Shown: one piece after another, positions 1 to 64,000 of the stretch
How positions within the stretch are numbered: position 1 is the first letter of the stretch
How the letters are laid out: each line of letters starts with the position of its first letter
NCBI GenBank assembly: GCA_029260215.1
Contig: JAJDDQ010000030.1
Location: forward strand, 1-64,000
Direction: 5' to 3'
Length of the DNA: 64,000 nt
From: Phycisphaerae bacterium
GTDB lineage: Bacteria; Planctomycetota; Phycisphaerae; UBA1845
Notes under the pieces: model-generated
What the model was told of the DNA's origin: nothing
The model's input: the letters and a program-made list of their open reading frames with translations, nothing else
Databases searched by the model: none
Program-made: the position numbers and the translations under genes

Positions 1-86
1 CCGCGGCCCGCGCCCCCCCCCACTTGCGTACAATCGCAGCGGTAATCGTGATACGAGACACAACTGTCACAACCGAGAGGAACGAT

Positions 87-467
87 ATGAACACACGGCC
101 ATTCAAACTGGTGATTCTTGGCGTCCTGGGGAGCTGTACGCTGGCGATGGGGGCGACCTATTTTTGGAACGGCAACGGGGCTGACGCCGATTGGGACACG
201 TGCGGCAACTGGCGTCTTGTGACGCCGATCTGCTACCCCAGCGTCACGACATCCGACGCGATCGTTCCGGACTGTGCGCCGGTCTCGTGTACCAAGACCA
301 TCGATCTCATTGATGAAGAGATTGAAGACATGACACTGTACGGCGACGTTGACTTCGGCAGCGCCACCGGGCAAGGCGTTCTTCTGGAAGTCGAGTCGCT
401 TTCGATCACCGGGCCTGCCGTGGTGACGACTTCGAGTTTGGCCACCATCACTGCGGGCACGCCATGA
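87..467 (+). CDS. Small secreted protein, short relative of the two beta-strand-rich proteins downstream
   Basis: A 126-residue protein. The ATG at 87 is preferred because GAGAGG lies just upstream (75-80) and a signal peptide follows at once (basic start, then a hydrophobic stretch ending near TLAMGA). The mature part opens with a WNGNG...W...GNW pattern like the start of the 309- and 313-residue proteins at 3293 and 4311 (W-x-x-PGNW), a style seen in autotransporter-like or beta-helix surface proteins. It stops after about 100 mature residues, far shorter than those relatives, so it may be truncated. Its TGA overlaps an ATG at 464, and a C/G-rich palindromic repeat begins about 80 bp downstream. 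No enzymatic motif is visible; a structural surface role is a guess. Confidence 0.6.
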   Translation: MNTRPFKLVILGVLGSCTLAMGATYFWNGNGADADWDTCGNWRLVTPICYPSVTTSDAIVPDCAPVSCTKTIDLIDEEIEDMTLYGDVDFGSATGQGVLLEVESLSITGPAVVTTSSLATITAGTP

Positions 468-547
468 TGAATCACGACTCTTCAGCCTCGGGCAAAACGT
501 GTCAATCTTCTGTCACATCCTTACGGCAGGGGACATTACGGCAGGGG

Positions 548-660
548 ACAGTCTTTTCCCCCCTTACAAAGGGGGGATACAGGGGGGTTTGGAACAGGGC
601 AACGCTTTGTCTTGCAAGAAGAACCTCCCCCGGCCCCTCCTTCGCAAGGAGGGGAGGAAG
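548..660 (+). repeat. Bipartite C/G-rich double-hairpin repeat, copy A
   Basis: The first hairpin is CCCCCCTT/AAAGGGGGG at 558-576; the second is CCCCTCCTT/AAGGAGGGG at 634-654. About 57 bp separate them, including an AGGGGGGTTT run and GCAAGAAGAACCTCCCC. The same layout recurs at 44376-44487 (same orientation) and 33016-33102 (inverted). Just upstream a 15-bp unit ACGGCAGGGGACATT is duplicated. The reading frame of the next gene stays open through the repeat back to an ATG at 464. No transposase is present, so this looks like a non-autonomous palindromic element. Confidence 0.75.
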
Positions 661-763
661 AGGGCAACGGCCGCGACCGCGCGAGGCTGTCTCGCCTCAA
701 CCGAATCAACCGAGTTTGCTGAATCCACCGCGACCCAGCATTGCACCCAACCGAAACCATGCA

Positions 764-2002
764 ATGAATCAGAATGGATCAAAGCGGAACACACATCGGT
801 CGCCGGTGCTTGCAGGGCGGTGGTTGGTGTTGTCAGCCGTGGCGCTTTGCGTTGCGGTGGCGGACCGGGCTGTTGGAGAGGTTCCGCCGGGTTTCGAGAT
901 TGTTCACATCACGGACAATCCGAACGACTACTCGCGCGTGCCGAAGATCAATAATTGTGGCGAAGTGGTGTTCGAGACGTGGATCGATCAGGGGCCCGGG
1001 GAAATCTTTCTCTACGACAACGGCCACCTCAAACAAATCACCGACGACGACATCTACGACGCTTGGCCTGACCTTAATGAAAACGGAACCATAGTCTGGA
1101 GTCGCGGAGTCGGGAGCGGATTTCCTCTCGAAATCGCTTTGCTCCGAGACGGCGAGTTGTCCATTCTTACGGACAACGCTGTGAACGATTACGCACCCAG
1201 AATCAACAATCTGGACATCGTGGTGTGGGACCGGGATTCGGAACTCGGATGCTCAGGGTCGCAGGTGTACGCTTGGGACGGGGTCTCGACGACTCAGATT
1301 ACCGACAACGTGTTCCAAAACTCAAGCCCGGAAATCAACGATCAGGGTGTGATTGTGTGGGGGCAAAGAGACTTCTGCCCGTTGCCTTGGGAATATTCAG
1401 TCATGAAATATTCTGACGGCGAAACGGAGATGATATCAGGAAATGATACTCTCGCCCACGCACCTGTAATCAATAACGCGGGATGGATAGTCTGGCAATA
1501 CGAAATTGTGTCCGGGTCTCTTGCGCTGGGACAGCTTAACGGTGCGGAGTCGGGCATCTTCCTTGATTGGGGATCGAACGCGGAGATGAACGAATCCGGC
1601 GACCTGTTCTTCCTGCGTTGGCACGACGACACAGACACATGGCAAGTGTGGTTGTATTTCTCCAACGGGTCAGGTCGAGCGGGCGATGGAGAGATTCTCC
1701 AACTGACGAACGACTCGTTTTGGAACACGAATGGCGACCTGAACGATTATCGAGAGGTTGCATGGAAAGCTAGGAATTTTCCGCAGTCAGACATCTACCT
1801 GATGCGTCGCATACGAGACGGCGACGCGGACTTTGACGGTGATGTTGATGTAAACGACTTTGCGCGCTTCACAGATTGTCTCAGCGGTCCGATACCGGGC
1901 GATCGACTCTGCGATTGCCGGTTTCTCGATCTTGATCATGACCGCGATGTGGACTTCGCCGATTTCGGCGCGTTCCAGCGCATGTTTGGGGGGAACGAGT
2001 AG
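764..2002 (+). CDS. Secreted TolB-like propeller protein with C-terminal EF-hand pair
   Basis: A 412-residue exported protein. The frame is open back to 464, but the ATG at 764 is chosen because the signal peptide (RWLVLSAVALCVAVADRAVG) then sits near the N terminus, exactly as in the paralog at 2052. The body has repeated INN-x-G-x-[IV]-V-W units about 45 residues apart, as in TolB/WD40-like beta-propellers. The last 60 residues hold two dockerin-like calcium loops (DADFDGDVDVND and DLDHDRDVDFAD) with two Cys between them. Upstream lies palindromic repeat A. Calcium-dependent surface attachment or protein docking is inferred from the family; the ligand is unknown. Confidence 0.75.
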   Translation: MNQNGSKRNTHRSPVLAGRWLVLSAVALCVAVADRAVGEVPPGFEIVHITDNPNDYSRVPKINNCGEVVFETWIDQGPGEIFLYDNGHLKQITDDDIYDAWPDLNENGTIVWSRGVGSGFPLEIALLRDGELSILTDNAVNDYAPRINNLDIVVWDRDSELGCSGSQVYAWDGVSTTQITDNVFQNSSPEINDQGVIVWGQRDFCPLPWEYSVMKYSDGETEMISGNDTLAHAPVINNAGWIVWQYEIVSGSLALGQLNGAESGIFLDWGSNAEMNESGDLFFLRWHDDTDTWQVWLYFSNGSGRAGDGEILQLTNDSFWNTNGDLNDYREVAWKARNFPQSDIYLMRRIRDGDADFDGDVDVNDFARFTDCLSGPIPGDRLCDCRFLDLDHDRDVDFADFGAFQRMFGGNE

Positions 2003-2051
2003 TGGTTGAGCTTCGGACGAGGCATGCAGAAAAATACGTGAGTACTCTAAA

Positions 2052-3266
2052 ATGACAAAAAGATGTTCATTGCGAAGTTTTCGTCAACCGTCAGTGCTTG
2101 CGGAGCGGTGGTTGGTGTTGTCAGCCGTGGTGCTTTGTGTTGCGGTGGCGAATCGCGCCGTCGCGGAGGTTCCGCCGGGTTTCGAGATTGTTCACATCAC
2201 GGACAATCCGAACGACTACTCGCGCGTGCCGAAAATCAATAATTGTGGCGAGGTGGTGTTCGACACGTGGATTAATTCGGGGCCTGGGGAAATCTTTCTC
2301 TACGACAACGGCCGCCTCGCACGTATCACGAACGACAGCACACACGATGCTTGGCCTGATTTGAACGCCGACGGGACGCTGGTTTGGACCACCTTTCCCG
2401 ATGGAGCCGAGGATGGTTTGATCGTGAAATTTGAAGCTGGTGAGTTGTCGGTAATCGGCCCAGGGATGAGTCCCGTCATCAATAACGAGGGCCAAGTCTC
2501 GTGGAGTCGTTTCTCCCCGATACCGTGCGCGTTTCCCGCGTCGATAAACACGTTTGATGCTGGCTCTGTAGATGTAGTGTTCGACGATGGTTTTTCCAAT
2601 CAGAGCATGTCGATCAATGGTCATGGCGATATGGTTTGGATTCGATTCGATTTTTGCGCGGTGCCTTGGACCTCGCAAGCCATGCTTTACTCGCAAGACC
2701 AGGCAATCAGCTTGTTTTCAGAGCAGGATAATCCGCGGGGACCGACGATTAACAATGCCGGATTGGTCGCCTGGGGCGACAATAACGGGATAGAAATGTG
2801 GCAGGGCGGCGAGTCGTTCGTCCTGACTGATTGGGGCTTCAATCCCAAACTCAATGAAGCTGGGGATCTTCACTTCATCAGATGGCATGAAGACACCGGC
2901 ACATGGCAGGGTTGGCTGTTTATCTCCAACAACTCCGGTCGCGTTACTGATGGCGAGTTTGTCCAACTCACAAGCGACTCGTTTTGGAACACGGACGGCG
3001 ACCTTAACGATTATCGGGAAGTAGCTTGGCAGGCCAAGGATTTTCCAGAATCGGACATCTACTTGATGAGGCGTGTTCGAAACGGAGATTCGGACATGGA
3101 CGGCGATGTCGATCTCGACGATTTCGCCAAGTTCACGAATTGCATCGTCGGGCCGATTTCAACTGATGGGCTTTGCGAATGCCGCTTCCTCGACCTCGAC
3201 CACGATCGAGATGTCGACTGGGCCGACTTCAGGTCATTCCAATTGCTGTATAACGGAAACCAATAA
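2052..3266 (+). CDS. Secreted TolB-like propeller protein with C-terminal EF-hand pair (paralog)
   Basis: A 404-residue tandem paralog of the gene at 764. The ATG at 2052 gives MTKRCSLRSF followed by a signal peptide almost identical to its neighbour's (LVLSAVVLCVAVANRAVA). The first 60-odd mature residues are nearly identical to the neighbour even in DNA. The middle propeller blades have diverged strongly, and the last 120 residues are similar again, ending in two calcium loops (DSDMDGDVDLDD, DLDHDRDVDWAD). This mosaic pattern suggests recent duplication with diversification or gene conversion. The 49-bp gap to the upstream gene fits co-transcription. Function unknown beyond secretion and likely calcium-stabilised C-terminal interaction. 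Confidence 0.75.
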   Translation: MTKRCSLRSFRQPSVLAERWLVLSAVVLCVAVANRAVAEVPPGFEIVHITDNPNDYSRVPKINNCGEVVFDTWINSGPGEIFLYDNGRLARITNDSTHDAWPDLNADGTLVWTTFPDGAEDGLIVKFEAGELSVIGPGMSPVINNEGQVSWSRFSPIPCAFPASINTFDAGSVDVVFDDGFSNQSMSINGHGDMVWIRFDFCAVPWTSQAMLYSQDQAISLFSEQDNPRGPTINNAGLVAWGDNNGIEMWQGGESFVLTDWGFNPKLNEAGDLHFIRWHEDTGTWQGWLFISNNSGRVTDGEFVQLTSDSFWNTDGDLNDYREVAWQAKDFPESDIYLMRRVRNGDSDMDGDVDLDDFAKFTNCIVGPISTDGLCECRFLDLDHDRDVDWADFRSFQLLYNGNQ

Positions 3267-3292
3267 GTACCATACGAACAGGAGTATCAAGT

Positions 3293-4222
3293 ATGTTTGA
3301 TCAATACGCTCGCCTTGTTATTGTCCTCGTGTTTGGGATGGCGATGTCGGCAAAGGCAACACCATTTACCTTCACTGCCGCCGCAGAAGGCGGGTCAACG
3401 GGAGTTTGGGCGACGCCTGGCAACTGGATCCCATCTGGCCCGCCTTCCAGCGGAGACGCGGTCACGATTCCGGATGGCAAGACGTGCCGCGTTGCGAACG
3501 CGAATCAGTCCGCGACCAGCTTCGTGGTAGAGGACGGCGGAAATCTCAAGCTCGTCGGACGATCCCTGACCATCACAGATGATTCCAGGATCGACACGTA
3601 CGGGATTTTCTTTTTCGAAACGTCCGGAGGCAACGACGGGGAATTGATCATCGGGGCGGACCTGACCATCTCGGGAGATCCTAACCACTCCGGCGACCCG
3701 GCAGGCGTTTTCGAAGCGCATAATTCGAATAAGGGCATTGTCAGCACAAGCGGTGGATACACCCTCACGCTGGACGGTTTGAAAAACCACGGCCCTTATT
3801 TTCGCGGCTCGTTCGATGTCCAGGTTAGCTTGGTCATGAACGGCGGGCAGTTTGTGGCGGACATTGGAGAAGTGGTGAACCTTGGACATCAAGGTGCGAA
3901 CGACCCATCCATTACCTATGTCAGCGACGGCGCGCAGTTTGACATCTACGGCGAACTGCACATTGGAAAGGTAACGTTCCCGACCAGCACGGGCGAGGCG
4001 GCTGATTTCAACACCCTCTTCGCTGGGACTCCAAGTGGTACCATAGAAATTATGGATGTGTGTTCCGGGTGTGCGGACATACGGGGCCTCTTCTGGGTCG
4101 TCAGCGGCGGCACACTCGACGTGAACGCCGACCTGTGTACGCCGGATACGCTCACGTTTTTGAACGGAAATATCGATGTGGCCGACGGCGTGAGCGCGTC
4201 GTTTGCAAGCACCTGTCCCTGA
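3293..4222 (+). CDS. Secreted beta-strand-rich protein
   Basis: A 309-residue exported protein. ATG at 3293 with AGGAG about ten bases upstream and a clear signal peptide ending near AMSAKA. The body is rich in Gly, Thr, Ser and hydrophobic alternation (GDAVTIPDGKTC, LKLVGRSLTITD, GELIIGADLTISG), as expected of a right-handed beta-helix or similar solenoid. Cysteines are placed symmetrically and it ends shortly after a CSGC motif and a final Cys. It is a close paralog of the next gene, with similarity along the whole length. It starts 27 bp after the propeller gene, so the secreted cluster may be one transcription unit. No catalytic motif seen; the adhesin-like or structural label is an inference. 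Confidence 0.7.
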   Translation: MFDQYARLVIVLVFGMAMSAKATPFTFTAAAEGGSTGVWATPGNWIPSGPPSSGDAVTIPDGKTCRVANANQSATSFVVEDGGNLKLVGRSLTITDDSRIDTYGIFFFETSGGNDGELIIGADLTISGDPNHSGDPAGVFEAHNSNKGIVSTSGGYTLTLDGLKNHGPYFRGSFDVQVSLVMNGGQFVADIGEVVNLGHQGANDPSITYVSDGAQFDIYGELHIGKVTFPTSTGEAADFNTLFAGTPSGTIEIMDVCSGCADIRGLFWVVSGGTLDVNADLCTPDTLTFLNGNIDVADGVSASFASTCP

Positions 4223-4250
4223 CTGACAGGTCGTTGAAAAAGCGTACGGC

Positions 4251-4274
4251 GCGGCCCGCAGTGTTGCGGGCTGC
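4251..4274. other. Perfect 10-bp hairpin between paralogous genes
   Basis: GCGGCCCGCA pairs with TGCGGGCTGC (one G-U) around a GTGT loop. No T-run follows on either strand, so a classic intrinsic terminator is not supported; a transcript-stabilising or attenuating hairpin is possible. Confidence 0.4.
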
Positions 4275-4310
4275 GAAGTTTCTCGCAATAGTGTCGTCGA
4301 ATGAATCCAA

Positions 4311-5252
4311 TTGAATTGCAAACCAAGACAAACACTTTGGTATAGCTGCTTGGTGGTCGCGATGGTCTTTGCAGCCTCTGCGAGCGCGGAGTCGTACAGG
4401 TTTACCGCGGCTGCGGAGCGTGGCGATACGGGTACCTGGGCCAACCCCGGCAACTGGAGTCCTAAAAGCGGCCCGCCTTCCGGTGGAGACGCGGTTACGA
4501 TTCCGGACGGCAAGACCTGCCTCGTCGCGAACGCGGATCAATCCGCGGCGCGTTTCACGATAGAAAACGGTGGAACCCTCAAGCTCGTGGCTCGATCGCT
4601 GACGATCACGGGCGATTCTGCGATCGAATCGACCGGAGAGTTCCTGTTCGAGACGTCCGGGGGCGACGACGGGGAGCTGGTCATCGGTGCGAACCTGACC
4701 ATCGGGGGAATTCCCAATCACAGCGGTGATCCTTCGGGGGCGTTCCGAGCGCACGGATCGAACAACGGTGTCATCAGTTCAAACGGCAGCTACACGCTTA
4801 CGCTGGACGGGTTGAAGAACCACGGCGTGTATTTCTACGGCTCGTTCGATGTGCGTGTCAGCCTGGTCATGATCGGCGGGCAGTTTGTGGTGGACCTCGG
4901 CGAGGTGGTCAATCTTGGCTATCCGGGCGCGCGAGACCCGTCCATTTCGTTCGTCAGCGATCGCGCCCAGTTCAATATTCTTGGTGCGTTGCACATCGGA
5001 AATGTGACTTTCCCCGCCACCAAGGGCCAGCCGGCGGACTTCAACACGCTCTTCGGCGGCGGCCCAAGCCCGGTCATTGAGATCACGGACGCGTGTTCAG
5101 GGTGTGCGGACATGCGGGGCATCTTTTGGATTATCTCCGGCACGCTTAACGTGAATGCCGACCTGTGTACGCCGGACACGCTCAGCTTCTTGAACGGGAC
5201 GATCAACGTAGCCGACGGCGCGACCGCGTCCTTCGCACGCTCATGCCGCTGA
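4311..5252 (+). CDS. Secreted beta-strand-rich protein (paralog)
   Basis: A 313-residue paralog of the protein at 3293. The start is uncertain: an in-frame TGA at 4302 limits it, and the first usable codon is TTG at 4311, giving NCKPRQTLWYS followed by a good signal peptide (LVVAMVFAASASA). An ATG at 4301 is in another frame. The mature sequence keeps the same landmarks as its neighbour: FTAAAERGDTGTW, GNWSPKSGPPSGGDAV, the Gly-rich strand repeats, CSGC and a terminal Cys. Like its neighbour it is probably exported and beta-solenoidal. The function is unknown. The TTG start should be treated as the best available choice rather than proven. Confidence 0.65.
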   Translation: MNCKPRQTLWYSCLVVAMVFAASASAESYRFTAAAERGDTGTWANPGNWSPKSGPPSGGDAVTIPDGKTCLVANADQSAARFTIENGGTLKLVARSLTITGDSAIESTGEFLFETSGGDDGELVIGANLTIGGIPNHSGDPSGAFRAHGSNNGVISSNGSYTLTLDGLKNHGVYFYGSFDVRVSLVMIGGQFVVDLGEVVNLGYPGARDPSISFVSDRAQFNILGALHIGNVTFPATKGQPADFNTLFGGGPSPVIEITDACSGCADMRGIFWIISGTLNVNADLCTPDTLSFLNGTINVADGATASFARSCR

Positions 5253-5295
5253 GACACCGTCGAAAAACACGGCGTGAGATTCCGGCTCGCGTCTT

Positions 5296-5315
5296 CACCG
5301 GTCTAGAAACCGGTG
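5296..5315. other. 7-bp inverted repeat between convergent genes
   Basis: CACCGGT and ACCGGTG are separated by six bases between two converging coding regions. A bidirectional terminator role would fit the position, but there is no T-run. Confidence 0.35.
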
Positions 5316-5337
5316 CCACACAAGAAGCGAAGCGGCA

Positions 5338-6495
5338 TTATGGCGAGCGTGACGGTGGGCCGACCGCGAGGTCGGGCTTGGGTGCGGCGTTAAACACGCT
5401 GATAAGAAAGCGATTGATGTTGGCCGGTCGGATTTCGGCTTTGGCGTGCAAAGCACCGACTTCCTTCTCCACAAGCCGGTTGAATTGTTCCTCACGAAAC
5501 TGCACGACCAGCTTGGATTGCATCGCGTAAAAATCGGGCACGCTGCCCTCGTCAAGCGCGGCGGCTTGCACGATGAATAGCGCCTCGGGCGTTTCCACGA
5601 TGCGACTGGGCACGTTGATTTCGGACAGCGCGAAAAGCTCGTCGACGGCCGGCTCCAGACGCTCGACCACACTCCCCCGCGTGACCCATCCCCAGGCTCC
5701 GCCTTTGTTGCGATGCCAAGCCGTCGAAAATCGCCGGGCGACCGAATCGAAATCCTCGCCCCCGATTAACGCCAGACGGGCCTGCTCTGCCTGTTCACGC
5801 GCGTTTTCCGTCTTGGTAGCGATCTCGATGATGAGCATGTCGCGACGCGGCGGTTTGGCCAGGTCGGCCTGCTGCTTTTCAAAAAGCACTTCGAGTTGCC
5901 CCCGCGTCGGATCGACGATTTTCCGAGTCACGGTCAGTTGCAGCCAGCGCATAATCATGAGCCTGCGACGGATGCGATCGCGCTCGTCCTCCAGCGAAAT
6001 GCCGTCTTCCGCGAGGTAGTGCTCCAGCCGAGACTGCCGCCCGGCGAACTCAGCCGTAATGCGACTGCGCAATTCCTGATCGACAAGGTCTTCGATGTAG
6101 GCTTCTTCCTCCTCGGTGACGGCCTTCATCGATTCCCGGTACAGCAGCGCATCACGGGCCACCTCGCGTACGCGACGTTCGATCGTCTCCATCAATAACC
6201 GGCGATACTCAGCCGGCGACATAGCCGCCGCCTGCGCTCGCAAATCGCGACGCACCGGGCGAAGCATGTCGTCTATGGTCAACGTCTCCCCGTTGATGCT
6301 CATCACCGACACCGGCTCCTGACTGCCATCGTCGGCGGGCGCGGGCACAGGCCGCTCGGCAAGCCGCTCCTTCCGCCGGGCAGCACGTTCGTCAGCTTTG
6401 TCGGCTGCGCGTGTCGTCCGCGTGCTGATGCAGCCAGCCACCGAAAACGAGAGCAACAACACAAGCCCAACAATGCCTTTGATGGTCGCGTTCAT
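5338..6495 (-). CDS. Parvulin-type peptidyl-prolyl isomerase lipoprotein
   Basis: A 385-residue protein. An upstream in-frame ATG exists at 6519, but the ATG at 6495 has a GGTGGA site at good spacing and gives a lipoprotein signal (KGIVGLVLLLSFSVAGC, lipobox SVAGC). A charged helical region (residues about 85-205) resembles the SurA/PpiC chaperone segment. The rotamase domain lies roughly at 215-320 and shows the family signature GEDFDSVARRFST...GGAWGWV. The protein probably helps fold exported proteins at the outer face of the cytoplasmic membrane, which fits a genome full of secreted proteins. It is divergent from aroC and converges with the gene at 4311. Confidence 0.85.
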   Translation of the reverse strand: MNATIKGIVGLVLLLSFSVAGCISTRTTRAADKADERAARRKERLAERPVPAPADDGSQEPVSVMSINGETLTIDDMLRPVRRDLRAQAAAMSPAEYRRLLMETIERRVREVARDALLYRESMKAVTEEEEAYIEDLVDQELRSRITAEFAGRQSRLEHYLAEDGISLEDERDRIRRRLMIMRWLQLTVTRKIVDPTRGQLEVLFEKQQADLAKPPRRDMLIIEIATKTENAREQAEQARLALIGGEDFDSVARRFSTAWHRNKGGAWGWVTRGSVVERLEPAVDELFALSEINVPSRIVETPEALFIVQAAALDEGSVPDFYAMQSKLVVQFREEQFNRLVEKEVGALHAKAEIRPANINRFLISVFNAAPKPDLAVGPPSRSP

Positions 6496-6628
6496 GAGTA
6501 GTTCCACCATGCGTAACATTCAGCCCAGCCGCGTCCAATCGCCCCGGGCAGCCGGAGGATACCGACTGAACCGCACGAAACCAAGCACGGACTTCCGTTT
6601 ACAGCCGCGCGATCGTATCATCCGACGC

Positions 6629-7789
6629 ATGTCAGGTCTCGAATACCGAACCGCCGGCGAATCCCACGGGCAATCGTTGATTGCGCTGATCGAAGGCTTG
6701 CCTGCGGGCATTCCGATCGATATCGCCCTGCTCGACGCCGAACTGCGCCGCCGACAGGGCGGCTACGGTCGCGGCGGCAGGATGAACATCGAAAAGGACG
6801 CAGCCAACATCCTCTCGGGGATCATCCGGGGCGAGACCACCGGTTCACCGATGGGGATCCAGATCGCCAACCGGGATTGGCGGATCGATGAAGCTCCGGC
6901 GGTCCATCGCCCCAGACCCGGCCACGCCGATCTCGCGGGCAGCCTGAAATGGCTCACGGACGATTGTCGCACGACGCTCGAACGAGCCTCCGCACGCGAA
7001 ACAGCGGCCCGAGTCGCAGCCGGCGGACTGACCCGCAGCCTGCTTAACGCGTTCGATATTTCCGTCGTCGGATTCGTCACGCGCGTTTTCGGCGTGCAGG
7101 CGAACGTCGCACCCGACATCGACCCCGCTGAACTCGTCCGCCTTCGTGACGCCAACGAAGCCTACTGCCCGGACGCATCGATCGCGGCCGAGATGATCGA
7201 AACAATCCGCGACGCCAAGAAAGACAAGGACACGCTCGGCGGGATTGTCGAAGTGCGCGTATTCGGGCATCCGCCGGGGCTGGGCACATGCGTTCGCTGG
7301 CAGGACAAACTCGACGGGCGACTGATGCAGGCTGTCGGTTCGATTCAGGCGTTCAAGGGCGTTGAAATCGGCATGGGGTTCGATGTGGCGAGTCACCGAG
7401 GCAGCGACGTACACGACGAGATCGGCTTCGATCCGACGCAACGCGACAGGCCGTCGCTCGGATTCACGCGATCGCGCAACAACGCCGGCGGCATTGAGGG
7501 CGGCATGACCAATGGCCAACCCATCATCCTCCGCGCAGCCATGAAACCGATCAGCACACTGCTGCGGGGCATGAACAGCGTCAACCTGACCACCAAGCGC
7601 GACGAACGTAGCGACTACGAACGCAGCGATGTCTGCTCCGTCCCAGCCGCGAGCGTGGTAGCGGAAAACGTCGTCGCGTTCGAGATTGCGAAGGTGTTTC
7701 TCGAAAAGTTCGGCGGCGACACGCTGCGAGAAGTGCGCGCCGCCTACGATCGATACCTGGAAGCCGCCAGAACGATCGGCAACCCGTAA
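6629..7789 (+). CDS. aroC: Chorismate synthase
   Basis: A 386-residue enzyme converting 5-enolpyruvylshikimate-3-phosphate to chorismate with reduced FMN, the last step of the shikimate pathway, in the cytoplasm. The frame is open from 6398, but the ATG at 6629 places the family's N-terminal GESHGQSL motif at residue 10, as usual. Further signatures are RASARETAARVAAG near residue 118 and the FMN-binding RSRNNAGGIEGGMTNG near 280. Length fits the family (350-400). No other shikimate gene is nearby. The divergent gap of about 130 bp to the parvulin gene must hold both promoters. Confidence 0.95.
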   Translation: MSGLEYRTAGESHGQSLIALIEGLPAGIPIDIALLDAELRRRQGGYGRGGRMNIEKDAANILSGIIRGETTGSPMGIQIANRDWRIDEAPAVHRPRPGHADLAGSLKWLTDDCRTTLERASARETAARVAAGGLTRSLLNAFDISVVGFVTRVFGVQANVAPDIDPAELVRLRDANEAYCPDASIAAEMIETIRDAKKDKDTLGGIVEVRVFGHPPGLGTCVRWQDKLDGRLMQAVGSIQAFKGVEIGMGFDVASHRGSDVHDEIGFDPTQRDRPSLGFTRSRNNAGGIEGGMTNGQPIILRAAMKPISTLLRGMNSVNLTTKRDERSDYERSDVCSVPAASVVAENVVAFEIAKVFLEKFGGDTLREVRAAYDRYLEAARTIGNP

Positions 7790-7810
7790 CGGCTCAATGC
7801 CGACGAATTC

Positions 7811-9346
7811 ATGTCCCCAAGACGCAAAATACTGATCATCCTCGTCGTCGGCGGTGTCGTGGGGCCTTTGCTCGCGACGGCCGGTGTAGGCCTGTGGCTA
7901 CGCAGCGACGCCTACCGCGAGTCGCTCGAACAACGCATTTCACGCTACTTGCTCATGGACGTCTCCATCGGCTCGGCGAAACCATTGACGCTCCGGTCCC
8001 GCCGGTTGGCCGACGTCGGCGTACGCTCGCCCAAGCAGAATGAAGACGTCTTTGAATGCAAACATGTCGATTGGCGAGCGGTGCAACATCAGGGCGAGAC
8101 AGCCTACGAACTTCTCCTACGCGAGGGTTGGCTGACGGTGGGTGCCCATCAATGGGCGCGCAGCGATTACGACGAAATTCTACGCAAAAGCCTGGGACAC
8201 GATTTCGCAGCCCTGCGCCTTCAGCGCATCCAGTTGGACGACATCGCTCTGCGCTGGAAGCACCCCCGTGCGATTTTGCGTGCGGAAGGCACGTCGGGCG
8301 AAATCGTTTTCGACAACGACGGCATGGGGCACGCCGCACTGGCCGCTGACCGCCTCAACGGAGTCGATGTCGATCCGGATGTCCGCATCACCGCGCGATT
8401 CACGCCCGGCGAAGACACACGCTTCCACGAAATATCGCTCGACATCCCCGACGCGCCGCTGAATGCTTTGGGCGTTGACGCTTTCGTCGGAGGCGTCGTC
8501 ACGCGCGGCCAATTCCGCGGCGAGGTTCGTTATCGACACGGAATGCAGGGGCAGACCGCGAGAGTGAGCGGCGCGGTCCTCGGAGCTTCGCTGAGCGAAC
8601 TGACAGCCGCCCAGCCGGCAGGCCCGTTCACCGGAGAGGTTGACGTGGTCGTGGACGAAGCGGTCTTCAGCGAAACGGAGTTGACCTCTCTACGTTTCAG
8701 CGGGCAACTCAACGGCCTGCAGATTCAACAACTCGCACCGATCCTGCCGGGGCTGACCGGCAACGTTGACCTGCGCATCCACCAAGCCCACTTCCGCAAC
8801 GGGAGCATCGAATACTTCAGCGGAGAGGGAAGTGCCAAAAATGTGTCACTCGATGCCATCGCGTCCCGATTCACAACCGGCAAATTAGCCGGGCAAATGG
8901 AGATCGTGATTCACGCTCTGCTGATCGTCGAGGAGCAACTGGTCTTCGCCGACGCGACCGTGAACGTTCGGCCTCGCGAAGGCGAAACCGGCACCATCGA
9001 CCGCTCCGTCCTGTCTGATTTGTCGAACAGAATGCTCGGGATGGACGCAACCGCCCTCCTCCCGCCAGGCGTCGAGCAGATCGAGTACCGACGCCTCGGC
9101 GCCCGATTCGAATTGAATCGCAACACATTGCGCATCCACGGCACGCACGGGCCGGACGATCGCACGATTCTCACCGTTCACCTCTTCGATCGGGATTTCG
9201 CGATGCTGACCGAACCGAGCACCGAAATCCCCGTCCGCGACATGCTGGCCTGGGCACGTGATCGACTCAACCGCTACGACTTTGAGCGCCTCCGCAACCT
9301 CCTCCTGAGCAGCGACGCCCAACGGGAACGGCCTGACGACAACTGA
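7811..9346 (+). CDS. Membrane-anchored AsmA-like protein
   Basis: A 511-residue protein with one N-terminal membrane segment (ILIILVVGGVVGPLLATAG) after a basic start, followed by a long extracytoplasmic region of alternating beta-strands. The opening pattern (LRSDAYRESLEQRISRYLLMDVSIGSA) and later strand-rich segments (LTGNVDLRIHQAHF, GTIDRSVLSDLSNRMLG) resemble AsmA/TamB/YhdP-type repeats that form lipid-transfer grooves across the envelope. That assignment is by pattern only. It begins 21 bp after aroC and may be co-transcribed with it, though no functional link is evident. It could also be a Planctomycete-specific protein. Confidence 0.6.
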   Translation: MSPRRKILIILVVGGVVGPLLATAGVGLWLRSDAYRESLEQRISRYLLMDVSIGSAKPLTLRSRRLADVGVRSPKQNEDVFECKHVDWRAVQHQGETAYELLLREGWLTVGAHQWARSDYDEILRKSLGHDFAALRLQRIQLDDIALRWKHPRAILRAEGTSGEIVFDNDGMGHAALAADRLNGVDVDPDVRITARFTPGEDTRFHEISLDIPDAPLNALGVDAFVGGVVTRGQFRGEVRYRHGMQGQTARVSGAVLGASLSELTAAQPAGPFTGEVDVVVDEAVFSETELTSLRFSGQLNGLQIQQLAPILPGLTGNVDLRIHQAHFRNGSIEYFSGEGSAKNVSLDAIASRFTTGKLAGQMEIVIHALLIVEEQLVFADATVNVRPREGETGTIDRSVLSDLSNRMLGMDATALLPPGVEQIEYRRLGARFELNRNTLRIHGTHGPDDRTILTVHLFDRDFAMLTEPSTEIPVRDMLAWARDRLNRYDFERLRNLLLSSDAQRERPDDN

Positions 9347-9625
9347 ACCAGCGGCAGCCGTCCGCCGCCGAGAAGTACAGTCAACATCTAATTCCTGCAC
9401 CCACAATGCTTTGCGCCGAAATTTGTCCCGGTTTTACGCACTTTTGTTTGGTCGCCGAGCTGTGACGGTATACACTGGGGAGTCCGATTATCTCGAAATA
9501 GAGAGGATCGTGTCGGCCCGAAGGTCGCCGGGCTGATCGTTGTTCGCCATCGTGGGATGGAGAGATTTCACGAATACCGGGCTGACTTCTCAAAAACAAG
9601 AGCGATCGCGGTGCAGGTAAAAAAC

Positions 9626-11938
9626 ATGACGCAACGCGGTAGAGCACAAATTGGCGCGAATCTGGTGGTCGGCATCCTGTTGGCTGCAACCGCTGACATC
9701 GCGATCGGGCAAACGGCAAACACGGGGCAAGGGCGTATCGCCCTGCTCGAACGGGCGAAAGGTGTGTTCGGCCTGCGCGATGCGGGGTTGGCCTCTCTCG
9801 CCATCGACAACCGTCCTGAAAAAGCCCAACGGGTTCGCGTACCGTTGGCCAACGCGGAATACACGCTGGACATTCAACCGCACTCGGTTCGCGCAGCCAA
9901 CTACGAGGTCCGCTACTACTTCGCGGACGGCACGTACGTTTCAGCCGAACCCGACCCTGTGCGCACGTTCCGCGGAACGGTGGACGGTATCGAAGGCGCA
10001 ATCGTAGCCGGCTCCATGCTGGAAGACGGCATGCTGGCTGTCATAGATTTCCCCGACCACACGCGCCTGTGGATCGAACCGCTGAGTGCGCGCGTCGAAG
10101 GTGCAGCCGTAAGCGACCATGTTTTGTACTGGGGTAAGGACGTCGTTTCCGGCGGCGGATCGTGCGCGACCGAAGCCAACGCAGCAGCAGCAGCCGTCGG
10201 CGGCGAACAGTCGCCCGAGGGCGGCGGCGGGTGCGAAGGTTCCATTTGCGTTACGGAGCTGGCCTGCGATTCAGACACCGAGTACTTCGACGATTGGGGC
10301 AGCCAGGTCGAATCGCGTATCAATTCCGTTACCAATGTCATGAACGTTCAGTACGAACGCGACGTCGGGATCACACATCAAATCACAACGCTGATCGTTC
10401 GCCCCGAGACCGATCCATACACCTCGAACATGAGTAATACGCTGTTGTCACAGTTCCGAACGCATTGGCTGACGGAACACGACGACATCATTCGCGACGT
10501 AGCTGAACTTTTCACCGGACGCAACATCTCAGGCTCGGTCATCGGCCAGGCGTGGACGATCGGCGGCATCTGCACGACGAGCGGGTTCTGCTACGTTCAG
10601 TCGGATTGTTGCGGTTCGTTTTCGTGCGTAACCGATCTGTCCGCCCATGAGCTTGGACACCTGTGGAGAGGTTTCCACTGTAATTGCTTCGGTTTTACGA
10701 TGAATCCGTCGATCACGTGTGCCAACCGATTTCATCCCGAGGAAAACATTCCGGGCATCATCGCACATCGAAACTCGCGCACCTGCCTGTCCGACGTGAC
10801 ACCCACGGGGGTTTTTCCGGTCATCGACTCCTTTGAAACCCCAATTTTGGACAACGCTCAGTGGCTCAACGCGGGCGTGGAAGTCAGCGAGATGGGCGCG
10901 GGCGAACCAAGCCCGCCGTTTTCGATCGACGTGCATGGCCCCGGGCGTATGGAAACCGGTTTTCTCGACGCGTCCGATGTCCCCGAAATTCTTGTGGACT
11001 ATTGGTGGCAGCGCGCCGGCAGCTTCGGGCCGGGTGGCTCACCTGAAGCGGGCGAAGACCTCGTCGTCGAATACCGCAACGCCGACGGTGATTGGATCGA
11101 ATTCGCTCGACACCTCGGCGACCCCGGTGACGGCGGCGACCAGGAACCGTTCGAGCGCGAATGCATCACGCTTGGCCCCGATGCGTCCAGCGGCCTGTTC
11201 CAGGTGCGCTTCCGCGTGATCGATGCGGAGGTCGGAGACCATTTCTTCGTGGACGACGTCCGAATAGTCGATGCCACCCTCAACAACTGCGATTCCGACC
11301 AAACGCCGCCCGAAATCGTTCACGCGACCGGTTTGCAGGGGGAAACCACCCCATTCAGCGGTTTCATCGACCCGCGCAGCGAAAGCACCGACGGGACCAA
11401 TCTTGACCGAGGCCTCACGCAGCTCGACATCGTTTTTTCCGAGCCGGTTGAGCAAATTGGGGGAGGCACCCTATCGCTGGACTCCTTCGTGGTGACTGAG
11501 ACCGGCGGCGGGACTCCGCCCGCGGTTTTGGCATTGCTGACCACGGACATGCCCAGAATCCGCATGACGCTGAGCAAGCCCATCACCCCCGGTGAATACA
11601 CCACTATTCGGGCCGTCGTGCAGGACACGGCTGGTAATCCGATCGCCAATTCTGGTAGTCTGGGGACGGAGGATGAACCGGACCGCATCGACATCGGGTT
11701 CTTGCCTGGTGATATCGATCAGAATGGCGTGGTAGGCCCTGTTGATGTGCTGCGTTATCGGCAGATCCTCAACGAGCTTGTCGCGCCCGAACAGGGCGTC
11801 CTCACGGATTATCTGGACATGGGCAGGGACGGGTTTGTGGACCCGTTCGACGTTTTGATCTTCAGGCAATTGATTAACGGAACCGTTCCCGCAACCCAGC
11901 CGTGGGCGGGGGCGACTTTGAACAACTCCAGGCCATAG
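9626..11938 (+). CDS. Secreted reprolysin-like (M12B-type) metalloprotease with dockerin-like C-terminal module
   Basis: About 770 residues. The frame opens at 9557, but the ATG at 9626 gives a tidy signal peptide (NLVVGILLAATADIAIG). Residues about 50-160 resemble a reprolysin propeptide. The catalytic domain (about 205-400) carries HELGHLWRGFH at 341-351, a metzincin zinc site with Arg instead of the usual Gly at the eighth position, and a later Met (FTMNP) as possible Met-turn. A jelly-roll-like region (405-555) follows. The last 210 residues hold the shared module: SGFIDPRSES, a strand-rich domain, calcium loops at about 696-707 and 731-742, and the terminal ...W-x5-LNNSRP. Probably a calcium-dependent extracellular or surface protease. 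Confidence 0.8.
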   Translation: MTQRGRAQIGANLVVGILLAATADIAIGQTANTGQGRIALLERAKGVFGLRDAGLASLAIDNRPEKAQRVRVPLANAEYTLDIQPHSVRAANYEVRYYFADGTYVSAEPDPVRTFRGTVDGIEGAIVAGSMLEDGMLAVIDFPDHTRLWIEPLSARVEGAAVSDHVLYWGKDVVSGGGSCATEANAAAAAVGGEQSPEGGGGCEGSICVTELACDSDTEYFDDWGSQVESRINSVTNVMNVQYERDVGITHQITTLIVRPETDPYTSNMSNTLLSQFRTHWLTEHDDIIRDVAELFTGRNISGSVIGQAWTIGGICTTSGFCYVQSDCCGSFSCVTDLSAHELGHLWRGFHCNCFGFTMNPSITCANRFHPEENIPGIIAHRNSRTCLSDVTPTGVFPVIDSFETPILDNAQWLNAGVEVSEMGAGEPSPPFSIDVHGPGRMETGFLDASDVPEILVDYWWQRAGSFGPGGSPEAGEDLVVEYRNADGDWIEFARHLGDPGDGGDQEPFERECITLGPDASSGLFQVRFRVIDAEVGDHFFVDDVRIVDATLNNCDSDQTPPEIVHATGLQGETTPFSGFIDPRSESTDGTNLDRGLTQLDIVFSEPVEQIGGGTLSLDSFVVTETGGGTPPAVLALLTTDMPRIRMTLSKPITPGEYTTIRAVVQDTAGNPIANSGSLGTEDEPDRIDIGFLPGDIDQNGVVGPVDVLRYRQILNELVAPEQGVLTDYLDMGRDGFVDPFDVLIFRQLINGTVPATQPWAGATLNNSRP

Positions 11939-12040
11939 AATACTCGTGGTCGGCACTACGGTTCGCGGCATGCGCGCCGGACGACGCGAGGGCAGAGGGT
12001 CTGTCGAAAAGAACGGGTGAAAGGGCAAAGGAACAAGAGA

Positions 12041-14947
12041 ATGAGTATGAGCCGATCGTCAGTCAGTACGCTCGCGGTGTTGATCGCGGGTGTCACGCTT
12101 GGAATCGTTTTGAATTCGTCGCCCGCGTGGGCGGCGGAATCCGATACCCTGCCAGCCGCACGCTATCAGAAGGACGTGAGCGACGCTTTCGGACTTTACG
12201 ATTGCGACGTCGCCCGTCTCGACGTCCAGCACGATGCAGGCCCCGCGTTCGCTCAGCAATTTGTCGTACCCTTTGACGGCGAATCCTACGAGCTGGACAT
12301 CTACCCGCACTCCGTGCGAAGCCCCAATTACAACGTGCTTTATCAAATGCCGGACGGCACGTATGAGTCCGTCGAACCGGGGCCGGTAACGACGATTCGC
12401 GGCATCGTCGTGGGCCAGCCGGGCAGCACGGTCGCGGGTGGTTTCGGCGAGAACGGCCTGTCGGCGGTGGTCTCGCTGGCTGACGGCAGCCGATTCTGGT
12501 TTGAACCGGTGGCACAGAAAGTAGCTGCACAAAACGCGAGAGACTACGTCATCTACGCGGAAGAGGATGCAATTCCGTCCGGCAAGTCGTGTGGTGCGGA
12601 AGCGTTGCATACGATCGTACCCGCCGGCGGTGAACCCGAAGGCCAGCCGCCGGAGGGGTTCGGGTGCAACGGCGACATTTGCGTGGCAGAGCTGGCAATC
12701 GACTCCGACGTTGAATTCTCGAATGATTGGGGCGGCGGTGTCGAAGCGCGGGTCAACAATATCATCAGCGCCATGAACCAACCTTACGAGATGCAGACCG
12801 GCATCTCCCACCAAATTTCGACCATCATCGTTCGCCCCAACGAGCCAGACCCCTACGGTGACAACATCACGTCCTCCGGCCAAATGCTCAGTGCCTTTCA
12901 AAGCCACTGGGTATCTCAGCAAGGAAACGTCCAGAGAGACGTAGCCCAGATGTTCTCAGGCAAGAATCTCGGGAGTTCTCCGGGGGTTGCGTGGCGTTCA
13001 ACGGTTTGCGACCTCGGCCTGTTCGGCGCGTACAACGTGGTCGAATCGGATTGCTGCGGCGCGGGGTTCAACGGCGCGGTGAATATTTCCGCCCACGAAT
13101 TGGGGCACAGTTGGAGCGCTCAGCACTGCGGCCCGGTCGGCGGTTGCGACCCCGGCTCGTTCCCCCCCGGCGGATGCAGTTGCCCATCGACCATCATGCG
13201 CTGCACGGTGAGCACTGCCACGACGTTTGATGATAGCTGCTCCTCGCCTTCCATCATCGCATTTCGCAACAGCCGCACCTGTCTAAGCGACCTCGCTCCG
13301 ATGACAACGTTCCCCTTCAGCGACACGTTCCCAACGGCACCGATCGATCCGATCAAATGGTTGGTCGAGGGCGCAACGGCGGTAAACTTCGGCGCCAATG
13401 AGCCAAGCGCACCACTTTCCATGCAAATCACCGGCCCGACGCGCGCGACAACCGGTTTCCTGGATGCATCAAACATCGAATACGTCGGATTGGAGTACTG
13501 GTGGCAGCGCAGCGGTTCGTTCGGGCCGGGCGGTTCTCCCGAACCCGGCGAGGATCTTCTGATCGAAGTCAACACCGGCGGCGGCCAGTTTGAAGAAGTA
13601 CAGCGTCACCTGGGCGCAGGCCCGGACGACTCCCCCTACGAGCGCGTCTGCATTCTTCTTCCCCCGGAGCTTTCACACGAATCGCTACAAGTACGATTCC
13701 GCATGACCTCCGGCGGCGCGGGCGATCGCTTCTTCATCGACGACGTCAGTTTCGCCGATGGGCACGCTTTCCTCGGAATTGTCGACCAACCCCAAAGCGA
13801 CCAGACCTGCATCGGGGGCACAGCCGATTTCAGCGTGCTGGCAGACGGGGAAAGCCCGTTCTCCTACCAATGGCAACTGGACGGCACGAACATCCCCGGA
13901 GCCAACGATGCCTCACTGCAAATCTCGCCCGTCCAGGCTGAGGATTTCGGCATGTATTCAGTTATCGTCTCCAACGGCTGCGGTGACGTCGCGAGTACAC
14001 AAGCCCCGCTCATCGAAGTGTCCGAGGTCATGATCACAACCCAGCCGCAGAATCAATCCATCTCGGCGGGCAGCACGTTGTTCCTGACAGTGACCGCCAG
14101 CGGAAGCACCGGGCTGCAATGGTTCTTCAACGACAATCCCATCCCGGACGCTACCAGCTCATTCCTGTTCATCTCAAACGTGCAATGCGCGGATCAAGGC
14201 TGCTACCACGTCGTCGCTGGCAACGACTGCAGTGAACTGACATCCGAAGTCGCCGAAGTCACGATCGACGGCGGATGCGGCCCCTTGAATTGCGAAGACT
14301 CCACACCGCCCGCCATCATTCACGGCAGCGGATTGACGGGCGAAACGGTGCCCTACAGTGGCTACATCGATCCGCGCAGAGAAAGCTCGAACGGCGTCGA
14401 TTTTAATGAGGGCATTGCCCAAACGACGATTCTCTTCAACAAGCCGGTTGAGAGTGTCGGCGGCGGGGCTTTGTCGCCCGCCGATTTCGTCGTCACCGAA
14501 ACCGGCGGCGGAACACCGCCGACCGTTACAGCGGTCGATGATTCTCAAATGCCGCTGGTCGTGCTTACCTTCGACCGTCCGATAACTGTCCAGGAATACA
14601 CCACGGTCCAAGCCGTCGTGCAGGACACGCTCGACCCGCCGACCGTCATCAACAACGCGGGCAACCAAGGCCCCGGCGTCGACGAGGCAGACCGCGTCGA
14701 TATCGGATTCCTGCCCGCGGACGTCGATCAAGACGGACAGGCTGGTCCGTTCGACCTTCTGCGCTTCCGCCAGATCGTCAACGACCAATTCACGCCAACG
14801 CAGGGCGTGCAAGCGGATTTTGTGGACATGGACCGCGACGCAGCAGTCGGACCATTCGACTTGTTGGCCTTCCGCCAGTTGGTCAACGGCGTGACGCCGT
14901 CCACACAATCGTGGGCAACACAATCGCTTAACAACGCGCGACCCTAA
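12041..14947 (+). CDS. Secreted reprolysin-like metalloprotease with two Ig-like domains and dockerin-like C-terminal module
   Basis: About 968 residues, a tandem paralog of the protease at 9626. A GTG at 12017 is in frame, but the ATG at 12041 has AAAGGAA upstream and precedes a signal peptide (VLIAGVTLGIVLNSSPAWA). The catalytic site HELGHSWSAQH lies at about 352-362, again without the canonical Gly. A Cys-rich segment with STIMRC as likely Met-turn follows. After a jelly-roll-like region come two Ig-like domains (about 578-665 and 668-745; QPQSDQTC...YQWQLDG and QPQNQSISAG...LQWFFND), which the sister lacks. The final 210 residues are the shared module with two EF-hand-like loops and the terminal W-x5-LNNARP. 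A strong terminator ends the unit. Confidence 0.82.
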   Translation: MSMSRSSVSTLAVLIAGVTLGIVLNSSPAWAAESDTLPAARYQKDVSDAFGLYDCDVARLDVQHDAGPAFAQQFVVPFDGESYELDIYPHSVRSPNYNVLYQMPDGTYESVEPGPVTTIRGIVVGQPGSTVAGGFGENGLSAVVSLADGSRFWFEPVAQKVAAQNARDYVIYAEEDAIPSGKSCGAEALHTIVPAGGEPEGQPPEGFGCNGDICVAELAIDSDVEFSNDWGGGVEARVNNIISAMNQPYEMQTGISHQISTIIVRPNEPDPYGDNITSSGQMLSAFQSHWVSQQGNVQRDVAQMFSGKNLGSSPGVAWRSTVCDLGLFGAYNVVESDCCGAGFNGAVNISAHELGHSWSAQHCGPVGGCDPGSFPPGGCSCPSTIMRCTVSTATTFDDSCSSPSIIAFRNSRTCLSDLAPMTTFPFSDTFPTAPIDPIKWLVEGATAVNFGANEPSAPLSMQITGPTRATTGFLDASNIEYVGLEYWWQRSGSFGPGGSPEPGEDLLIEVNTGGGQFEEVQRHLGAGPDDSPYERVCILLPPELSHESLQVRFRMTSGGAGDRFFIDDVSFADGHAFLGIVDQPQSDQTCIGGTADFSVLADGESPFSYQWQLDGTNIPGANDASLQISPVQAEDFGMYSVIVSNGCGDVASTQAPLIEVSEVMITTQPQNQSISAGSTLFLTVTASGSTGLQWFFNDNPIPDATSSFLFISNVQCADQGCYHVVAGNDCSELTSEVAEVTIDGGCGPLNCEDSTPPAIIHGSGLTGETVPYSGYIDPRRESSNGVDFNEGIAQTTILFNKPVESVGGGALSPADFVVTETGGGTPPTVTAVDDSQMPLVVLTFDRPITVQEYTTVQAVVQDTLDPPTVINNAGNQGPGVDEADRVDIGFLPADVDQDGQAGPFDLLRFRQIVNDQFTPTQGVQADFVDMDRDAAVGPFDLLAFRQLVNGVTPSTQSWATQSLNNARP

Positions 14948-14977
14948 GACCACAACCAGAAAACGTAAACCTTTTCA

Positions 14978-15007
14978 GAGCCGCCATTTACGGGCGGCTC
15001 TTTTTTT
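14978..15007 (+). terminator. Intrinsic terminator after the protease pair
   Basis: GAGCCGCC pairs perfectly with GGCGGCTC around a seven-base loop and is followed at once by seven T. It sits 31 bp after the stop at 14947 and is the clearest intrinsic terminator in the window. Confidence 0.9.
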
Positions 15008-15114
15008 GCCCGCTCCCATGCCCGGCATCGGATGCAAGACCGGGCGATCGTGGTACACTCCCGCATGCGCGGCATAACGCAAAAAGGTCCTAGTTCTTTG
15101 TCAACCCTGAAACG

Positions 15115-15214
15115 ACGGGTGGGTGCCCCACCTCTTCAGAGGTGGGGGATGTATTGTTCGCAGTTCCTTGGATTCGACTTCCCCACGGCTAAAGCCGTGG
15201 GGCACCCAACCCGT
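15115..15214. repeat. Compound inverted repeat made of two nested hairpins
   Basis: The outer arms (15115-15131 and about 15197-15214, ACGGGTGGGTGCCCCAC and its complement with one extra A) pair over a 100-bp span. Each arm also forms its own hairpin: CCCCACCTC/GAGGTGGGG near 15127-15148 and CCCCACGGC/GCCGTGGGG near 15181-15202. This two-headed layout is typical of REP/BIME-type elements or a small non-autonomous element. It lies in the 266-bp space between the terminator and the lipoprotein gene at 15274; nothing else is recognisable there. Confidence 0.7.
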
Positions 15215-15273
15215 CAATTGAGTCGTGACAATGCACTACCGGAACCGAAGCCTGTGGAGAAACTGAAAAAGTG

Positions 15274-17037
15274 ATGCGAAAACTGATCTGGTGCTTGTTG
15301 GTTGCGGTCTTCGCAGTCGGATGCGCTGAGCGAATACCGAGCGATCCTATGCGTGCTGCGGACGTTGTCGCCGAATCGACGCCCGTGGCCGACCTCGTCA
15401 TCGTCGGTGCCAAGATATGGACCGGTACGGGCCTCGACGCAACGGCTGTCGCGGTGGTCGGCGAACGCATCGCAGCCGTCGGCGATGACGCAGCCATTCG
15501 AAAATGGGCAGGACCGAAAACCCGAATCATCGAAGCAGACGGGCGACGGGTGCTGCCGGGTTTGATCGACAGCCACCTCCACATCGTCAGCGGCGGGCAG
15601 CAGCTTGCACGGCTGAACCTGCGCAGCGTCGCATCGCAGGACGAGTTTATCGAAGCGGTAGGCAAGGCGGTTCTGAACCTGCAACCGTCGGGAACGGACC
15701 CGGAAACCGCACCCCCGACCCAACAACGCTGGCTCCTCGGCGGGCGATGGAGCGTCGAAAGCTGGGAAAATCCGGTCTCGCCGCGGAAGGAATGGATCGA
15801 CCCCGGCTCCCCGGAAACACCCGTTTTCCTGTCGCGCATGGACGGGCACCAGGCGTTGGCCAACTCGGCTGCCCTGCTCCACGCCGGCATCGACCGCAAC
15901 GGCCCACCCGATCCGCCCGGCGGCGACATTGAGCGCGATCCCGACACGAACGAACCGACTGGCATACTCAAAGACACCGCCATGAATCTCGTGGCCGACA
16001 TGATTCCCGCACCATCGGACGAAGCACAAGGCGACGCGATGACACGGGCCATGCACCATCTCAACGCCCAGGGCATCACCTGCGTACACGATGTTTCCGG
16101 TCGCGAGGACTTGCCCGTTCTGCTGGCCGCCCACCGCGACAAACGCCTGACCGTCCGCGTTCGCAAATACCTTTCGGTCTCGGACTGGATCAGCGTCATC
16201 GATCAGGTTCAACGCTTTCCAGCCGACGACACATGGTTGTCGGTCGTGGGTTTCAAGGGTTACATGGACGGCTCGCTTGGAAGCAGAACCGCCTACATGT
16301 ACCAGTCCTACGCCGACACAACCGAGGATTCCGAATACCCGTCCGGCTTGCTGATCGACATGGCCGACCCGCCGAAGAAGCTGCGTCACATGATCGAGCG
16401 TGTCGATGCAGCCGGCTTGCAGTGTGCAATTCACGCGATCGGCGATGAAGCCAACCACATCCTGCTGAACATGTACGAAGCTGTCGGTCGCAGGAACGGT
16501 CCACGCGACCGGCGTTTCCGCATCGAACACGCGCAACACCTGCTACCCGAGGACATCGCGCGATTCGGCGAGTTGGGCGTCATCGCGTCGATGCAGCCTC
16601 TGCACAAAGCCGATGACGGCCGCTACGCTGAGGCTGCGCTTGGTGAAGAACAGTTGGCTGGTTCCTATGCATTTCGATCTCTGAACGATTCGGGGGCGTT
16701 GCTCGCTTTTGGAAGCGATTGGCCTGTGGTCAGTTGCGACCCGTTCGCTGGCATGGCAGCCGCGGTAACCGGACGCACCCTGGATGGGAAAATCTGGCTG
16801 CCGGCGGAGCGCATCGGAATCGAGGACGCTTTGCGTGCCTACACGATCAATGCCGCCCAAGCGGCCTTTCTCGAAGAAGACCTCGGCACGATCGAAACGG
16901 GCAAGCTGGCAGACTTCGTGATGCTGTCACAAGACGTTTTGCGTGTTCCCAGCGACGATATCGCCGACACGAAAAACCTGCTCACCGTCGTGGGCGGGCA
17001 AATCGTTTTTGACGTGCGCGAGTCCGCGAACCGATGA
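15274..17037 (+). CDS. Amidohydrolase (YtcJ-like, metal-dependent hydrolase family 3) lipoprotein
   Basis: About 587 residues. GTG (15271) and ATG (15274) are adjacent; GGAGA lies 13 bases upstream of the ATG. A short lipoprotein signal ends at Cys17 (VAVFAVGC), so it is probably membrane-anchored outside the cytoplasm. The amidohydrolase fold is shown by ADLVIVGAKIWTG at the start, the metal motif DSHLHI near residue 100, GYMDGSLGSRTAYM, an IHAIGDEA metal-site His, RIEHAQHL, and FGSDWPV with the late Asp. The C terminus reads TIETGKLADFVML, typical of the small beta domain. YtcJ-like enzymes hydrolyse amides or N-acyl compounds; the substrate here is unknown. Confidence 0.85.
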   Translation: MRKLIWCLLVAVFAVGCAERIPSDPMRAADVVAESTPVADLVIVGAKIWTGTGLDATAVAVVGERIAAVGDDAAIRKWAGPKTRIIEADGRRVLPGLIDSHLHIVSGGQQLARLNLRSVASQDEFIEAVGKAVLNLQPSGTDPETAPPTQQRWLLGGRWSVESWENPVSPRKEWIDPGSPETPVFLSRMDGHQALANSAALLHAGIDRNGPPDPPGGDIERDPDTNEPTGILKDTAMNLVADMIPAPSDEAQGDAMTRAMHHLNAQGITCVHDVSGREDLPVLLAAHRDKRLTVRVRKYLSVSDWISVIDQVQRFPADDTWLSVVGFKGYMDGSLGSRTAYMYQSYADTTEDSEYPSGLLIDMADPPKKLRHMIERVDAAGLQCAIHAIGDEANHILLNMYEAVGRRNGPRDRRFRIEHAQHLLPEDIARFGELGVIASMQPLHKADDGRYAEAALGEEQLAGSYAFRSLNDSGALLAFGSDWPVVSCDPFAGMAAAVTGRTLDGKIWLPAERIGIEDALRAYTINAAQAAFLEEDLGTIETGKLADFVMLSQDVLRVPSDDIADTKNLLTVVGGQIVFDVRESANR

Positions 17038-17111
17038 ATCATTGTGCGTTCGCTCGTACCATCCGATAATAAGATGGGCGATGTTTGGGTTCCGGTACGA
17101 AAGCGCACCCG

Positions 17112-20090
17112 ATGGGCCAAGCGATGACACGATCTCTGCACGCGACAATTCTGGCGACGGCAGCTACGTTGCTCCTTCTCGGCTCGGGCTGCCCCATGAG
17201 TCCGGGCGAATCGAATGGCAACGGGAACACCGGCGGCACCGGAACCGGCAATGGCAATTCAAACGGCGGCACCAACGCAAACGGCAGCGACAGCAACAGT
17301 AATGGGAACTCCAACGGCTCGGGCACCGATACGACGGCCCAGACACCCGCGCGGTCCAGTTGCGGCGACGCGGCCATCGCCTGCTACGACGAAATGGCCC
17401 AGCAGCCCTCCGGCTTGGCTGACTTCAGGCCTACAAGCCGTTGGCCCGATACCGACCTGACCTGGCGCGTCGCGAATTTTCTTCCGCAATTCTCCGAACA
17501 AGAACATCTGGAAGCGGTCGCCCGCGCATTCGCCCAATGGGACGCAGCCTGCCTCCTGAGCCTTCGACGGGCTGACGGCGACGTGGCGGACATCAACATC
17601 AGCTTCCAAGAAGGCCTGCACAACGACCCGTACCCCTTCGACGGCGCGGGCAACGTGCTGGGGCATTCCTTCTTCCCCGGCACGGATCAGGCTGGCACGA
17701 TCCACCTGTGCAGCGCGGAACCCTACGCCCTGCAACCCGGCGAGGATCAATTCGACTTGTTCACCGTCGCCCTGCACGAAATCGGTCACGCCCTGGGACT
17801 GGAGCACAGCCTCGACGCTGACGCAGTCATGGCACCGAGCTATCCGCGCGACGGCAACCAGCGTCTGACACAATCCGATGTCCAGGCCATCCAGGACCTC
17901 TACGGCAGTCCGGACGGTCGACGACGGCGCAAACTCTCCCGCAGGCCCGGTGATTTCGTGAATCAGCCCGACCTGCTCGCGCTGGACGACCCCGACAGCG
18001 ACGGCGACGGCATCCCCGATTCCTTCGAGGTGTATGTTCTTGGCACCGATCCTTTCACGGCGGATTCCGATGCCGACGGCTCGAACGATTTCACCGAAGT
18101 GTTCGTCCTGGGCACGCCCGTCAACGTCAGCCTCGAAGGTGACGATCCCGACGACGACGGTGTGCCCACGGATATCGAGCTGATCTTCGGCACCGATCCC
18201 AACGTGGCGGACACCGACGGCGACGGCCTGTCCGACGAAGAGGAATTGTTCTATTACGGCACGCTGCCGCTGGTCGCGGATTCGGACGGCGACGGTTTGA
18301 ACGATTCGCGCGAAGTGTTCGATCTGGACACCGACCCGCTCAACCCCGACACGGACTTCGACGGCATTCCCGACGGTCAGGACAACAACGTTTTCGATCC
18401 CGTCGATTCGGACAATGACTTACTGCCGGACGGCGTGGAGACGCAGTTCATCGGGACCGATCCGAACAACCCCGACACCGACGGCGACGGCGTGAACGAC
18501 GGCGAAGAGGTCATTTTCTTCTTCACCGACCCGCTCAACCCCGACGACAACGACGACGAACTCCTCGACAGCGACGACGACGGTCTGCCCGACATCATCG
18601 AGGAAACGTCCACCTTTACCGACCCGTTCAACAACGATACCGACGGTGATGGCATACTCGACGGCAACGAAGTGCTGGAGTTCACCGACCCGCTCGATCC
18701 CGACTCCGACAATGACGGGCTGCTCGATGGCGAGGAAATCAACCAGTTCGACACCATCCCCTTCGATCCGGATACCGACGGCGACGGCCTGCGCGACGGC
18801 CCGGAAGTGCTGCAATTCATGACCGACCCCAACGACCCCGATACCGACGGCGACGACCTGCCCGACGGGGGTGAAATCTTCCTCGGCACGGACCCGCTGG
18901 TCATGGATACGGACGGCGACGGGCGAACCGACGGGCTTGAGGTTTCTCAAGGCACCGACCCACTGTCGCCGGATGACATCGTGGACAACGGTCCCGACTG
19001 CTCGTTCCTGCCGCAGTTCGGCGACCCCGATCTGGACAACCTGCCCAATCTGATCGAATGTCAAATCGGCACCGACCCGTTCAACAACGACACCGACGGC
19101 GACGGACTGCTCGACGGCGAGGAATTCTTCTTCACCGGGACCGATCCGCTGGACCCCGACACGGACGGTGACGGTATCGACGACAACTTCGATACGGACC
19201 CCAACAACGGACCGATAGGCGGCAACACCGACGGATGCCTCGGCCTGCTGTTACCCGATGGCGATTTCGATGGCGACAATCTGACAAACAGTGAGGAGTG
19301 CAACCTCGGCACGCTTCCGAACAACGTGGACACTGACAACGACGGCCTGCGTGACGGTCAGGAAGTGCTCATCTTCAATTCCGACCCGCTCGACCCCGAC
19401 ACAGACGGTGATGGCCTGACCGATGGCGACGAAGTGCTCGTCACGCTGACCGATCCGACTCTGTTCGACTCTGACGGAGATGGCTTGGACGACGGCTCGG
19501 AGATCAACGAATTCGGCACGGACCCCAACCAGTTCGATACCGACGGCGACGGCATCCCCGACGGCCAGGATTCTGACACGTTCGGATCTACCAGCGGCAG
19601 CGGTACCGATACTGGTACCGGCTCGGGCGTTTTCATCGACTCTGACGACGACGGCTTGACGGACGTTCGGGAGAATCTGCGCGGCACGGACCCATTTCTG
19701 ATCGACACCGACGGCGACGGGCTGACCGATGGGCAGGAGGTTCTCCTGTTCAACACCGATCCCCTCAACTTCGACTCCGATTTCGACGGCGTGTCCGACT
19801 TTGAGGAGCTCGCGTTCGGAGAGGATCCATTCAACCCCGGAACTGGACCCGCCCCGCCGCCCGACGACACGGACCGCGACTTCCTGCTCAATTCCGACGA
19901 ATTGGCGATGGGGACGAACCCGAACGACCCCGACACCGACGCGGACCTGCTCCTCGACGGGGACGAAGTGCAGTTTATCGGCACGGACCCGCTTCTGCGC
20001 GATACCGACTTTGACGGCATTCTCGATGGCGTGGAGGTGCTTATTTTGGGAACGGACCCGACGAACCCCAACGATCCGCCGGGCTTCTAA
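17112..20090 (+). CDS. Matrixin-like metalloprotease lipoprotein with a long thrombospondin type 3 repeat array
   Basis: About 992 residues (an ATG at 17124 is an equally good start). A lipoprotein signal ([10 protein letters not shown]) is followed by an Asn/Gly/Thr low-complexity linker. The catalytic domain contains [11 protein letters not shown] at about 222-232, the full metzincin zinc site with Gly, then VMAPSY as Met-turn, resembling the M10/matrixin type. From about residue 290 to the end run roughly 28 calcium-binding units of the DTDGDGLxDGxEV...GTDPLNP kind, each about 22-26 residues and highly acidic. This is probably a rod-like calcium-loaded stalk. There is no C-terminal sorting signal, so the lipid anchor holds it. 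Strongly biased DNA makes long false frames on the opposite strand. Confidence 0.85.
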
Positions 20091-20129
20091 TTCGATTGCG
20101 GACCGAAGAGGTTTCGCTTCGCGCCTGGC

Positions 20130-20156
20130 GAGCCGCGAACTTCAGTTCGCGCGGAC
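20130..20156 (+). repeat. REP-like palindrome, copy 1
   Basis: A 27-bp element: GAGCCGCGAAC, TTCAGTTCGC, GCGGAC. It is identical to copy 2 at 21674-21700, in the same orientation; the two bracket the aminotransferase gene. The core GCGAACT/AGTTCGC is self-complementary. Confidence 0.85.
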
Positions 20157-20335
20157 GCTCCTGCGTGTTGCCGACAAAAATCGTCGCGACCCCGTCGAAA
20201 TCGCGAACAGAACGCGGTACGATGCACAGCGTTATCGCCCCCAGTGCTCAGACCTCCAACGCCGCGTTGGCCGATACCGATGACAGCTTTGGCACGAAGG
20301 AACAACCGACACCCGCACGCACGGAGACGCAAGAC

Positions 20336-21637
20336 ATGACCGCCGCGAACGTCGCATCGCCGAAAACGCCCGCCTCCGCACCGGATATCCGGACCGAACT
20401 TCCAGGCCCCAAAGCCAAAGCGTGGATCGAACGCGATCACCGCGTCACGTCCACGTCCTACACGCGCGATTTTCCGCTCGTAGCCGACCGCGGATTCGGA
20501 TGCGCGGTTCAGGATGTCGACGGCAACACATTTCTGGACTTCGCCGCCGGCATCGCCGTGTGCGCGACCGGGCACGCCCACCCCGACGTCGTCCGAGCCA
20601 TTCAGGATCAAGCCGCGAAGCTCATCCACATTTGCGGCAGCGATTTTTATTACGAACCCATGATCCGCCTGTGCGAAAAGCTCGCGGAGATCACCCCCGG
20701 CGACGAACCCAAACGCGTGTTCCTCACCAACAGCGGCGCCGAAGCGGTTGAAGGCTCGATGAAACTCGCCCGCCACGCCACAGGTCGCAAAGGACTCATC
20801 GCGTTCCACGGTGCGTTTCATGGCAGAACGATGGGCGCACTCTCGCTGACCAGCTCGAAAGCCAAGCAGAAAACGGGGTTCGCACCGCTCATCCCGATGG
20901 TCTGGCACGCGCCATACGGAGACCTCGACGCCGTCAAGGAACTCTTCCAGCGGCAGGCGGACCCATCCGAAGTGGCTGCCATATTCGTTGAATGCATGCA
21001 GGGTGAGGGTGGATACATCGTGCCCCAAGCGTCCTTCCTCAAAGGCCTGCGAGCACTTTGCGACGAGCACGGGATTCTGCTGGTCTCCGACGAAATTCAA
21101 TCAGGCTGTGGCCGAACCGGAAAGTGGTTCGCCTGCGAGCACTTCGACATCGTGCCGGACATCGTGTGCATCGCCAAAGGCGTCGCGAGCGGTATGCCCA
21201 TCGGTGCGTTCGTCGCAAGCCAGCGCATCATGCAGTGGCCGCCCGGTGCCCACGGCAGCACGTACGGCGGAAACCCCATCGGTTGCGCCGCCGCACTGGC
21301 CACGCTCGAAGCGGTCGAAAAAGGCATGATGGCCAACGCGGCTGAACAGGGTGAATACCTGACCAGTCGCCTGCGTGCTATTTGCAACGACCACGACATC
21401 GTCACGGACGTGCGCGGGTTGGGTTTGATGATCGGCCTGACCGTGTGCGATAGAAACGGCACGCCGAGCGCATCGCTCCGCGACGCCATCGCCCTCGAAG
21501 CGTTCAACCGAGGCCTAATCCTGCTCGGCTGCGGCGAAACCGCGATGCGCTTCGCGCCCCCGTTGTGTATCACGCGTGAGGAAATCGACCGCGGACTCGA
21601 CGTGTTCAAACAGGCGATCGAAGCCGCCGGTCACTGA
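20336..21637 (+). CDS. Class III pyridoxal-phosphate aminotransferase (acetylornithine / 4-aminobutyrate type)
   Basis: About 433 residues. ATGs exist at 20222 and 20336; the latter has GGAGA at nine bases and gives the normal family length. Features in order: FLDFAAGIAVCATGHAHP, the phosphate-binding NSGAEAVEGSMKLAR, AFHGRTMGALSLT, the cofactor Asp in LLVSDEIQSGCGRTG, the Schiff-base Lys in CIAKGVASGMPIG, and GSTYGGNPIGCAA. The opening PGPKAKAW matches 4-aminobutyrate aminotransferases, but acetylornithine or ornithine aminotransferase activity cannot be excluded. The enzyme is cytoplasmic. The gene is framed by two identical direct REP copies and may have been moved or copied with them. Confidence 0.88.
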   Translation: MTAANVASPKTPASAPDIRTELPGPKAKAWIERDHRVTSTSYTRDFPLVADRGFGCAVQDVDGNTFLDFAAGIAVCATGHAHPDVVRAIQDQAAKLIHICGSDFYYEPMIRLCEKLAEITPGDEPKRVFLTNSGAEAVEGSMKLARHATGRKGLIAFHGAFHGRTMGALSLTSSKAKQKTGFAPLIPMVWHAPYGDLDAVKELFQRQADPSEVAAIFVECMQGEGGYIVPQASFLKGLRALCDEHGILLVSDEIQSGCGRTGKWFACEHFDIVPDIVCIAKGVASGMPIGAFVASQRIMQWPPGAHGSTYGGNPIGCAAALATLEAVEKGMMANAAEQGEYLTSRLRAICNDHDIVTDVRGLGLMIGLTVCDRNGTPSASLRDAIALEAFNRGLILLGCGETAMRFAPPLCITREEIDRGLDVFKQAIEAAGH

Positions 21638-21673
21638 GAAAGCGCCCCGAAGCAAACTCAACCAAAACGCCAC

Positions 21674-21700
21674 GAGCCGCGAACTTCAGTTCGCGCGGAC
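21674..21700 (+). repeat. REP-like palindrome, copy 2
   Basis: Exact 27-bp match to copy 1 in the same orientation, lying 36 bp after the aminotransferase stop and 43 bp before the stop of the convergent ACT-domain gene. Confidence 0.85.
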
Positions 21701-21743
21701 ACCCGTGCGTCGCCAACTCTTTTCTTGCGGATTCGCCAATGCG

Positions 21744-22190
21744 CTACCGGCGTTTCGCCGGCTGACGCTTGCGGACCCGCGTGTCGCGATTGGCTTTCGC
21801 CTTCGTCGCGAGCACCTTTTTGGCTTTCTCGACGTTGGTAACCCGGAATATGCCGACGGCTTTGCCCGAACCAGCCGTGCTGCAATACATGTAATTGATC
21901 GCGACCTTGTTCGCGCCGAGTTTCTCGCACACGTCGGCAGCCGCCCCGGGATTGTTCGGCATCTCGACCAGCAACACTTCCGACTCGGTAAACGCCGCGT
22001 TCATCTTCTTAAGCGCACCGCGAGCCTTGGCAGCCGTCGCCGGAACGAGCCGCAACACGCCGTGCTCCTGCCCGTCCATCATGGTCATAGCCAGTATGTT
22101 GACCCTTGCTTCCGCCAGCGCGCGGCACACCTGCGTCAAAACATTCGGACGATTGACCAGAAAAACCGAAAACTGCGTCTTGGTCTCCAA
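21744..22190 (-). CDS. Tandem ACT-domain protein
   Basis: 148 residues. The start is a TTG at 22190, supported by a strong AGAGGAGA about seven bases upstream; no ATG fits. Two ACT domains are visible: one from the N terminus (FSVFLVNRPNVLTQVCRALA...LAMTMMD), the other from about residue 70 (VLLVEMPNNPGAAADVCEKL...NYMYCS). A basic tail (about residues 125-148) rich in Lys and Arg follows. Stand-alone double ACT proteins bind amino acids or act as regulatory subunits; the ligand is not evident. It converges with the aminotransferase gene. Confidence 0.85.
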   Translation of the reverse strand: METKTQFSVFLVNRPNVLTQVCRALAEARVNILAMTMMDGQEHGVLRLVPATAAKARGALKKMNAAFTESEVLLVEMPNNPGAAADVCEKLGANKVAINYMYCSTAGSGKAVGIFRVTNVEKAKKVLATKAKANRDTRVRKRQPAKRR

Positions 22191-22390
22191 AGATCTGTCT
22201 CCTCTGGAAGTTCACAAAAAGCCGTCGAACCCGATTGAAGAACACGATCTCCGCGAAACGCCGTCGAACGCACGCACAGAATATCATCCGCCCACCACGA
22301 CCGCCGACGATGGGCTGAGACGAAACGAAATGGATTTCGCGAAACGCGCAGCCGGACAACCAACCGAACCAGCCACGCACGCGGCGACGA

Positions 22391-23368
22391 TCACCGCCAC
22401 CCTGTTCCACGGAATTTCATAACACAAAGAAAGCCCAATGTGAAGAGCATGGGCACGATCATACCCATTCCGCACAACGGCATCGATGGCGCAGGCGTGC
22501 CATCATCAGAGATACCGCCATCAGCGCCGCCGTCGATGGGGTCGTCACCGCCGGCATCGCCGACGGCGTCGCTTCCATTGCCGTTGTCACCGGAACCGCC
22601 GTCGCCATCAACAACACCGGAGCCGCCACCACCGGAACCGTCATCACCGGGAGCACCGCCGTCATTTCCGTCGTCGATCACGACGTCGCCCGCATCACCA
22701 TTTCCACCGGAATCGGGATCGCCGACCGTGTCGTCATCACCCGACATCGGATCGTCGTCCGCCATGCCGTCATCACCGGTCATTCCATCGTCGCCACCGG
22801 GCGACGCGCCGCTGCCGTCATCAATCGGACCGCCGCCCCCACCGCCACCCGTACTACCATCGTCGGACGCTTGATCGGCAACAGCCAATTGCACCGTTCT
22901 GCCGCTGGCGATCTCCAACTCAAAAAAGTTTCCTGTGTCCGTGATGACCGCGTCCGAACCTTGCGGAAACACACCCAGAGTCAAAGACGCACCGGCGGAG
23001 TCCGCATCAGCCGTCACGCTGACAATCGCCAGGTCAAGCGAGCCGTCCACATCAACCATAACGCCCGCCGCAAAAGCTGCCGCCTGCGGTCGAGGTAGCG
23101 TCTCGCTTGCGAACCACAATATGGGATCGTCGAATGCGTCCACCAGCCATCGGAAGGAGTTGGCCGACAGCATGTCGTCCGTCGTAATCAGAACGTTGAC
23201 CGCCGTGATATCCAGCCCGTCTCCGGACTGATCGGTCAGCGTGACCGTAACATCCGTCGCAACGCCGGGTTCCAGAGTCGTCGGCGCGTAAGTGACCGCC
23301 ACTTGGCCGAACGCCGCCGGCACCCACGAAGTCGCCAAAATTGACACAATTCCCAGAAAACATCGCAT
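22391..23368 (-). CDS. Secreted protein with Asp/Gly linker and Cys-Gly C-terminal membrane tail
   Basis: About 325 residues. The ATG at 23368 has GGAGG about ten bases upstream and starts a signal peptide (CFLGIVSILATSWVPAAFG). Residues about 20-175 form a beta-rich, cohesin-like or invasin-like domain (VTYAPTTLEPGVATDVTVTL). An Asp/Gly-rich low-complexity linker of about 115 residues follows. The end is PSMPLCGMGMIVP, one hydrophobic helix and a basic finish (KFRGTGWR). This tripartite tail (CGxG motif, helix, basic residues) resembles protease-processed C-terminal sorting tags such as the MYXO- or Synerg-CTERM kinds, but does not match PEP-CTERM. Surface display is likely; the function is unknown. 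Confidence 0.65.
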   Translation of the reverse strand: MRCFLGIVSILATSWVPAAFGQVAVTYAPTTLEPGVATDVTVTLTDQSGDGLDITAVNVLITTDDMLSANSFRWLVDAFDDPILWFASETLPRPQAAAFAAGVMVDVDGSLDLAIVSVTADADSAGASLTLGVFPQGSDAVITDTGNFFELEIASGRTVQLAVADQASDDGSTGGGGGGGPIDDGSGASPGGDDGMTGDDGMADDDPMSGDDDTVGDPDSGGNGDAGDVVIDDGNDGGAPGDDGSGGGGSGVVDGDGGSGDNGNGSDAVGDAGGDDPIDGGADGGISDDGTPAPSMPLCGMGMIVPMLFTLGFLCVMKFRGTGWR

Positions 23369-23505
23369 GTTCCGAATACCTCCAGATGCAAGGCCGTCCG
23401 AATCCAACGCCGATTCGCCACCGACCCACTACTACATCCTACCGCGAGCAAGAGTCGAATCCACCCAATCCGCAATACATCAGGCACTGCCGACGGAGAT
23501 CAGCA

Positions 23506-23547
23506 CAAAAAAAACGAGCGGAACGCACACAGATGCATCCCGCTCAA
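23506..23547 (-). terminator. Intrinsic terminator ending the PEP-CTERM gene run
   Basis: Read on the minus strand, GAGCGGGATGCA pairs imperfectly with TGCGTTCCGCTC and is followed by eight T. It lies about 45 bp after the stop of the gene at 23590. Its stem resembles the terminator at 26854-26897. Confidence 0.75.
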
Positions 23548-23589
23548 TCGTATTTTCGGACGCTTTCGCCGACCCCGCCGGCGTATCGA

Positions 23590-24171
23590 TCACCGGCGAC
23601 GACGCATCACTATCACGCCGCCGAAAGCCAGCAGGCTCAGCGCCGCCGGCTCGGGAGCCAGGCGAAGTTGAATCGAATCCCCTTCGAATGGAATCCAAGA
23701 GGAATTGTCATCCCACAATTCCGGTCCGGTCGAAACGTATCCGTCCCCCGGGTTTTGGAATTCGATTTTGAACGTCGCCAACAGCAAACCGTCGTCTGGT
23801 ACGGACAGACCGCCCAAAAGGGTCGCGACAACCGGTTCGGGCAGTGTATTGTCGAAAAACCAGATGTTTTGGTTCCCGAATAGACCAGGATTCCAGGCGA
23901 AATTGCTTAGCGTGAAGCCTGGAAACTCGAGGACGTCCCTTGCAACTATCCCGTCAAAACCGAACCGCGCGCCTTGAAGAAGAGTAGTTTGGTCAACTAG
24001 AATCCTGATCGAAAGTTCGTACTCACCCGGCTCCGGCAGGCAGATGACCTCCGGCGCCGGATCGCAGTCATACTCATACGCGTACTCGATAATGGCATCG
24101 GCACTCAGTCTTGTTTGCAGCAACCCCAATGCTACGAATGAGAAAGCTGTCAACCTGAGCACGCCAGCCAT
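23590..24171 (-). CDS. PEP-CTERM exported protein (divergent member of cluster)
   Basis: About 193 residues from the ATG at 24171 (an in-frame TTG lies at 24189). A signal peptide (LTAFSFVALGLLQTRLSA) precedes a beta-rich domain with ILVDQTTLLQGARFGFDG, SNFAWNPGLFGNQNIWF and LLLATFKIEFQNPG. The tail APEPAALSLLAFGG...MRRRR is a textbook PEP-CTERM signal, normally cleaved by exosortase/archaeosortase-type enzymes. It shares the fold landmarks of the five upstream genes but has a longer Cys-containing N-terminal part (CDPAPEVICLPEPGEY) and is more diverged. It is last before a terminator, 45 bp after its neighbour, so probably in one operon. Confidence 0.8.
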   Translation of the reverse strand: MAGVLRLTAFSFVALGLLQTRLSADAIIEYAYEYDCDPAPEVICLPEPGEYELSIRILVDQTTLLQGARFGFDGIVARDVLEFPGFTLSNFAWNPGLFGNQNIWFFDNTLPEPVVATLLGGLSVPDDGLLLATFKIEFQNPGDGYVSTGPELWDDNSSWIPFEGDSIQLRLAPEPAALSLLAFGGVIVMRRRR

Positions 24172-24216
24172 CTTTACAATTCCCGGCAATCGCCCGTTAC
24201 GGGAACGGGGCAGGCT

Positions 24217-24804
24217 TCACGCGTTCGCCGCCGTTCTCCGGCGACGACGCATCACCGCCACGCCACCGAGCACCAGTAGAGCCAGAGTCGCTGGCTCGGG
24301 AATAACATTGACCGAAAAAGCATCGCCGATGGCAACTACCGGGGCAGGAATACCGTCCCAGAACTCAGGTCCGGTACTCACATCCGACCGCCCCAAATCG
24401 CTGCCTAAATTGACCTGAAGTGTGGCGAGCAGCAAACCTTCAACCGGAATCGGAATAGCGTAAAATACGAAGTTAGTAGTACGCGGATAGGGTAACGTAT
24501 TCCCCGCGTACCAGCCGTTCGGGAAGAAGGACACGGGATCCCACGCGAAATTGCTCAGGCTAATGTACTCAAATTCAAGGGTACCACCGTTGTCCACGCC
24601 ATTAAAGTTGAACCCCAGAATGTACAACTCCGTTGTCGACCCAGGCCACGCCCAGATCGATATTGTGGCACTGTCATTGGGTGCGATATCGATGATGTCG
24701 CCATTATTCGGATCAAGATCGACATCGCTCTCGTACGTTAGACTGAAGTCCGCCGACGCGCCAGTCACGACCATACCAAGTACCAAGAGTGAACGCTTCA
24801 ACAT
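24217..24804 (-). CDS. PEP-CTERM exported protein, tandem paralog 1
   Basis: About 195 residues. The ATG at 24804 is chosen (AAGGAGG nine bases upstream, then MLKRSLLVLGMVVTGASA as signal peptide). The mature domain begins DFSLTYESDVDLDPNNGDII and keeps the family landmarks SATISIWAWPGSTTEL, SNFAWDPVSFFPNGWY, LLLATLQVNLGSD and DVSTGPEFWDG. The tail IPEPATLALLVLGG...RRRRR is PEP-CTERM, with four extra residues (AANA) after the basic stretch. The Asp-rich N terminus might bind calcium. No enzyme motif is present. Confidence 0.82.
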   Translation of the reverse strand: MLKRSLLVLGMVVTGASADFSLTYESDVDLDPNNGDIIDIAPNDSATISIWAWPGSTTELYILGFNFNGVDNGGTLEFEYISLSNFAWDPVSFFPNGWYAGNTLPYPRTTNFVFYAIPIPVEGLLLATLQVNLGSDLGRSDVSTGPEFWDGIPAPVVAIGDAFSVNVIPEPATLALLVLGGVAVMRRRRRTAANA

Positions 24805-24903
24805 CTCCCATGCCTCCTTCCGTGGAAGCCTATTCGCGAGGCTCTTTCCGGGCCGGGCCGCGATCGCAGAACAATTCATCCGCCGAATTCAAGACCACGC
24901 CGA

Positions 24904-25473
24904 TCACCGGCGCCGACGCAGCACCATCACGCCGCCGAGCGCCAGCAGGCTCAGCGTCGCCGGTTCGGGAATGATGTTCATGGAGAAGGTGTCGACGACG
25001 ACCACCGGCGATAGATTACCGTCCCAGAACTCAGGCCCCGTGCTCACATCCGACTGCCCAAAATCGCTGCCGGAATTGACCTGAAGCGTTGCGAGCAGCA
25101 AGCCCTCCACCGGAATCGAAATAGTGTGTGAGCTAAAGTTGATGGCACGCGGATAGGGTAATTCGTTCCAGGCGAACCAGCTATTCGGGTCGCCGAGCGG
25201 CGCGGGAGCCCATGCGAAGTCGCTCAGACTGATGTATTCAAAATTGAGGACACCACCTTTATCGACGCCGTTGAGGTTGAATCCGAGACCCTGCAACTCC
25301 GTGGTCGATCCAGGCCAAGCCCAGATCGATATCGTGGCGCTCTCATTGGGCGCGAGATCAATGATGTCGCCGTTATTCGGATCGAGATCAACATCGCTCT
25401 CGTACGTAAGACCAAAGTCCGCCGACGCACCCGCCGCGATCGTACCCAGCACCAAGAATGAACACCTAAACAT
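24904..25473 (-). CDS. PEP-CTERM exported protein, tandem paralog 2
   Basis: About 189 residues from the ATG at 25473 with AAGGAG upstream and the signal peptide MFRCSFLVLGTIAAGASA. The mature start FGLTYESDVDLDPNNGDII and most of the body match paralog 1 closely, including GSTTELQGLGFN and STGPEFWDGN. It ends NIIPEPATLSLLALGG...LRRRR. The WFAWNELPYPRAINF segment replaces the WFTDNTLPQPRGANF found in other members, so exchange between copies is patchy. Same likely fate: exported, anchored or released through an exosortase-type system that is not encoded here. Confidence 0.82.
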   Translation of the reverse strand: MFRCSFLVLGTIAAGASADFGLTYESDVDLDPNNGDIIDLAPNESATISIWAWPGSTTELQGLGFNLNGVDKGGVLNFEYISLSDFAWAPAPLGDPNSWFAWNELPYPRAINFSSHTISIPVEGLLLATLQVNSGSDFGQSDVSTGPEFWDGNLSPVVVVDTFSMNIIPEPATLSLLALGGVMVLRRRR

Positions 25474-25556
25474 CTCCCAATTCTCCTTCGACAAAACCCG
25501 TTCGCGAAGCTCCGTCAGAACCGCGCCCGTAAGGAAGCGGTCTTCTCTTCCGCCGA

Positions 25557-26123
25557 TCAGCCACGGCGACGAACCATCGCCAAACCGCCGATGGCCAGCA
25601 AAATCAACGAAGACGGCTCTGGATGGACTAGAGTGAAAGAATCACCAATGGCAAACACCGGATTAAGCGCGCCGTCAAAGATCTCAGGCCCCGTACTCAC
25701 TTCCGCAAATCCTAACCCGGTTACCGTGACTTGCAGCGTGGCCAACAGCAAACCATCGGCTGGTATGGTCACCGCACCAACGAAATTGGCGCCGCGCGGT
25801 TGAGGCAGCGTGTTGTCGGTGAACCAGACATTCGGGTTGCCGAACGTCGCCGGATCCCAGGCGAAGTCACTCAAACTGTACGCATCGAATTCGAGGACGC
25901 CGCCATTGTCAAAGCCGTTGAAGTTGAAACCGACACCGGCCAACTGCGTCGTGGTGTCAGGAAAAGCAGTAATCGAAATCGTGGCGGTTTTGCTCGGCTG
26001 CCCCAAATCGATGATTTCGCCGTTGCTCGAATCAAGATCGACATCGCTTTCGTAGGTCAATATGACGTCCGCTGACACAACAGCCGTTGCCGAACCAAGC
26101 ACCAGGAATAAATACCTTAGCAT
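25557..26123 (-). CDS. PEP-CTERM exported protein, tandem paralog 3
   Basis: About 188 residues. Several in-frame starts exist up to 26231; the ATG at 26123 follows AAGGAG with proper spacing and opens the signal peptide MLRYLFLVLGSATAVVSA. The domain differs from paralogs 1-2 near its start (LGQPSKTATISITAFPDTTT) but shares long stretches with paralogs 4-5, notably the DNA coding FAWDPATFGNPNVWF and TLPQPRGANF. The tail is HPEPSSLILLAIGG...VRRRG, an acceptable PEP-CTERM with Gly as last residue. Confidence 0.82.
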   Translation of the reverse strand: MLRYLFLVLGSATAVVSADVILTYESDVDLDSSNGEIIDLGQPSKTATISITAFPDTTTQLAGVGFNFNGFDNGGVLEFDAYSLSDFAWDPATFGNPNVWFTDNTLPQPRGANFVGAVTIPADGLLLATLQVTVTGLGFAEVSTGPEIFDGALNPVFAIGDSFTLVHPEPSSLILLAIGGLAMVRRRG

Positions 26124-26230
26124 CTTTCCCATCTCCTTACGTAGAAATCCATTCGCAAGGCCCATTCCATTCCAATCCACGCCGCAATCGCGGGACGATT
26201 CCATCGCAGAAATCGAGTCCACACCAATCA

Positions 26231-26821
26231 TCAGCGCCGACGCATCATCGCCAAACCGCCGATGGCCAGCAAAGCCGACGTCGATGGCTCTGGAACAATT
26301 CTGACGGTGAAACCGCTGCGGTTGCCGATCACCGGCGCGAGCGAGCCGTTGAAAAACTCCGGCCCCGTCGTAACTTCCTCAGGCCCGTGTTCGTCGAAGA
26401 ACGCTGTGACTTGCAGCGTGGCCAGAAGCAAGCCTTCGGCTGGAATGGTCGCGGCGCCGATGAAGTTGGCACCACGCGGCTGAGGCAGTGTGTTGTCGGT
26501 GAACCACACATTCGGGTTGCCAAACGTCGCGGGATCCCAAGCGAAGTTGCTCAAACTGAATGCATCGTAGTAGAGTACACCGCCATCGTCCGAACCGTTG
26601 AAGTTGAAGCCCGTACCCGCCAACTCCGCTGTCGAACCAGGCCACGCCCAGATCGAAATCGTGGCCGCATTGCCGTGATAGAGGTCTATGACATCTCCGT
26701 TGTCCGGAAAGACATCGACATCGCTTTCGTAGGTCAGCATGATGTCCGCAGATGCATCGAATGCGGTCATGCCGATTACACCCAGAACCGTAAGTAATCT
26801 TTTTCGTATCACCGCAGCCAC
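26231..26821 (-). CDS. PEP-CTERM exported protein, tandem paralog 4
   Basis: About 196 residues starting at a GTG (26821) with AAGGA close upstream; a second GTG at 26812 is possible. The signal peptide is IRKRLLTVLGVIGMTAFDASA. The mature start DIMLTYESDVDVFPDNGDVI and the landmarks WAWPGSTAELAGTGFNFNG, FAWDPATFGNPNVWF and LLLATLQVTA place it in the family. The tail is VPEPSTSALLAIGG...MMRRR. It is the first gene downstream of the terminator at 26854, so it probably has its own promoter and leads the operon running to 23590. Confidence 0.82.
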   Translation of the reverse strand: MAAVIRKRLLTVLGVIGMTAFDASADIMLTYESDVDVFPDNGDVIDLYHGNAATISIWAWPGSTAELAGTGFNFNGSDDGGVLYYDAFSLSNFAWDPATFGNPNVWFTDNTLPQPRGANFIGAATIPAEGLLLATLQVTAFFDEHGPEEVTTGPEFFNGSLAPVIGNRSGFTVRIVPEPSTSALLAIGGLAMMRRR

Positions 26822-26853
26822 CGTCCTTGAATATGGGACATTCGAAAAGCGGG

Positions 26854-26897
26854 CAAAAAAATTGAGCGGGATGCACAGCTGTGCTTCCCGCTCAATA
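26854..26897 (-). terminator. Intrinsic terminator between PEP-CTERM genes
   Basis: On the minus strand ATTGAGCGGGA pairs perfectly with TCCCGCTCAAT, with an inner GCACAG/CTGTGC extension, and a run of seven T follows. It lies about 42 bp after the stop of the gene at 26939. Confidence 0.88.
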
Positions 26898-26938
26898 GCG
26901 CTAATCAGATTCGAACGTGTGCTTAATGCACGCGTCGA

Positions 26939-27517
26939 TTAACGGCGGCGACGGATCGTCGCCAAACCGCCGATGGCCAGCAAAGCCAGCGTAGCCGGCT
27001 CGGGAACGACGTTCACGGAGAACGAACCGTTGGCCGAGTTTGCCGGGCCGAGGTTTTCGTCAAAGAATTCCGGACTGGTCGTTACGTCCGACTGGCCCAA
27101 GTCGGCACCGGAAGTGACCTGCAGCGTCGCCAAGAGCAGACCTTCGGCCGGGATCGTGGCAGCGCCGACAAAGTTCGCACCGCGCGGCTGGGGCAGCGCG
27201 TTGTCGATGAACCAGACGTTCGGATTGCCGAACGTCGCCGGATCCCAAGCGAAGTCGCTCAGGCTGATCGTGTCGAAAGCGAGAACGCCGCCATCATTCG
27301 CACCGTTGAAGTTGAATCCGGTGCCAGCCAACTGCGATGTCGTATCCGGCCAAGCGTAGATCGAAATCGTCGCGGAACTGTTCTCATTGATGTCGATGAT
27401 GTCGCCGTTGCCCGGATCGACATCTACATCGCTTTCATAGGTCAGCAAAAAGTCCGCCGACGCAGCGGTCGAAATCATACCCACCAAACCAAGAATCATA
27501 AGTGAACGCTTAAGCAT
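26939..27517 (-). CDS. PEP-CTERM exported protein, tandem paralog 5
   Basis: About 192 residues from the ATG at 27517 (GGAGG ahead; signal peptide MLKRSLMILGLVGMISTAASA, close to that of paralog 1). The mature domain begins DFLLTYESDVDVDPGNGDII and has SSATISIYAWPDTTSQLAG, FAWDPATFGNPNVWF and LLLATLQVTSGADLGQSDV. The tail is VPEPATLALLAIGG...IRRRR. This most upstream member combines segments resembling paralogs 1-2 (LGQSDV) with segments resembling 3-4 (FGNPNVWF), making it a candidate parent or recombinant. It is followed by its own terminator and so can be transcribed alone. Confidence 0.83.
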   Translation of the reverse strand: MLKRSLMILGLVGMISTAASADFLLTYESDVDVDPGNGDIIDINENSSATISIYAWPDTTSQLAGTGFNFNGANDGGVLAFDTISLSDFAWDPATFGNPNVWFIDNALPQPRGANFVGAATIPAEGLLLATLQVTSGADLGQSDVTTSPEFFDENLGPANSANGSFSVNVVPEPATLALLAIGGLATIRRRR

Positions 27518-27991
27518 CTCCACAGCCTCCATCTCTCCAAGTGCTCGCGCGGGAATCTCAAAGGGAGACGCTCTCCCCATTCTCGCCCGAGCGAGACCAA
27601 ACCTCTGTTTTAATAAGAGCTGAAATCCAGCGACCCGATCGGGTCATTCTTGAATGGGCTCAGCTCTCTCCCAAGAACCCAAAAAACTCTCTTCTCTTCT
27701 CTCTCCCCCAGGGTCGCCATCCGTCCCAAACGGTTGGCGGCTGGGCTGGTCGGGTGATTCTAGCACCCGCGAATCAGGCTTTCTCCACAAAAAGTGGAAG
27801 CCAACCCGAATTCTTGCTGCAAGTCGATAATATCGACGGGGAAAGTTGCTTTGAGATGCCTCCTCTCTCTCAAGCAGCGAGTTATCGCCGCAACCCTCCA
27901 AAGAACCTCACCGTATCTCGTATCGTGGCACCCAGCTCCCGACCGGGTGCCACGATCGTATCTCAGCTTACAAGGTCCAACAACGTCCGGA
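27518..27991. other. Intergenic region of 474 bp with one long hairpin
   Basis: It holds the leader of the PEP-CTERM gene at 27517 and the end of the gene at 27992. A 12-bp perfect stem ATCGTGGCACCC / GGGTGCCACGAT at 27922-27956 lies 36 bp after the latter's stop; it lacks a T-run but may terminate or stabilise that transcript. No coding potential was recognised in the rest. Confidence 0.5.
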
Positions 27992-29296
27992 TTACGGACG
28001 TGTGTTGTTGATGCTCGTCGACGCCCACGCGCGGGTGGACGGAGTGACACCGTTAATCGACTGACGCAAGCGGATCAGGTCAAACGGATCCGAAGCACCA
28101 TTATGGTTCATGTCGACATAATCGACACCGTTCGCACTGCACCCGTTTGCGGGCACCGTGCCGTTGTTGACAAACTGACGGAACGCGATGACGTCAAACG
28201 GATCGCTCGTACCGCCCTGGTTGATGTCGGTCGGGAGGTGCGTCACGTCGATGCGATCGGTCTCGTTCACACCAGCACCCTGGTCGCCGGAAGACGTAAT
28301 CGCGACGCCGCAATCGTTGTAAACGTCGGCAACGAGCGTGGTCCATTCCTGAAGCGTGATGTTGTTGTCCAAAACGATCTCAACCGTATCCATGCCACCG
28401 CCAACATAGCTGACGCTGGCGACTGACGGAGCGGCACCACCACCGGTCTCGCCGACCGAGAAGTTGCTCGCATCAACCGGACTCGTGCCGTCCGACTGGA
28501 ATACGTCCGTCGTGAACTTGATCGTAAACGTTGTAATGCCCAGATCCAAATCCACACCGTTGGAGCTTTCACCACGCGGATCGATATGGCCCGAGCAGGG
28601 CGACGTGTCTGCATCGTGAACGATTTCCGGTGCCGGTGTTACACAATCAGCACCAACCGTAAACGCCATCGGGTTGCCGATCACAACGTTGACCGGATCG
28701 ACAACATACGTTTCCGCAACGTCGTCAAAACTCGTGATCTGGTTGGCAAACAAGCTGCTGGGCCTGATCTGAAGTGTGTAATCGCCATCGGCCACACCAA
28801 CGGGAACGGTCAGACCGAACCCGAAATCGCAAGGAGCGGCTTCATACATGCGGACGCCGTCAACACCGTGACCGACGCCCAACGCAACGGCACCGTTCGG
28901 GAACGGTGGGAACGGATCGGTCCCCGGATTGCCGATGGTGTTCTGTCCGCCACCAAGCTGGATCAGATCGTCGCCGACGGCGGTTCCAGTGAAATCCACT
29001 GAATACCCCTGCGGCTGCGAGAAGCTGGTGACCGAGACATCCTCACCCATGATGATGGCGGTGCCAAGGTTGACCGTGCTGGGTCCGACCAATTCCAGGT
29101 CGAACGCGAAGAACGCCAACCCTTCGTTGGCTGTGTCGGTCAGATGACCGCGAATTTCAAATTCGACGCAACCGCCAGCCTCGATCGGAGCCGAGCCGTC
29201 TGTGCGGTTGATGTCTACGGTGAATGTGTCCTGCGCCATCGCGACCGTGCCAAAGCCAAGGGCCAACGCAGCGGTGAGGAATCCTGAAGCCTTCAT
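27992..29296 (-). CDS. Secreted protein with cohesin-like domain and dockerin-like C-terminal module
   Basis: About 434 residues. The ATG at 29296 has GGAGG upstream and starts a signal peptide (LTAALALGFGTVAMA). Residues about 25-210 look like a beta-sandwich (FTVDINRTDGSAPIEAGG, FFAFDLELVGPS), a cohesin- or choice-of-anchor-like fold. The last 210 residues are the module shared with the metalloproteases: SGHIDPRGESSNG, a strand-rich part, two calcium loops (DINQGGTSDPFD and DMNHNGASDPFD) and the terminal TRAWASTSINNTRP. The module lacks some residues of the others (HDADTSPCSG in place of a longer segment). It is probably exported and surface-attached; no enzyme motif. Confidence 0.75.
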   Translation of the reverse strand: MKASGFLTAALALGFGTVAMAQDTFTVDINRTDGSAPIEAGGCVEFEIRGHLTDTANEGLAFFAFDLELVGPSTVNLGTAIIMGEDVSVTSFSQPQGYSVDFTGTAVGDDLIQLGGGQNTIGNPGTDPFPPFPNGAVALGVGHGVDGVRMYEAAPCDFGFGLTVPVGVADGDYTLQIRPSSLFANQITSFDDVAETYVVDPVNVVIGNPMAFTVGADCVTPAPEIVHDADTSPCSGHIDPRGESSNGVDLDLGITTFTIKFTTDVFQSDGTSPVDASNFSVGETGGGAAPSVASVSYVGGGMDTVEIVLDNNITLQEWTTLVADVYNDCGVAITSSGDQGAGVNETDRIDVTHLPTDINQGGTSDPFDVIAFRQFVNNGTVPANGCSANGVDYVDMNHNGASDPFDLIRLRQSINGVTPSTRAWASTSINNTRP

Positions 29297-29884
29297 CTTG
29301 CCTGCCTCCATGAGCCGGAGAAACCGAATTAAATAGGTATTCAAATTGCCGACGCCCCGCGGTCCAAGGGTTCCCCCCACTTCGCAACCGCAACGCTTAT
29401 CCTACCCATCCGAACCGGACGGGTCAAGCAATTACCCACACCTCCGAACGCCTCGCCGAACGGCACACAACATCCGAGCAAGAACACACCAGCCCGACCG
29501 TGCGGCGAACGTCCAGATTATACCGAGGGAGATTGGAAACCGGTAGAAATACTCATCAATTGTGGTGAGCACCCCAAAATGTCCTCTCTCCCCATACCGT
29601 ACCTCACCCGTTATACCGAAGCGGATGGCCCCATTCAAGCAAAAAACACCTTTGGGGGCGTGAAAAACCGCATAATTTCCTATCTGACCGAAGCCTGGAA
29701 ACTGTCACTGTAACTCCCCCGCTTCTGCGCTAAAAACACGCATTTTTTATCGGGAGTTGGGTCGTGAACGGACCAGCCCAAACCTCGGCGATCCATGGGA
29801 ATTGCCAACGGGCATCGCCTGAAATAGGGTGTTTGGGGCGGCTTGAGCCTGTTGGCCGCCCTGGAAACCCCGGACGGACTCCAA
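29297..29884. other. Divergent intergenic region of about 590 bp
   Basis: It separates the secreted protein on the minus strand from the kinase-like gene on the plus strand and must contain both promoters. It is somewhat richer in A/T than its surroundings. I see no gene, strong hairpin or recognisable RNA in it; a TTG at 29843 is an alternative start for the plus-strand gene. Confidence 0.5.
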
Positions 29885-31579
29885 ATGTTGCCCCTTCGAC
29901 TCACACGCGGCGTGCAAAATCTTCACCGCCTCCAGCGAATCGCCAAAGTTCTGACCCAACACGGATTTGGGCACGTGGTCGAGCGGCTGGACCTTGGGCG
30001 GTACGTCCCGCTGCGTTTCAAGGCGGCCAAGGTCGGTCAGGACAAGGTTCAGACGTCCAAAAGCATCGGCGAGCGCCTTACGACGGTGGCCAGCGAGCTG
30101 GGGCCTGTGTTTGTGAAGCTGGGCCAGATGCTGGCGGATCGCCCTGACATCGTGCCAGCGGACATTTTGCAGGCGCTTCAGGCGCTTCAGGACCAGGTGG
30201 CTCCGTTTGATACGGAATCTGCGCGGCGCATTATCGCGGACGAATTGGGTGGGCCTGTGGCTGATCTTTTCGCCGAGGTTGAAGAAGAGCCGTTCGCGTC
30301 GGGTTCGATCGGGCAGGTTTACCGGGCGCGGCTACCTGGGGGGCGGCGGGTGGTCATCAAGGTTCGCCGGCCTGACATTGAGGGCACGATTCGGTCGGAC
30401 CTGGACATTCTCCGATGGCTGGCGGAGGCGTTGGAGAGCTGGATGCCGGAAGCGCGTCCTTACAGACCTGCCCAAGTCGTCGAAGAATTCGAGCGCATGC
30501 TTCTGCGCGAGATGGACTACGCGCACGAGGCGGCAACCACGAATCGCCTGTGCGAAGCGTTTCACGACGACGACGCCGTGACCATTCCCGAAGTAATCTG
30601 GTCGCACTGTTCGGACAATGTGCTGACGCTCGAAATGCTCGAGGGGGCCAAGGTCGATGAGGCGATTGAGCTGTACGGGGACAAGCTGGACCGCGCGAAA
30701 CTGGCTGTCACATTGACCGATGTTTTTTTTCATCAATTCTTCGACATACGCACGTTTCATGCTGATCCACATCAGGGCAACGTCTTGGTCAAGCCGCCGG
30801 CGCGCGTTGGGTTGATCGATTTCGGACAGATTGGCGTTATCAGTGACGACACTGTCGGGAACATACTCGTTCTGCTGCTCGGAGCATTGTCGCGGGATAT
30901 GAACGTTGTGGCGGAAGCGCTGGACGAAATGGGTGCGCTTTCAGCGGAGGCTGATCGCCATCAGTTGATCAGTGATCTGCAGATGCTGGTCGACAAATAC
31001 CACGGCCAGCCGATCGGCCGGATGCGGATGGGATCGATGTTTGCGGAAGCGGCTGAGGTGGCTCGCCGTCACGATGCGACGTTGCCGCGCGACGTTGTGC
31101 TGATGCTCAAATCTCTGACGACCATCTGGGCATTGGCGTTGCGACTCGATCCGGACATGGATTTGGCGGCTGTTTTGAGGCCGCGATTATCGGCCATGAT
31201 TCGATCGCGGCTGGCACCGTCGCGTATGTTCCGTTCGGGGGCTTTGACGCTTTGGCATGTCCTGAGCCTTCTGCGAAGTGGGCCTCAACAGTTGCGTGAA
31301 GTGCTGCGAAAAGCCTCTACCGGTCGCTGGCAGATCCAGGTCCGCCACGACAATCTCGAGCCTCTGGCCCGTGATATTGATCGATCGAGCAATCGTCTTT
31401 CGTTCGCGGTCATTATATCGGGCGTGGTTATCGGCAGTTCGATGGTGGTCAGTTCCGACCCGCAGGTTGAAGTGCTTGGCATTCGACTTCAGACACTGGG
31501 TGTGGCGGGTTACCTGATCGCGGGTGTACTCGGACTGGGCTTGCTGTGGGCGATTTTCCGCAGCGGCCGATTATCCTGA
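29885..31579 (+). CDS. ABC1/UbiB-family atypical kinase-like membrane protein
   Basis: About 564 residues. The ATG at 29885 is preferred; a TTG at 29843 is in frame. UbiB landmarks appear in order: the KxGQ motif in GPVFVKLGQMLADRPD (Lys near 77), the Ala-rich loop ASGSIGQVYRA (near 137), the nucleotide-binding Lys in VVIKVRRPDI, REMDYAHEA, FHADPHQGNVLV (near 290) and LIDFGQIG (near 312). Two hydrophobic helices close the protein (about 500-560), as in UbiB. In bacteria the family supports ubiquinone synthesis or membrane lipid transport using ATP. No quinone gene is adjacent. Confidence 0.9.
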   Translation: MLPLRLTRGVQNLHRLQRIAKVLTQHGFGHVVERLDLGRYVPLRFKAAKVGQDKVQTSKSIGERLTTVASELGPVFVKLGQMLADRPDIVPADILQALQALQDQVAPFDTESARRIIADELGGPVADLFAEVEEEPFASGSIGQVYRARLPGGRRVVIKVRRPDIEGTIRSDLDILRWLAEALESWMPEARPYRPAQVVEEFERMLLREMDYAHEAATTNRLCEAFHDDDAVTIPEVIWSHCSDNVLTLEMLEGAKVDEAIELYGDKLDRAKLAVTLTDVFFHQFFDIRTFHADPHQGNVLVKPPARVGLIDFGQIGVISDDTVGNILVLLLGALSRDMNVVAEALDEMGALSAEADRHQLISDLQMLVDKYHGQPIGRMRMGSMFAEAAEVARRHDATLPRDVVLMLKSLTTIWALALRLDPDMDLAAVLRPRLSAMIRSRLAPSRMFRSGALTLWHVLSLLRSGPQQLREVLRKASTGRWQIQVRHDNLEPLARDIDRSSNRLSFAVIISGVVIGSSMVVSSDPQVEVLGIRLQTLGVAGYLIAGVLGLGLLWAIFRSGRLS

Positions 31580-31700
31580 CGGTCTCTGTTCTGACTCACG
31601 GGTTTGCATTGTGGCTTTACGGCGAGGGGCTGCGCGGGTGCATTTCACGAAATTTTGAGTTAAGTCGGGGCAATTTGTTTGATTTGGGGGTGAACCAATC

Positions 31701-31985
31701 CTATAGATTTAGGTGGAAGCTGTCGTGTCCCCTGTTTGCGCCCCGTAGCTCTTCCCCGAGAGCTGCGGGGCCTTTTTTTTGCGCGCGGCGGGATGTGTCG
31801 TTCCACGGATCGGCCTGTTTCTTGGCCTGCTTGAGAAGCTGTTTGTTTTCGGGCGTGCTGAGATTGGCATTGGCGACGGGGCGATCGCGGCGGGCGCGGG
31901 CACTTCCACTCTTTTGCAAACCTCGTCCTCTCTTGAGCGAATTCACCGCGTGCGTAGCGGTTTGTGGTTTTGGGTCCGAGGACAT
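31701..31985 (-). CDS. Possible small basic protein
   Basis: A 94-residue frame, very rich in Lys, Arg, Gln and Ala (STPENKQLLKQAKKQADP, NDTSRRAQKKG). The middle codons end mostly in G or C like real genes here. Against it: no Shine-Dalgarno site, the start touches a REP copy (31985-32010), and its C-terminal part is antisense to the terminator at 31740-31780. It could be a real small nucleic-acid-binding protein, a remnant, or chance. Confidence 0.3.
   Translation of the reverse strand: MSSDPKPQTATHAVNSLKRGRGLQKSGSARARRDRPVANANLSTPENKQLLKQAKKQADPWNDTSRRAQKKGPAALGEELRGANRGHDSFHLNL
31740..31780 (+). terminator. Intrinsic terminator downstream of the ABC1 kinase gene
   Basis: GCCCCGTAGCT pairs with AGCTGCGGGGC (one G-U), extended inside by CT/AG, followed by eight T. 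It lies 160 bp after the stop at 31579, so it either ends a long 3' untranslated region or belongs to an unrecognised small RNA. Confidence 0.85.
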
Positions 31986-32010
31986 CCGCGCGGACTGAAG
32001 TCCGCGGCTC
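31985..32010 (-). repeat. REP-like palindrome, copy 3
   Basis: Reverse-oriented copy (GAGCCGCGGACTTCAGTCCG then CGCGGA) with compensatory changes in both arms of the core (GGACT/AGTCC instead of GAACT/AGTTC). Together with copy 4 at 32810 it brackets the VOC gene. Confidence 0.8.
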
Positions 32011-32049
32011 GTTGCGTTGGGGTTGAAACTGCTCTATCCGAGCAAGTTC

Positions 32050-32460
32050 TCAGCTTTCCCAAATGTCGCTGGTTACCAACTCGACGGAGTTCCCGGCGGG
32101 GTCTCGGAAGTAGACGGACTTCGCATCGTTGGGCCACACGATTTCGCGCTCGATTTCAACGCCCTGTTCATTCAGACGATCGATCCACGCCAGCCGCTCC
32201 TCGCGATCGACGGCGAACGCGACGTGCCCGGGGCCGTCTGCGCCGTGCGACGGAATTTCGGTCACCTTCATGGTCTCGATCGGGTTGAAGATCAGCAGCA
32301 CGCTGTGGTCGCTTATGCGAAAAAATATGTGTCGCGGGTATTCCTCCGACATTTTCGACAGGCCCAGGATGCCGGCGTAGAAACGCTCCATCGCGACGAG
32401 ATCGTGGCCGTAGATGCACGTTTCGAGGACGTGGAGGATTTTGGGTACGGTTTCGCTCAT
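32050..32460 (-). CDS. VOC-superfamily (glyoxalase/dioxygenase-like) protein
   Basis: 136 residues; the ATG at 32460 has AGGGAG about eight bases upstream. One glyoxalase-fold repeat pair is visible: LETCIYGHDLVAMERFYAGI, FFRISDHSVLLIFNP, GPGHVAFAVDREE and YFRDPAGNSVELVTSD. Candidate metal ligands are His in the HVAF strand and Glu in NSVELV. VOC proteins range from glyoxalases to antibiotic-resistance proteins; the substrate is not predictable here. It is cytoplasmic and stands alone between two REP copies. Confidence 0.88.
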   Translation of the reverse strand: MSETVPKILHVLETCIYGHDLVAMERFYAGILGLSKMSEEYPRHIFFRISDHSVLLIFNPIETMKVTEIPSHGADGPGHVAFAVDREERLAWIDRLNEQGVEIEREIVWPNDAKSVYFRDPAGNSVELVTSDIWES

Positions 32461-32964
32461 CCTGATCGCTCCCTGTGAAGTCTTGTGTCTACGTTGGCCA
32501 TGATAGGGGCAGGGGTTCTTTGCGGCGACCAGAGTCGTTTTTCTTCATGAGAAAAGTTTCTGCGACGTAATCGGCAAGAGACAGGAGCCTTGCACTGGAA
32601 CAGCGGGCAGAAACCGGTGTAGCAGGTGCCCGGTTTGACTGATCCCTTCACACTCCGACATTGGTCGCGCTCAGTGTCGTGGTCTCCGTTCCGGCCGCTC
32701 CATTACTGTCGCGGTTCGGATAGATCGCACACGTCCCGCCTGAATTGTCTTGAGTCCGGCGGGGTGGTGAGCGTGACGGTTCGCAGGCGAGAGATCGATG
32801 ACTTATTGCGTCCGCGCCGGCTGAAGCCGGCGGCTCGTTGGGTGTTGTGACTGGGAAGGTAATAAGCTGTGGCGTCGGGTTGTCGCACGCGACACCGGTA
32901 GACGGGTTTGGCATAATGGCTTTGGGATAACCTTCGGCACGACATCAGAGGGAGAATCGGACTC
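32461..32964. other. Intergenic region of about 500 bp with a REP copy
   Basis: It contains REP copy 4 (32810-32836) and the leader of the S9 peptidase gene, with GAGGGAGA about ten bases before the ATG at 32965. A Cys-rich minus-strand frame of 64 codons (32457-32651) overlaps the VOC start and was not accepted. Nothing else recognised. Confidence 0.5.
32810..32836 (-). repeat. REP-like palindrome, copy 4
   Basis: Reverse-oriented copy whose core reads GCCGGCTTCAGCCGGC; the changes from the other copies are again compensatory, so the hairpin itself is conserved. Confidence 0.8.
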
Positions 32965-35736
32965 ATGCATACTTCGCTATTCAGAGCTGTTTTCGAGAAG
33001 GCGATTCGATTTCGTGGTCCCCTCCTTGCAATGGAGGGGCTTTTTTGGGGGGGCTGGCGATCGGAGAACCCCCCTCGGTCCCCCCTTTGCAAGGGGGGAA
33101 AGAAGTCAGACGAGCTTTGCGAGGGGGGAAGGGATTCGGGCGTGCTTTGCGAGGGGGGAAGGGATTCGGGCGTGCTTTGCAGGATCGGCAGTGGAACACC
33201 CACGAATGCATTGCGAACATTGTGGCTGGGCGGGGAGTCCCCAGGCGCGTGGCGCGCGGTATCGAATTGTCGTGGTCGCTTAGCGGGTTGGGGGGTTGGC
33301 TTTGCGCTATCACTTTTCTGCACGGCGTTTGCGTTTGGGGGCGGTGCGGGATATCGCATGCCGCCCAAGGCTATCGCCGATTTGATCGACGCGCCGCCGA
33401 CGCCGATCGTCAGCCTCAGCCCGGACAAGAGCGTGATGCTCCTCATGCAGCCGCCCGCGCTGCCGTCGATTGATGAACTGGCTCAACCGGAATTGCGACT
33501 GGCGGGCATGCGCATCAACCCACGGACCAACGGTCGGAGTCGATCGCGTTACTACAACAGGCTCACGCTTAAGGCGATCGAGGGCGGCGCGGAACGTGTC
33601 ATCGGCGGGCTGCCGAGTAACCCACGGATTCAATACGTGAGCTGGTCGCCGGACGGCAAGCGCATCGCGTTTGCACTGATTACCAAGAATCGTTACGAGC
33701 TGTGGACGGCCGACATCGCGACAGCGCGGGCGCGGCGCGTCGTGGACCGTGCGCTCAACGCAGCCTACACCAGACCTTTCGAGTGGGTTTCGGACAGTGC
33801 GTCGATCGTGTGCAAGCTGGTGCCGGCCAATCGCCCACCGCCTCCGCAGGCCCCCGAGACACCAACCGGGCCGACGATACAGGAAAACATGGGAAAAGCC
33901 GCTCCCGCGCGGACTTATCAGGACTTGCTGGCCAACGCGCATGACGAGGACTTGTTCGACTACTACACGACGTCGCAAGTCGCGCGCGTCTCTCTCGACG
34001 GAGCGGTCACACACTTGGGCAAACCGGGCGTTGTACGCACAGCCACTCCGTCGCCCGATGGTCGATACATCCTCGCGGTCACCACGCACCGGCCTTACTC
34101 GTACATTGTGCCGGCGTCGCGTTTTCCCAGGCTTATCGAGGTTTGGGATGCAACCGGCAAGACTGTTCATACGGTCGCGGACCTTCCGCTCGCGGAGGAA
34201 ATACCGGTCGCGTTCGGTGCGGTTCGGATTGGGCCTCGATCGGTCGAATGGCGGGCTGACACACCTGCGACACTGGTTTGGGTAGAGGCCCAGGACGGCG
34301 GCGATCCGAACACGAAGGCCGACGTCCGTGACAGGATGCTGACACTCCGCGCCCCGTTCGACGCTACGCCGCGCACGTTGATCGAGCTGGGCCAGCGATT
34401 TGAAGGCTACATCTGGGGCGATGATTCGCTGGCAATTGTGTCGGAATGGTGGTGGAAGACGCGGAACCAGCGCGTGTGGCGTATCAAGCCCGGCGATGCG
34501 TCTTCTTCGCCCGAATTGCTTTTCGATTATTCGTGGGAGGATCGCTACAACGACCCCGGCTCGCCCATGACGCGGCGGACGGAGCGCGGCACGCACGTGC
34601 TTCTGTCTGACGGCGGAAAACTCTTCTACCGCGGGCGCGGAGCGTCACCGGAGGGTGATCGCCCGTTCCTTGATGCGCTTGATCTGGCCACAAAGAAATC
34701 GGAGCGATTGTGGCGATCCAAAGCTCCCTACTATGAATACGCGATCGACCTGCTGGATGTGGATGCCTTGAAGATGTTGTCTTGGCGGGAATCGCCGACG
34801 GAGTCGCCGAATTATTTCATCCGCGACGTGAAGCGCGATCGGCTGACGAAGGTCACGGAATTTCCCCATCCATCGCCAGTGATGGCCGACGTTCAAAAGG
34901 AACTCATTCGTTACGAGCGTGCGGACGGTGTGAAACTGACCGGGACGCTCTATCTGCCGCCGGGTTATGATGCCGAGCGCGACGGGCCGCTGCCGATGCT
35001 GATGTGGGCGTATCCGCAGGAATTCAAGAGTGCCGACGCTGCCGGGCAGGTGACTGATTCGCCGTACCGTTTCATTCGCGTAAGCACGCATTCGCCGTTG
35101 TTGTGGCTTGTGCATGGGTACGCGGTTCTGGACGATCCGAGCTTGCCCATCGTCGGTGAAGGCGATGAGGAGCCGAATGACACATACGTTCCGCAACTGG
35201 TGGCCGGTGCGAAGGCGGCGGTGGAGGAAGTCGTGCGACGCGGTGTGGCCGATCGCGATCGCATCGCCATCGGCGGACATTCCTACGGTGCGTTCATGTC
35301 AGCCAACCTGCTCGCATGGTCGGACCTTTTTCGGGCGGGCATCGCTCGGAGCGGGGCCTACAACCGCACACTCACACCGTTCGGATTCCAGGCGGAAGAA
35401 CGCACGTTTTGGGAAGCGCCGGAAATCTATTTCGGCATGTCGCCCTTCATGCACGCGGAATTGATCGATGAACCGCTCCTGCTCATCCATGGCCAAGCGG
35501 ACAACAATTCGGGCACGTTTCCGATGCAGAGCGAGCGATTCTACCACGCGCTCAAGGGGTTGGGGGCCAAGGTGCGTTTGGTGATGCTGCCGCATGAAAG
35601 CCACGGCTATCGCGCGCGGGAATCGGTGATGCACATGGCGTGGGAAATGACGGAATGGCTCGATCGGAATGTCAAGAACGCCCCGACGCGCGAGCCGGTC
35701 ATGGGCGAAAGCAAGAGCGTCAAGAGTACGGGTTAG
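32965..35736 (+). CDS. S9-family serine peptidase (glutamyl endopeptidase-like), exported, with repeat-interrupted N terminus
   Basis: 923 residues if started at the ATG at 32965, which has a good GAGGGAGA site. The first 110 residues are odd: they translate an inverted copy of the C/G-rich palindrome and three 10-residue tandem repeats (CEGGRDSGVL-type), before a signal-peptide-like helix (VGFALSLFCTAFAFGGG) near 110-127. The mature enzyme begins about GYRMPPKAI and has propeller repeats (VSWSPDGKRIAFAL), then an alpha/beta hydrolase domain with the triad Ser773 (GHSYGAF), Asp846 (GQADNNSG) and His880 (HESHGY). It resembles the chloroplast glutamyl endopeptidase type of S9. An in-frame TTG after the repeat could be an alternative start. 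Confidence 0.85.
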   Translation: MHTSLFRAVFEKAIRFRGPLLAMEGLFWGGWRSENPPRSPLCKGGKKSDELCEGGRDSGVLCEGGRDSGVLCRIGSGTPTNALRTLWLGGESPGAWRAVSNCRGRLAGWGVGFALSLFCTAFAFGGGAGYRMPPKAIADLIDAPPTPIVSLSPDKSVMLLMQPPALPSIDELAQPELRLAGMRINPRTNGRSRSRYYNRLTLKAIEGGAERVIGGLPSNPRIQYVSWSPDGKRIAFALITKNRYELWTADIATARARRVVDRALNAAYTRPFEWVSDSASIVCKLVPANRPPPPQAPETPTGPTIQENMGKAAPARTYQDLLANAHDEDLFDYYTTSQVARVSLDGAVTHLGKPGVVRTATPSPDGRYILAVTTHRPYSYIVPASRFPRLIEVWDATGKTVHTVADLPLAEEIPVAFGAVRIGPRSVEWRADTPATLVWVEAQDGGDPNTKADVRDRMLTLRAPFDATPRTLIELGQRFEGYIWGDDSLAIVSEWWWKTRNQRVWRIKPGDASSSPELLFDYSWEDRYNDPGSPMTRRTERGTHVLLSDGGKLFYRGRGASPEGDRPFLDALDLATKKSERLWRSKAPYYEYAIDLLDVDALKMLSWRESPTESPNYFIRDVKRDRLTKVTEFPHPSPVMADVQKELIRYERADGVKLTGTLYLPPGYDAERDGPLPMLMWAYPQEFKSADAAGQVTDSPYRFIRVSTHSPLLWLVHGYAVLDDPSLPIVGEGDEEPNDTYVPQLVAGAKAAVEEVVRRGVADRDRIAIGGHSYGAFMSANLLAWSDLFRAGIARSGAYNRTLTPFGFQAEERTFWEAPEIYFGMSPFMHAELIDEPLLLIHGQADNNSGTFPMQSERFYHALKGLGAKVRLVMLPHESHGYRARESVMHMAWEMTEWLDRNVKNAPTREPVMGESKSVKSTG
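33016..33102 (-). repeat. Bipartite C/G-rich double-hairpin repeat, copy C (inverted, inside a coding frame)
   Basis: CCCCTCCTTGCAATGGAGGGG (hairpin at 33019-33039) and CCCCCCTTTGCAAGGGGGG (hairpin at 33080-33098) in reverse order and orientation relative to copies A and B. It lies within the 5' part of the S9 peptidase frame and is translated in frame if the ATG at 32965 is used. Confidence 0.75.
33091..33180 (+). repeat. Three tandem 30-bp units
   Basis: Two identical 30-bp units (33121-33150 and 33151-33180, GAGGGGGGAAGGGATTCGGG + 10 bases) follow a diverged first unit (33091-33120) that contains one arm of palindrome copy C. The unit equals ten codons, so the frame is kept and gives repeated CEGGRDSGVL. 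Confidence 0.85.
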
Positions 35737-35782
35737 ACGCAACCGTTGCCGACTGTGGTGGCGCGGTTGTTGGCGTACGGCC

Positions 35783-37366
35783 TCACGCGTGTTGGCGGTT
35801 GTCCGTTCGGTGGGCGAGCAATGTTCCCATGACGAGCATGAGGAGAATCGCCACGATCAAGCCCCACTCCGAAACCGCCGGCACGCTGTTATTCGGTCCT
35901 TTGCCTGCGCGGAAATCGGCGCACAGGAGCAGATGATCTGACGCGGTTGAATCGGCGGCACTTAGACTGTACGTGGTCAGGCTGGCGGGCGACATGTTCG
36001 GCGTGTACACCGCGAAGTGGTTGGCCACCGACAGCAGCGAATCGCTGTAGACGATGTAATCCAGATGCCCAGGCCAAAAGCTCGACGAATCGCTTCGCCA
36101 CGTGTAGCCCATCCGCCATTCCGTCTGGCGAAAGATTATGTTGGTCAGCGACGTTCCATCGGGGTCGGGCGAGAAATCGGGGCCGTATTGCGCTTCGTCC
36201 ACGATGTCTCCGGTGAGAATCGACGTGACCTGCTGCGACAGGCCGACGAAATTCGTGTCGCCGGTAAAGACGATTGGTGTGTTGGCGGGCAATTCGACAT
36301 CGCCCGGTTCGCGCGAGGTGCGGATGAATTGCAGGATACGATCCACTTCGCGCTGGCGTCCGGCATTGTTACCGCAACACGGCAGGTGGACGCTGAACAC
36401 GAGAATGTCGTGATCGAGGGATTGACTCGTTCCGATCAGGGCGGCCATGTTTCCGTCGATGGGCCACCAGTCAAGAATCGGCACGCGACTGATGACGGAG
36501 GTGTCCGACGATGGCGAACCTGCACCCGTCCACGTTTGCCCAGGCTTCGGATCGACCCACTGCTCGACGAAGGTGATGATTTCCGCGATGGAGTGGTTGT
36601 AGATTTCCTGGAATGCGATCACATCGGGATCGACGGCCTGAAGCTGCCGCCCAAATCTCGCGCCCGATCCCGGATTCCACGGGCTGTCATTCAGCACGTT
36701 CCATGTCACGATGCGGAAGTCCGCCGGCGTATCTCGCTCAAACGGAATGATGTCGATCGGCGGCAAGCCGTTGATTTCCGGCATATATGTGAACGTTGCG
36801 CCCGCTTCGGGCAGCGCGTCGCCGGTCGCCCCGTCGCGGAGCAGTAGGCCGAACGGTGTCGGGCCGAACAAGGTGCGCACGCCGTCCGGAGAGGCAGACC
36901 GGCTGATTGCGATTTCGAACGAACTGGAATCGATCGTCGGGCCGGCGCGGAATCTGATATCACTTTGTGTCACGGGAAACTGGTTTCCACCGGAATAATA
37001 GGTGCCCTGCCGCTGGCCAAAATGCCATTCCAACTCGACACCATACACACCCATCTGCATGCCCGTGCCAACGTCGTCGTCCGTATCCAGATACAGGACA
37101 AGATTGTTGTTTTCCGACAAGTCGAACCCGGCTGCGGCTTCGATGCGAATGAAGACGAACGTGTCGTCGTCCGCGACCGAAACTCGCAACAAATCCAGGC
37201 CGCCGCTCGGAGCGTCACCGAAAGCGTCCGCATGAACAGCCGTCACGTCCGACCAATCCTCAAACACGCCGTCTATTTGGATGGGTCTTTGCGATGCGCA
37301 CACGTTTGCTACCCACAGGACTGTGCAGCATGTTCCAATCGCGGCGATTCGACTTCCACTTTTCAT
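35783..37366 (-). CDS. Secreted endonuclease/exonuclease/phosphatase-family protein with IPTL-CTERM-like tail
   Basis: 527 residues. A signal peptide (IAAIGTCCTVLWVANVCA) precedes a domain of about 180 residues resembling CBM9/DOMON sugar-binding modules (IQIDGVFEDWSDVTAV, FIRIEAAAGFDLSE). The EEP domain (about 215-485) shows RIVTWNVLND, DVIAFQEIYN, VFSVHLPCCG, IVFTGDTNF (Asp-x-Asn of the active site), HLDYIVYSD and the late Asp-His in ASDHLLL. The C terminus VPAVSEWGLIVAILL then a helix and basic residues matches the IPTL/VPxxSxWG sorting-tag class. Probably an extracellular phosphodiesterase or nuclease held at the surface. Whether it cuts DNA, sugar phosphates or lipids is unknown. Confidence 0.8.
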   Translation of the reverse strand: MKSGSRIAAIGTCCTVLWVANVCASQRPIQIDGVFEDWSDVTAVHADAFGDAPSGGLDLLRVSVADDDTFVFIRIEAAAGFDLSENNNLVLYLDTDDDVGTGMQMGVYGVELEWHFGQRQGTYYSGGNQFPVTQSDIRFRAGPTIDSSSFEIAISRSASPDGVRTLFGPTPFGLLLRDGATGDALPEAGATFTYMPEINGLPPIDIIPFERDTPADFRIVTWNVLNDSPWNPGSGARFGRQLQAVDPDVIAFQEIYNHSIAEIITFVEQWVDPKPGQTWTGAGSPSSDTSVISRVPILDWWPIDGNMAALIGTSQSLDHDILVFSVHLPCCGNNAGRQREVDRILQFIRTSREPGDVELPANTPIVFTGDTNFVGLSQQVTSILTGDIVDEAQYGPDFSPDPDGTSLTNIIFRQTEWRMGYTWRSDSSSFWPGHLDYIVYSDSLLSVANHFAVYTPNMSPASLTTYSLSAADSTASDHLLLCADFRAGKGPNNSVPAVSEWGLIVAILLMLVMGTLLAHRTDNRQHA

Positions 37367-37413
37367 AGAGACATCTCAAATTGCGCGACGCAAAAGGCCG
37401 GCACCTATTCGAT

Positions 37414-37905
37414 CTACAAGACTGACAACACGAACAGTTGAAACCACCCGAGGGCGACAAGCAGCGAATCCATCGCCAGCCATTGAACGAGCTTGCGACG
37501 CCGATGCTCCGCGATGTTCAGGTAGTTGGGCGACAGACGCCGCCTCATGCAAAAAGCAACCACGACGGCGAACCAAACCGTGGCGGCCAGTTGATAAACC
37601 GCCAGCAGTGTTTCCAGCATCACACCGGCGGCCAGTGACGAAGACACCAGCCCGATGGTCAGCAGTCGGATGGCCATGCTCACGACCAGCAGCAGCGTGA
37701 TACACCACAGATCGAGCAGGGTTCGGTCGGTCCAGCGGTTGACGTCGCTCACAACGCGCCCGGGCCAAAAAACCTCGCCGCACTCCGGGCATGACGTGCC
37801 CGGCGGCAACCCGCGCTGATCGTACCCGCACTTCGGGCACAACCCTGTCGGCCGGGGTTGAAGTCGCGATGCTTCGCCGATCGAACTGTTCGCAGTCACA
37901 CCCAT
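37414..37905 (-). CDS. Zinc-ribbon membrane protein
   Basis: 163 residues from the ATG at 37905. A zinc ribbon at about residues 23-44 (CPKCGYDQRGLPPGTSCPEC), a form very common in Planctomycetes, is followed by about four hydrophobic segments (ITLLLVVSMAIRLLTIGLVS, LETLLAVYQLAATVWFAVV, LLVALGWFQLFVLSVL). There is no signal peptide, so the ribbon is presumably cytoplasmic. It lies between the EEP gene and the TlpA-like gene on the same strand. Function unknown. Confidence 0.75.
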   Translation of the reverse strand: MGVTANSSIGEASRLQPRPTGLCPKCGYDQRGLPPGTSCPECGEVFWPGRVVSDVNRWTDRTLLDLWCITLLLVVSMAIRLLTIGLVSSSLAAGVMLETLLAVYQLAATVWFAVVVAFCMRRRLSPNYLNIAEHRRRKLVQWLAMDSLLVALGWFQLFVLSVL

Positions 37906-37966
37906 GTTCTCGCCCGAAAACCCAGCGACACGCGAAAAGGAATCGCACCGGGAATCGTTCCGCCGA

Positions 37967-39817
37967 TCACTTTGACTTCAAGAACCGCGATATCTGCGTC
38001 TCAATCGCCGGTCCGCGAATCGTGGTGGAGAGGATCTTCCCGTCCGGGCCTACCAGGAATTTCGTGGGCAGGCCTACAACACCGCAAGCGTCACCCGCGC
38101 CACGGGCACCGTTCTTGCTGCCGTGAATCTGAGGCCACTTCATCTTGTGCTTGGCGATCAATCGCCGGACGCTCTTCAAACTGCCGTCGTCGTCCAGACT
38201 GACGTTGATCATAACGAAATCGTCGCGCGATCCGAAGGCTTCATGCACTTTGACCAACTCGGGCAGTTCCACGACGCAAGGCCCGCACCACGACGCCCAG
38301 AAGTCGATGAGGAACGTTTTGCCTTTCAAATCGGTCGTCTTGATCTTCACACCGTCGAGCGTGGTCAGTTCCAGTTCGGGAAAATCCGCACCGTCGGCCA
38401 ATCGCGTGCGCGACTTCCGCTCGGGTGCAGCGGGCAACTCGAATCGATGATCGGAGCAACCGGGCGTGACCGTTTGATCCTCCAGCGTTTCGCCGGCACG
38501 CCCCTGAATCGTCACCGAGAATTCGTCGGTGGGAATCGTGTCGAATTCAAAACGCCCGTCGTCACCGGTCATGGCCTGTATGCCAAGCGTCTGCCCGCCC
38601 CGCCAATGCGACGCGAAAACATAGGCACCGGATACCGGCTTGCCATCGTGGTCCACGACCGTTCCCGACGCACTCAGCGACTCCGGCATGACGATATCCA
38701 CCGTCACGACTTCACTCGGCTGAACGACAATCTCGACGAGTTCCGGCGCGTGACCGCGAAGATATGTCGTCACGCGCGTCTCGCCGGGGGGCACGCCCGT
38801 AACAGTGTATCGCCCCTCAAAATCGGTCCACGCCCGCGCAACGGATGGTGCCAAGCTCGTCCCCACAGCCACACGAACACCGCGAAGCGGATCGCCGGAC
38901 TCCTTGTCGGTAATAACCCCAGCCACCGAACCAGCCGAAAGCAGGTTCACCGAATACACACACTCCGCTTCGTCGGTCGGCAGCAGCCATTCATGGGGAG
39001 CGCCATCGTCGGATACGTAGTCGTTGTGCCGCACGCCGACGCGCAGCTCGACCAGCGATCGTGGCAGACCGCGCAGGCGAGCGTCGCCCGATGCGTCGCT
39101 TTCGGCGAACCATCGCTCGCGGGTCTCGGGGTCTGCACACGTCACACTCGCCCCCTCGATCACGTTCCCACGCCAATCCTTAACCACGACGCGGCAGTCG
39201 CGCTCCGGAGAGAGCGTCAACGCCAACTCACCGGCTCCCTCGACCGTGGCTATCTCTGAAACGGATCGGCCAAAGCCTTCGAGGTCCACAACGATCGTCC
39301 CCGGACCGGGCAGGACTTGCGACACGGTGAATTTTCCATCCTCACCGGTGAACGCGTCCCAACTGCGACCGGCGGAATTCAAGCGCACGCGCGCACCGGC
39401 GATCGGTTTGCGATCGTCGGCAAGAACCTGTCCTGTTAATTCCAGCGCCCCCGGCAGAACCAAATCGACGAACGGCGGCAATTCCCCACGGACGATTTCG
39501 ATATCGCGCGTGGTGTCTTCGTACGCTTTTTTGGTAAACCGCACGACGTATCGCCCGGCGACGGGATTTTCCGTGAAAATCTTGAAATCGCCCAACCCGT
39601 TGGTCGCAGCCTCAGCGAGCGGTTGATCCTCACCCGCCGCACCCTCGGGCCAAAGCGTCACAGCTACCCCCGCCGACCCCGAACCGAGGTGATCGTAGAC
39701 CTGCCCCTCGACCGCGAGCGTCTTCCCGGTCTCATCCGGCGGCTCCGCGAAACCGGCCACGGGCAGACAGAAAACGACAACGACGATCAGAATGACCGAT
39801 TCCATCACCCCCAACAT
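37967..39817 (-). CDS. Exported carboxypeptidase-regulatory-like repeat protein with C-terminal TlpA-type thioredoxin domain
   Basis: About 616 residues from the ATG at 39817; an ATG at 39913 is in frame but gives a long Arg-rich leader. The signal segment is VILIVVVVFCLPVAGFA. Four or five carboxypeptidase-D regulatory-like beta-sandwiches follow (VEGQVYDHLGSGSAGVAVTL, LTGQVLADDRKPIAGARVRL, VAGVITDKESGDPLRGVRV, ASGTVVDHDGKPVSGAYVF). The last about 140 residues are a TlpA/ResA thioredoxin fold with the redox site FWASWCGPCVVELPEL and the cis-Pro loop GVVGLPTKFLV. Such proteins reduce or oxidise thiols outside the cytoplasm; the partner is unknown. Confidence 0.85.
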   Translation of the reverse strand: MLGVMESVILIVVVVFCLPVAGFAEPPDETGKTLAVEGQVYDHLGSGSAGVAVTLWPEGAAGEDQPLAEAATNGLGDFKIFTENPVAGRYVVRFTKKAYEDTTRDIEIVRGELPPFVDLVLPGALELTGQVLADDRKPIAGARVRLNSAGRSWDAFTGEDGKFTVSQVLPGPGTIVVDLEGFGRSVSEIATVEGAGELALTLSPERDCRVVVKDWRGNVIEGASVTCADPETRERWFAESDASGDARLRGLPRSLVELRVGVRHNDYVSDDGAPHEWLLPTDEAECVYSVNLLSAGSVAGVITDKESGDPLRGVRVAVGTSLAPSVARAWTDFEGRYTVTGVPPGETRVTTYLRGHAPELVEIVVQPSEVVTVDIVMPESLSASGTVVDHDGKPVSGAYVFASHWRGGQTLGIQAMTGDDGRFEFDTIPTDEFSVTIQGRAGETLEDQTVTPGCSDHRFELPAAPERKSRTRLADGADFPELELTTLDGVKIKTTDLKGKTFLIDFWASWCGPCVVELPELVKVHEAFGSRDDFVMINVSLDDDGSLKSVRRLIAKHKMKWPQIHGSKNGARGAGDACGVVGLPTKFLVGPDGKILSTTIRGPAIETQISRFLKSK

Positions 39818-40008
39818 ACGAAAATCGACACTTGGCCTCGTCTTTTGTCGCCGGTAATTGCGAAGATGACGAACATTGCGGCGACATCGACGATAGAATA
39901 CGTAAGTGTTCATGGTCCGGGACCGTGGATGGGTATTAGGATAAACGCAACGGGTCACGGGTAGATCTCCAGCCCACAAGACTATCCACCTTAGCGAAAG
40001 GTGCGCAA

Positions 40009-41805
40009 ATGACCAAACTTGAACGCACTGTGGCCGCCGCCCGCCGCAGATTGACGCTCAATCAATGGCTGACCCACGTGACGGCTGCCCTGCTGATTGC
40101 AGCCGGTGCGTTCGCCGTCTGCGTCATGGTCGTACGATTCTACGACGTCAGCGCTCCGCTCGGGGTGCTCGGTGCAGCAGCCGGGTTGGCTGGCGTGATC
40201 GTCGCCACCATTTGGACGTTCGCGACGCGCGTCGACGAACCTTCCGCCGCAGCCGCGCTCGATGAAGCGGCTGGCCTGCGCGAGCGACTCAGCAGCGGGC
40301 TTTACTGCCAGGAGGGAAGCGATCCGTTCGAGCAGGCGGTCACGCGTGACGCGGAGTCCGCCGCCGGTTCCCTGACCCCGACAAAGCACTTACCGCTACG
40401 TTGGCCTCCGCGTCTGGCGGGCATGGCCGTCGCCTTAGCGGTCTGCGCTGCGACGTTTCTTATTCCCACAGGCCTCCTGCTCGGCGACAAAAACGTGAGT
40501 GACGACGACATCGTTGAGGCAGAACGCACGGCAGCCGTCATTAAGAAACAAACGGAATCCATCCAGCGGTACGCCAAAACAAACGCCGAATTGCAAAAAT
40601 TGGCTGAGGACCTCGACAAGCTCGGAGACGCCCCGGAAGGCCGGTTGAAGACACCGGCCGACCTGCGCCAGCGTGCCCTCAAGCACCTCGACAAGATGGA
40701 GGACGTGCTCAAGCAACAGCGCGGCGACGACAAATTCGAGCGCGCGCGGGAATTCAAGAAGATGCTCCGCAGCCTGAAACCGCCCAAAACTCCGGACAGC
40801 GAGATTTCCAAGCTGGCGAAGTCGCTGCGCGACGGTGACTTCAAGGCAGCGCAATCGCAGATTCAAAAGCTTCAGGAAAAGCTCAAGGAACTCGACAAAA
40901 CGCAGGACGCGGACAAGGCGCTGGCCCTCCAAAAACAACTCGATGCACTGGCGAAAAATCTCGAAGCGCTGGCAGACAACAAGAAGCTCAAGGAACAACT
41001 CCAGCAGGCCGGCATCAAAAAGGAAGACCTCGAGCGCATGCTCAAGAATCTGACCAAGGAAGACATCGAGAAGATCAAGAAGCAGTTGCAGAAGCAGGGG
41101 TTAAGCCAGAAAAAGATCGACGAGATGGCCAAGCAGCTTCAGAAGCGGCAGGCGGCGGGCGAGATGAGCAGCAAGTTGGCTGATGCGCTTCAGCAAGCAG
41201 CGGGCGCGATGGGCGGCGGGCAGATGGGTCAGGCGTCTGAAGGCCTGCAATCGGCGGCGGACCAGATGTCCTCAATGGAAATGCTCGAGCAGGAAATGAG
41301 CCAGATCGACTCTGCCATGGCGGACATGCAGGGGGCACGCGGCTCGCTCAGCAAACCCTGTGGCCAATGCAACGGAACCGGGCAAAAGAGCGGCAGTTCC
41401 TGCTCATCGTGCAACGGCAGTGGATCGCAAAGCGGCAATCAGGGCGGCAACGGTCGCGGTGGGATGGGTAAAAATCCCGGACAAGGTCGCGGCGGCATCG
41501 CAGCCGAGGAGCAGACCGCCACCGCGTTCGTCAAGCATCGCGACAAAGTCAAAACCGGAAGCGGAGCCATCATCGGGCAGTTCCTCGTCGACGGAGAACA
41601 GTACAAAGGTGACGTGTCGCCGGCTGTCAACGAACTCGTGAAAACCGCTAATCAGGACGCCACCGACGCCATCGACCACGCCCGCATCCCGCGACGCTAT
41701 CACAAGGCTGTCAAAGAGTATTTTTCCGATCTCGAACGCGAACTAGGCCCCGCGAAACGCGCCAAGAAACCAAAGAAAGACCAAGCCAAAACCAATGACG
41801 ATTAA
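40009..41805 (+). CDS. Membrane-anchored coiled-coil protein with a CxxCxGxG pair
   Basis: 598 residues; ATG at 40009 after AAAGGTG. Two helices near residues 20-70 and one near 138-158 sit in the membrane. Residues about 165-420 are a long Lys/Gln/Glu-rich coiled coil (QKLQEKLKELDKTQ, EKIKKQLQKQGLSQKKIDEM). Then come two CxxCxGxG units (CGQCNGTG, CSSCNGSG), half a DnaJ-type zinc finger, in a Gly/Ser/Asn linker, a conserved-looking domain (about 500-575) and a Lys-rich end. The helix-pair plus coiled-coil arrangement resembles DUF4175-like proteins found near VWA genes in Planctomycetes. It overlaps the next gene by 11 bp and leads a five-gene chain. Confidence 0.75.
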   Translation: MTKLERTVAAARRRLTLNQWLTHVTAALLIAAGAFAVCVMVVRFYDVSAPLGVLGAAAGLAGVIVATIWTFATRVDEPSAAAALDEAAGLRERLSSGLYCQEGSDPFEQAVTRDAESAAGSLTPTKHLPLRWPPRLAGMAVALAVCAATFLIPTGLLLGDKNVSDDDIVEAERTAAVIKKQTESIQRYAKTNAELQKLAEDLDKLGDAPEGRLKTPADLRQRALKHLDKMEDVLKQQRGDDKFERAREFKKMLRSLKPPKTPDSEISKLAKSLRDGDFKAAQSQIQKLQEKLKELDKTQDADKALALQKQLDALAKNLEALADNKKLKEQLQQAGIKKEDLERMLKNLTKEDIEKIKKQLQKQGLSQKKIDEMAKQLQKRQAAGEMSSKLADALQQAAGAMGGGQMGQASEGLQSAADQMSSMEMLEQEMSQIDSAMADMQGARGSLSKPCGQCNGTGQKSGSSCSSCNGSGSQSGNQGGNGRGGMGKNPGQGRGGIAAEEQTATAFVKHRDKVKTGSGAIIGQFLVDGEQYKGDVSPAVNELVKTANQDATDAIDHARIPRRYHKAVKEYFSDLERELGPAKRAKKPKKDQAKTNDD

Positions 41806-42793
41806 CCGTCTGACGCTCCCCGGACTGCTTCTCGCTGTGGCTGCCGGGTGCAGCGAGCAGCCCGCCTCGGTCATCGTCTATTGCAGTGTGGACGAGGAAT
41901 TCGCCCGGCAGGTCTTCGCGAAACTGCACGAGCAGACCGGCATTAACGTGCAACCGATGTTCGATTCCGAAGCGGGCAAGACCACCGGACTCGTCAACCG
42001 CATTCGCGCCGAACGCGACCGCCCGCGAAGCCACGTCCTGTTCTCCAGCGAGATTTTCAATACCATCGCATTGGCTGACGAAGGCCTGCTCGCACCTTAC
42101 GAGCCGCGCACCGCCTCCGACATCCCGCCCTCGTTTCGCGACAAAAAAAACCAATGGACCGCGATCGGACTCCGAGGCCGCGTGCTCGCTTACGACCCCG
42201 CCCGAATCACCGCCGACGAGCTTCCGGAGCGTTGGGAGCAACTGTCCGAACCCGCATTCGCCAAGCGTCTCGCCTTCGCCAATCCGATGTTCGGCACCAC
42301 GCGCGGGCACGTGGCAGCCATGTTCGCTCAATGGGGCGACGTGCGTGCGACGAAGTTTCTGACCGACCTGCGCGACCACGGCGCGATCATGGTGGACGGC
42401 AACAGCTCGGCTGTCCGCGCGATCCTGAACAACCGCGTGGACATGTGCATGACCGACACCGACGATGTATGGGTCGCACAAAAAGACGGCGCAACGCTCG
42501 AATTGAAGTACCTCGACATGGGCAACGGTGGAACGCTCTGGATTCCCTGCACCGTCGCCCTGATCCGCCGGCCTGACATTCCCGAGACAGCCAAACGCGT
42601 GGTCGACTTCCTCGTCTCAGCCGAGGCGGAACGCCTTCTCGCAAACTCACGCTCGCGCAGCGATCCCGTGCGATCGTCACTACACGACCCGACCAAACCG
42701 GACACGTTCAACATTCCCGCGACCGACTACGCAGCCGTGGCTGACGCACTGGACGCAAGCGCGTCAGCCGTTCGGGACGTACTCCTGCGGTGA
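41795..42793 (+). CDS. Iron(III)-type ABC transporter substrate-binding lipoprotein
   Basis: 332 residues, starting inside the end of the previous gene (11-bp overlap). The short lipoprotein signal ends at LLAVAAGC. The fold and motifs match the FbpA/FutA ferric-binding cluster: VIVYCSVDEEFARQVFAKLHEQTG, FDSEAGKTTGLVNRIRAE, DVLFSSE-like VLFSSEIFNTIALADEG, FANPMFGTTRGHVAAMFA, and VRAILNNRVDMCMTDTDD. The family binds Fe3+ or other small anions and metals; here the Tyr pair of canonical FbpA is not evident, so the ligand may differ. The next gene is the matching permease. Confidence 0.85.
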   Translation: MTINRLTLPGLLLAVAAGCSEQPASVIVYCSVDEEFARQVFAKLHEQTGINVQPMFDSEAGKTTGLVNRIRAERDRPRSHVLFSSEIFNTIALADEGLLAPYEPRTASDIPPSFRDKKNQWTAIGLRGRVLAYDPARITADELPERWEQLSEPAFAKRLAFANPMFGTTRGHVAAMFAQWGDVRATKFLTDLRDHGAIMVDGNSSAVRAILNNRVDMCMTDTDDVWVAQKDGATLELKYLDMGNGGTLWIPCTVALIRRPDIPETAKRVVDFLVSAEAERLLANSRSRSDPVRSSLHDPTKPDTFNIPATDYAAVADALDASASAVRDVLLR

Positions 42794-44295
42794 CCGTGCG
42801 GACCGTCAGTCTGACGATCGCTTGTGTCGGCCTGTGTCTACTGGCTGCGACCATCGTCTATCCCGTTGTCGCCGTTATCATCCGCACGCTCGCGTCAAGC
42901 GAAACAGCGATCGAACTGTGGTGGCCCAGCGAACGTCAATGGACCCTGCTGGGCAAGACTACATTGCTCGCCTGCGGCGCGGCGCTCGTCGCCATGCTGT
43001 TGGCTGTCCCAGCCGTGTTCGTCCTCGGCGGCATTCGAGCGGACCGCGACAGCGTGTTCTGGTCCGCGATCGTACCCTTGCCGCTGATTCTGCCCCCGAT
43101 GGTCTACGCTTTCGGTTGGCAGCGGCTGCGTACAACGTGTTGGCCCGACGCGCCGACGCCCGGGCCGATCGTCTCAACAATGCTGCTGTGGGCGTCGTGG
43201 GCCTGGCCTATCCCCGCGTTGATCGTCGGATCGGGCTGGTCGCGAATCGGCAGCTCGATTCACGAATCCGCGCTGCTGGTCACCAGCGCACGTCGCGCGT
43301 TTCTGCAAGCGACGTTTCCCGTCCTTCGCCGGCACGCGATCGCATCCTTCATCGTTCTGATCGTCATCTTCATGGCGGAGTATTCCATACCGCACAGCCA
43401 GGGACTGGTCGTCACCGCCACCGAACTGCTCGCCGTCGCACAGGTCGGCCACGTCGGCGATGTACTACGTCAATCCTGGCCGACGGTCGCCGTGATCGTT
43501 CTTCTCGCGGGAATCGCCCGTCTGATTTGGCCGCCGCTGGAAGCACACATCGAACACCACCGGCCGCCTGCATCGCGGAACATCGGTTCAAGGCTCGCGG
43601 TTGCCCTGATCGTGGTTGCGAGCGTCGTCGTCCCGCTCACCGCGCTCGCCGCGAGACCGAATCTTCCCTCTGAAATGGGCGAAGCGTTTCGCACCTACAG
43701 CCGCGAATTGATCGGCACGGTTCTGGTCTGCCTGTCAGCCGCCGTGATGATCGGATGGACCGGCGTCGCGACGATGGCCATACCCAGCGTTTTCGTACGC
43801 AGAGTGTGCATCGCGATGATCGTGCTCACAGGACTCGTCCCCGGCGCGCTCGTCGGCGAATGCATCATCGCCGCCTACCAGCCGATCAGCCCCATCTACA
43901 ACCATTGGCCTATCGTCGCAATCGGACTGTCCGCCCGTTTCGCATGGGTAGGCTTGCTGGCAACCTGGATCGCCACGCGCTCCACCCCGCGCGACGTGCT
44001 GGCCCACGCGGCGATGGAAGGCGCGGACTTCGCAACATCGACGATTTTCCTGCGCGTACTGCATCATTGGCCGGCGATCGTCGCAGGCGTGCTCATCGCC
44101 ACCGCACTCACCGTCGCGGAAGTACCGGTCGTCACGATGGTGCAGGTGCCGCAGCCGCGCATGCTCTCGGTCATCATTATCGAAAAATTCCACCGCTTTG
44201 AGACCGGCATGCTGGCTGCCATCTGCGTGTGGGTGGTGGCGTGCGCGGTCCCGGGCGCTATACTTGGGATCAGTGTCCGGCGGCGAATGAGATGA
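42790..44295 (+). CDS. Iron(III)-type ABC transporter permease
   Basis: 501 residues from a GTG at 42790 that overlaps the preceding TGA as GTGA. It has about twelve hydrophobic segments in two halves, the duplicated FbpB/ThiP layout. The expected EAA-like coupling loops can be seen after helices (ESALLVTSARRAFLQATFPVLRR in the first half, AAMEGADFATSTIFLRVLHHW in the second). It would carry the ligand of the lipoprotein encoded just before it. No ATPase gene follows in this window, so the pair must borrow an ATPase, or the ATPase lies elsewhere. Confidence 0.85.
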   Translation: MTVRTVSLTIACVGLCLLAATIVYPVVAVIIRTLASSETAIELWWPSERQWTLLGKTTLLACGAALVAMLLAVPAVFVLGGIRADRDSVFWSAIVPLPLILPPMVYAFGWQRLRTTCWPDAPTPGPIVSTMLLWASWAWPIPALIVGSGWSRIGSSIHESALLVTSARRAFLQATFPVLRRHAIASFIVLIVIFMAEYSIPHSQGLVVTATELLAVAQVGHVGDVLRQSWPTVAVIVLLAGIARLIWPPLEAHIEHHRPPASRNIGSRLAVALIVVASVVVPLTALAARPNLPSEMGEAFRTYSRELIGTVLVCLSAAVMIGWTGVATMAIPSVFVRRVCIAMIVLTGLVPGALVGECIIAAYQPISPIYNHWPIVAIGLSARFAWVGLLATWIATRSTPRDVLAHAAMEGADFATSTIFLRVLHHWPAIVAGVLIATALTVAEVPVVTMVQVPQPRMLSVIIIEKFHRFETGMLAAICVWVVACAVPGAILGISVRRRMR

Positions 44296-45518
44296 GGTAC
44301 AACTACAGCCATATGCAATGTGAAGCTGCTATCCACGTGATGCTGCCATGCTACCTCCACCTTGGGACAGGAGACAATCTTTTCCCCCCTTGTAAAGGGG
44401 GGACACAGGGGGGTTTAGACTGGAGCGACACTTCGCCTCGCAAGAAGAACCTCCCCCAACCCTTCCTTCGTAAGGAGGGGAGAAAGAAAGCAATCTGCGC
44501 ACCCGCGAGACTCGGTAAAGCTTACCGCCATTCGAAATCGCACACGGCTGAAGAGTCACGGCCAACAATTACCGCGACACAGCGCGTCGGCATCGGTCTC
44601 GCCCTGATTTGCGTCCTCGCAGCCATCGGCGGATGCGAACCGCCCGCTTTGACGGACAACGGCGTCGTCCTTACGTTCGGGCGACAGGGCATGGGGCCGG
44701 GAGAGTTCGGATATCCCCGCGCCATCGCAACAGCCCCGGACGACACTTTCTTCGTCGTGGACAAAACAGCCCGCGTGCAACACTTCGACGCCGACGGCAA
44801 CTACCTCAACGGCTGGTCCATGCCCGAAAATAAAGCCGGCAAACCCGTCGGCCTGACCGTGCATCCCGACGGCAGAGTCTTCGTCGCGGACACGCACTAC
44901 CACCGCGTCATCGTTTTCGACGCCGACGGAATCGAACTGGCACGCTTCGGCCATCGCGGATCGGGCGATGGACAATTCCTCCTGCCCACCGATGTCGCCA
45001 TCGACCACCAAGGCCGAATCTACATCAGCGAATACAACGGCAACGACCGCGTCACACGATGGTTCGAAAACCCGGCCACAAGCCAACAATCCGCTTTCAC
45101 TTTCGACGCAGTCATCGTCGCCGGAGAGATAGACGGGCAAGCGATGCGGCGACCGTCCGCAATGGTCATCGACGACGAAAACACGCTCTGGGTCGCCGAC
45201 GCCTGCAACCACCGTATCCTGCGCTTCGACCTCGACGGTCGACTCCTGAAACAATTCGGCGGCCTCGGTACCGCACCGGGACAGCTCAAATATCCGTACG
45301 ACATCAACATCGACCGCGAGGGCAACCTGCTCGTCTGCGAATACGGAAACTGCCGCATTCAATGGTTTGATCGCGAAGGCCGCTCGCTGCGCATCTGGGG
45401 TTCCCCGGGGCGACAGCTAGGCCAACTCAATTCACCGTGGGGCGTCATCGCAAGCAGAAACGGACTCGTCTACGTGCTCGATTCTCAAAACGCCCGCGTG
45501 CAGGCCATCAAACTTTGA
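44292..45518 (+). CDS. NHL-repeat lipoprotein with repeat-extended N terminus
   Basis: About 408 residues if started at the ATG at 44292, which overlaps the permease stop as ATGA. The first 90 or so residues translate palindromic repeat copy B; only then comes a lipoprotein signal (GIGLALICVLAAIGGC). No ATG, GTG or TTG lies in frame between repeat and signal, so either the repeat is translated or the gene is damaged. The body has about six NHL units (FGYPRAIATAPDDTFFVVD, KPVGLTVHPDGRVFVADTHY, LPTDVAIDHQGRIYISEYNG, RPSAMVIDDENTLWVADACN, YPYDINIDREGNLLVCEYGN), forming a beta-propeller that usually mediates binding. It is probably on the outer face of the cytoplasmic membrane. Confidence 0.8.
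   Translation: MRYNYSHMQCEAAIHVMLPCYLHLGTGDNLFPPCKGGTQGGLDWSDTSPRKKNLPQPFLRKEGRKKAICAPARLGKAYRHSKSHTAEESRPTITATQRVGIGLALICVLAAIGGCEPPALTDNGVVLTFGRQGMGPGEFGYPRAIATAPDDTFFVVDKTARVQHFDADGNYLNGWSMPENKAGKPVGLTVHPDGRVFVADTHYHRVIVFDADGIELARFGHRGSGDGQFLLPTDVAIDHQGRIYISEYNGNDRVTRWFENPATSQQSAFTFDAVIVAGEIDGQAMRRPSAMVIDDENTLWVADACNHRILRFDLDGRLLKQFGGLGTAPGQLKYPYDINIDREGNLLVCEYGNCRIQWFDREGRSLRIWGSPGRQLGQLNSPWGVIASRNGLVYVLDSQNARVQAIKL
44376..44487 (+). repeat. Bipartite C/G-rich double-hairpin repeat, copy B
   Basis: Same order and orientation as copy A: CCCCCCTT/AAAGGGGGG (44384-44402), then GCAAGAAGAACCTCCCCC, then CCTTCCTT/AAGGAGGGG (44461-44480, imperfect). It sits in frame inside the 5' part of the NHL lipoprotein gene. 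Confidence 0.78.
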
Positions 45519-48500
45519 ATATCTTAGCCGTCACACTACCTTTCTCCTTCGACAAACCACAATGGCTATGGCTTTGCGCGTTGATCCCGCTCATCGTCGT
45601 CTTCTCCATCCGCTCGCTCGCCGGGCTGGGCGGAATGCGGCGCGTGTTGGCCATCACCATCCGCTCGCTCGTTATCCTCGTCGCGGCCGCCATCCTGGCA
45701 GACGTGCAGCGCGTGCAGGTCAACGAAAACCTCACCGTCATGTTCCTGATGGACCGCTCGCTCAGCGTGCGCGACCATGCAGACGCTCAGGAAGCGTATA
45801 TGGAAGCGGTTAGCAAAAACGTTCCGCCGCAAGACCGCGTCGGCGTGATCGACTTCGCGCGCATGGCCTTTCTCGAACAGTTACCGATGACCGGCGGCTA
45901 TTTCCTGGACCGAGGGCGGCTGCCCCCGATGCCCAACCCGGAACGTACCGATGTCGCCGCCGCCGTGCGCCTCGCGATGGCTATGTTTCCGCACGATACC
46001 GCCAAACGCATCGTGCTCATGTCAGACGGCAACGACAACATGGGCGACCTGATCAACGAAGCCCGCAGAGCAGCCGCCGACGGCGTGGTCATCGATGTGA
46101 ACCCGCTCTGGTACAACCTGCGCAACGAGGTCTACTTCGACAAGATGGTCGCCCCTGCCTCCGCAGAGGCTGGCGAAATCGTCCCCATCCGCATGAACCT
46201 GCACGCCAACCAGACCACCACAGGCCGCATCGACATCTACCACAACGGCCAAAAAATAAACCTGCCCAAAGAGGTCGCGTCGCAAACGCTCAGGCCCGGC
46301 AACAACTCGCTGCTGCTCAAACTCCCCGTCACCACCGACGGCGTGCAGCGCTTCGAAGCCCGCTTCGTCCCCGACAACCCCGCGATGGACACCACCGTCG
46401 ACAACAACCGCGCCACCGCATTCACCTTCGTCTCCGGCAAGGGCAAGGTCGCCATCATGACCATGAATCCCGAGCACGACGAAGTTCTGCTCGACGCTCT
46501 GCTGGGCGAAAACATCAAAGCCGTCATGATCGACGTCTCGCAGGACATCCCCGACCTCGCCGGCATGCTCGATTACGCAGCCATCATCCTGGCCAACGTC
46601 CCCGCGCACGCATTCACCGACGAACAACTCACCACGCTCGCGTCCTACATCGAAGACCTCGGCGGCGGACTCATCATGACCGGCGGAAACGAAAGCTTCG
46701 GCGCCGGCGGATGGATCGGAACGCCCATCGCCGATGTGCTGCCCGTCGATCTCGAAATCAAACACAAACGCACCATCCCCCGCGGCGCATTGGCCATCAT
46801 TTGCCACAGTTGCGAACTCCCACGCGGAAACTTCTGGGGCAAACTCGTCGCCAAAAAAGCCGTCGACACCATCAGCTCACGCGACTACATCGGAATCCTC
46901 GCCTACGCCGCCGGCGGTGAATCATGGGAAGTGCCCCTACAGTTGGCCACCAACAAAACCGTCGTCAAGAACCGCATCGACAGAATGGCCATCGGAGACA
47001 TGCCCGACTTCGACGCGACCATGCGCCTCGCGGTCGCCGGAATGAAACAAACCGACGCAGCCCAGAAACACTGCATCATCATCAGCGATGGAGACGCCCA
47101 GGCCCCCGCACCCAAGCTGCTGGACGAATTCGTCGATGCCCAGATTACCGTCAGCACCATCGCCATCGGCTACGGCCAACACGTCATGGAACAGACACTG
47201 CGTGACATCGCGAAAAAGACCGGCGGGCGATTCTACGCCTGCACCAACCCGCGCAATCTCCCGCAAATCTTCGTCAAGGAATCCAAAGTCGTACGCCGAC
47301 CGCTGCTCATCGACGAACCGTTCACACCGCAAGTGTCCTACGCCAAGAGCGACCTCCTCGCTGGCATCGACACGTCCGGAGTGCTTCCACCCCTCGGTGG
47401 ACTCGTCCTGACCACGCCCAAACCGGGGCTGGCATTCTTCCCGCTCATCCGCGTCACCGACGACGGCGACGACCCCGTCCTCGCACATTGGCAACGCGGA
47501 CTCGGTCGCGCGGTGGCGTTCACCGGCGGATATTGGCCCGTCTGGGGCGGTGATTGGCCCGAATGGTCGCAGTTCTCAAAACTCTGGGCACAAACCGTTC
47601 GCTGGACCATGCGCCAGGAAGCGCCGGCCAACTTCGACACCTTCACCTCCATCGAAGGCAACCAGGGACGCATCATCATCGAAGCCCTCGACAAAGACGC
47701 CGACTACCTCAACTTCCTCAACCTGCAAAGCAAAGTCATCCACCCCACCAAAGGGGCAATCCCCGTGCAGTTTATGCAGACCGGCCCCGGACATTACGAA
47801 GCGTTCTTCGATGTCGATCAGTCAGGCCAATACATCGCCAACATCGCCATCTACCGCGACGGGCAATACAACGGCTCCATCCACACCGGGGCAGCCATGC
47901 CCTTCTCCCCCGAGCTGCGCGAACTCTCCACCAACGAAGCCCTCCTCCGCCAGGTCGCTGAAATCACCGGCGGACGCTGGCTGGAGCTTGACCCAGCCGC
48001 AGACGACGTGTTCGACCACAATCTTCCACCCTCGCTCTCGAAACAGCCCGCATGGGACTGGACCTTGGCGTGGCTTCTCCTGCCGCTCTTCCTGCTCGAT
48101 GTGGCTTCGCGAAGGTTAGCCAGCTGGCTCGCACTTTCGATCGTGGTCGAACTGCTGGTAGACGTCGTCCTTCTCTTCGGCCTCGGGATTATCTACACCA
48201 CATGGTGGGGAGCGCTCGGCGTGCTGCTGCTCGGCGAAGTCATCGGCTGGACGATCCGCTTCCAGTACATAGGCCCCCTGTTCGACTGGCTCACACACGG
48301 CGTGACGGCGCTGAGTCACACAGGCGAGCGCAGCACCGCCTCGCTAGGCCGACTGAAGAGCGCCAAGGGCCGCGTCCGCGAAGAGGGACAAGCTCAAAAA
48401 TCGGCGGAGGGTAGCTTGCCCCCGTCGCGTACGCGAACCGCTTCGTCAGATGCGCGCGACGAAACGATCAAAGTCAATCGCGGAACGAAATTCGACGTAG

Positions 48501-48682
48501 GCGAACCACAGCCGGGGACATCGAAGGATTTAGGCGAATCGCTCGGCGGAGCCCAATCAAGCGACGTCACGAAAAAACCGAAACCTGACGCCGAGCCACC
48601 CGCCGACTCGGAGGACCACACCAGCCGCCTCCTTCGCGCCAAACGCCGCGCCCAAAAACGCCACGACGACCGTCCCGATTAG
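45515..48682 (+). CDS. Large VWA / glutamine-amidotransferase-like membrane protein
   Basis: About 1055 residues. The TTG at 45515 overlaps the previous TGA as TTGA and removes an unlikely basic leader. N-terminal membrane helices (LWLCALIPLIVVFSI, VLAITIRSLVILVAAAILA) are followed by a VWA-like fold with a MIDAS-type VMFLMDRSLSV and VLMSDGNDN, then a class I amidotransferase-like segment (AAIILANVPAHAFTDEQL, LGGGLIMTGGNESFGAGGW) without a clear catalytic Cys, a second VWA-like stretch (HCIIISDGDAQAPAPKLLDE), beta-rich regions and two or more C-terminal helices before a charged cytoplasmic tail. Such proteins recur beside MoxR/BatA-type genes in Planctomycetes; a chaperone-like or surface-assembly role is inferred. 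Confidence 0.82.
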   Translation: MNILAVTLPFSFDKPQWLWLCALIPLIVVFSIRSLAGLGGMRRVLAITIRSLVILVAAAILADVQRVQVNENLTVMFLMDRSLSVRDHADAQEAYMEAVSKNVPPQDRVGVIDFARMAFLEQLPMTGGYFLDRGRLPPMPNPERTDVAAAVRLAMAMFPHDTAKRIVLMSDGNDNMGDLINEARRAAADGVVIDVNPLWYNLRNEVYFDKMVAPASAEAGEIVPIRMNLHANQTTTGRIDIYHNGQKINLPKEVASQTLRPGNNSLLLKLPVTTDGVQRFEARFVPDNPAMDTTVDNNRATAFTFVSGKGKVAIMTMNPEHDEVLLDALLGENIKAVMIDVSQDIPDLAGMLDYAAIILANVPAHAFTDEQLTTLASYIEDLGGGLIMTGGNESFGAGGWIGTPIADVLPVDLEIKHKRTIPRGALAIICHSCELPRGNFWGKLVAKKAVDTISSRDYIGILAYAAGGESWEVPLQLATNKTVVKNRIDRMAIGDMPDFDATMRLAVAGMKQTDAAQKHCIIISDGDAQAPAPKLLDEFVDAQITVSTIAIGYGQHVMEQTLRDIAKKTGGRFYACTNPRNLPQIFVKESKVVRRPLLIDEPFTPQVSYAKSDLLAGIDTSGVLPPLGGLVLTTPKPGLAFFPLIRVTDDGDDPVLAHWQRGLGRAVAFTGGYWPVWGGDWPEWSQFSKLWAQTVRWTMRQEAPANFDTFTSIEGNQGRIIIEALDKDADYLNFLNLQSKVIHPTKGAIPVQFMQTGPGHYEAFFDVDQSGQYIANIAIYRDGQYNGSIHTGAAMPFSPELRELSTNEALLRQVAEITGGRWLELDPAADDVFDHNLPPSLSKQPAWDWTLAWLLLPLFLLDVASRRLASWLALSIVVELLVDVVLLFGLGIIYTTWWGALGVLLLGEVIGWTIRFQYIGPLFDWLTHGVTALSHTGERSTASLGRLKSAKGRVREEGQAQKSAEGSLPPSRTRTASSDARDETIKVNRGTKFDVGEPQPGTSKDLGESLGGAQSSDVTKKPKPDAEPPADSEDHTSRLLRAKRRAQKRHDDRPD

Positions 48683-48809
48683 CGGTGTCGCGTGCGACAC
48701 TCACCAAATCCACCCCAAAGTCTGATAAACACCAAAACCGCAACCCCAACCCATTCTGACCGATACTTTGGTAACGCTGCGCGTCGCGTAGCCGACAGGA
48801 GTATGCGCA

Positions 48810-49847
48810 GTGGGCTGGTTCGATTGGCTATTCGATATGCTCTCCGGACAATCCGCGGAACCGGTTCGCACATCGGACGCCGACGCAACCGCCGTCGCCA
48901 CGCTCGAACCACCCGATACCCAGGTGGTCATCGACCGCTGGTGGGCACCCGAGGGCGTGACCGCCACCGAACCCCAGCCGATCGCCCGACCCGATCTGTC
49001 AGCCGAAGCGATCGCACTGGAAAACATCCTCGTCTCCCACTTTGACAGCCACGATCTGACCCTCCCCGCCATCCCGCGCGCCGCCGAAAAGGTCATCCAG
49101 CGACTGGGCAACCGTGACTACGACATCAAGAAAGTCTCGCGTGACATCGAAGAAGACCAGGTACTCGCCGGAGCCGTCCTGCGTATGTCGAATTCGGTCA
49201 TCTACGGCGGGCGGGTGAAAATCGCATCGGTCCATCGAGCTGTCAGCCGACTCGGGGCCAACGCGCTGCGCACCTTGATGATGCACCAGTCGCTCCGCGC
49301 GGCTGCGTTCGAGGGCAAAGGCGGCGACCGAGCATTGTGCGACCTCGTCTGGAATCGTTCGCTGGCCGGCGGATGCGTGATGCGCTGCCTGGCACCCATC
49401 ACCGGAATCGACCCGGAAGAAGCCTTTATGATGGGCCTGCTGCACGACGTCGGCAGTGTCGTCGTGCTGCGCGAAGTGCAAAAGCACGAACGCTCCCTCA
49501 ACTACGAAATGGACATCGCCACCTTCGACTATCTCTGCTGGGAAACGCACCAGGAATTCGGCGAACTCGTCGCGGAAAACTGGGGCCTGCCCGGCGACAT
49601 CCAGCGCGTCATCGCCCGACACCACGAGCATCCCACCGAAGACAACCCGCTGCGTCGCGAAACCCTCGTGCTCATGTTGGCCGACATGATCAACGCCATG
49701 ATCGGCTTCGCACCCGCCGCCCAATACGACCTGCTCAATTCCCGGGTCGTCCACGACTTGCAGTTGGCCGACCGCGAAGACTTCGAAGACCTGCTCATCG
49801 AACTGCCCGGCGTCGTGGAAATCAACGTCGCCTCGGTCTCATTCTAG
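48810..49847 (+). CDS. HDOD-domain signalling protein
   Basis: 345 residues from a GTG at 48810 with AGGAG eight bases upstream. After a variable N-terminal 75 residues comes an HDOD domain (about 80-290): LPAIPRAAEKVIQRLGNRDYD, VSRDIEEDQVLAGAVLRMSNS, AVSRLGANALRTLMM and the degenerate HD-like FMMGLLHDVGSVV, plus ARHHEHP later. HDOD proteins are non-catalytic or weakly catalytic relatives of HD-GYP domains used in regulation. No output domain is fused. It follows the VWA gene by 127 bp and is probably separately transcribed. Confidence 0.88.
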   Translation: MGWFDWLFDMLSGQSAEPVRTSDADATAVATLEPPDTQVVIDRWWAPEGVTATEPQPIARPDLSAEAIALENILVSHFDSHDLTLPAIPRAAEKVIQRLGNRDYDIKKVSRDIEEDQVLAGAVLRMSNSVIYGGRVKIASVHRAVSRLGANALRTLMMHQSLRAAAFEGKGGDRALCDLVWNRSLAGGCVMRCLAPITGIDPEEAFMMGLLHDVGSVVVLREVQKHERSLNYEMDIATFDYLCWETHQEFGELVAENWGLPGDIQRVIARHHEHPTEDNPLRRETLVLMLADMINAMIGFAPAAQYDLLNSRVVHDLQLADREDFEDLLIELPGVVEINVASVSF

Positions 49848-49919
49848 TCGCACGTTACCCCGAACTACAGATAGACGCCGCAACGAACTCGAAAGACCCT
49901 GAATTCCGAAGCACGCGGG

Positions 49920-52577
49920 CTATGGACGCGCGGCGTCTAGCTTCGCGCCGTTCCACGACTGCGTAGCTGGGCTTACACCGTTGATCAACTGCCGGAAGGC
50001 GAGCAAATCGAACGGTGAGATATCGTTGTTGCGATCGAGGTCGACGTAGTCCTCCTCGGACCCCGCGCCCGGGCTCAGCAAGCCGTTAACGATCTGCCGG
50101 AATCGGAGCAGGTCGAACGGTGTCACGTCGCCGCTTTGATCGATATCAGCCGGTAGGAACGCGACATCCACACGATCGGTTTCGTCGGTGCCCGGGCCTT
50201 GATTGCCGTTGTCCTCGATAGGGACGCCGGCGGCGTCCTGAACGGCTGCGATGATTGTGAACCAGCTGCCTGGCGTCAGGTTCGTGTCGAGCGTGACGAC
50301 AACGTTTGGGTTGTTCGCGGCGTCGACGGAAATCACGGACGGCGCGGGCGCTCCCGTCGAATTTACGCTGAATGCGGTCGCATCGAGCGCTCCTCCGCCG
50401 TCGTTGAATACTTTCTCGGTAAAGCGGATGGTGAGTTGGTCGACGCCCTGGTTCAGGTCGGCTCCGTTGTCGCTCTCGCGGCGAGGATCAATATAGCCGC
50501 TGAACGGACTGGTAGACTGACCGAGGTTGTGAACGATTTGCGGGGGCGTTGTGTCCTTGTTTTCGCATTCGATGACGGTGACTGAAAAATCGTCAATCAA
50601 TGCTTCGGTGATGTTGGCGTCGGGACAATCCTCAGTGCTGAACCGCACCGTGAGCGTGTCGGCCGGCACCATGGTTTCGCTGAGGCGGTGTTCGGCCACG
50701 ATCCACGCGAGCGTGAAGCTGAAGGGAACCTCCTCCAACGTTACCCAGGTTTTGCCACCGTCGCCGGAGACCTCCACAATCAGTGTCGTACTCGGGCCGC
50801 CCATCAGGTTGGCTCCGATGAACCATCGGGCATAGCTGATAACGGCATCATTTCCACCGATGAAAATGGAGGGGGAGGTCAGCCTGACCGGACCGCCGTC
50901 GACATCCGACGCCTCAAGCGGTCCACCGGGTTCAGCCTGTTGAGTGAGGTAGCAGAGCGTGCCGTCACCAAAGTCATCGTCGGGAACGATTTCGATGCCG
51001 GGCGGATTGAACAGCACCGGAACCGGGTCCACACGCTCCCAGGCACCCATAGCGTCGATGACCGACGCACAGTCATCGACGGAGGTGGTCCATCCCATGT
51101 CCGTCTCGAAATCATCGAAGAATACGGTCGTCAGGGCGGAAATTACCTCGGCTTGATAATCGTTGACTGGGGCGTCTGGAGGGTCGATTACGGTGACGTT
51201 TCCGAGCGTCTGGACCGACACGTAATAGGTGTATTCGGAGCCGCACAATGCAGGTGGCAGAACAGCCTCGAACAGGTCGCCACCAACGGGTTGGAGCGGA
51301 ACCTCGACGAAGTCGCCGTTGTTGATGGCCACGAAAACGCTGGCTGATTCGGGGTTGGGCGCGTCGCAGAGCGAGAGGATCTCGACGGTGAGCGTGGCTC
51401 CATCCAACGGATGCACCGTTTCGACAAGACCCTCGGGATAGCCGATCGAAACGTCATCGTTTACCGAGAGAACGATCAGACCGCTGGTGATGTCGCTGAC
51501 CAGAATTCGGTCCTCGCCGAGAAAGGGGTAAATACCCCATGCCCCATCGAAACCGAACGCCGGTCCATCAAACGTGTCGAAGTGGGCCCGCTCGATAAAG
51601 GTACCGGTCGTTTCATCGATGTCGAAAATGAATGCGCCAAGTTGATACCAAGAGACGTAAACGCGCGTCCCGATGACAACGGGGTTGTGGGCGGAGATAG
51701 CTTCGGATTCATCGAAACTGACGGTATCGCGAAGGACAACATCTACCCCGCCGCCTTCGCCCGGAGTGATCTCGTAAAGTCGCATGGGGCCGCCCGGTCG
51801 CTCTTCGGTCACGACGGCCCAGCGACCGTCTGCTGATGGCCAAACGGCATGCGTGCTGGGGCTTGGGTCGGACTGACCGAGCAGGACTGGGGCTTGATTC
51901 GCGATGTCGGAAACATCATAAACGAACAATCCGCTGTTCCATGCCGCGACGTAGAGGATGTCATCCTGAACCGTCATGTCGTGAACGAAAGCGTTGCCGG
52001 CTTGAATCAACCAGAGATTGGCCTCGATTTGCTCGGGCGGGTTGTTGCGGTCGAACGTTGTGAGATCGACAACGGCCAAGTCCGGACTGTTGCTGTTGGC
52101 AAAGAAAAGGTAGCCGTTGTGGTAGAACGTATTGTGAACCGTTGACATAGTCGGCGTCGATATCCACGACAAATGAACGGGGTCGAACGGGTCCGAGACG
52201 TCCACGATTTCGACGCTATCATTGGGGTCCGCGTCGAGTGAGATGAAGAGCAGACCATCGCCGACCTTAACGTCCTGAGCGGATGCAAACGTACTCGGTG
52301 GCGGCACGACCCATTCGAGGACTTGCATCGGATTGAACGGGTCGGATATGTCGATGAAATGGACTTTGTTGTCACCGAACTCGGCCAGGTAGGCCACGTC
52401 GCCGTCGGCCCAAATGTCGCTTATGCCGCCGTCGTCCTCGTTCCATTGGCTGGTCTGGATCAACTCGATCGGGCACTCATTTCCGGCGAGCGCGGGGGGG
52501 CCAAACGTGATCGCGATCATCAATCCCGACCTGAAGGTCCACGGCAAGGATTTCGCGATTGCTTCGCACCACTGCAT
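49920..52577 (-). CDS. Secreted LVIVD-repeat beta-propeller protein with dockerin-like C-terminal module
   Basis: 885 residues; ATG at 52577 with GGAG eight bases ahead and a signal peptide (GLMIAITFGPPALA). Residues about 40-400 contain LVIVD-type propeller repeats (VHFIDISDPFNPMQVLEW, VEIVDVSDPFDPVHLSWI, LAVVDLTTFDRNNP, LFVYDVSDIANQAP). Middle beta domains follow, including a jelly-roll like that of the metalloproteases (FFDDFETDMGW, WFIGANLMGG, DDFSVTVIE). The last 210 residues are the shared module: SGYIDPRRESDNG, DIDQSGDVTPFD and DLDRNNDISPFD calcium loops, and the terminal TQSWNGAKLDAARP. Likely a surface protein; no enzyme motif was seen. Confidence 0.8.
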   Translation of the reverse strand: MQWCEAIAKSLPWTFRSGLMIAITFGPPALAGNECPIELIQTSQWNEDDGGISDIWADGDVAYLAEFGDNKVHFIDISDPFNPMQVLEWVVPPPSTFASAQDVKVGDGLLFISLDADPNDSVEIVDVSDPFDPVHLSWISTPTMSTVHNTFYHNGYLFFANSNSPDLAVVDLTTFDRNNPPEQIEANLWLIQAGNAFVHDMTVQDDILYVAAWNSGLFVYDVSDIANQAPVLLGQSDPSPSTHAVWPSADGRWAVVTEERPGGPMRLYEITPGEGGGVDVVLRDTVSFDESEAISAHNPVVIGTRVYVSWYQLGAFIFDIDETTGTFIERAHFDTFDGPAFGFDGAWGIYPFLGEDRILVSDITSGLIVLSVNDDVSIGYPEGLVETVHPLDGATLTVEILSLCDAPNPESASVFVAINNGDFVEVPLQPVGGDLFEAVLPPALCGSEYTYYVSVQTLGNVTVIDPPDAPVNDYQAEVISALTTVFFDDFETDMGWTTSVDDCASVIDAMGAWERVDPVPVLFNPPGIEIVPDDDFGDGTLCYLTQQAEPGGPLEASDVDGGPVRLTSPSIFIGGNDAVISYARWFIGANLMGGPSTTLIVEVSGDGGKTWVTLEEVPFSFTLAWIVAEHRLSETMVPADTLTVRFSTEDCPDANITEALIDDFSVTVIECENKDTTPPQIVHNLGQSTSPFSGYIDPRRESDNGADLNQGVDQLTIRFTEKVFNDGGGALDATAFSVNSTGAPAPSVISVDAANNPNVVVTLDTNLTPGSWFTIIAAVQDAAGVPIEDNGNQGPGTDETDRVDVAFLPADIDQSGDVTPFDLLRFRQIVNGLLSPGAGSEEDYVDLDRNNDISPFDLLAFRQLINGVSPATQSWNGAKLDAARP

Positions 52578-52896
52578 GATTCGACTCCGTCGTTATGATT
52601 CGATGGTCTCCCCACAGGTTGGCCCGTCTTCGAGCACCATCGTTCTGCGCTGAAAAACCTACAGTTCGACCTTCCTACAAACATAACGAGATGTGCCGCG
52701 CCGAATCAACGTCTAGGCTGTATGTTCTTGTCAACGCAAATCGACAATAATGCTACGATTATTGCGTCGCGCATCCCGAAGGAGTCGATTCCGTTGTCAT
52801 CAGATCTGCAAACCCGGCCAGGTGGTGGACAGGTCAATCGCACATCCCGGCGAAATCCGTAAGACCGGCGATGTCAGGCTCCTGGCCGGTGAGGGG
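52578..52896. other. Intergenic region of about 320 bp
   Basis: It lies between the 3' end of ppc and the 5' end of the LVIVD gene, both on the minus strand. An A/T-rich imperfect hairpin (CGACAATAAT ... ATTATTGCGTCG, 52742-52767) may contribute to ppc termination, and a minus-strand TTGACA occurs near 52726-52731 without a convincing -10 partner. No gene seen. Confidence 0.4.
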
Positions 52897-55569
52897 CTAC
52901 CCGGTGCTTTGCATGGCTGCCGCAATACCGTTGATACTGGCAAAAAGCACAGGGCGCAGCTCGCGCCGCCCCGCCTCGTCGGCTGCGCGATAGCGTTCCA
53001 GGAGATCAATCTGCAACAGGTTCAGAAGATCCGTCGGGCGGTTGCGTTGTTCGATCGAACGCTGGATCACGGGGTTGTTGTCCAGCAGTTCACGCTGACC
53101 GGTAATGCGCAGGATGGCTGTGCGCGCCCGATCGTATTCCGTCGCAATGCGCTTGTGCTGCGAGGACGCGGCCCGTTTATTGTAGCACTGCGCGATGGTC
53201 AGCCGGGCTCGCGCCATTTCCTGCTGAGCATTGTCAATCAAAACGCCGAAGTAATTCCATTCGCGATACCACTTTTTCAGCACATCCAGCGTGTCGCCCG
53301 AGTCGCTCAGAGATTCGCCAAGAGCCGTGCCGACTCCGAACCATCCGGGAACGTTGTAGCGCATTTGAGTCCACGCAAACACCCAGGGAATGGCCCGGAG
53401 ATTGTCGAACTGCATGGCCCCACGATCACGGGCGATCGGGCGTGAGGCGATTGGAAGCGCGCCGATATGCGTGATCGGTGACACCGTCGTGTACCATGAC
53501 CAGAATGATGGATCATCAAGCAACTCGCGGTAGGCAACCATTGATCGTCGGGCCAAACGGCCCATGAGTTCATCGCCGGACACCGCATGTGTCTCCGGTT
53601 GAGAAGACGCTTCGGATTCGGCAAGTATCATGGCACTCGTTAGTTGTTCAAGATGACGCTGTGCGATATCCGGAAGAGCGTAGCGAAACGATATCACTTC
53701 GCCCTGCTCGGTCATGCGAATGTGGCCGGTTCGACTGTCGGGCGGTGTCGCCAGAATAGCCCGGCCGGAACGCCCCCCACCACGGCCCACCGTACCACCG
53801 CGACCGTGAAAAAAGCGAACATTTACGTTGCACGACCGACACACATGGGCAAGTCGAGACTGGACGCTGTGGAGAAGCCAGTTCGACATGAGAAAGCCGC
53901 CGTCTTTGTTGCTGTCGGAATAACCGAGCATAATCTCCTGAAGTCGTCCATGAGCGTGGACATGCGCGCGATAGACCCGATTGGCGAGCATGGCTTCAAG
54001 TTGCTCGGGGGCGCTGTCGAGATCGCGGATCGTCTCGAACAAAGGCACGATATCCAATGCGTCGGATCCAGTCAGGCGCATCAGCCAAAGAACCTCGAGC
54101 AAATCGCTGACGCCATGCGTCATGCTGATGACGTAGCAACCCAACGCTCGGGAATCACGTTTGTGCGCGTCGGCTGCAAATTTCAGAACGTCCAGCACCT
54201 CGCACGCGATTGCGCTAAGCCCATCCGCTAAGCTGACGTCGATCGGTGGGCCCTCTATGGCGATGGTCAGAACGTTCTCCTTCTCACCCTCCGGTAGCGA
54301 GGAATAATCCTGACAGATGTTGAGCTTGGCCAACAACTCACCGACAACCTCCCCATGCACGTCGCTATGCTGGCGAATATCGAGCGCGGCGAGATGAAAA
54401 CCGAAGACCTTGGCCTGCATCAGGAGCTCAGCCAGCCCGCTGGATTGCACAAGCTCGGAAAGTTTCATTCGGCCAAGGCTGTCGATGAGCAGCTCTAGGT
54501 CTTTAACGAACGCCGGAGCGTTATATGAATCGTCCTCGTCCAAAGCCGCTGCAAGACGGAAGCGCATCTGCAACAGTTTTAGCCGGAACGGTTCGTGGCG
54601 GTACAACGAGATTGACTCTTCGGAAACCATGTTCGCTATTTCGCCGGCTTTGACGGCGGCGGTGAGTTCCGGCGGTATGGGAATGCGCCTATCGGAGAAG
54701 CTCAAGAGTCGCATCAATTCGGAAAGCTTGTTCTGGTAGAGGCGTAAGGACGCCTGCCTATGCAGGCGCAAACTCGCAACAGTCATCTCCGGTGTTACCA
54801 ACGGGTTGCCGTCACGATCGCCTCCGATCCAGGTGCGATAGCGCACCGTCGGAGGAACGTCCGGCTGAGCATCGTAGTGTTCCGCGACAGCGTCGCTCAC
54901 GTCGCGCAGGATTCGCGGCACGGCATGCCAGATCGACGTCGTAAGGAAATGGAGCGAGCCTTCGATCTCTTCGTTCACGCTAATCCGCTCGGCGCGCACC
55001 TCGTCCGTGCAATAAAGCAAGAGCACGAGTTGATGGATGCTCGCCTCGATTCGTCGGCGTGCGGCAACATCGTCCGATTGCTCGTTCAGGGCGAGCAATG
55101 CCTCCGCGATTTCCCGCTGTTTGCGCAGCAACGTACGCCGGCGCGATTCGGTTGGATGCGCGGTAAGCGTCGGTTGGATATCAATGCGTTCGACAATGGC
55201 CAAAACGGTTTCGAGCGACACCTTGCGAGATTTCAACCCGGACACAGCCTCGGCTATCGAATCTCGCTGCGTGTGATTGGCAGTCGCGTCGCGCTGGCGA
55301 CGACGGTTGATCCGCACAATCTCCACCTTCTCAGCCTGGTTTCGCAGGTGGAATCGCAGGGTCAGCGCCTTGATAAGCTCTCTGACATCCTCCAGCGATA
55401 AACCGGCGATCCGCTCACGTGCCGCACGGAATCCATCCTGTTCCCCTTCCTGACAAAATTGCAGCAACTGCTCGCACAACGACGTATGCCCCGGCGGCCC
55501 GAGACGATCGAGGACGTCGGTCAAGACAGCGTTGAGTAATGCGATGTCGCGGTCGAGTTCTGTGGGCAT
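52897..55569 (-). CDS. ppc: Phosphoenolpyruvate carboxylase
   Basis: 890 residues, the normal bacterial length (880-940). ATG at 55569 with AGGGAAAG just upstream. It carboxylates phosphoenolpyruvate with bicarbonate to oxaloacetate, replenishing the citric acid cycle in the cytoplasm. Diagnostic motifs in order: TLTAHPTESRRR (catalytic His near 137), WIGGDRDGNPLVT, VFGFHLAALDIRQH, MLGYSDSNKDGG (near 546), FFHGRGGTVGRGGG (near 585) and TEQGEVISFRYA. The C terminus ends SINGIAAAMQSTG, matching the conserved NG-x-A-A-x-x-x-x-TG end of the family that takes part in catalysis and aspartate inhibition. Stands alone. Confidence 0.97.
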   Translation of the reverse strand: MPTELDRDIALLNAVLTDVLDRLGPPGHTSLCEQLLQFCQEGEQDGFRAARERIAGLSLEDVRELIKALTLRFHLRNQAEKVEIVRINRRRQRDATANHTQRDSIAEAVSGLKSRKVSLETVLAIVERIDIQPTLTAHPTESRRRTLLRKQREIAEALLALNEQSDDVAARRRIEASIHQLVLLLYCTDEVRAERISVNEEIEGSLHFLTTSIWHAVPRILRDVSDAVAEHYDAQPDVPPTVRYRTWIGGDRDGNPLVTPEMTVASLRLHRQASLRLYQNKLSELMRLLSFSDRRIPIPPELTAAVKAGEIANMVSEESISLYRHEPFRLKLLQMRFRLAAALDEDDSYNAPAFVKDLELLIDSLGRMKLSELVQSSGLAELLMQAKVFGFHLAALDIRQHSDVHGEVVGELLAKLNICQDYSSLPEGEKENVLTIAIEGPPIDVSLADGLSAIACEVLDVLKFAADAHKRDSRALGCYVISMTHGVSDLLEVLWLMRLTGSDALDIVPLFETIRDLDSAPEQLEAMLANRVYRAHVHAHGRLQEIMLGYSDSNKDGGFLMSNWLLHSVQSRLAHVCRSCNVNVRFFHGRGGTVGRGGGRSGRAILATPPDSRTGHIRMTEQGEVISFRYALPDIAQRHLEQLTSAMILAESEASSQPETHAVSGDELMGRLARRSMVAYRELLDDPSFWSWYTTVSPITHIGALPIASRPIARDRGAMQFDNLRAIPWVFAWTQMRYNVPGWFGVGTALGESLSDSGDTLDVLKKWYREWNYFGVLIDNAQQEMARARLTIAQCYNKRAASSQHKRIATEYDRARTAILRITGQRELLDNNPVIQRSIEQRNRPTDLLNLLQIDLLERYRAADEAGRRELRPVLFASINGIAAAMQSTG

Positions 55570-56203
55570 CTAGCTTTCCCTGCGCGAATCTGTTTTCCAG
55601 CGAAACCGGTTCACCGTTTGTCCGGGTTCTGCTGGCATCCTCAAACGAATCAAACATCCGTCGGTCGGATTGTCTACCGCAAATCCTCAAGCTTGGACAT
55701 TCTTCGATTTCTCCGTGGACTCGCCCACCGGGGGCGCTGGCGTTGTGGAAAATTATATCGACCGAACAGGATAATGGCTGTCGCCACGAGAATTTCAACT
55801 TCCAGGAACCGGAGAAACGCCCGCTATACGACAGCGATGCGAGACACGACAAGCGTTTTCCATACTACAAAAGTGTGTCGCCGCGAGCCTTTTCCGCACG
55901 AAACGGGCGTTGTTTCTCGGGACGAATCCTGCGAACCAAGATACGGACGGGTGACGGCATTTCCGACGGCTAGGTGAATTCCCGACGAATCTGTTCTTCG
56001 GGCGAGGGCCGGACCCGTGTGATACCGCGTGGCTTTACGGAGACGGAAACTGCGATCTCAACTGCTTTGATCCCGATGACACCTGGAGCAAGTCTTGGGG
56101 AGCAGGCCAGGGACAGTATCGGGACAGCAGCCCTCAAATGCGCGAAGGCCCCGATCAGAAGTCCGTACCGATCAGGGCCTTGCGATCTATCGTTGAAAAC
56201 TAA
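55570..56203. other. Intergenic region of about 630 bp with a possible gene remnant
   Basis: It must contain the ppc promoter at its left end. From 55955 to 56203 one plus-strand frame stays open without an early start codon and encodes YGDGNCDLNCFDPDDTW then SKSWGAG, which looks like half of a Planctomycete dockerin-type calcium repeat. It may be the worn-down end of a lost secreted-protein gene, or chance. No intact gene was recognised. Confidence 0.3.
56145..56181 (-). terminator. Candidate terminator hairpin downstream of tRNA-Ser
   Basis: On the minus strand AAGGCCCTGATC pairs with GATCGGGGCCTT (one mismatch or wobble) around a 13-base loop, 23 bp past the tRNA 3' end. The following bases (CGCGCATTTG) give only a weak T-run, so termination efficiency is uncertain. 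Confidence 0.55.
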
Positions 56204-56290
56204 CGGAGAGGGGGGGATTCGAACCCCCGGTACAGTTACCCGCACACTGGTTTTCGAAACCAGCTCCTTCAGCCGCTCGGACACCTCTCC
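56204..56290 (-). tRNA. tRNA-Ser (anticodon CGA)
   Basis: An 87-base class II tRNA. The acceptor GGAGAGG (from 56290) pairs with CCTCTCC (56205-56211) and is followed by discriminator G. The anticodon stem CTGGT/ACCAG holds the loop TTCGAAA, giving anticodon CGA for UCG codons. A long variable arm of the Ser type and a T-arm GGGGGTTCGAATCCCCC are present. CCA is not encoded. It lies between ppc and the polysaccharide locus, 20 bp past the stop of the FkbM gene on the same strand. Confidence 0.95.
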
Positions 56291-56310
56291 ATGGCTTGGG
56301 GGGAGCAGTA

Positions 56311-57312
56311 TTACATGCTGGTGGCTTGTTGGTCAACGGTGAACGGAATTCGCTCGCGGCCAGCCCGTGTGACGACGGCGGGCGATCGGCGGGCATTTCG
56401 CGAATCGTGTGGTGTGAGAATCAGGTGAGCACGGGCTTGCACGGAACGCGGCGGGGTCTTGAGCAGATCGGCCAATTCGTGACCGGCGGTCACGCGGCTC
56501 TGAGTGTCCAGCCGCGTCGCGGTGAAACCGGCTGAGGCGGCGATGGCCAGAACGCGGTCGGCGTTCTCGACAATGGTCCTCCCCGGCCAGGCGTGCAACT
56601 CGATCAGGACGACCGGGGCGGGAGCGATTGTTCCGTTTTTGGAGAATTCGATGTGATGTTCATTGTCTGCGCGATTGAGGTCCGCGCGAACTGAAGTTCG
56701 CGGCTCGTTGTGTCGGGCGTGTATGCGCTCCAACGTCTGACGCATGCCATCGAGCACGTCCGCCTCTGCGCCTTCGACATCAATTTTTATGAAATCGGGC
56801 ACGATCGCGAGTTCCGAAACCAGTTCGTCCACGGTCAGGACAGCCTTGCGGAGAACCTTAGACGTCGTGGATGGCTGCGCCGCAACGCACGATGCCCTCG
56901 GGGAAATCGTGTTCCAGTGGAACGCGACGGACCGATTGACATCGCAGCCGACCACCGCATTGACAATCCGAATCCGGTCGGCGAATTCGTTGAGGCGAGC
57001 GTTCTCCTGAATGATCAAACAGGAAGCTTCGGACGGCTCAATCGCGACGAGTGTGCCGCCCCGCGCCATGGCGTTGGCCATGATGAGTGACGTCGCCCCA
57101 ACGTTGGCACCGATATCGAGAATACACAGCTTGCCGGTTGCGAGCCGGCTGATGAGAGCGTAGTCGGCTTCGTCACGCAGGTGTCGGGCTTCGTAGGCGA
57201 GTCGGAATCGTGTGCCGGCAAGCGTACGCGTCGCGGTTCCGAGGGCGGCGCGTTTGATGTAATGGGCTGCGTCGCGCCAGGACGAGTGCGGTCTTGCTGC
57301 TTCTGTCGGCAT
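56311..57312 (-). CDS. FkbM-family methyltransferase with an in-frame REP insertion
   Basis: About 333 residues from the ATG at 57312; a TTG at 57363 is in frame but would overlap the divergent gene. The SAM site is LDIGANVGATSLIMANAM (about 65-82), followed by VAIEPSEASCLIIQENARLN and the FkbM signature FIKIDVEGAEADVLDGM. Near residues 203-211 the protein reads PRTSVRADLN, which is the translation of REP copy 5. The family O-methylates sugars or other hydroxyls; with the polysaccharide genes across the divergent promoter region, methylation of a surface glycan is likely. The terminal 40 residues are basic and not clearly conserved. Confidence 0.82.
   Translation of the reverse strand: MPTEAARPHSSWRDAAHYIKRAALGTATRTLAGTRFRLAYEARHLRDEADYALISRLATGKLCILDIGANVGATSLIMANAMARGGTLVAIEPSEASCLIIQENARLNEFADRIRIVNAVVGCDVNRSVAFHWNTISPRASCVAAQPSTTSKVLRKAVLTVDELVSELAIVPDFIKIDVEGAEADVLDGMRQTLERIHARHNEPRTSVRADLNRADNEHHIEFSKNGTIAPAPVVLIELHAWPGRTIVENADRVLAIAASAGFTATRLDTQSRVTAGHELADLLKTPPRSVQARAHLILTPHDSRNARRSPAVVTRAGRERIPFTVDQQATSM
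56680..56706 (-). repeat. REP-like palindrome, copy 5, inside a coding sequence
   Basis: Reverse-oriented and identical in sequence to copies 1 and 2 (GAGCCGCGAACTTCAG then TTCGCGCGGAC). It is 27 bp long, so it adds nine codons without breaking the FkbM methyltransferase frame. Confidence 0.85.
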
Positions 57313-57353
57313 CCATGAAGCATCGTCCGAAAATCCGCGCGAGTTGATGGCCA

Positions 57354-58112
57354 ATGCAGCCAATCAAGAATCAATGCGGACGATCCGATAACGATGTCGT
57401 GTCTTCAACCGCGAAACGATATCGATGGATGCATGCACTGACTCGGTGGATTGGCCGAAGCGGCGCGGATCGCGACACGTTTGTCGCGTCGCAGTACTGG
57501 GAATCGCGTCATCAAGCCCACGCGGGCAGCCTGCGTGCTACAGGTCACGTCCAACTAAGCGATGCGGACAATGCGGCAGACTTCGAGATTCGGGTCGCCC
57601 GCATCGCTGATGCGCTCGTTCGGTTCGCACCGGCGGACGGCAAACGCACGCTGCTGGACGCGGGCTGCGGATGCGGTGTGATGAGCGAGCGCTACGTGCG
57701 TCAGGGGTTCGCGGTGACGGGTGTGGACTTTTCGTCATCCGCGATCGGGCAGGCTCGAATGCGGTCGCCGGACGTCGATTTTCACGTTTCGTCGCTGGTT
57801 TCGGTGGAATTGAACAGGCGATTCGATGCCATTGTCGTGTCCGAGGTTTTGTTGCATGTGGTCGACGAATCTGACTGGCGAAGGACGCTGGAGACGCTCG
57901 ATCGACATCTGTCACCGTCGGGCGTGCTGATTATCGTGGACAGTTTGATCGAACCGGCGGCGGACCTTGCGGGACATTGTCGTCACCGCCCGGTGCATGC
58001 CTATCGAAGTGCGATGCGGGAGCTGGGGCTTGTTGTGGCGGAGCACACGCAATTCGACCTGCCGCGAGAGGGAGTCACGAAAGACATGCTGGTGGTTCGC
58101 CGCGTCCGATAA
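57354..58112 (+). CDS. Class I SAM-dependent methyltransferase
   Basis: 252 residues from the ATG at 57354; an ATG at 57429 is an alternative, and neither has a clear Shine-Dalgarno site. Motif I is LLDAGCGCGVMSERYVRQG (about 100-118), then VTGVDFSSSAIGQAR with the ribose-binding Asp, and FDAIVVSEVLLHVVDESDW as the methyltransferase post-motif. It belongs to the UbiG/Methyltransf_11 style. It starts the plus-strand polysaccharide gene run, 95 bp ahead of the ABC permease. The acceptor is unknown; a glycan or glycolipid is likely from context. Confidence 0.85.
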   Translation: MQPIKNQCGRSDNDVVSSTAKRYRWMHALTRWIGRSGADRDTFVASQYWESRHQAHAGSLRATGHVQLSDADNAADFEIRVARIADALVRFAPADGKRTLLDAGCGCGVMSERYVRQGFAVTGVDFSSSAIGQARMRSPDVDFHVSSLVSVELNRRFDAIVVSEVLLHVVDESDWRRTLETLDRHLSPSGVLIIVDSLIEPAADLAGHCRHRPVHAYRSAMRELGLVVAEHTQFDLPREGVTKDMLVVRRVR

Positions 58113-58207
58113 AGCCTCACCCAAGTCTACCCGCAAGCCATGATCCGAAGCGTCCGAAAATAGAAGCGGAGTTATCGAACGTTTTGAGTGAGGAGGAAAC
58201 ACGGTTC

Positions 58208-59032
58208 ATGCCCGCGCTTGCGAATCAACATCCCGCGGTTGAGCTTTGGCGGTTTCGGCACGTGCTTGCAAGCCTGACCGCACGCGAGTTGCGCATTCGC
58301 TACAAGCAATCGTTTCTGGGGGTCGGCTGGGCGATTTGCGTACCCATGAGCATGATGCTGGTGTTCACGTTTGTGTTCACGCGTGCTGTGAAGCTGGAGC
58401 AGGGCATGCAACTGGACATGCCCTACGCATTGTTCGCATATGCGGGATTGTTGCCGTGGACATTCTTTGCGTCGGGGCTGAACGGGTGCGTGAATTCCCT
58501 GGTGGCCAATCGGAATCTGGTTACAAAAGTTTATTTCCCACGTGAGGTATTGCCGCTCTCAGCCATCGGTTCGTCGTTCGTTGACTTTTGCGTGGCGACA
58601 AGCGTGTTGGTGGTCTTGATTTTCTATTTTCATGTTTTTGGAGATTGGACCTTCAAGCCGTCGGCAGCCATCCTTTTTCTTCCAGTCATCGTGGGGGTGC
58701 AGACGATCATGATGGGCGGGCTGGGCATGTTGCTGGCGATGGGCAACCTGTTTTATCGCGACGTGCGTCAGATATTCAGCGTGGTGATTCAGCTTTGGAT
58801 GTTCGCGACAAACGTGGTCTACCCGTTGCGCACCGACGACGGCTGGGTCGGGCGGTTGGTGTCCATTAATCCGATGACACCGATCATTGATGCGTATCGT
58901 TCCTGTCTGTTCGACGGCCGGTTGCCGGTGGGATCGCCGTTTCTATTCGCGACAGTGTTTGCGGTGGTCGTGCTCGTCGTCGGATGGACCTGTTTTCACC
59001 GGGCGGGTTTTCTATTCGCCGAGCGAATCTGA
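58208..59032 (+). CDS. ABC-2 type polysaccharide exporter permease (Wzm/TagG-like)
   Basis: About 274 residues from the ATG at 58208, with AGGAGGA eleven bases upstream; the frame is open to 57977 but that leader overlaps the methyltransferase. The N-terminal amphipathic part LWRFRHVLASLTARELRIRYKQ and FLGVGWAICVPMSMMLVFTF are typical of O-antigen or teichoic acid exporters, as are NLVTKVYFPREVLPLSA and NPMTPIIDAYRSCLFDG. Six membrane segments are visible. It overlaps the ATPase gene by one base (TGATG), so the two are translationally coupled and should form one exporter of lipid-linked polysaccharide. Confidence 0.92.
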   Translation: MPALANQHPAVELWRFRHVLASLTARELRIRYKQSFLGVGWAICVPMSMMLVFTFVFTRAVKLEQGMQLDMPYALFAYAGLLPWTFFASGLNGCVNSLVANRNLVTKVYFPREVLPLSAIGSSFVDFCVATSVLVVLIFYFHVFGDWTFKPSAAILFLPVIVGVQTIMMGGLGMLLAMGNLFYRDVRQIFSVVIQLWMFATNVVYPLRTDDGWVGRLVSINPMTPIIDAYRSCLFDGRLPVGSPFLFATVFAVVVLVVGWTCFHRAGFLFAERI

Positions 59033-60270
59033 TGGGGAAGGGTTCTCTGAAACTTGACGGGGTGTCGAAGCGTTTTCGGCGCGGTACAGGCCACGACTCT
59101 CTTGCGGAGCTACTCTCCGCGGGCGTGGGGCGTCTGTTCGGTCGATCGCGTCGTACCAGCCATGACGATGATTTCTGGGCGTTGCACGACGTTTCGTTTG
59201 AAGGCTGTGCGGGCGAAGCGATCGGATTGATCGGGCCGAATGGAGCGGGCAAGAGCACCGCCTTGAAGCTCATTGCGGGCATCATGAGGCCGGACGGGGG
59301 GATGATTGAGTCTGTTGGACGGGTAACCGCGTTGATCGAGATCGGTGCCGGTTTCCACGGTGATCTTACAGGTCGCGAAAACATTTACATGAACGCCTCC
59401 ATCCTGGGCATGCGCAAACCGGAGGTCGATCGAAAGCTCGACGCTATTATCGACTTCAGCGGGGTGTCGAGCTTCATCGATACGCCGGTGAAACGGTACA
59501 GTTCCGGCATGCAGGCACGGCTGGGGTTCAGTGTGGCTGCCCACGTGGAGCCGGACATTCTCATCGTCGACGAGGTGCTGAGCGTCGGCGATGTTCTGTT
59601 TCGCGAGCGTTGCATTCGTCGTATGCGCGAGCTGGTCGACCAGGGTGTGCTGCTGCTGTTCGTGACGCATCATCTAGAACAAATGCAGTCGTTCTGTTCG
59701 CGCACGGTGGTGCTCGATGGGGGACGTGTGATTTTCGACGGCAACACAGCGCCAGCCGTTGCGCGCTACATCGCTGCGCTGAAGCACCAGGAAGACGATG
59801 TGGACAATGAGGATCGCATCGCGCGGGTAGGCGGGTTGCGGTTTCTAAGTGATTCGGATGAGTCGGTGTTGACCGCTCGACCCGAGGAGCCGTTGAGCGT
59901 GGAAGTCTTGATTCACCTGACGAAGCCGATTCGACGCCTGTCGGTGGAATTCGACATACGTCGAGAGATTGGGGCACATCTGTTGAATTTTGCCTCGGTG
60001 CGTGACGGCGTTACTTACGACCTTGCAGCGGGTGAGAGCATGGTGAGGATGACGCTGCCTGCGTTGCCGATAGCCGGCGGCCAATATTTCTGGCGTGTTT
60101 TGTTGCGCGACGACGAGGAACAAAAAACGGTGGCGGACACGGACTATCGCTTCGCATTCGTGATCGAGGATGCGGGACGGCCGACGGGAATGATGTGCAT
60201 ACCGCATGCGTGGGTGCTCTGCGACGAAAAGGCTCGTGACACGAATTCGACGCTGTGTTTGGTCCGTTGA
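59032..60270 (+). CDS. ABC polysaccharide exporter ATPase with C-terminal carbohydrate-binding-like domain (Wzt/TagH-like)
   Basis: About 412 residues from the ATG at 59032. Walker A GPNGAGKS at 70-77, LTGRENIYMNASILG, the signature YSSGMQARL near 156, Walker B DILIVDEVLSVGD near 175-187 and the switch His in FVTHHLEQ. Residues about 255-412 form a beta-sandwich (LSVEVLIHLTKPIRRL, FDIRREIGAHLLNF, YFWRVLLRDDEEQK) matching the Wzt C-terminal domain, which recognises the finished glycan end. A modified chain end, perhaps the methyl or carbamoyl group added by neighbouring enzymes, could be what it reads. Confidence 0.93.
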   Translation: MGKGSLKLDGVSKRFRRGTGHDSLAELLSAGVGRLFGRSRRTSHDDDFWALHDVSFEGCAGEAIGLIGPNGAGKSTALKLIAGIMRPDGGMIESVGRVTALIEIGAGFHGDLTGRENIYMNASILGMRKPEVDRKLDAIIDFSGVSSFIDTPVKRYSSGMQARLGFSVAAHVEPDILIVDEVLSVGDVLFRERCIRRMRELVDQGVLLLFVTHHLEQMQSFCSRTVVLDGGRVIFDGNTAPAVARYIAALKHQEDDVDNEDRIARVGGLRFLSDSDESVLTARPEEPLSVEVLIHLTKPIRRLSVEFDIRREIGAHLLNFASVRDGVTYDLAAGESMVRMTLPALPIAGGQYFWRVLLRDDEEQKTVADTDYRFAFVIEDAGRPTGMMCIPHAWVLCDEKARDTNSTLCLVR

Positions 60271-60274
60271 TATC

Positions 60275-61453
60275 ATGCGGAGATTTTCGTTGAAGATCGC
60301 GCTGCTCGGTGACAGCGGAACGGTTCATCTTCAGCGATTGGCCCGTGCGCTGGCGGATCGTGGTCATTACGTTCATGTCGTGTCGATGGCCCGGGTTCCG
60401 ATCGAGGGCATCCGTTTTGAAAAGTTCGCCGTGCCGCGTATGAGCCTGCGCTATCCGTATCGCTGGCGAGGGCGATGGCGGGCGTGGGTGCGACGGCTGT
60501 TCGATTCGTTCGATATTGTGAACGTGCATTTCCTGGCGGACTGGGGCATTGAAGAACCACCGGGGCGGCGGGGGCGTCTCGTCGTCAAAGCCTACGGGTC
60601 GGATATCGACCATCCGCCGGATACACCCGCCCCGAATACAGTCCTGGTGGCGGCGCGACGCCGACTCTTGCAGTGCGCGGACCGTATCGTTTCACCGAGT
60701 CGGTTCTTCGCAGGCCGAATCGTGGACTATGCCGCGGTCGATCCCGGGCGCATCGACGTGCTTCCGTTCGGCGTTGATACGGAGTTGTTTCAACGCAACC
60801 TGTCGCGGGCGAAGCGCTCCGAAGACTCGACGGGCGATGCGTTGACCGTCGGTTATTTCAAGGGTTTCGATCCGGTCTATGACCCGATGACCATGATCGA
60901 GGCGGCAGCCATCGTGCATCAGCACAGACCGGCTGTGCGTTTCGAGTTTGTGGGTGCGGGCTCCCAATTGAACACCTGCCGCAAGCGGGCGTGCTCGCTT
61001 GGTCTGCAAGAGTCCATCCGCTGGATCGATCGTCAGGCCCACGATGCGCTGCCAGCCATCATGTCGCGCTGGGATGTTGTGGGCATTACATCGGTAGCGG
61101 AGAGTTTTTGTGTCTCCGCGATCGAAGCGTCGGCAATGGAAATACCAGTGGTCGCGACGGACGTCGGCGGACTTTCCGAATCGGTTGAGGATGGTCGAAC
61201 CGGGATACTGGTCCCGGCGCGTGATGCGAAAGCCGTCGCCGAGGCGATGATTACCCTGCTCGACAATGCTGCGTTACGCGAGCGCATGGGCAAGTACAGC
61301 CAGCAGCGCGTCGTGACGCGGTTCGACTGGAACGACTGTGTGGAACAGTGGATCACCCTGTTCCAATCGGTCCTGGCGCGTGGGTCAAACGCCGATTTCA
61401 GCATCGCCACCGGGGGGCGGGGGCGAGATGACTCCATTATCCAGCCTGTTTGA
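60275..61453 (+). CDS. GT4-family glycosyltransferase
   Basis: About 392 residues from the ATG at 60275, five bases after the ATPase stop. It has the GT-B fold: IALLGDSGTVHLQRLARALADRGH at the N terminus, VNVHFLADWG, YGSDIDHP, ADRIVSPSRFFAGRIVDYA, IDVLPFGVDTELF, then the C-terminal donor-binding half with GYFKGFDPVYDP, VGAGSQLNTC and the EX7E motif in ESFCVSAIEASAMEIPVVAT. It probably adds a sugar from a nucleotide donor to the polysaccharide exported by the adjacent ABC pair. Cytoplasmic or membrane-associated. Confidence 0.92.
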   Translation: MRRFSLKIALLGDSGTVHLQRLARALADRGHYVHVVSMARVPIEGIRFEKFAVPRMSLRYPYRWRGRWRAWVRRLFDSFDIVNVHFLADWGIEEPPGRRGRLVVKAYGSDIDHPPDTPAPNTVLVAARRRLLQCADRIVSPSRFFAGRIVDYAAVDPGRIDVLPFGVDTELFQRNLSRAKRSEDSTGDALTVGYFKGFDPVYDPMTMIEAAAIVHQHRPAVRFEFVGAGSQLNTCRKRACSLGLQESIRWIDRQAHDALPAIMSRWDVVGITSVAESFCVSAIEASAMEIPVVATDVGGLSESVEDGRTGILVPARDAKAVAEAMITLLDNAALRERMGKYSQQRVVTRFDWNDCVEQWITLFQSVLARGSNADFSIATGGRGRDDSIIQPV

Positions 61454-61519
61454 CCGATAGATATAGAGTGTTCGCGTCCGCGCGGAAAGGCCGACCAGGT
61501 CGCGCTGGAGTATTCGCCC

Positions 61520-62713
61520 ATGCCCAACAGTTTGCAACTCGTCAAAGACGCTGCCCTCGAAACCTACGTCACGTTGTGCAGTTCCGATGCGCGACGGATT
61601 CGTGCTTTCGACGAGCGGGACATTCTGCGTCATCGCCCCGAGACCGACAAGGTCCACATGCTGGCAGCCCTCGACTGGGTCTGCCGGGCACACGACATCG
61701 GTATGGACGACGGTGTGCCCGCGATGTTTTCGATGATCGAAGGGTGGGTCGGCTCCTATCCGGAAGTGACCGGCTACCTCATCCCCACAATGTTCGACGC
61801 TGCCAGCCGATTCGACTCGGTCGAATACCGCGAGCGGGCGACCGAAATGGCGGAGTGGCTGGTGTCCTGCCAGGCCCAGGACGGCTCGTTTCCCGGCTCA
61901 TTCAAGGGGCAACTGACAGAGCCGCGCGTGTTCAACACCGGCCAAATCATCTTCGGGCTGGTACGGGCACACAAAGAGTTGGATGATCGGCGTTTTCTGC
62001 ATGCGGCTGTTCGCGCAGGCCAATGGCTTGTGCAGCAACAGGATTCAGACGGTTGCTGGCGACGCAATACGTTCGAGAGTATCGAGCACGTTTACAACGC
62101 GCGGACAGCCTGGGCGATGGCGGAACTGGCTGACGCCTGCGGCGACATCTGTTTCCGAAACGCATCCATCGCCAACGCGGATTGGTGTGTGCGCAAGCAG
62201 GACGACAGCGGCTGGTTCCGCCACAACACGTTTCGCGCGGGTGAGGAATCCGTAACGCTGCACACCATTGCCTACGCTGCGCGCGGACTACTCGAAGTCG
62301 GAGCAGCCACGGGCATCGAGGAGTACCTCGAAAGCGCCGATCGGGCCGCGGCTGCGCTGCACCGTGGATGGCACATGTATCATTCAATCGGCGGCGCTTA
62401 CGCCCGCGACTGGACGATCAAGGCTGATTGGCGGTGCTTACCGGGCGAGGCACAATTGTGTCTCGTGTGGACGCGGCTGGATCAGATTCGCAAGAATACA
62501 ACCTATCGGGACGCAGCCACACAGCTCCTCGAGAGCGTCAAGGCTGCACAGTTGTTTGACGATACGAACCCCGATCTGCACGGCGGCGTGACCGGGCCTT
62601 TGCCGCTCAACGGCGGTTATGAACGATATTGCGTGGTAAGTTGGGGTGCGAAGTTCCTGATCGACGCCCTGCTTCTCAAAACGGCGGAGCACGGTGAAAG
62701 ACCAACCGGCTAG
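61520..62713 (+). CDS. Alpha/alpha-toroid protein of a polysaccharide locus
   Basis: 397 residues; the ATG at 61520 has GGAG nine bases upstream. The sequence is a run of paired helices with repeated W/L spacing and QDGSFPGSFKG, QQDSDGCWRRNTF, KQDDSGWFRHNTF elements (Q-D-x-D/S-G-x-W/F), as in squalene-cyclase/prenyltransferase-like or unsaturated-glucuronyl-hydrolase-like alpha/alpha barrels. There is no DDxxD or QxW set strong enough to call a terpene cyclase, and no signal peptide. Its place between a glycosyltransferase and a carbamoyltransferase suggests a role in glycan modification or epimerisation; this is inference. Confidence 0.7.
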   Translation: MPNSLQLVKDAALETYVTLCSSDARRIRAFDERDILRHRPETDKVHMLAALDWVCRAHDIGMDDGVPAMFSMIEGWVGSYPEVTGYLIPTMFDAASRFDSVEYRERATEMAEWLVSCQAQDGSFPGSFKGQLTEPRVFNTGQIIFGLVRAHKELDDRRFLHAAVRAGQWLVQQQDSDGCWRRNTFESIEHVYNARTAWAMAELADACGDICFRNASIANADWCVRKQDDSGWFRHNTFRAGEESVTLHTIAYAARGLLEVGAATGIEEYLESADRAAAALHRGWHMYHSIGGAYARDWTIKADWRCLPGEAQLCLVWTRLDQIRKNTTYRDAATQLLESVKAAQLFDDTNPDLHGGVTGPLPLNGGYERYCVVSWGAKFLIDALLLKTAEHGERPTG

Positions 62714-64000
62714 TACAACGCCCTGCGCACTGGGCTGGCACGACAGTCATAACGCGAGTGCAGCCGCTCTTTCGCGCGACGGTCACATTCTGTACGCTGC
62801 GGCTGAAGAACGCTTCACCAAGCGCAAACTTCAAAAAGGCACGCCCGTTCGCGTATTCAACGATTTCGACCAACGATTCAAACTGGACGGCTTGCTGCGC
62901 TGTTACACGGACCTACCGCTTGGTACCAAGATCGCGCGCAACGCGGGCCTTGCGTGGAACACGTTTCGCAACGGCTTGAACAGTGCCAAGACATTGACAT
63001 CGCTCGCGGGAACGTTCGCGAGTCGCCTTGGAAGCGGGAACATAAATGGCCTGGTCGGCACCGACGATCACAAGGCTGAAATCGATGAGCTTTGCGATCA
63101 CCACACCGCGCACGCCAACAGCGCCTACTACCTGTCCGGGTTCGATGAAGCGTGGGTGGTGACGGTGGACGGCGTGGGCGACTGCCTGTCCGGGGCGGTG
63201 TTCGAGGGACGGGCTGGCCGATTGAAACGGCGGGCGAAATTTTACTACAACGATTTGACGGCGGCTGCGGACTACGAGGTGTTCGCCGCGATGTTGGGTT
63301 TCGACCCCGATCGCCACTGCGGTAAGATCACGGGGCTGGCTGCGTACGGCCGACATAACGACACCTGCATCAACGCTCTGAAGCAATTCCTCGAATCATC
63401 GTGGCGGCGCGGAGCACGGAATCACTTCGATCACATTCACGCCCCGGATGCGGAACTCGCCTTGAACGATTTGCGTCAAGTGCGCAAGAAGTTTTTCGGC
63501 GCTTTTTCGCGGGAAGACCTAGCCTATGCAATTCAACACCTGACCGAGCAGCGCGTGCTCGCCCTGGTTCGCGAGAATGTGCCCGCGATCGCCGGCTGCA
63601 ACATCGCGTTGGCCGGTGGCTTGTTCGCCAACGTGCGCATCAATCAGAAGATCAAGGAGCTGGGCTTCGCGCGGATCTTCGTCGCGCCGCCGATGGACGA
63701 CGGCGGGCTAGCCGTCGGAGCCGCCCTACAGGGGTTGGCCAAGCGCTATGGTATCCGCCCGCACCGCGTCGAGCATATGTTCTGGGGGCCGGGGTTCGGC
63801 GAGGATAAAATCCGCGAGGCGCTTGATCGGGGTGGTGTGAAGTATGATCGCGTCGACAATTTGGCGTACGCCGTCGCGAAGATTCTGTCTGAAGGATTCG
63901 TCGTCGGGCGATTCGACGGGCGCATGGAGTTCGGCCCGCGGGCGATGGGCAACCGATCCATCCTCTACGACACGCGCGATCCGTCGGTCAACGCCTGGCT
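62694..64000 (+). CDS. NodU/CmcH-family carbamoyltransferase (3' end outside the window)
   Basis: At least 435 codons, running off the window end. The start is a GTG at 62694, four bases after GGAG and overlapping the previous gene by 20 bp. Motifs: GWHDSHNASAAAL near residue 14, YAAAEERFTKRKLQKG, the metal-binding region DHHTAHANSAYYLSG, VVTVDGVGDCLSG, HCGKITGLAAYGRH, IALAGGLFANVRINQKI, PPMDDGGLAVGAAL and FDGRMEFGPRAMGNRS. The family transfers carbamoyl from carbamoyl phosphate to a sugar hydroxyl through carbamoyl adenylate. Here it likely decorates the surface polysaccharide. Confidence 0.93.
   Translation, partial: MKDQPASTTPCALGWHDSHNASAAALSRDGHILYAAAEERFTKRKLQKGTPVRVFNDFDQRFKLDGLLRCYTDLPLGTKIARNAGLAWNTFRNGLNSAKTLTSLAGTFASRLGSGNINGLVGTDDHKAEIDELCDHHTAHANSAYYLSGFDEAWVVTVDGVGDCLSGAVFEGRAGRLKRRAKFYYNDLTAAADYEVFAAMLGFDPDRHCGKITGLAAYGRHNDTCINALKQFLESSWRRGARNHFDHIHAPDAELALNDLRQVRKKFFGAFSREDLAYAIQHLTEQRVLALVRENVPAIAGCNIALAGGLFANVRINQKIKELGFARIFVAPPMDDGGLAVGAALQGLAKRYGIRPHRVEHMFWGPGFGEDKIREALDRGGVKYDRVDNLAYAVAKILSEGFVVGRFDGRMEFGPRAMGNRSILYDTRDPSVNAW

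Follow-up and report, generated by a model that had tools for sequence, protein, structure and literature searches.

Four proteins encoded in the window (the whole 64,000-nucleotide stretch of a Phycisphaerae genome that was analysed) end in the same module, which by sequence comparison is a Big_5/CopC-type Ig domain followed by a type I dockerin and a conserved tail. We consider it likely that the module works as a C-terminal docking dyad, through which a common receptor of the cohesin type would capture the carriers outside the cell, with a C-terminal cohesin-fold domain as the candidate. Planctomycetota encode many dockerins whose role is unclear. For one class of them, evolutionary evidence here points to a receptor that is shared and genome-specific, and because the contact residues and a candidate partner can both be named, the question is directly testable.

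Anatomy, carriers and distribution of the module

An earlier note on this DNA had described the shared module from the letters alone, and both its placement and its order of motifs are right: the modules of the three other carriers are 42–57% identical to the first over ~214 residues, and 62 columns are invariant among the four (Table 1). The N-terminal parts that it had distinguished hold in Pfam for the reprolysin (PF13688), reprolysin plus Ig and LVIVD proteins, but not for carrier 3, whose supposedly cohesin-like part matches no Pfam family, even with the threshold relaxed to E ≤ 5. Its estimate of ~210 residues covers the shared span but left the conserved tail undescribed. By the signal peptide heuristic, carrier 1 probably starts at 9626. 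In the numbering of carrier 4, used as reference, the Ig-like half comprises residues 1–136, the dockerin half 137–196 and the tail 197–214.

Table 1. Coordinates of the module carriers and their parts (window positions, except for the last row)
Feature	Position	Strand	Basis
Carrier 1: reprolysin-type metalloprotease, module at end	9557..11938	+	PF13688 E 5.5e-15; PF00404 above cut-off
Carrier 1, Ig-like (Big_5/CopC-type) half	11288..11701	+	Alignments; Big_5 E 0.036
Carrier 1, dockerin half and C-terminal tail	11702..11935 (tail 11882–11935)	+	PF00404 23.1 bits, cut-off 22.9; alignments
Carrier 2: reprolysin and two Ig domains, module at end	12017..14947	+	Pfam
Carrier 2, Ig-like half	14288..14710	+	Alignments
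Carrier 2, dockerin half and tail	14711..14944 (tail 14891–14944)	+	Alignments, Pfam
Carrier 3: unknown N-terminal domain, module at end	27992..29311	-	N-terminal domain without Pfam match
Carrier 3, Ig-like half	28238..28645	-	Alignments
Carrier 3, dockerin half and tail	27995..28237 (tail 27995–28048)	-	Alignments, Pfam
Carrier 4: LVIVD/choice-of-anchor-B beta-propeller, module at end	49920..52577	-	LVIVD E 1.5e-7; TIGR04312 81 bits, below its cut-off
Carrier 4, Ig-like half	50157..50564	-	AlphaFold2 model; Foldseek
Carrier 4, dockerin half	49977..50156	-	PF00404; HMM match to PDB dockerins
Carrier 4, calcium loops (within dockerin half)	loop 1 50112–50147; loop 2 50007–50042	-
Carrier 4, C-terminal tail, invariant Trp204 and Pro214	49923..49976	-	Column statistics
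Second-module loci in own genome	L216–L234; example L233:512-3451

The Ig-like half matches Big_5/SWM weakly, and Foldseek aligns it with the S-layer protein SbsC, CopC and the Ig domains of LdtMt2. The dockerin half is closest to type I and finds cellulosomal dockerin structures in the PDB by HMM matching; PF00404 matches 70 of the 76 modules at E ≤ 0.01 over both F-hand repeats, with many carriers above the curated cut-off. The dockerin-like loops that the earlier note had joined to a preceding beta domain are standard F-hand loops: in the column statistics, positions 1, 3 and 12 are D (100%), D (90%) or N (9%), and D (100%) in loop 1, and D (98%), D (63%) or N (35%), and D (100%) in loop 2. 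The tail follows the consensus ATQxWxGxxLxxxRP-COOH over ~18 residues, with Trp and the terminal Pro in 100% and Thr in 98% of aligned members, some of the last residues being missing in a minority of copies. AlphaFold2, run on 76 sequences, models the whole module with pLDDT 97.4 and pTM 0.92, and predicts Ig domain, dockerin and tail to form a single rigid unit. No family among the Pfam and NCBIfam models covers its full length. Big_5-type domains are often mere spacers, and the module could on this ground be read as a passive calcium-stabilised spacer or stalk that has no specific partner; as its conserved surface residues are symmetric and it sits exactly at the terminus, we give that reading hardly any credence.

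A profile of the four modules recovered 32 copies from the own genome (4.97 Mb, 88 contigs) at E ≤ 1e-37. All 32 end 0–13 residues before the stop codon, no more than 4 in 31 cases, and in relatives (named Phycisphaerae and Planctomycetota MAGs, 80 loci) the module lies ≤10 residues from the stop in 83 of 83 closed ORFs, so that no copy in either set sits away from the C terminus. Neither observation by which the earlier note would have been refuted, a named family over the full length or equally frequent non-C-terminal copies, was thus made. Signal peptides, which the earlier note had proposed to seek on every carrier, were recognised in 29 of the 32 by a simple hydrophobicity/charge/AxA heuristic; the three frames without one are probably cut or mis-started. 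The module follows reprolysin-type proteases, subtilisin, LVIVD and SBBP propellers, FG-GAP, beta-helix and glucose/sorbosone dehydrogenase-like parts, the N-termini of 114 carriers group into 21 clusters, and Pfam scans of the 32 carriers returned no glycoside hydrolase family. The own genome contains 115 PF00404 stretches in all; the other dockerins differ, in the cases read, by the pattern GDxDxDGDVDxxDFxxF...C and by having neither an Ig partner nor the tail. Tandem paralogues at 464–2002 and 2052–3266 (plus strand) of the window end in ordinary planctomycete dockerin-like loops, again without Ig domain or tail.

Two further observations concern peptidases in the window. A putative lipoprotein metalloprotease at 17085–20090 (plus strand) has ~19 thrombospondin-3-like DxDxDGxxD repeats and matches models of the myxobacterial proteins CglD and MtsD below cut-off. 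At 33085–33174, three tandem 30-nt units (CTTTGCrAGGGGGGAAr...) are read in frame close to where a peptidase ORF begins; they may reflect either a wrongly called start or the insertion of a repeat.

A scan of the phylum found the module in 1 of 392 genomes (7 candidates scored per genome), and of the 30 genomes positive in a scan of the order, 29 are members of the window genome's own family. Within the scope of these scans, the module is almost confined to one family-level lineage. Among 51 genomes of the family, eight hold 12–45 copies and the rest 0–6, counts on which MAG incompleteness bears.

A genome-specific code in the calcium loops

Variation within the dockerin half is symmetric between the repeats and specific to the genome. 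The repeats agree at loop position 11 in all but two of 76 modules, either both carrying F or both lacking it (42/1/1/32; Fisher p 4e-19). Position 14 shows the same pairing, and the states at the two positions follow the genome. In an unbiased scan, all 214 columns were ranked by mutual information with genome across 138 modules of 8 genomes. The eight most discriminating columns (150, 185, 153, 183, 188, 148, 156 and 191; excess 0.48–0.98 bits, z 14–27) all lie in the dockerin and make up four equivalent pairs of the two repeats, 148/183, 150/185, 153/188 and 156/191, that is, loop positions 9, 11, 14 and 17, which we take to be the known cohesin-recognition face of dockerins. Positions 20, 21 and 23 and one tail column rank next, and the Ig half contributes nothing to the top 15. 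At positions 9-11-14-17, the code reads x-F-L-R in the own genome, N-L-L-K in OFTM321, Q-L-L-R in Dive96, Q-V-I-R in G433 and S-L-F-R in OFTM371 and IP29b, and most paralogues within a genome agree on one code, in both repeats alike. The most distinct case is the Lys at position 17 of OFTM321, which is present in 19 of 19 first loops and 18 of 19 second loops, versus Arg in nearly all other copies. Symmetric, species-specific recognition residues are an established hallmark of type I dockerins (Pages 1997, as cited in PMC12484212).

The Ig halves are hardly, or not, grouped by genome: their tree requires 47 changes against 46.7 after shuffling, and 83 against 91.7 in a second analysis. Most copies thus arose before these genomes diverged, and the shared code changed in parallel along many lines. 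The RecA tree of the eight genomes resolves only the grouping of IP29b with OFTM371, and PEP carboxylase and RpoB, as species markers, are missing in several genomes. Gene conversion among paralogues might leave such a code as a by-product, with no shared receptor, and the dockerin part outside the code does cluster by genome to some extent (69 changes versus 92 shuffled). Such an origin is nevertheless very improbable, because it would require the conversion of single codons at matching sites in the two repeats, and the columns interleaved with the code argue against it: the equally variable columns 146, 154, 166 and 170 show a genome-signal excess of -0.00 to 0.11 bits, and the highly variable columns 146, 154 and 158 carry 0.05–0.16 bits.

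The strict C-terminality and the invariant tail, which is the same across genomes, would also fit conserved machinery. The module might then be a sorting or secretion signal like the T9SS C-terminal domains or PEP-CTERM, in which a machine reads the Trp...Arg-Pro C-terminus and the dockerin fold serves as a handle. We judge this improbable, as the genome-specific, repeat-symmetric variation lies in the calcium-loop face and not in the tail; unlike PEP-CTERM, the tail lacks both a hydrophobic segment and a basic end, and no NCBIfam sorting model matches any of the 32 modules. Taken as docking, the symmetric code implies that nearly all copies of a genome face the same partner surface, and the carriers very probably all dock onto one class of partner. 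The code is thus positive evidence for the shared receptor of a portable attachment or assembly module, as the earlier note had supposed, with the receptor a candidate and the surface location presumptive.

Ends that resemble known sorting signals were observed on other proteins of the window. About six small paralogues arrayed in tandem at 23590–27580 (minus strand) have PEP-CTERM-like ends (PEP...GGVxVMRRRR), which makes it probable that exosortase-type sorting exists alongside docking. The endonuclease/phosphatase-like protein at 35783–37366 (minus strand) ends in VPAVSEWGLIVAILLMLVMGTLLAHR, which is similar to a sorting signal of the IPTL/XrtH type (weak match to NF033207, E 0.006).

A candidate receptor with a cohesin fold

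A Pfam cohesin search of the own genome gave one weak place, which led to a second C-terminal module. PF00963 itself matched only three sub-threshold stretches there, in a search that may pass over divergent cohesins. The own genome showed no classical multi-cohesin scaffoldin, its cohesin-fold domains occurring singly at C termini. The second module has ~245 residues and consists of a cohesin-like domain behind two dockerin-like loops that contain Cys, and nearly all copies lie at the very C terminus of metalloprotease, LDL-B, DUF4215 and other secreted proteins (contigs C84, C21, C73, C2 and C53 among others). Its AlphaFold model is of low confidence as a whole (pLDDT 59.6), the beta part lying mostly at 55–91. 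The top Foldseek hits are almost all cohesins (E 2.6e-7, TMt up to 0.76), and the Pfam cohesin score of 21.6 bits falls below the 24.1 cut-off.

Generic PF00963 did not track the copy number of the docking module across 20 genomes; therefore, the specific cohesin module was used instead. It occurs in 26 copies in the own genome, 56 in OFTM285, 40 in OFTM5, 13–14 in G413/G417 (taken to be IP29b/OFTM371), 13 in G433, 9 in Dive96 and 5 in OFTM321, the matches being remote in OFTM321, OFTM371 and IP29b. All eight genomes with at least 10 docking modules have at least 5 second-module matches, and the other 43 genomes of the family average 1.1. The copy numbers of the two modules correlate moderately among these related genomes (Spearman 0.53). 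This candidate for the co-occurring receptor that the earlier note had proposed to look for is abundant in most carrier-rich relatives.

The dyad may be genuine and yet dock on a different surface protein, either cohesin-like or unrelated, that escaped detection. In OFTM321, 34 docking modules stand against only 5–8 remote cohesin-module matches, so the second-module cohesin, in its present form, cannot be the universal partner. In addition, the dockerin-like loops of the second module have their own genome code at the equivalent pairs 21/59, 24/62 and 28/66, reading H..N in OFTM285 and A..L in OFTM5, two genomes that share the first-module code; hence, at least two recognition systems coexist. 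This variant of the main explanation, whose probability overlaps with that of the docking dyad itself, falls a little short of an even chance, as the co-occurrence in the eight carrier-rich genomes and the strong fold match of the second module to cohesins count against it. The cohesin-fold domains that end about two dozen own-genome proteins remain the best receptor candidate for the dyad, as plausible sockets with a putative pairing. A wider scheme, which we hold to be rather doubtful, would give each genome two separate, privately coded cohesin–dockerin systems, in which the Ig–dockerin carriers attach to the C-terminal cohesins of the second class and the Cys-rich dockerin loops of the latter attach to a further receptor, placing much of the secretome in a cell-bound extracellular complex unrelated to cellulose.

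Proposed mechanism and relation to known docking systems

In the docking mechanism that we favour, the carriers would be exported by Sec, the dockerin would bind two Ca2+ and fold in a calcium-dependent manner, and a shared cohesin-type receptor would capture the carriers outside the cell, presumably at its surface. Contact with the receptor would be made via residues 9/11/14/17 (and 20/21/23) of either repeat and in either of two 180-degree orientations, a dual binding mode. The Ig domain would pack rigidly on the dockerin and act as a stabiliser like the X module of XDoc dyads, while the Trp...Pro tail is probably an intramolecular clasp. If true, proteases and adhesin-like proteins would have a large assembly system of their own, built on the same principle as the cellulosome. 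With dozens of paralogues recoded in parallel, it would also serve as a clean natural experiment in changing interaction specificity and supply protein engineering with new orthogonal docking pairs.

In cellulosomes, the X module stabilises the dockerin of XDoc dyads (PMC5141474). Like the dyads of C. thermocellum CipA/CipB and R. flavefaciens CttA, the present module has, by its predicted structure, an Ig-like domain packed directly on a C-terminal dockerin. It differs in that the dockerin is closest to type I, in its extra conserved tail, in its dozens of diverse non-cellulase carriers and in the Big_5/CopC likeness of its Ig half, which matched no cellulosomal X-module family. With the type I dockerins of cellulosomal enzymes (PF00404) it shares two F-hand calcium loops and symmetric, species-specific recognition residues (PMC12484212), but loop positions 10 and 18 are here almost invariably Pro and Gln, the code lies at 9, 11, 14 and 17, and the dockerin is always fused to the Ig domain and tail. 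In contrast to the cellulosome, dockerin-bearing glycoside hydrolases are absent from the 32 carriers scanned with Pfam. For the dockerin of R. flavefaciens ScaA, an aromatic/Pro contact between the dockerin ends, an intramolecular clasp, has been found to stabilise the fold (PMC5934362), whereas in the putative contact of the present module Trp and Pro both belong to the C-terminal tail. The closest published idea is the 'planctosome' hypothesis for freshwater Nemodlikiaceae, in which planctomycete cohesin/dockerin proteins likewise accompany M12B reprolysin-like peptidases with no role in cellulose use (PMC6461901). It was proposed from a few proteins, whereas one genome here encodes 32 docking and about 25 cohesin-module proteins, together with a code. 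What is new is thus the cohesin–dockerin principle in a new variant, related to both the XDoc dyads and the proposed planctosome.
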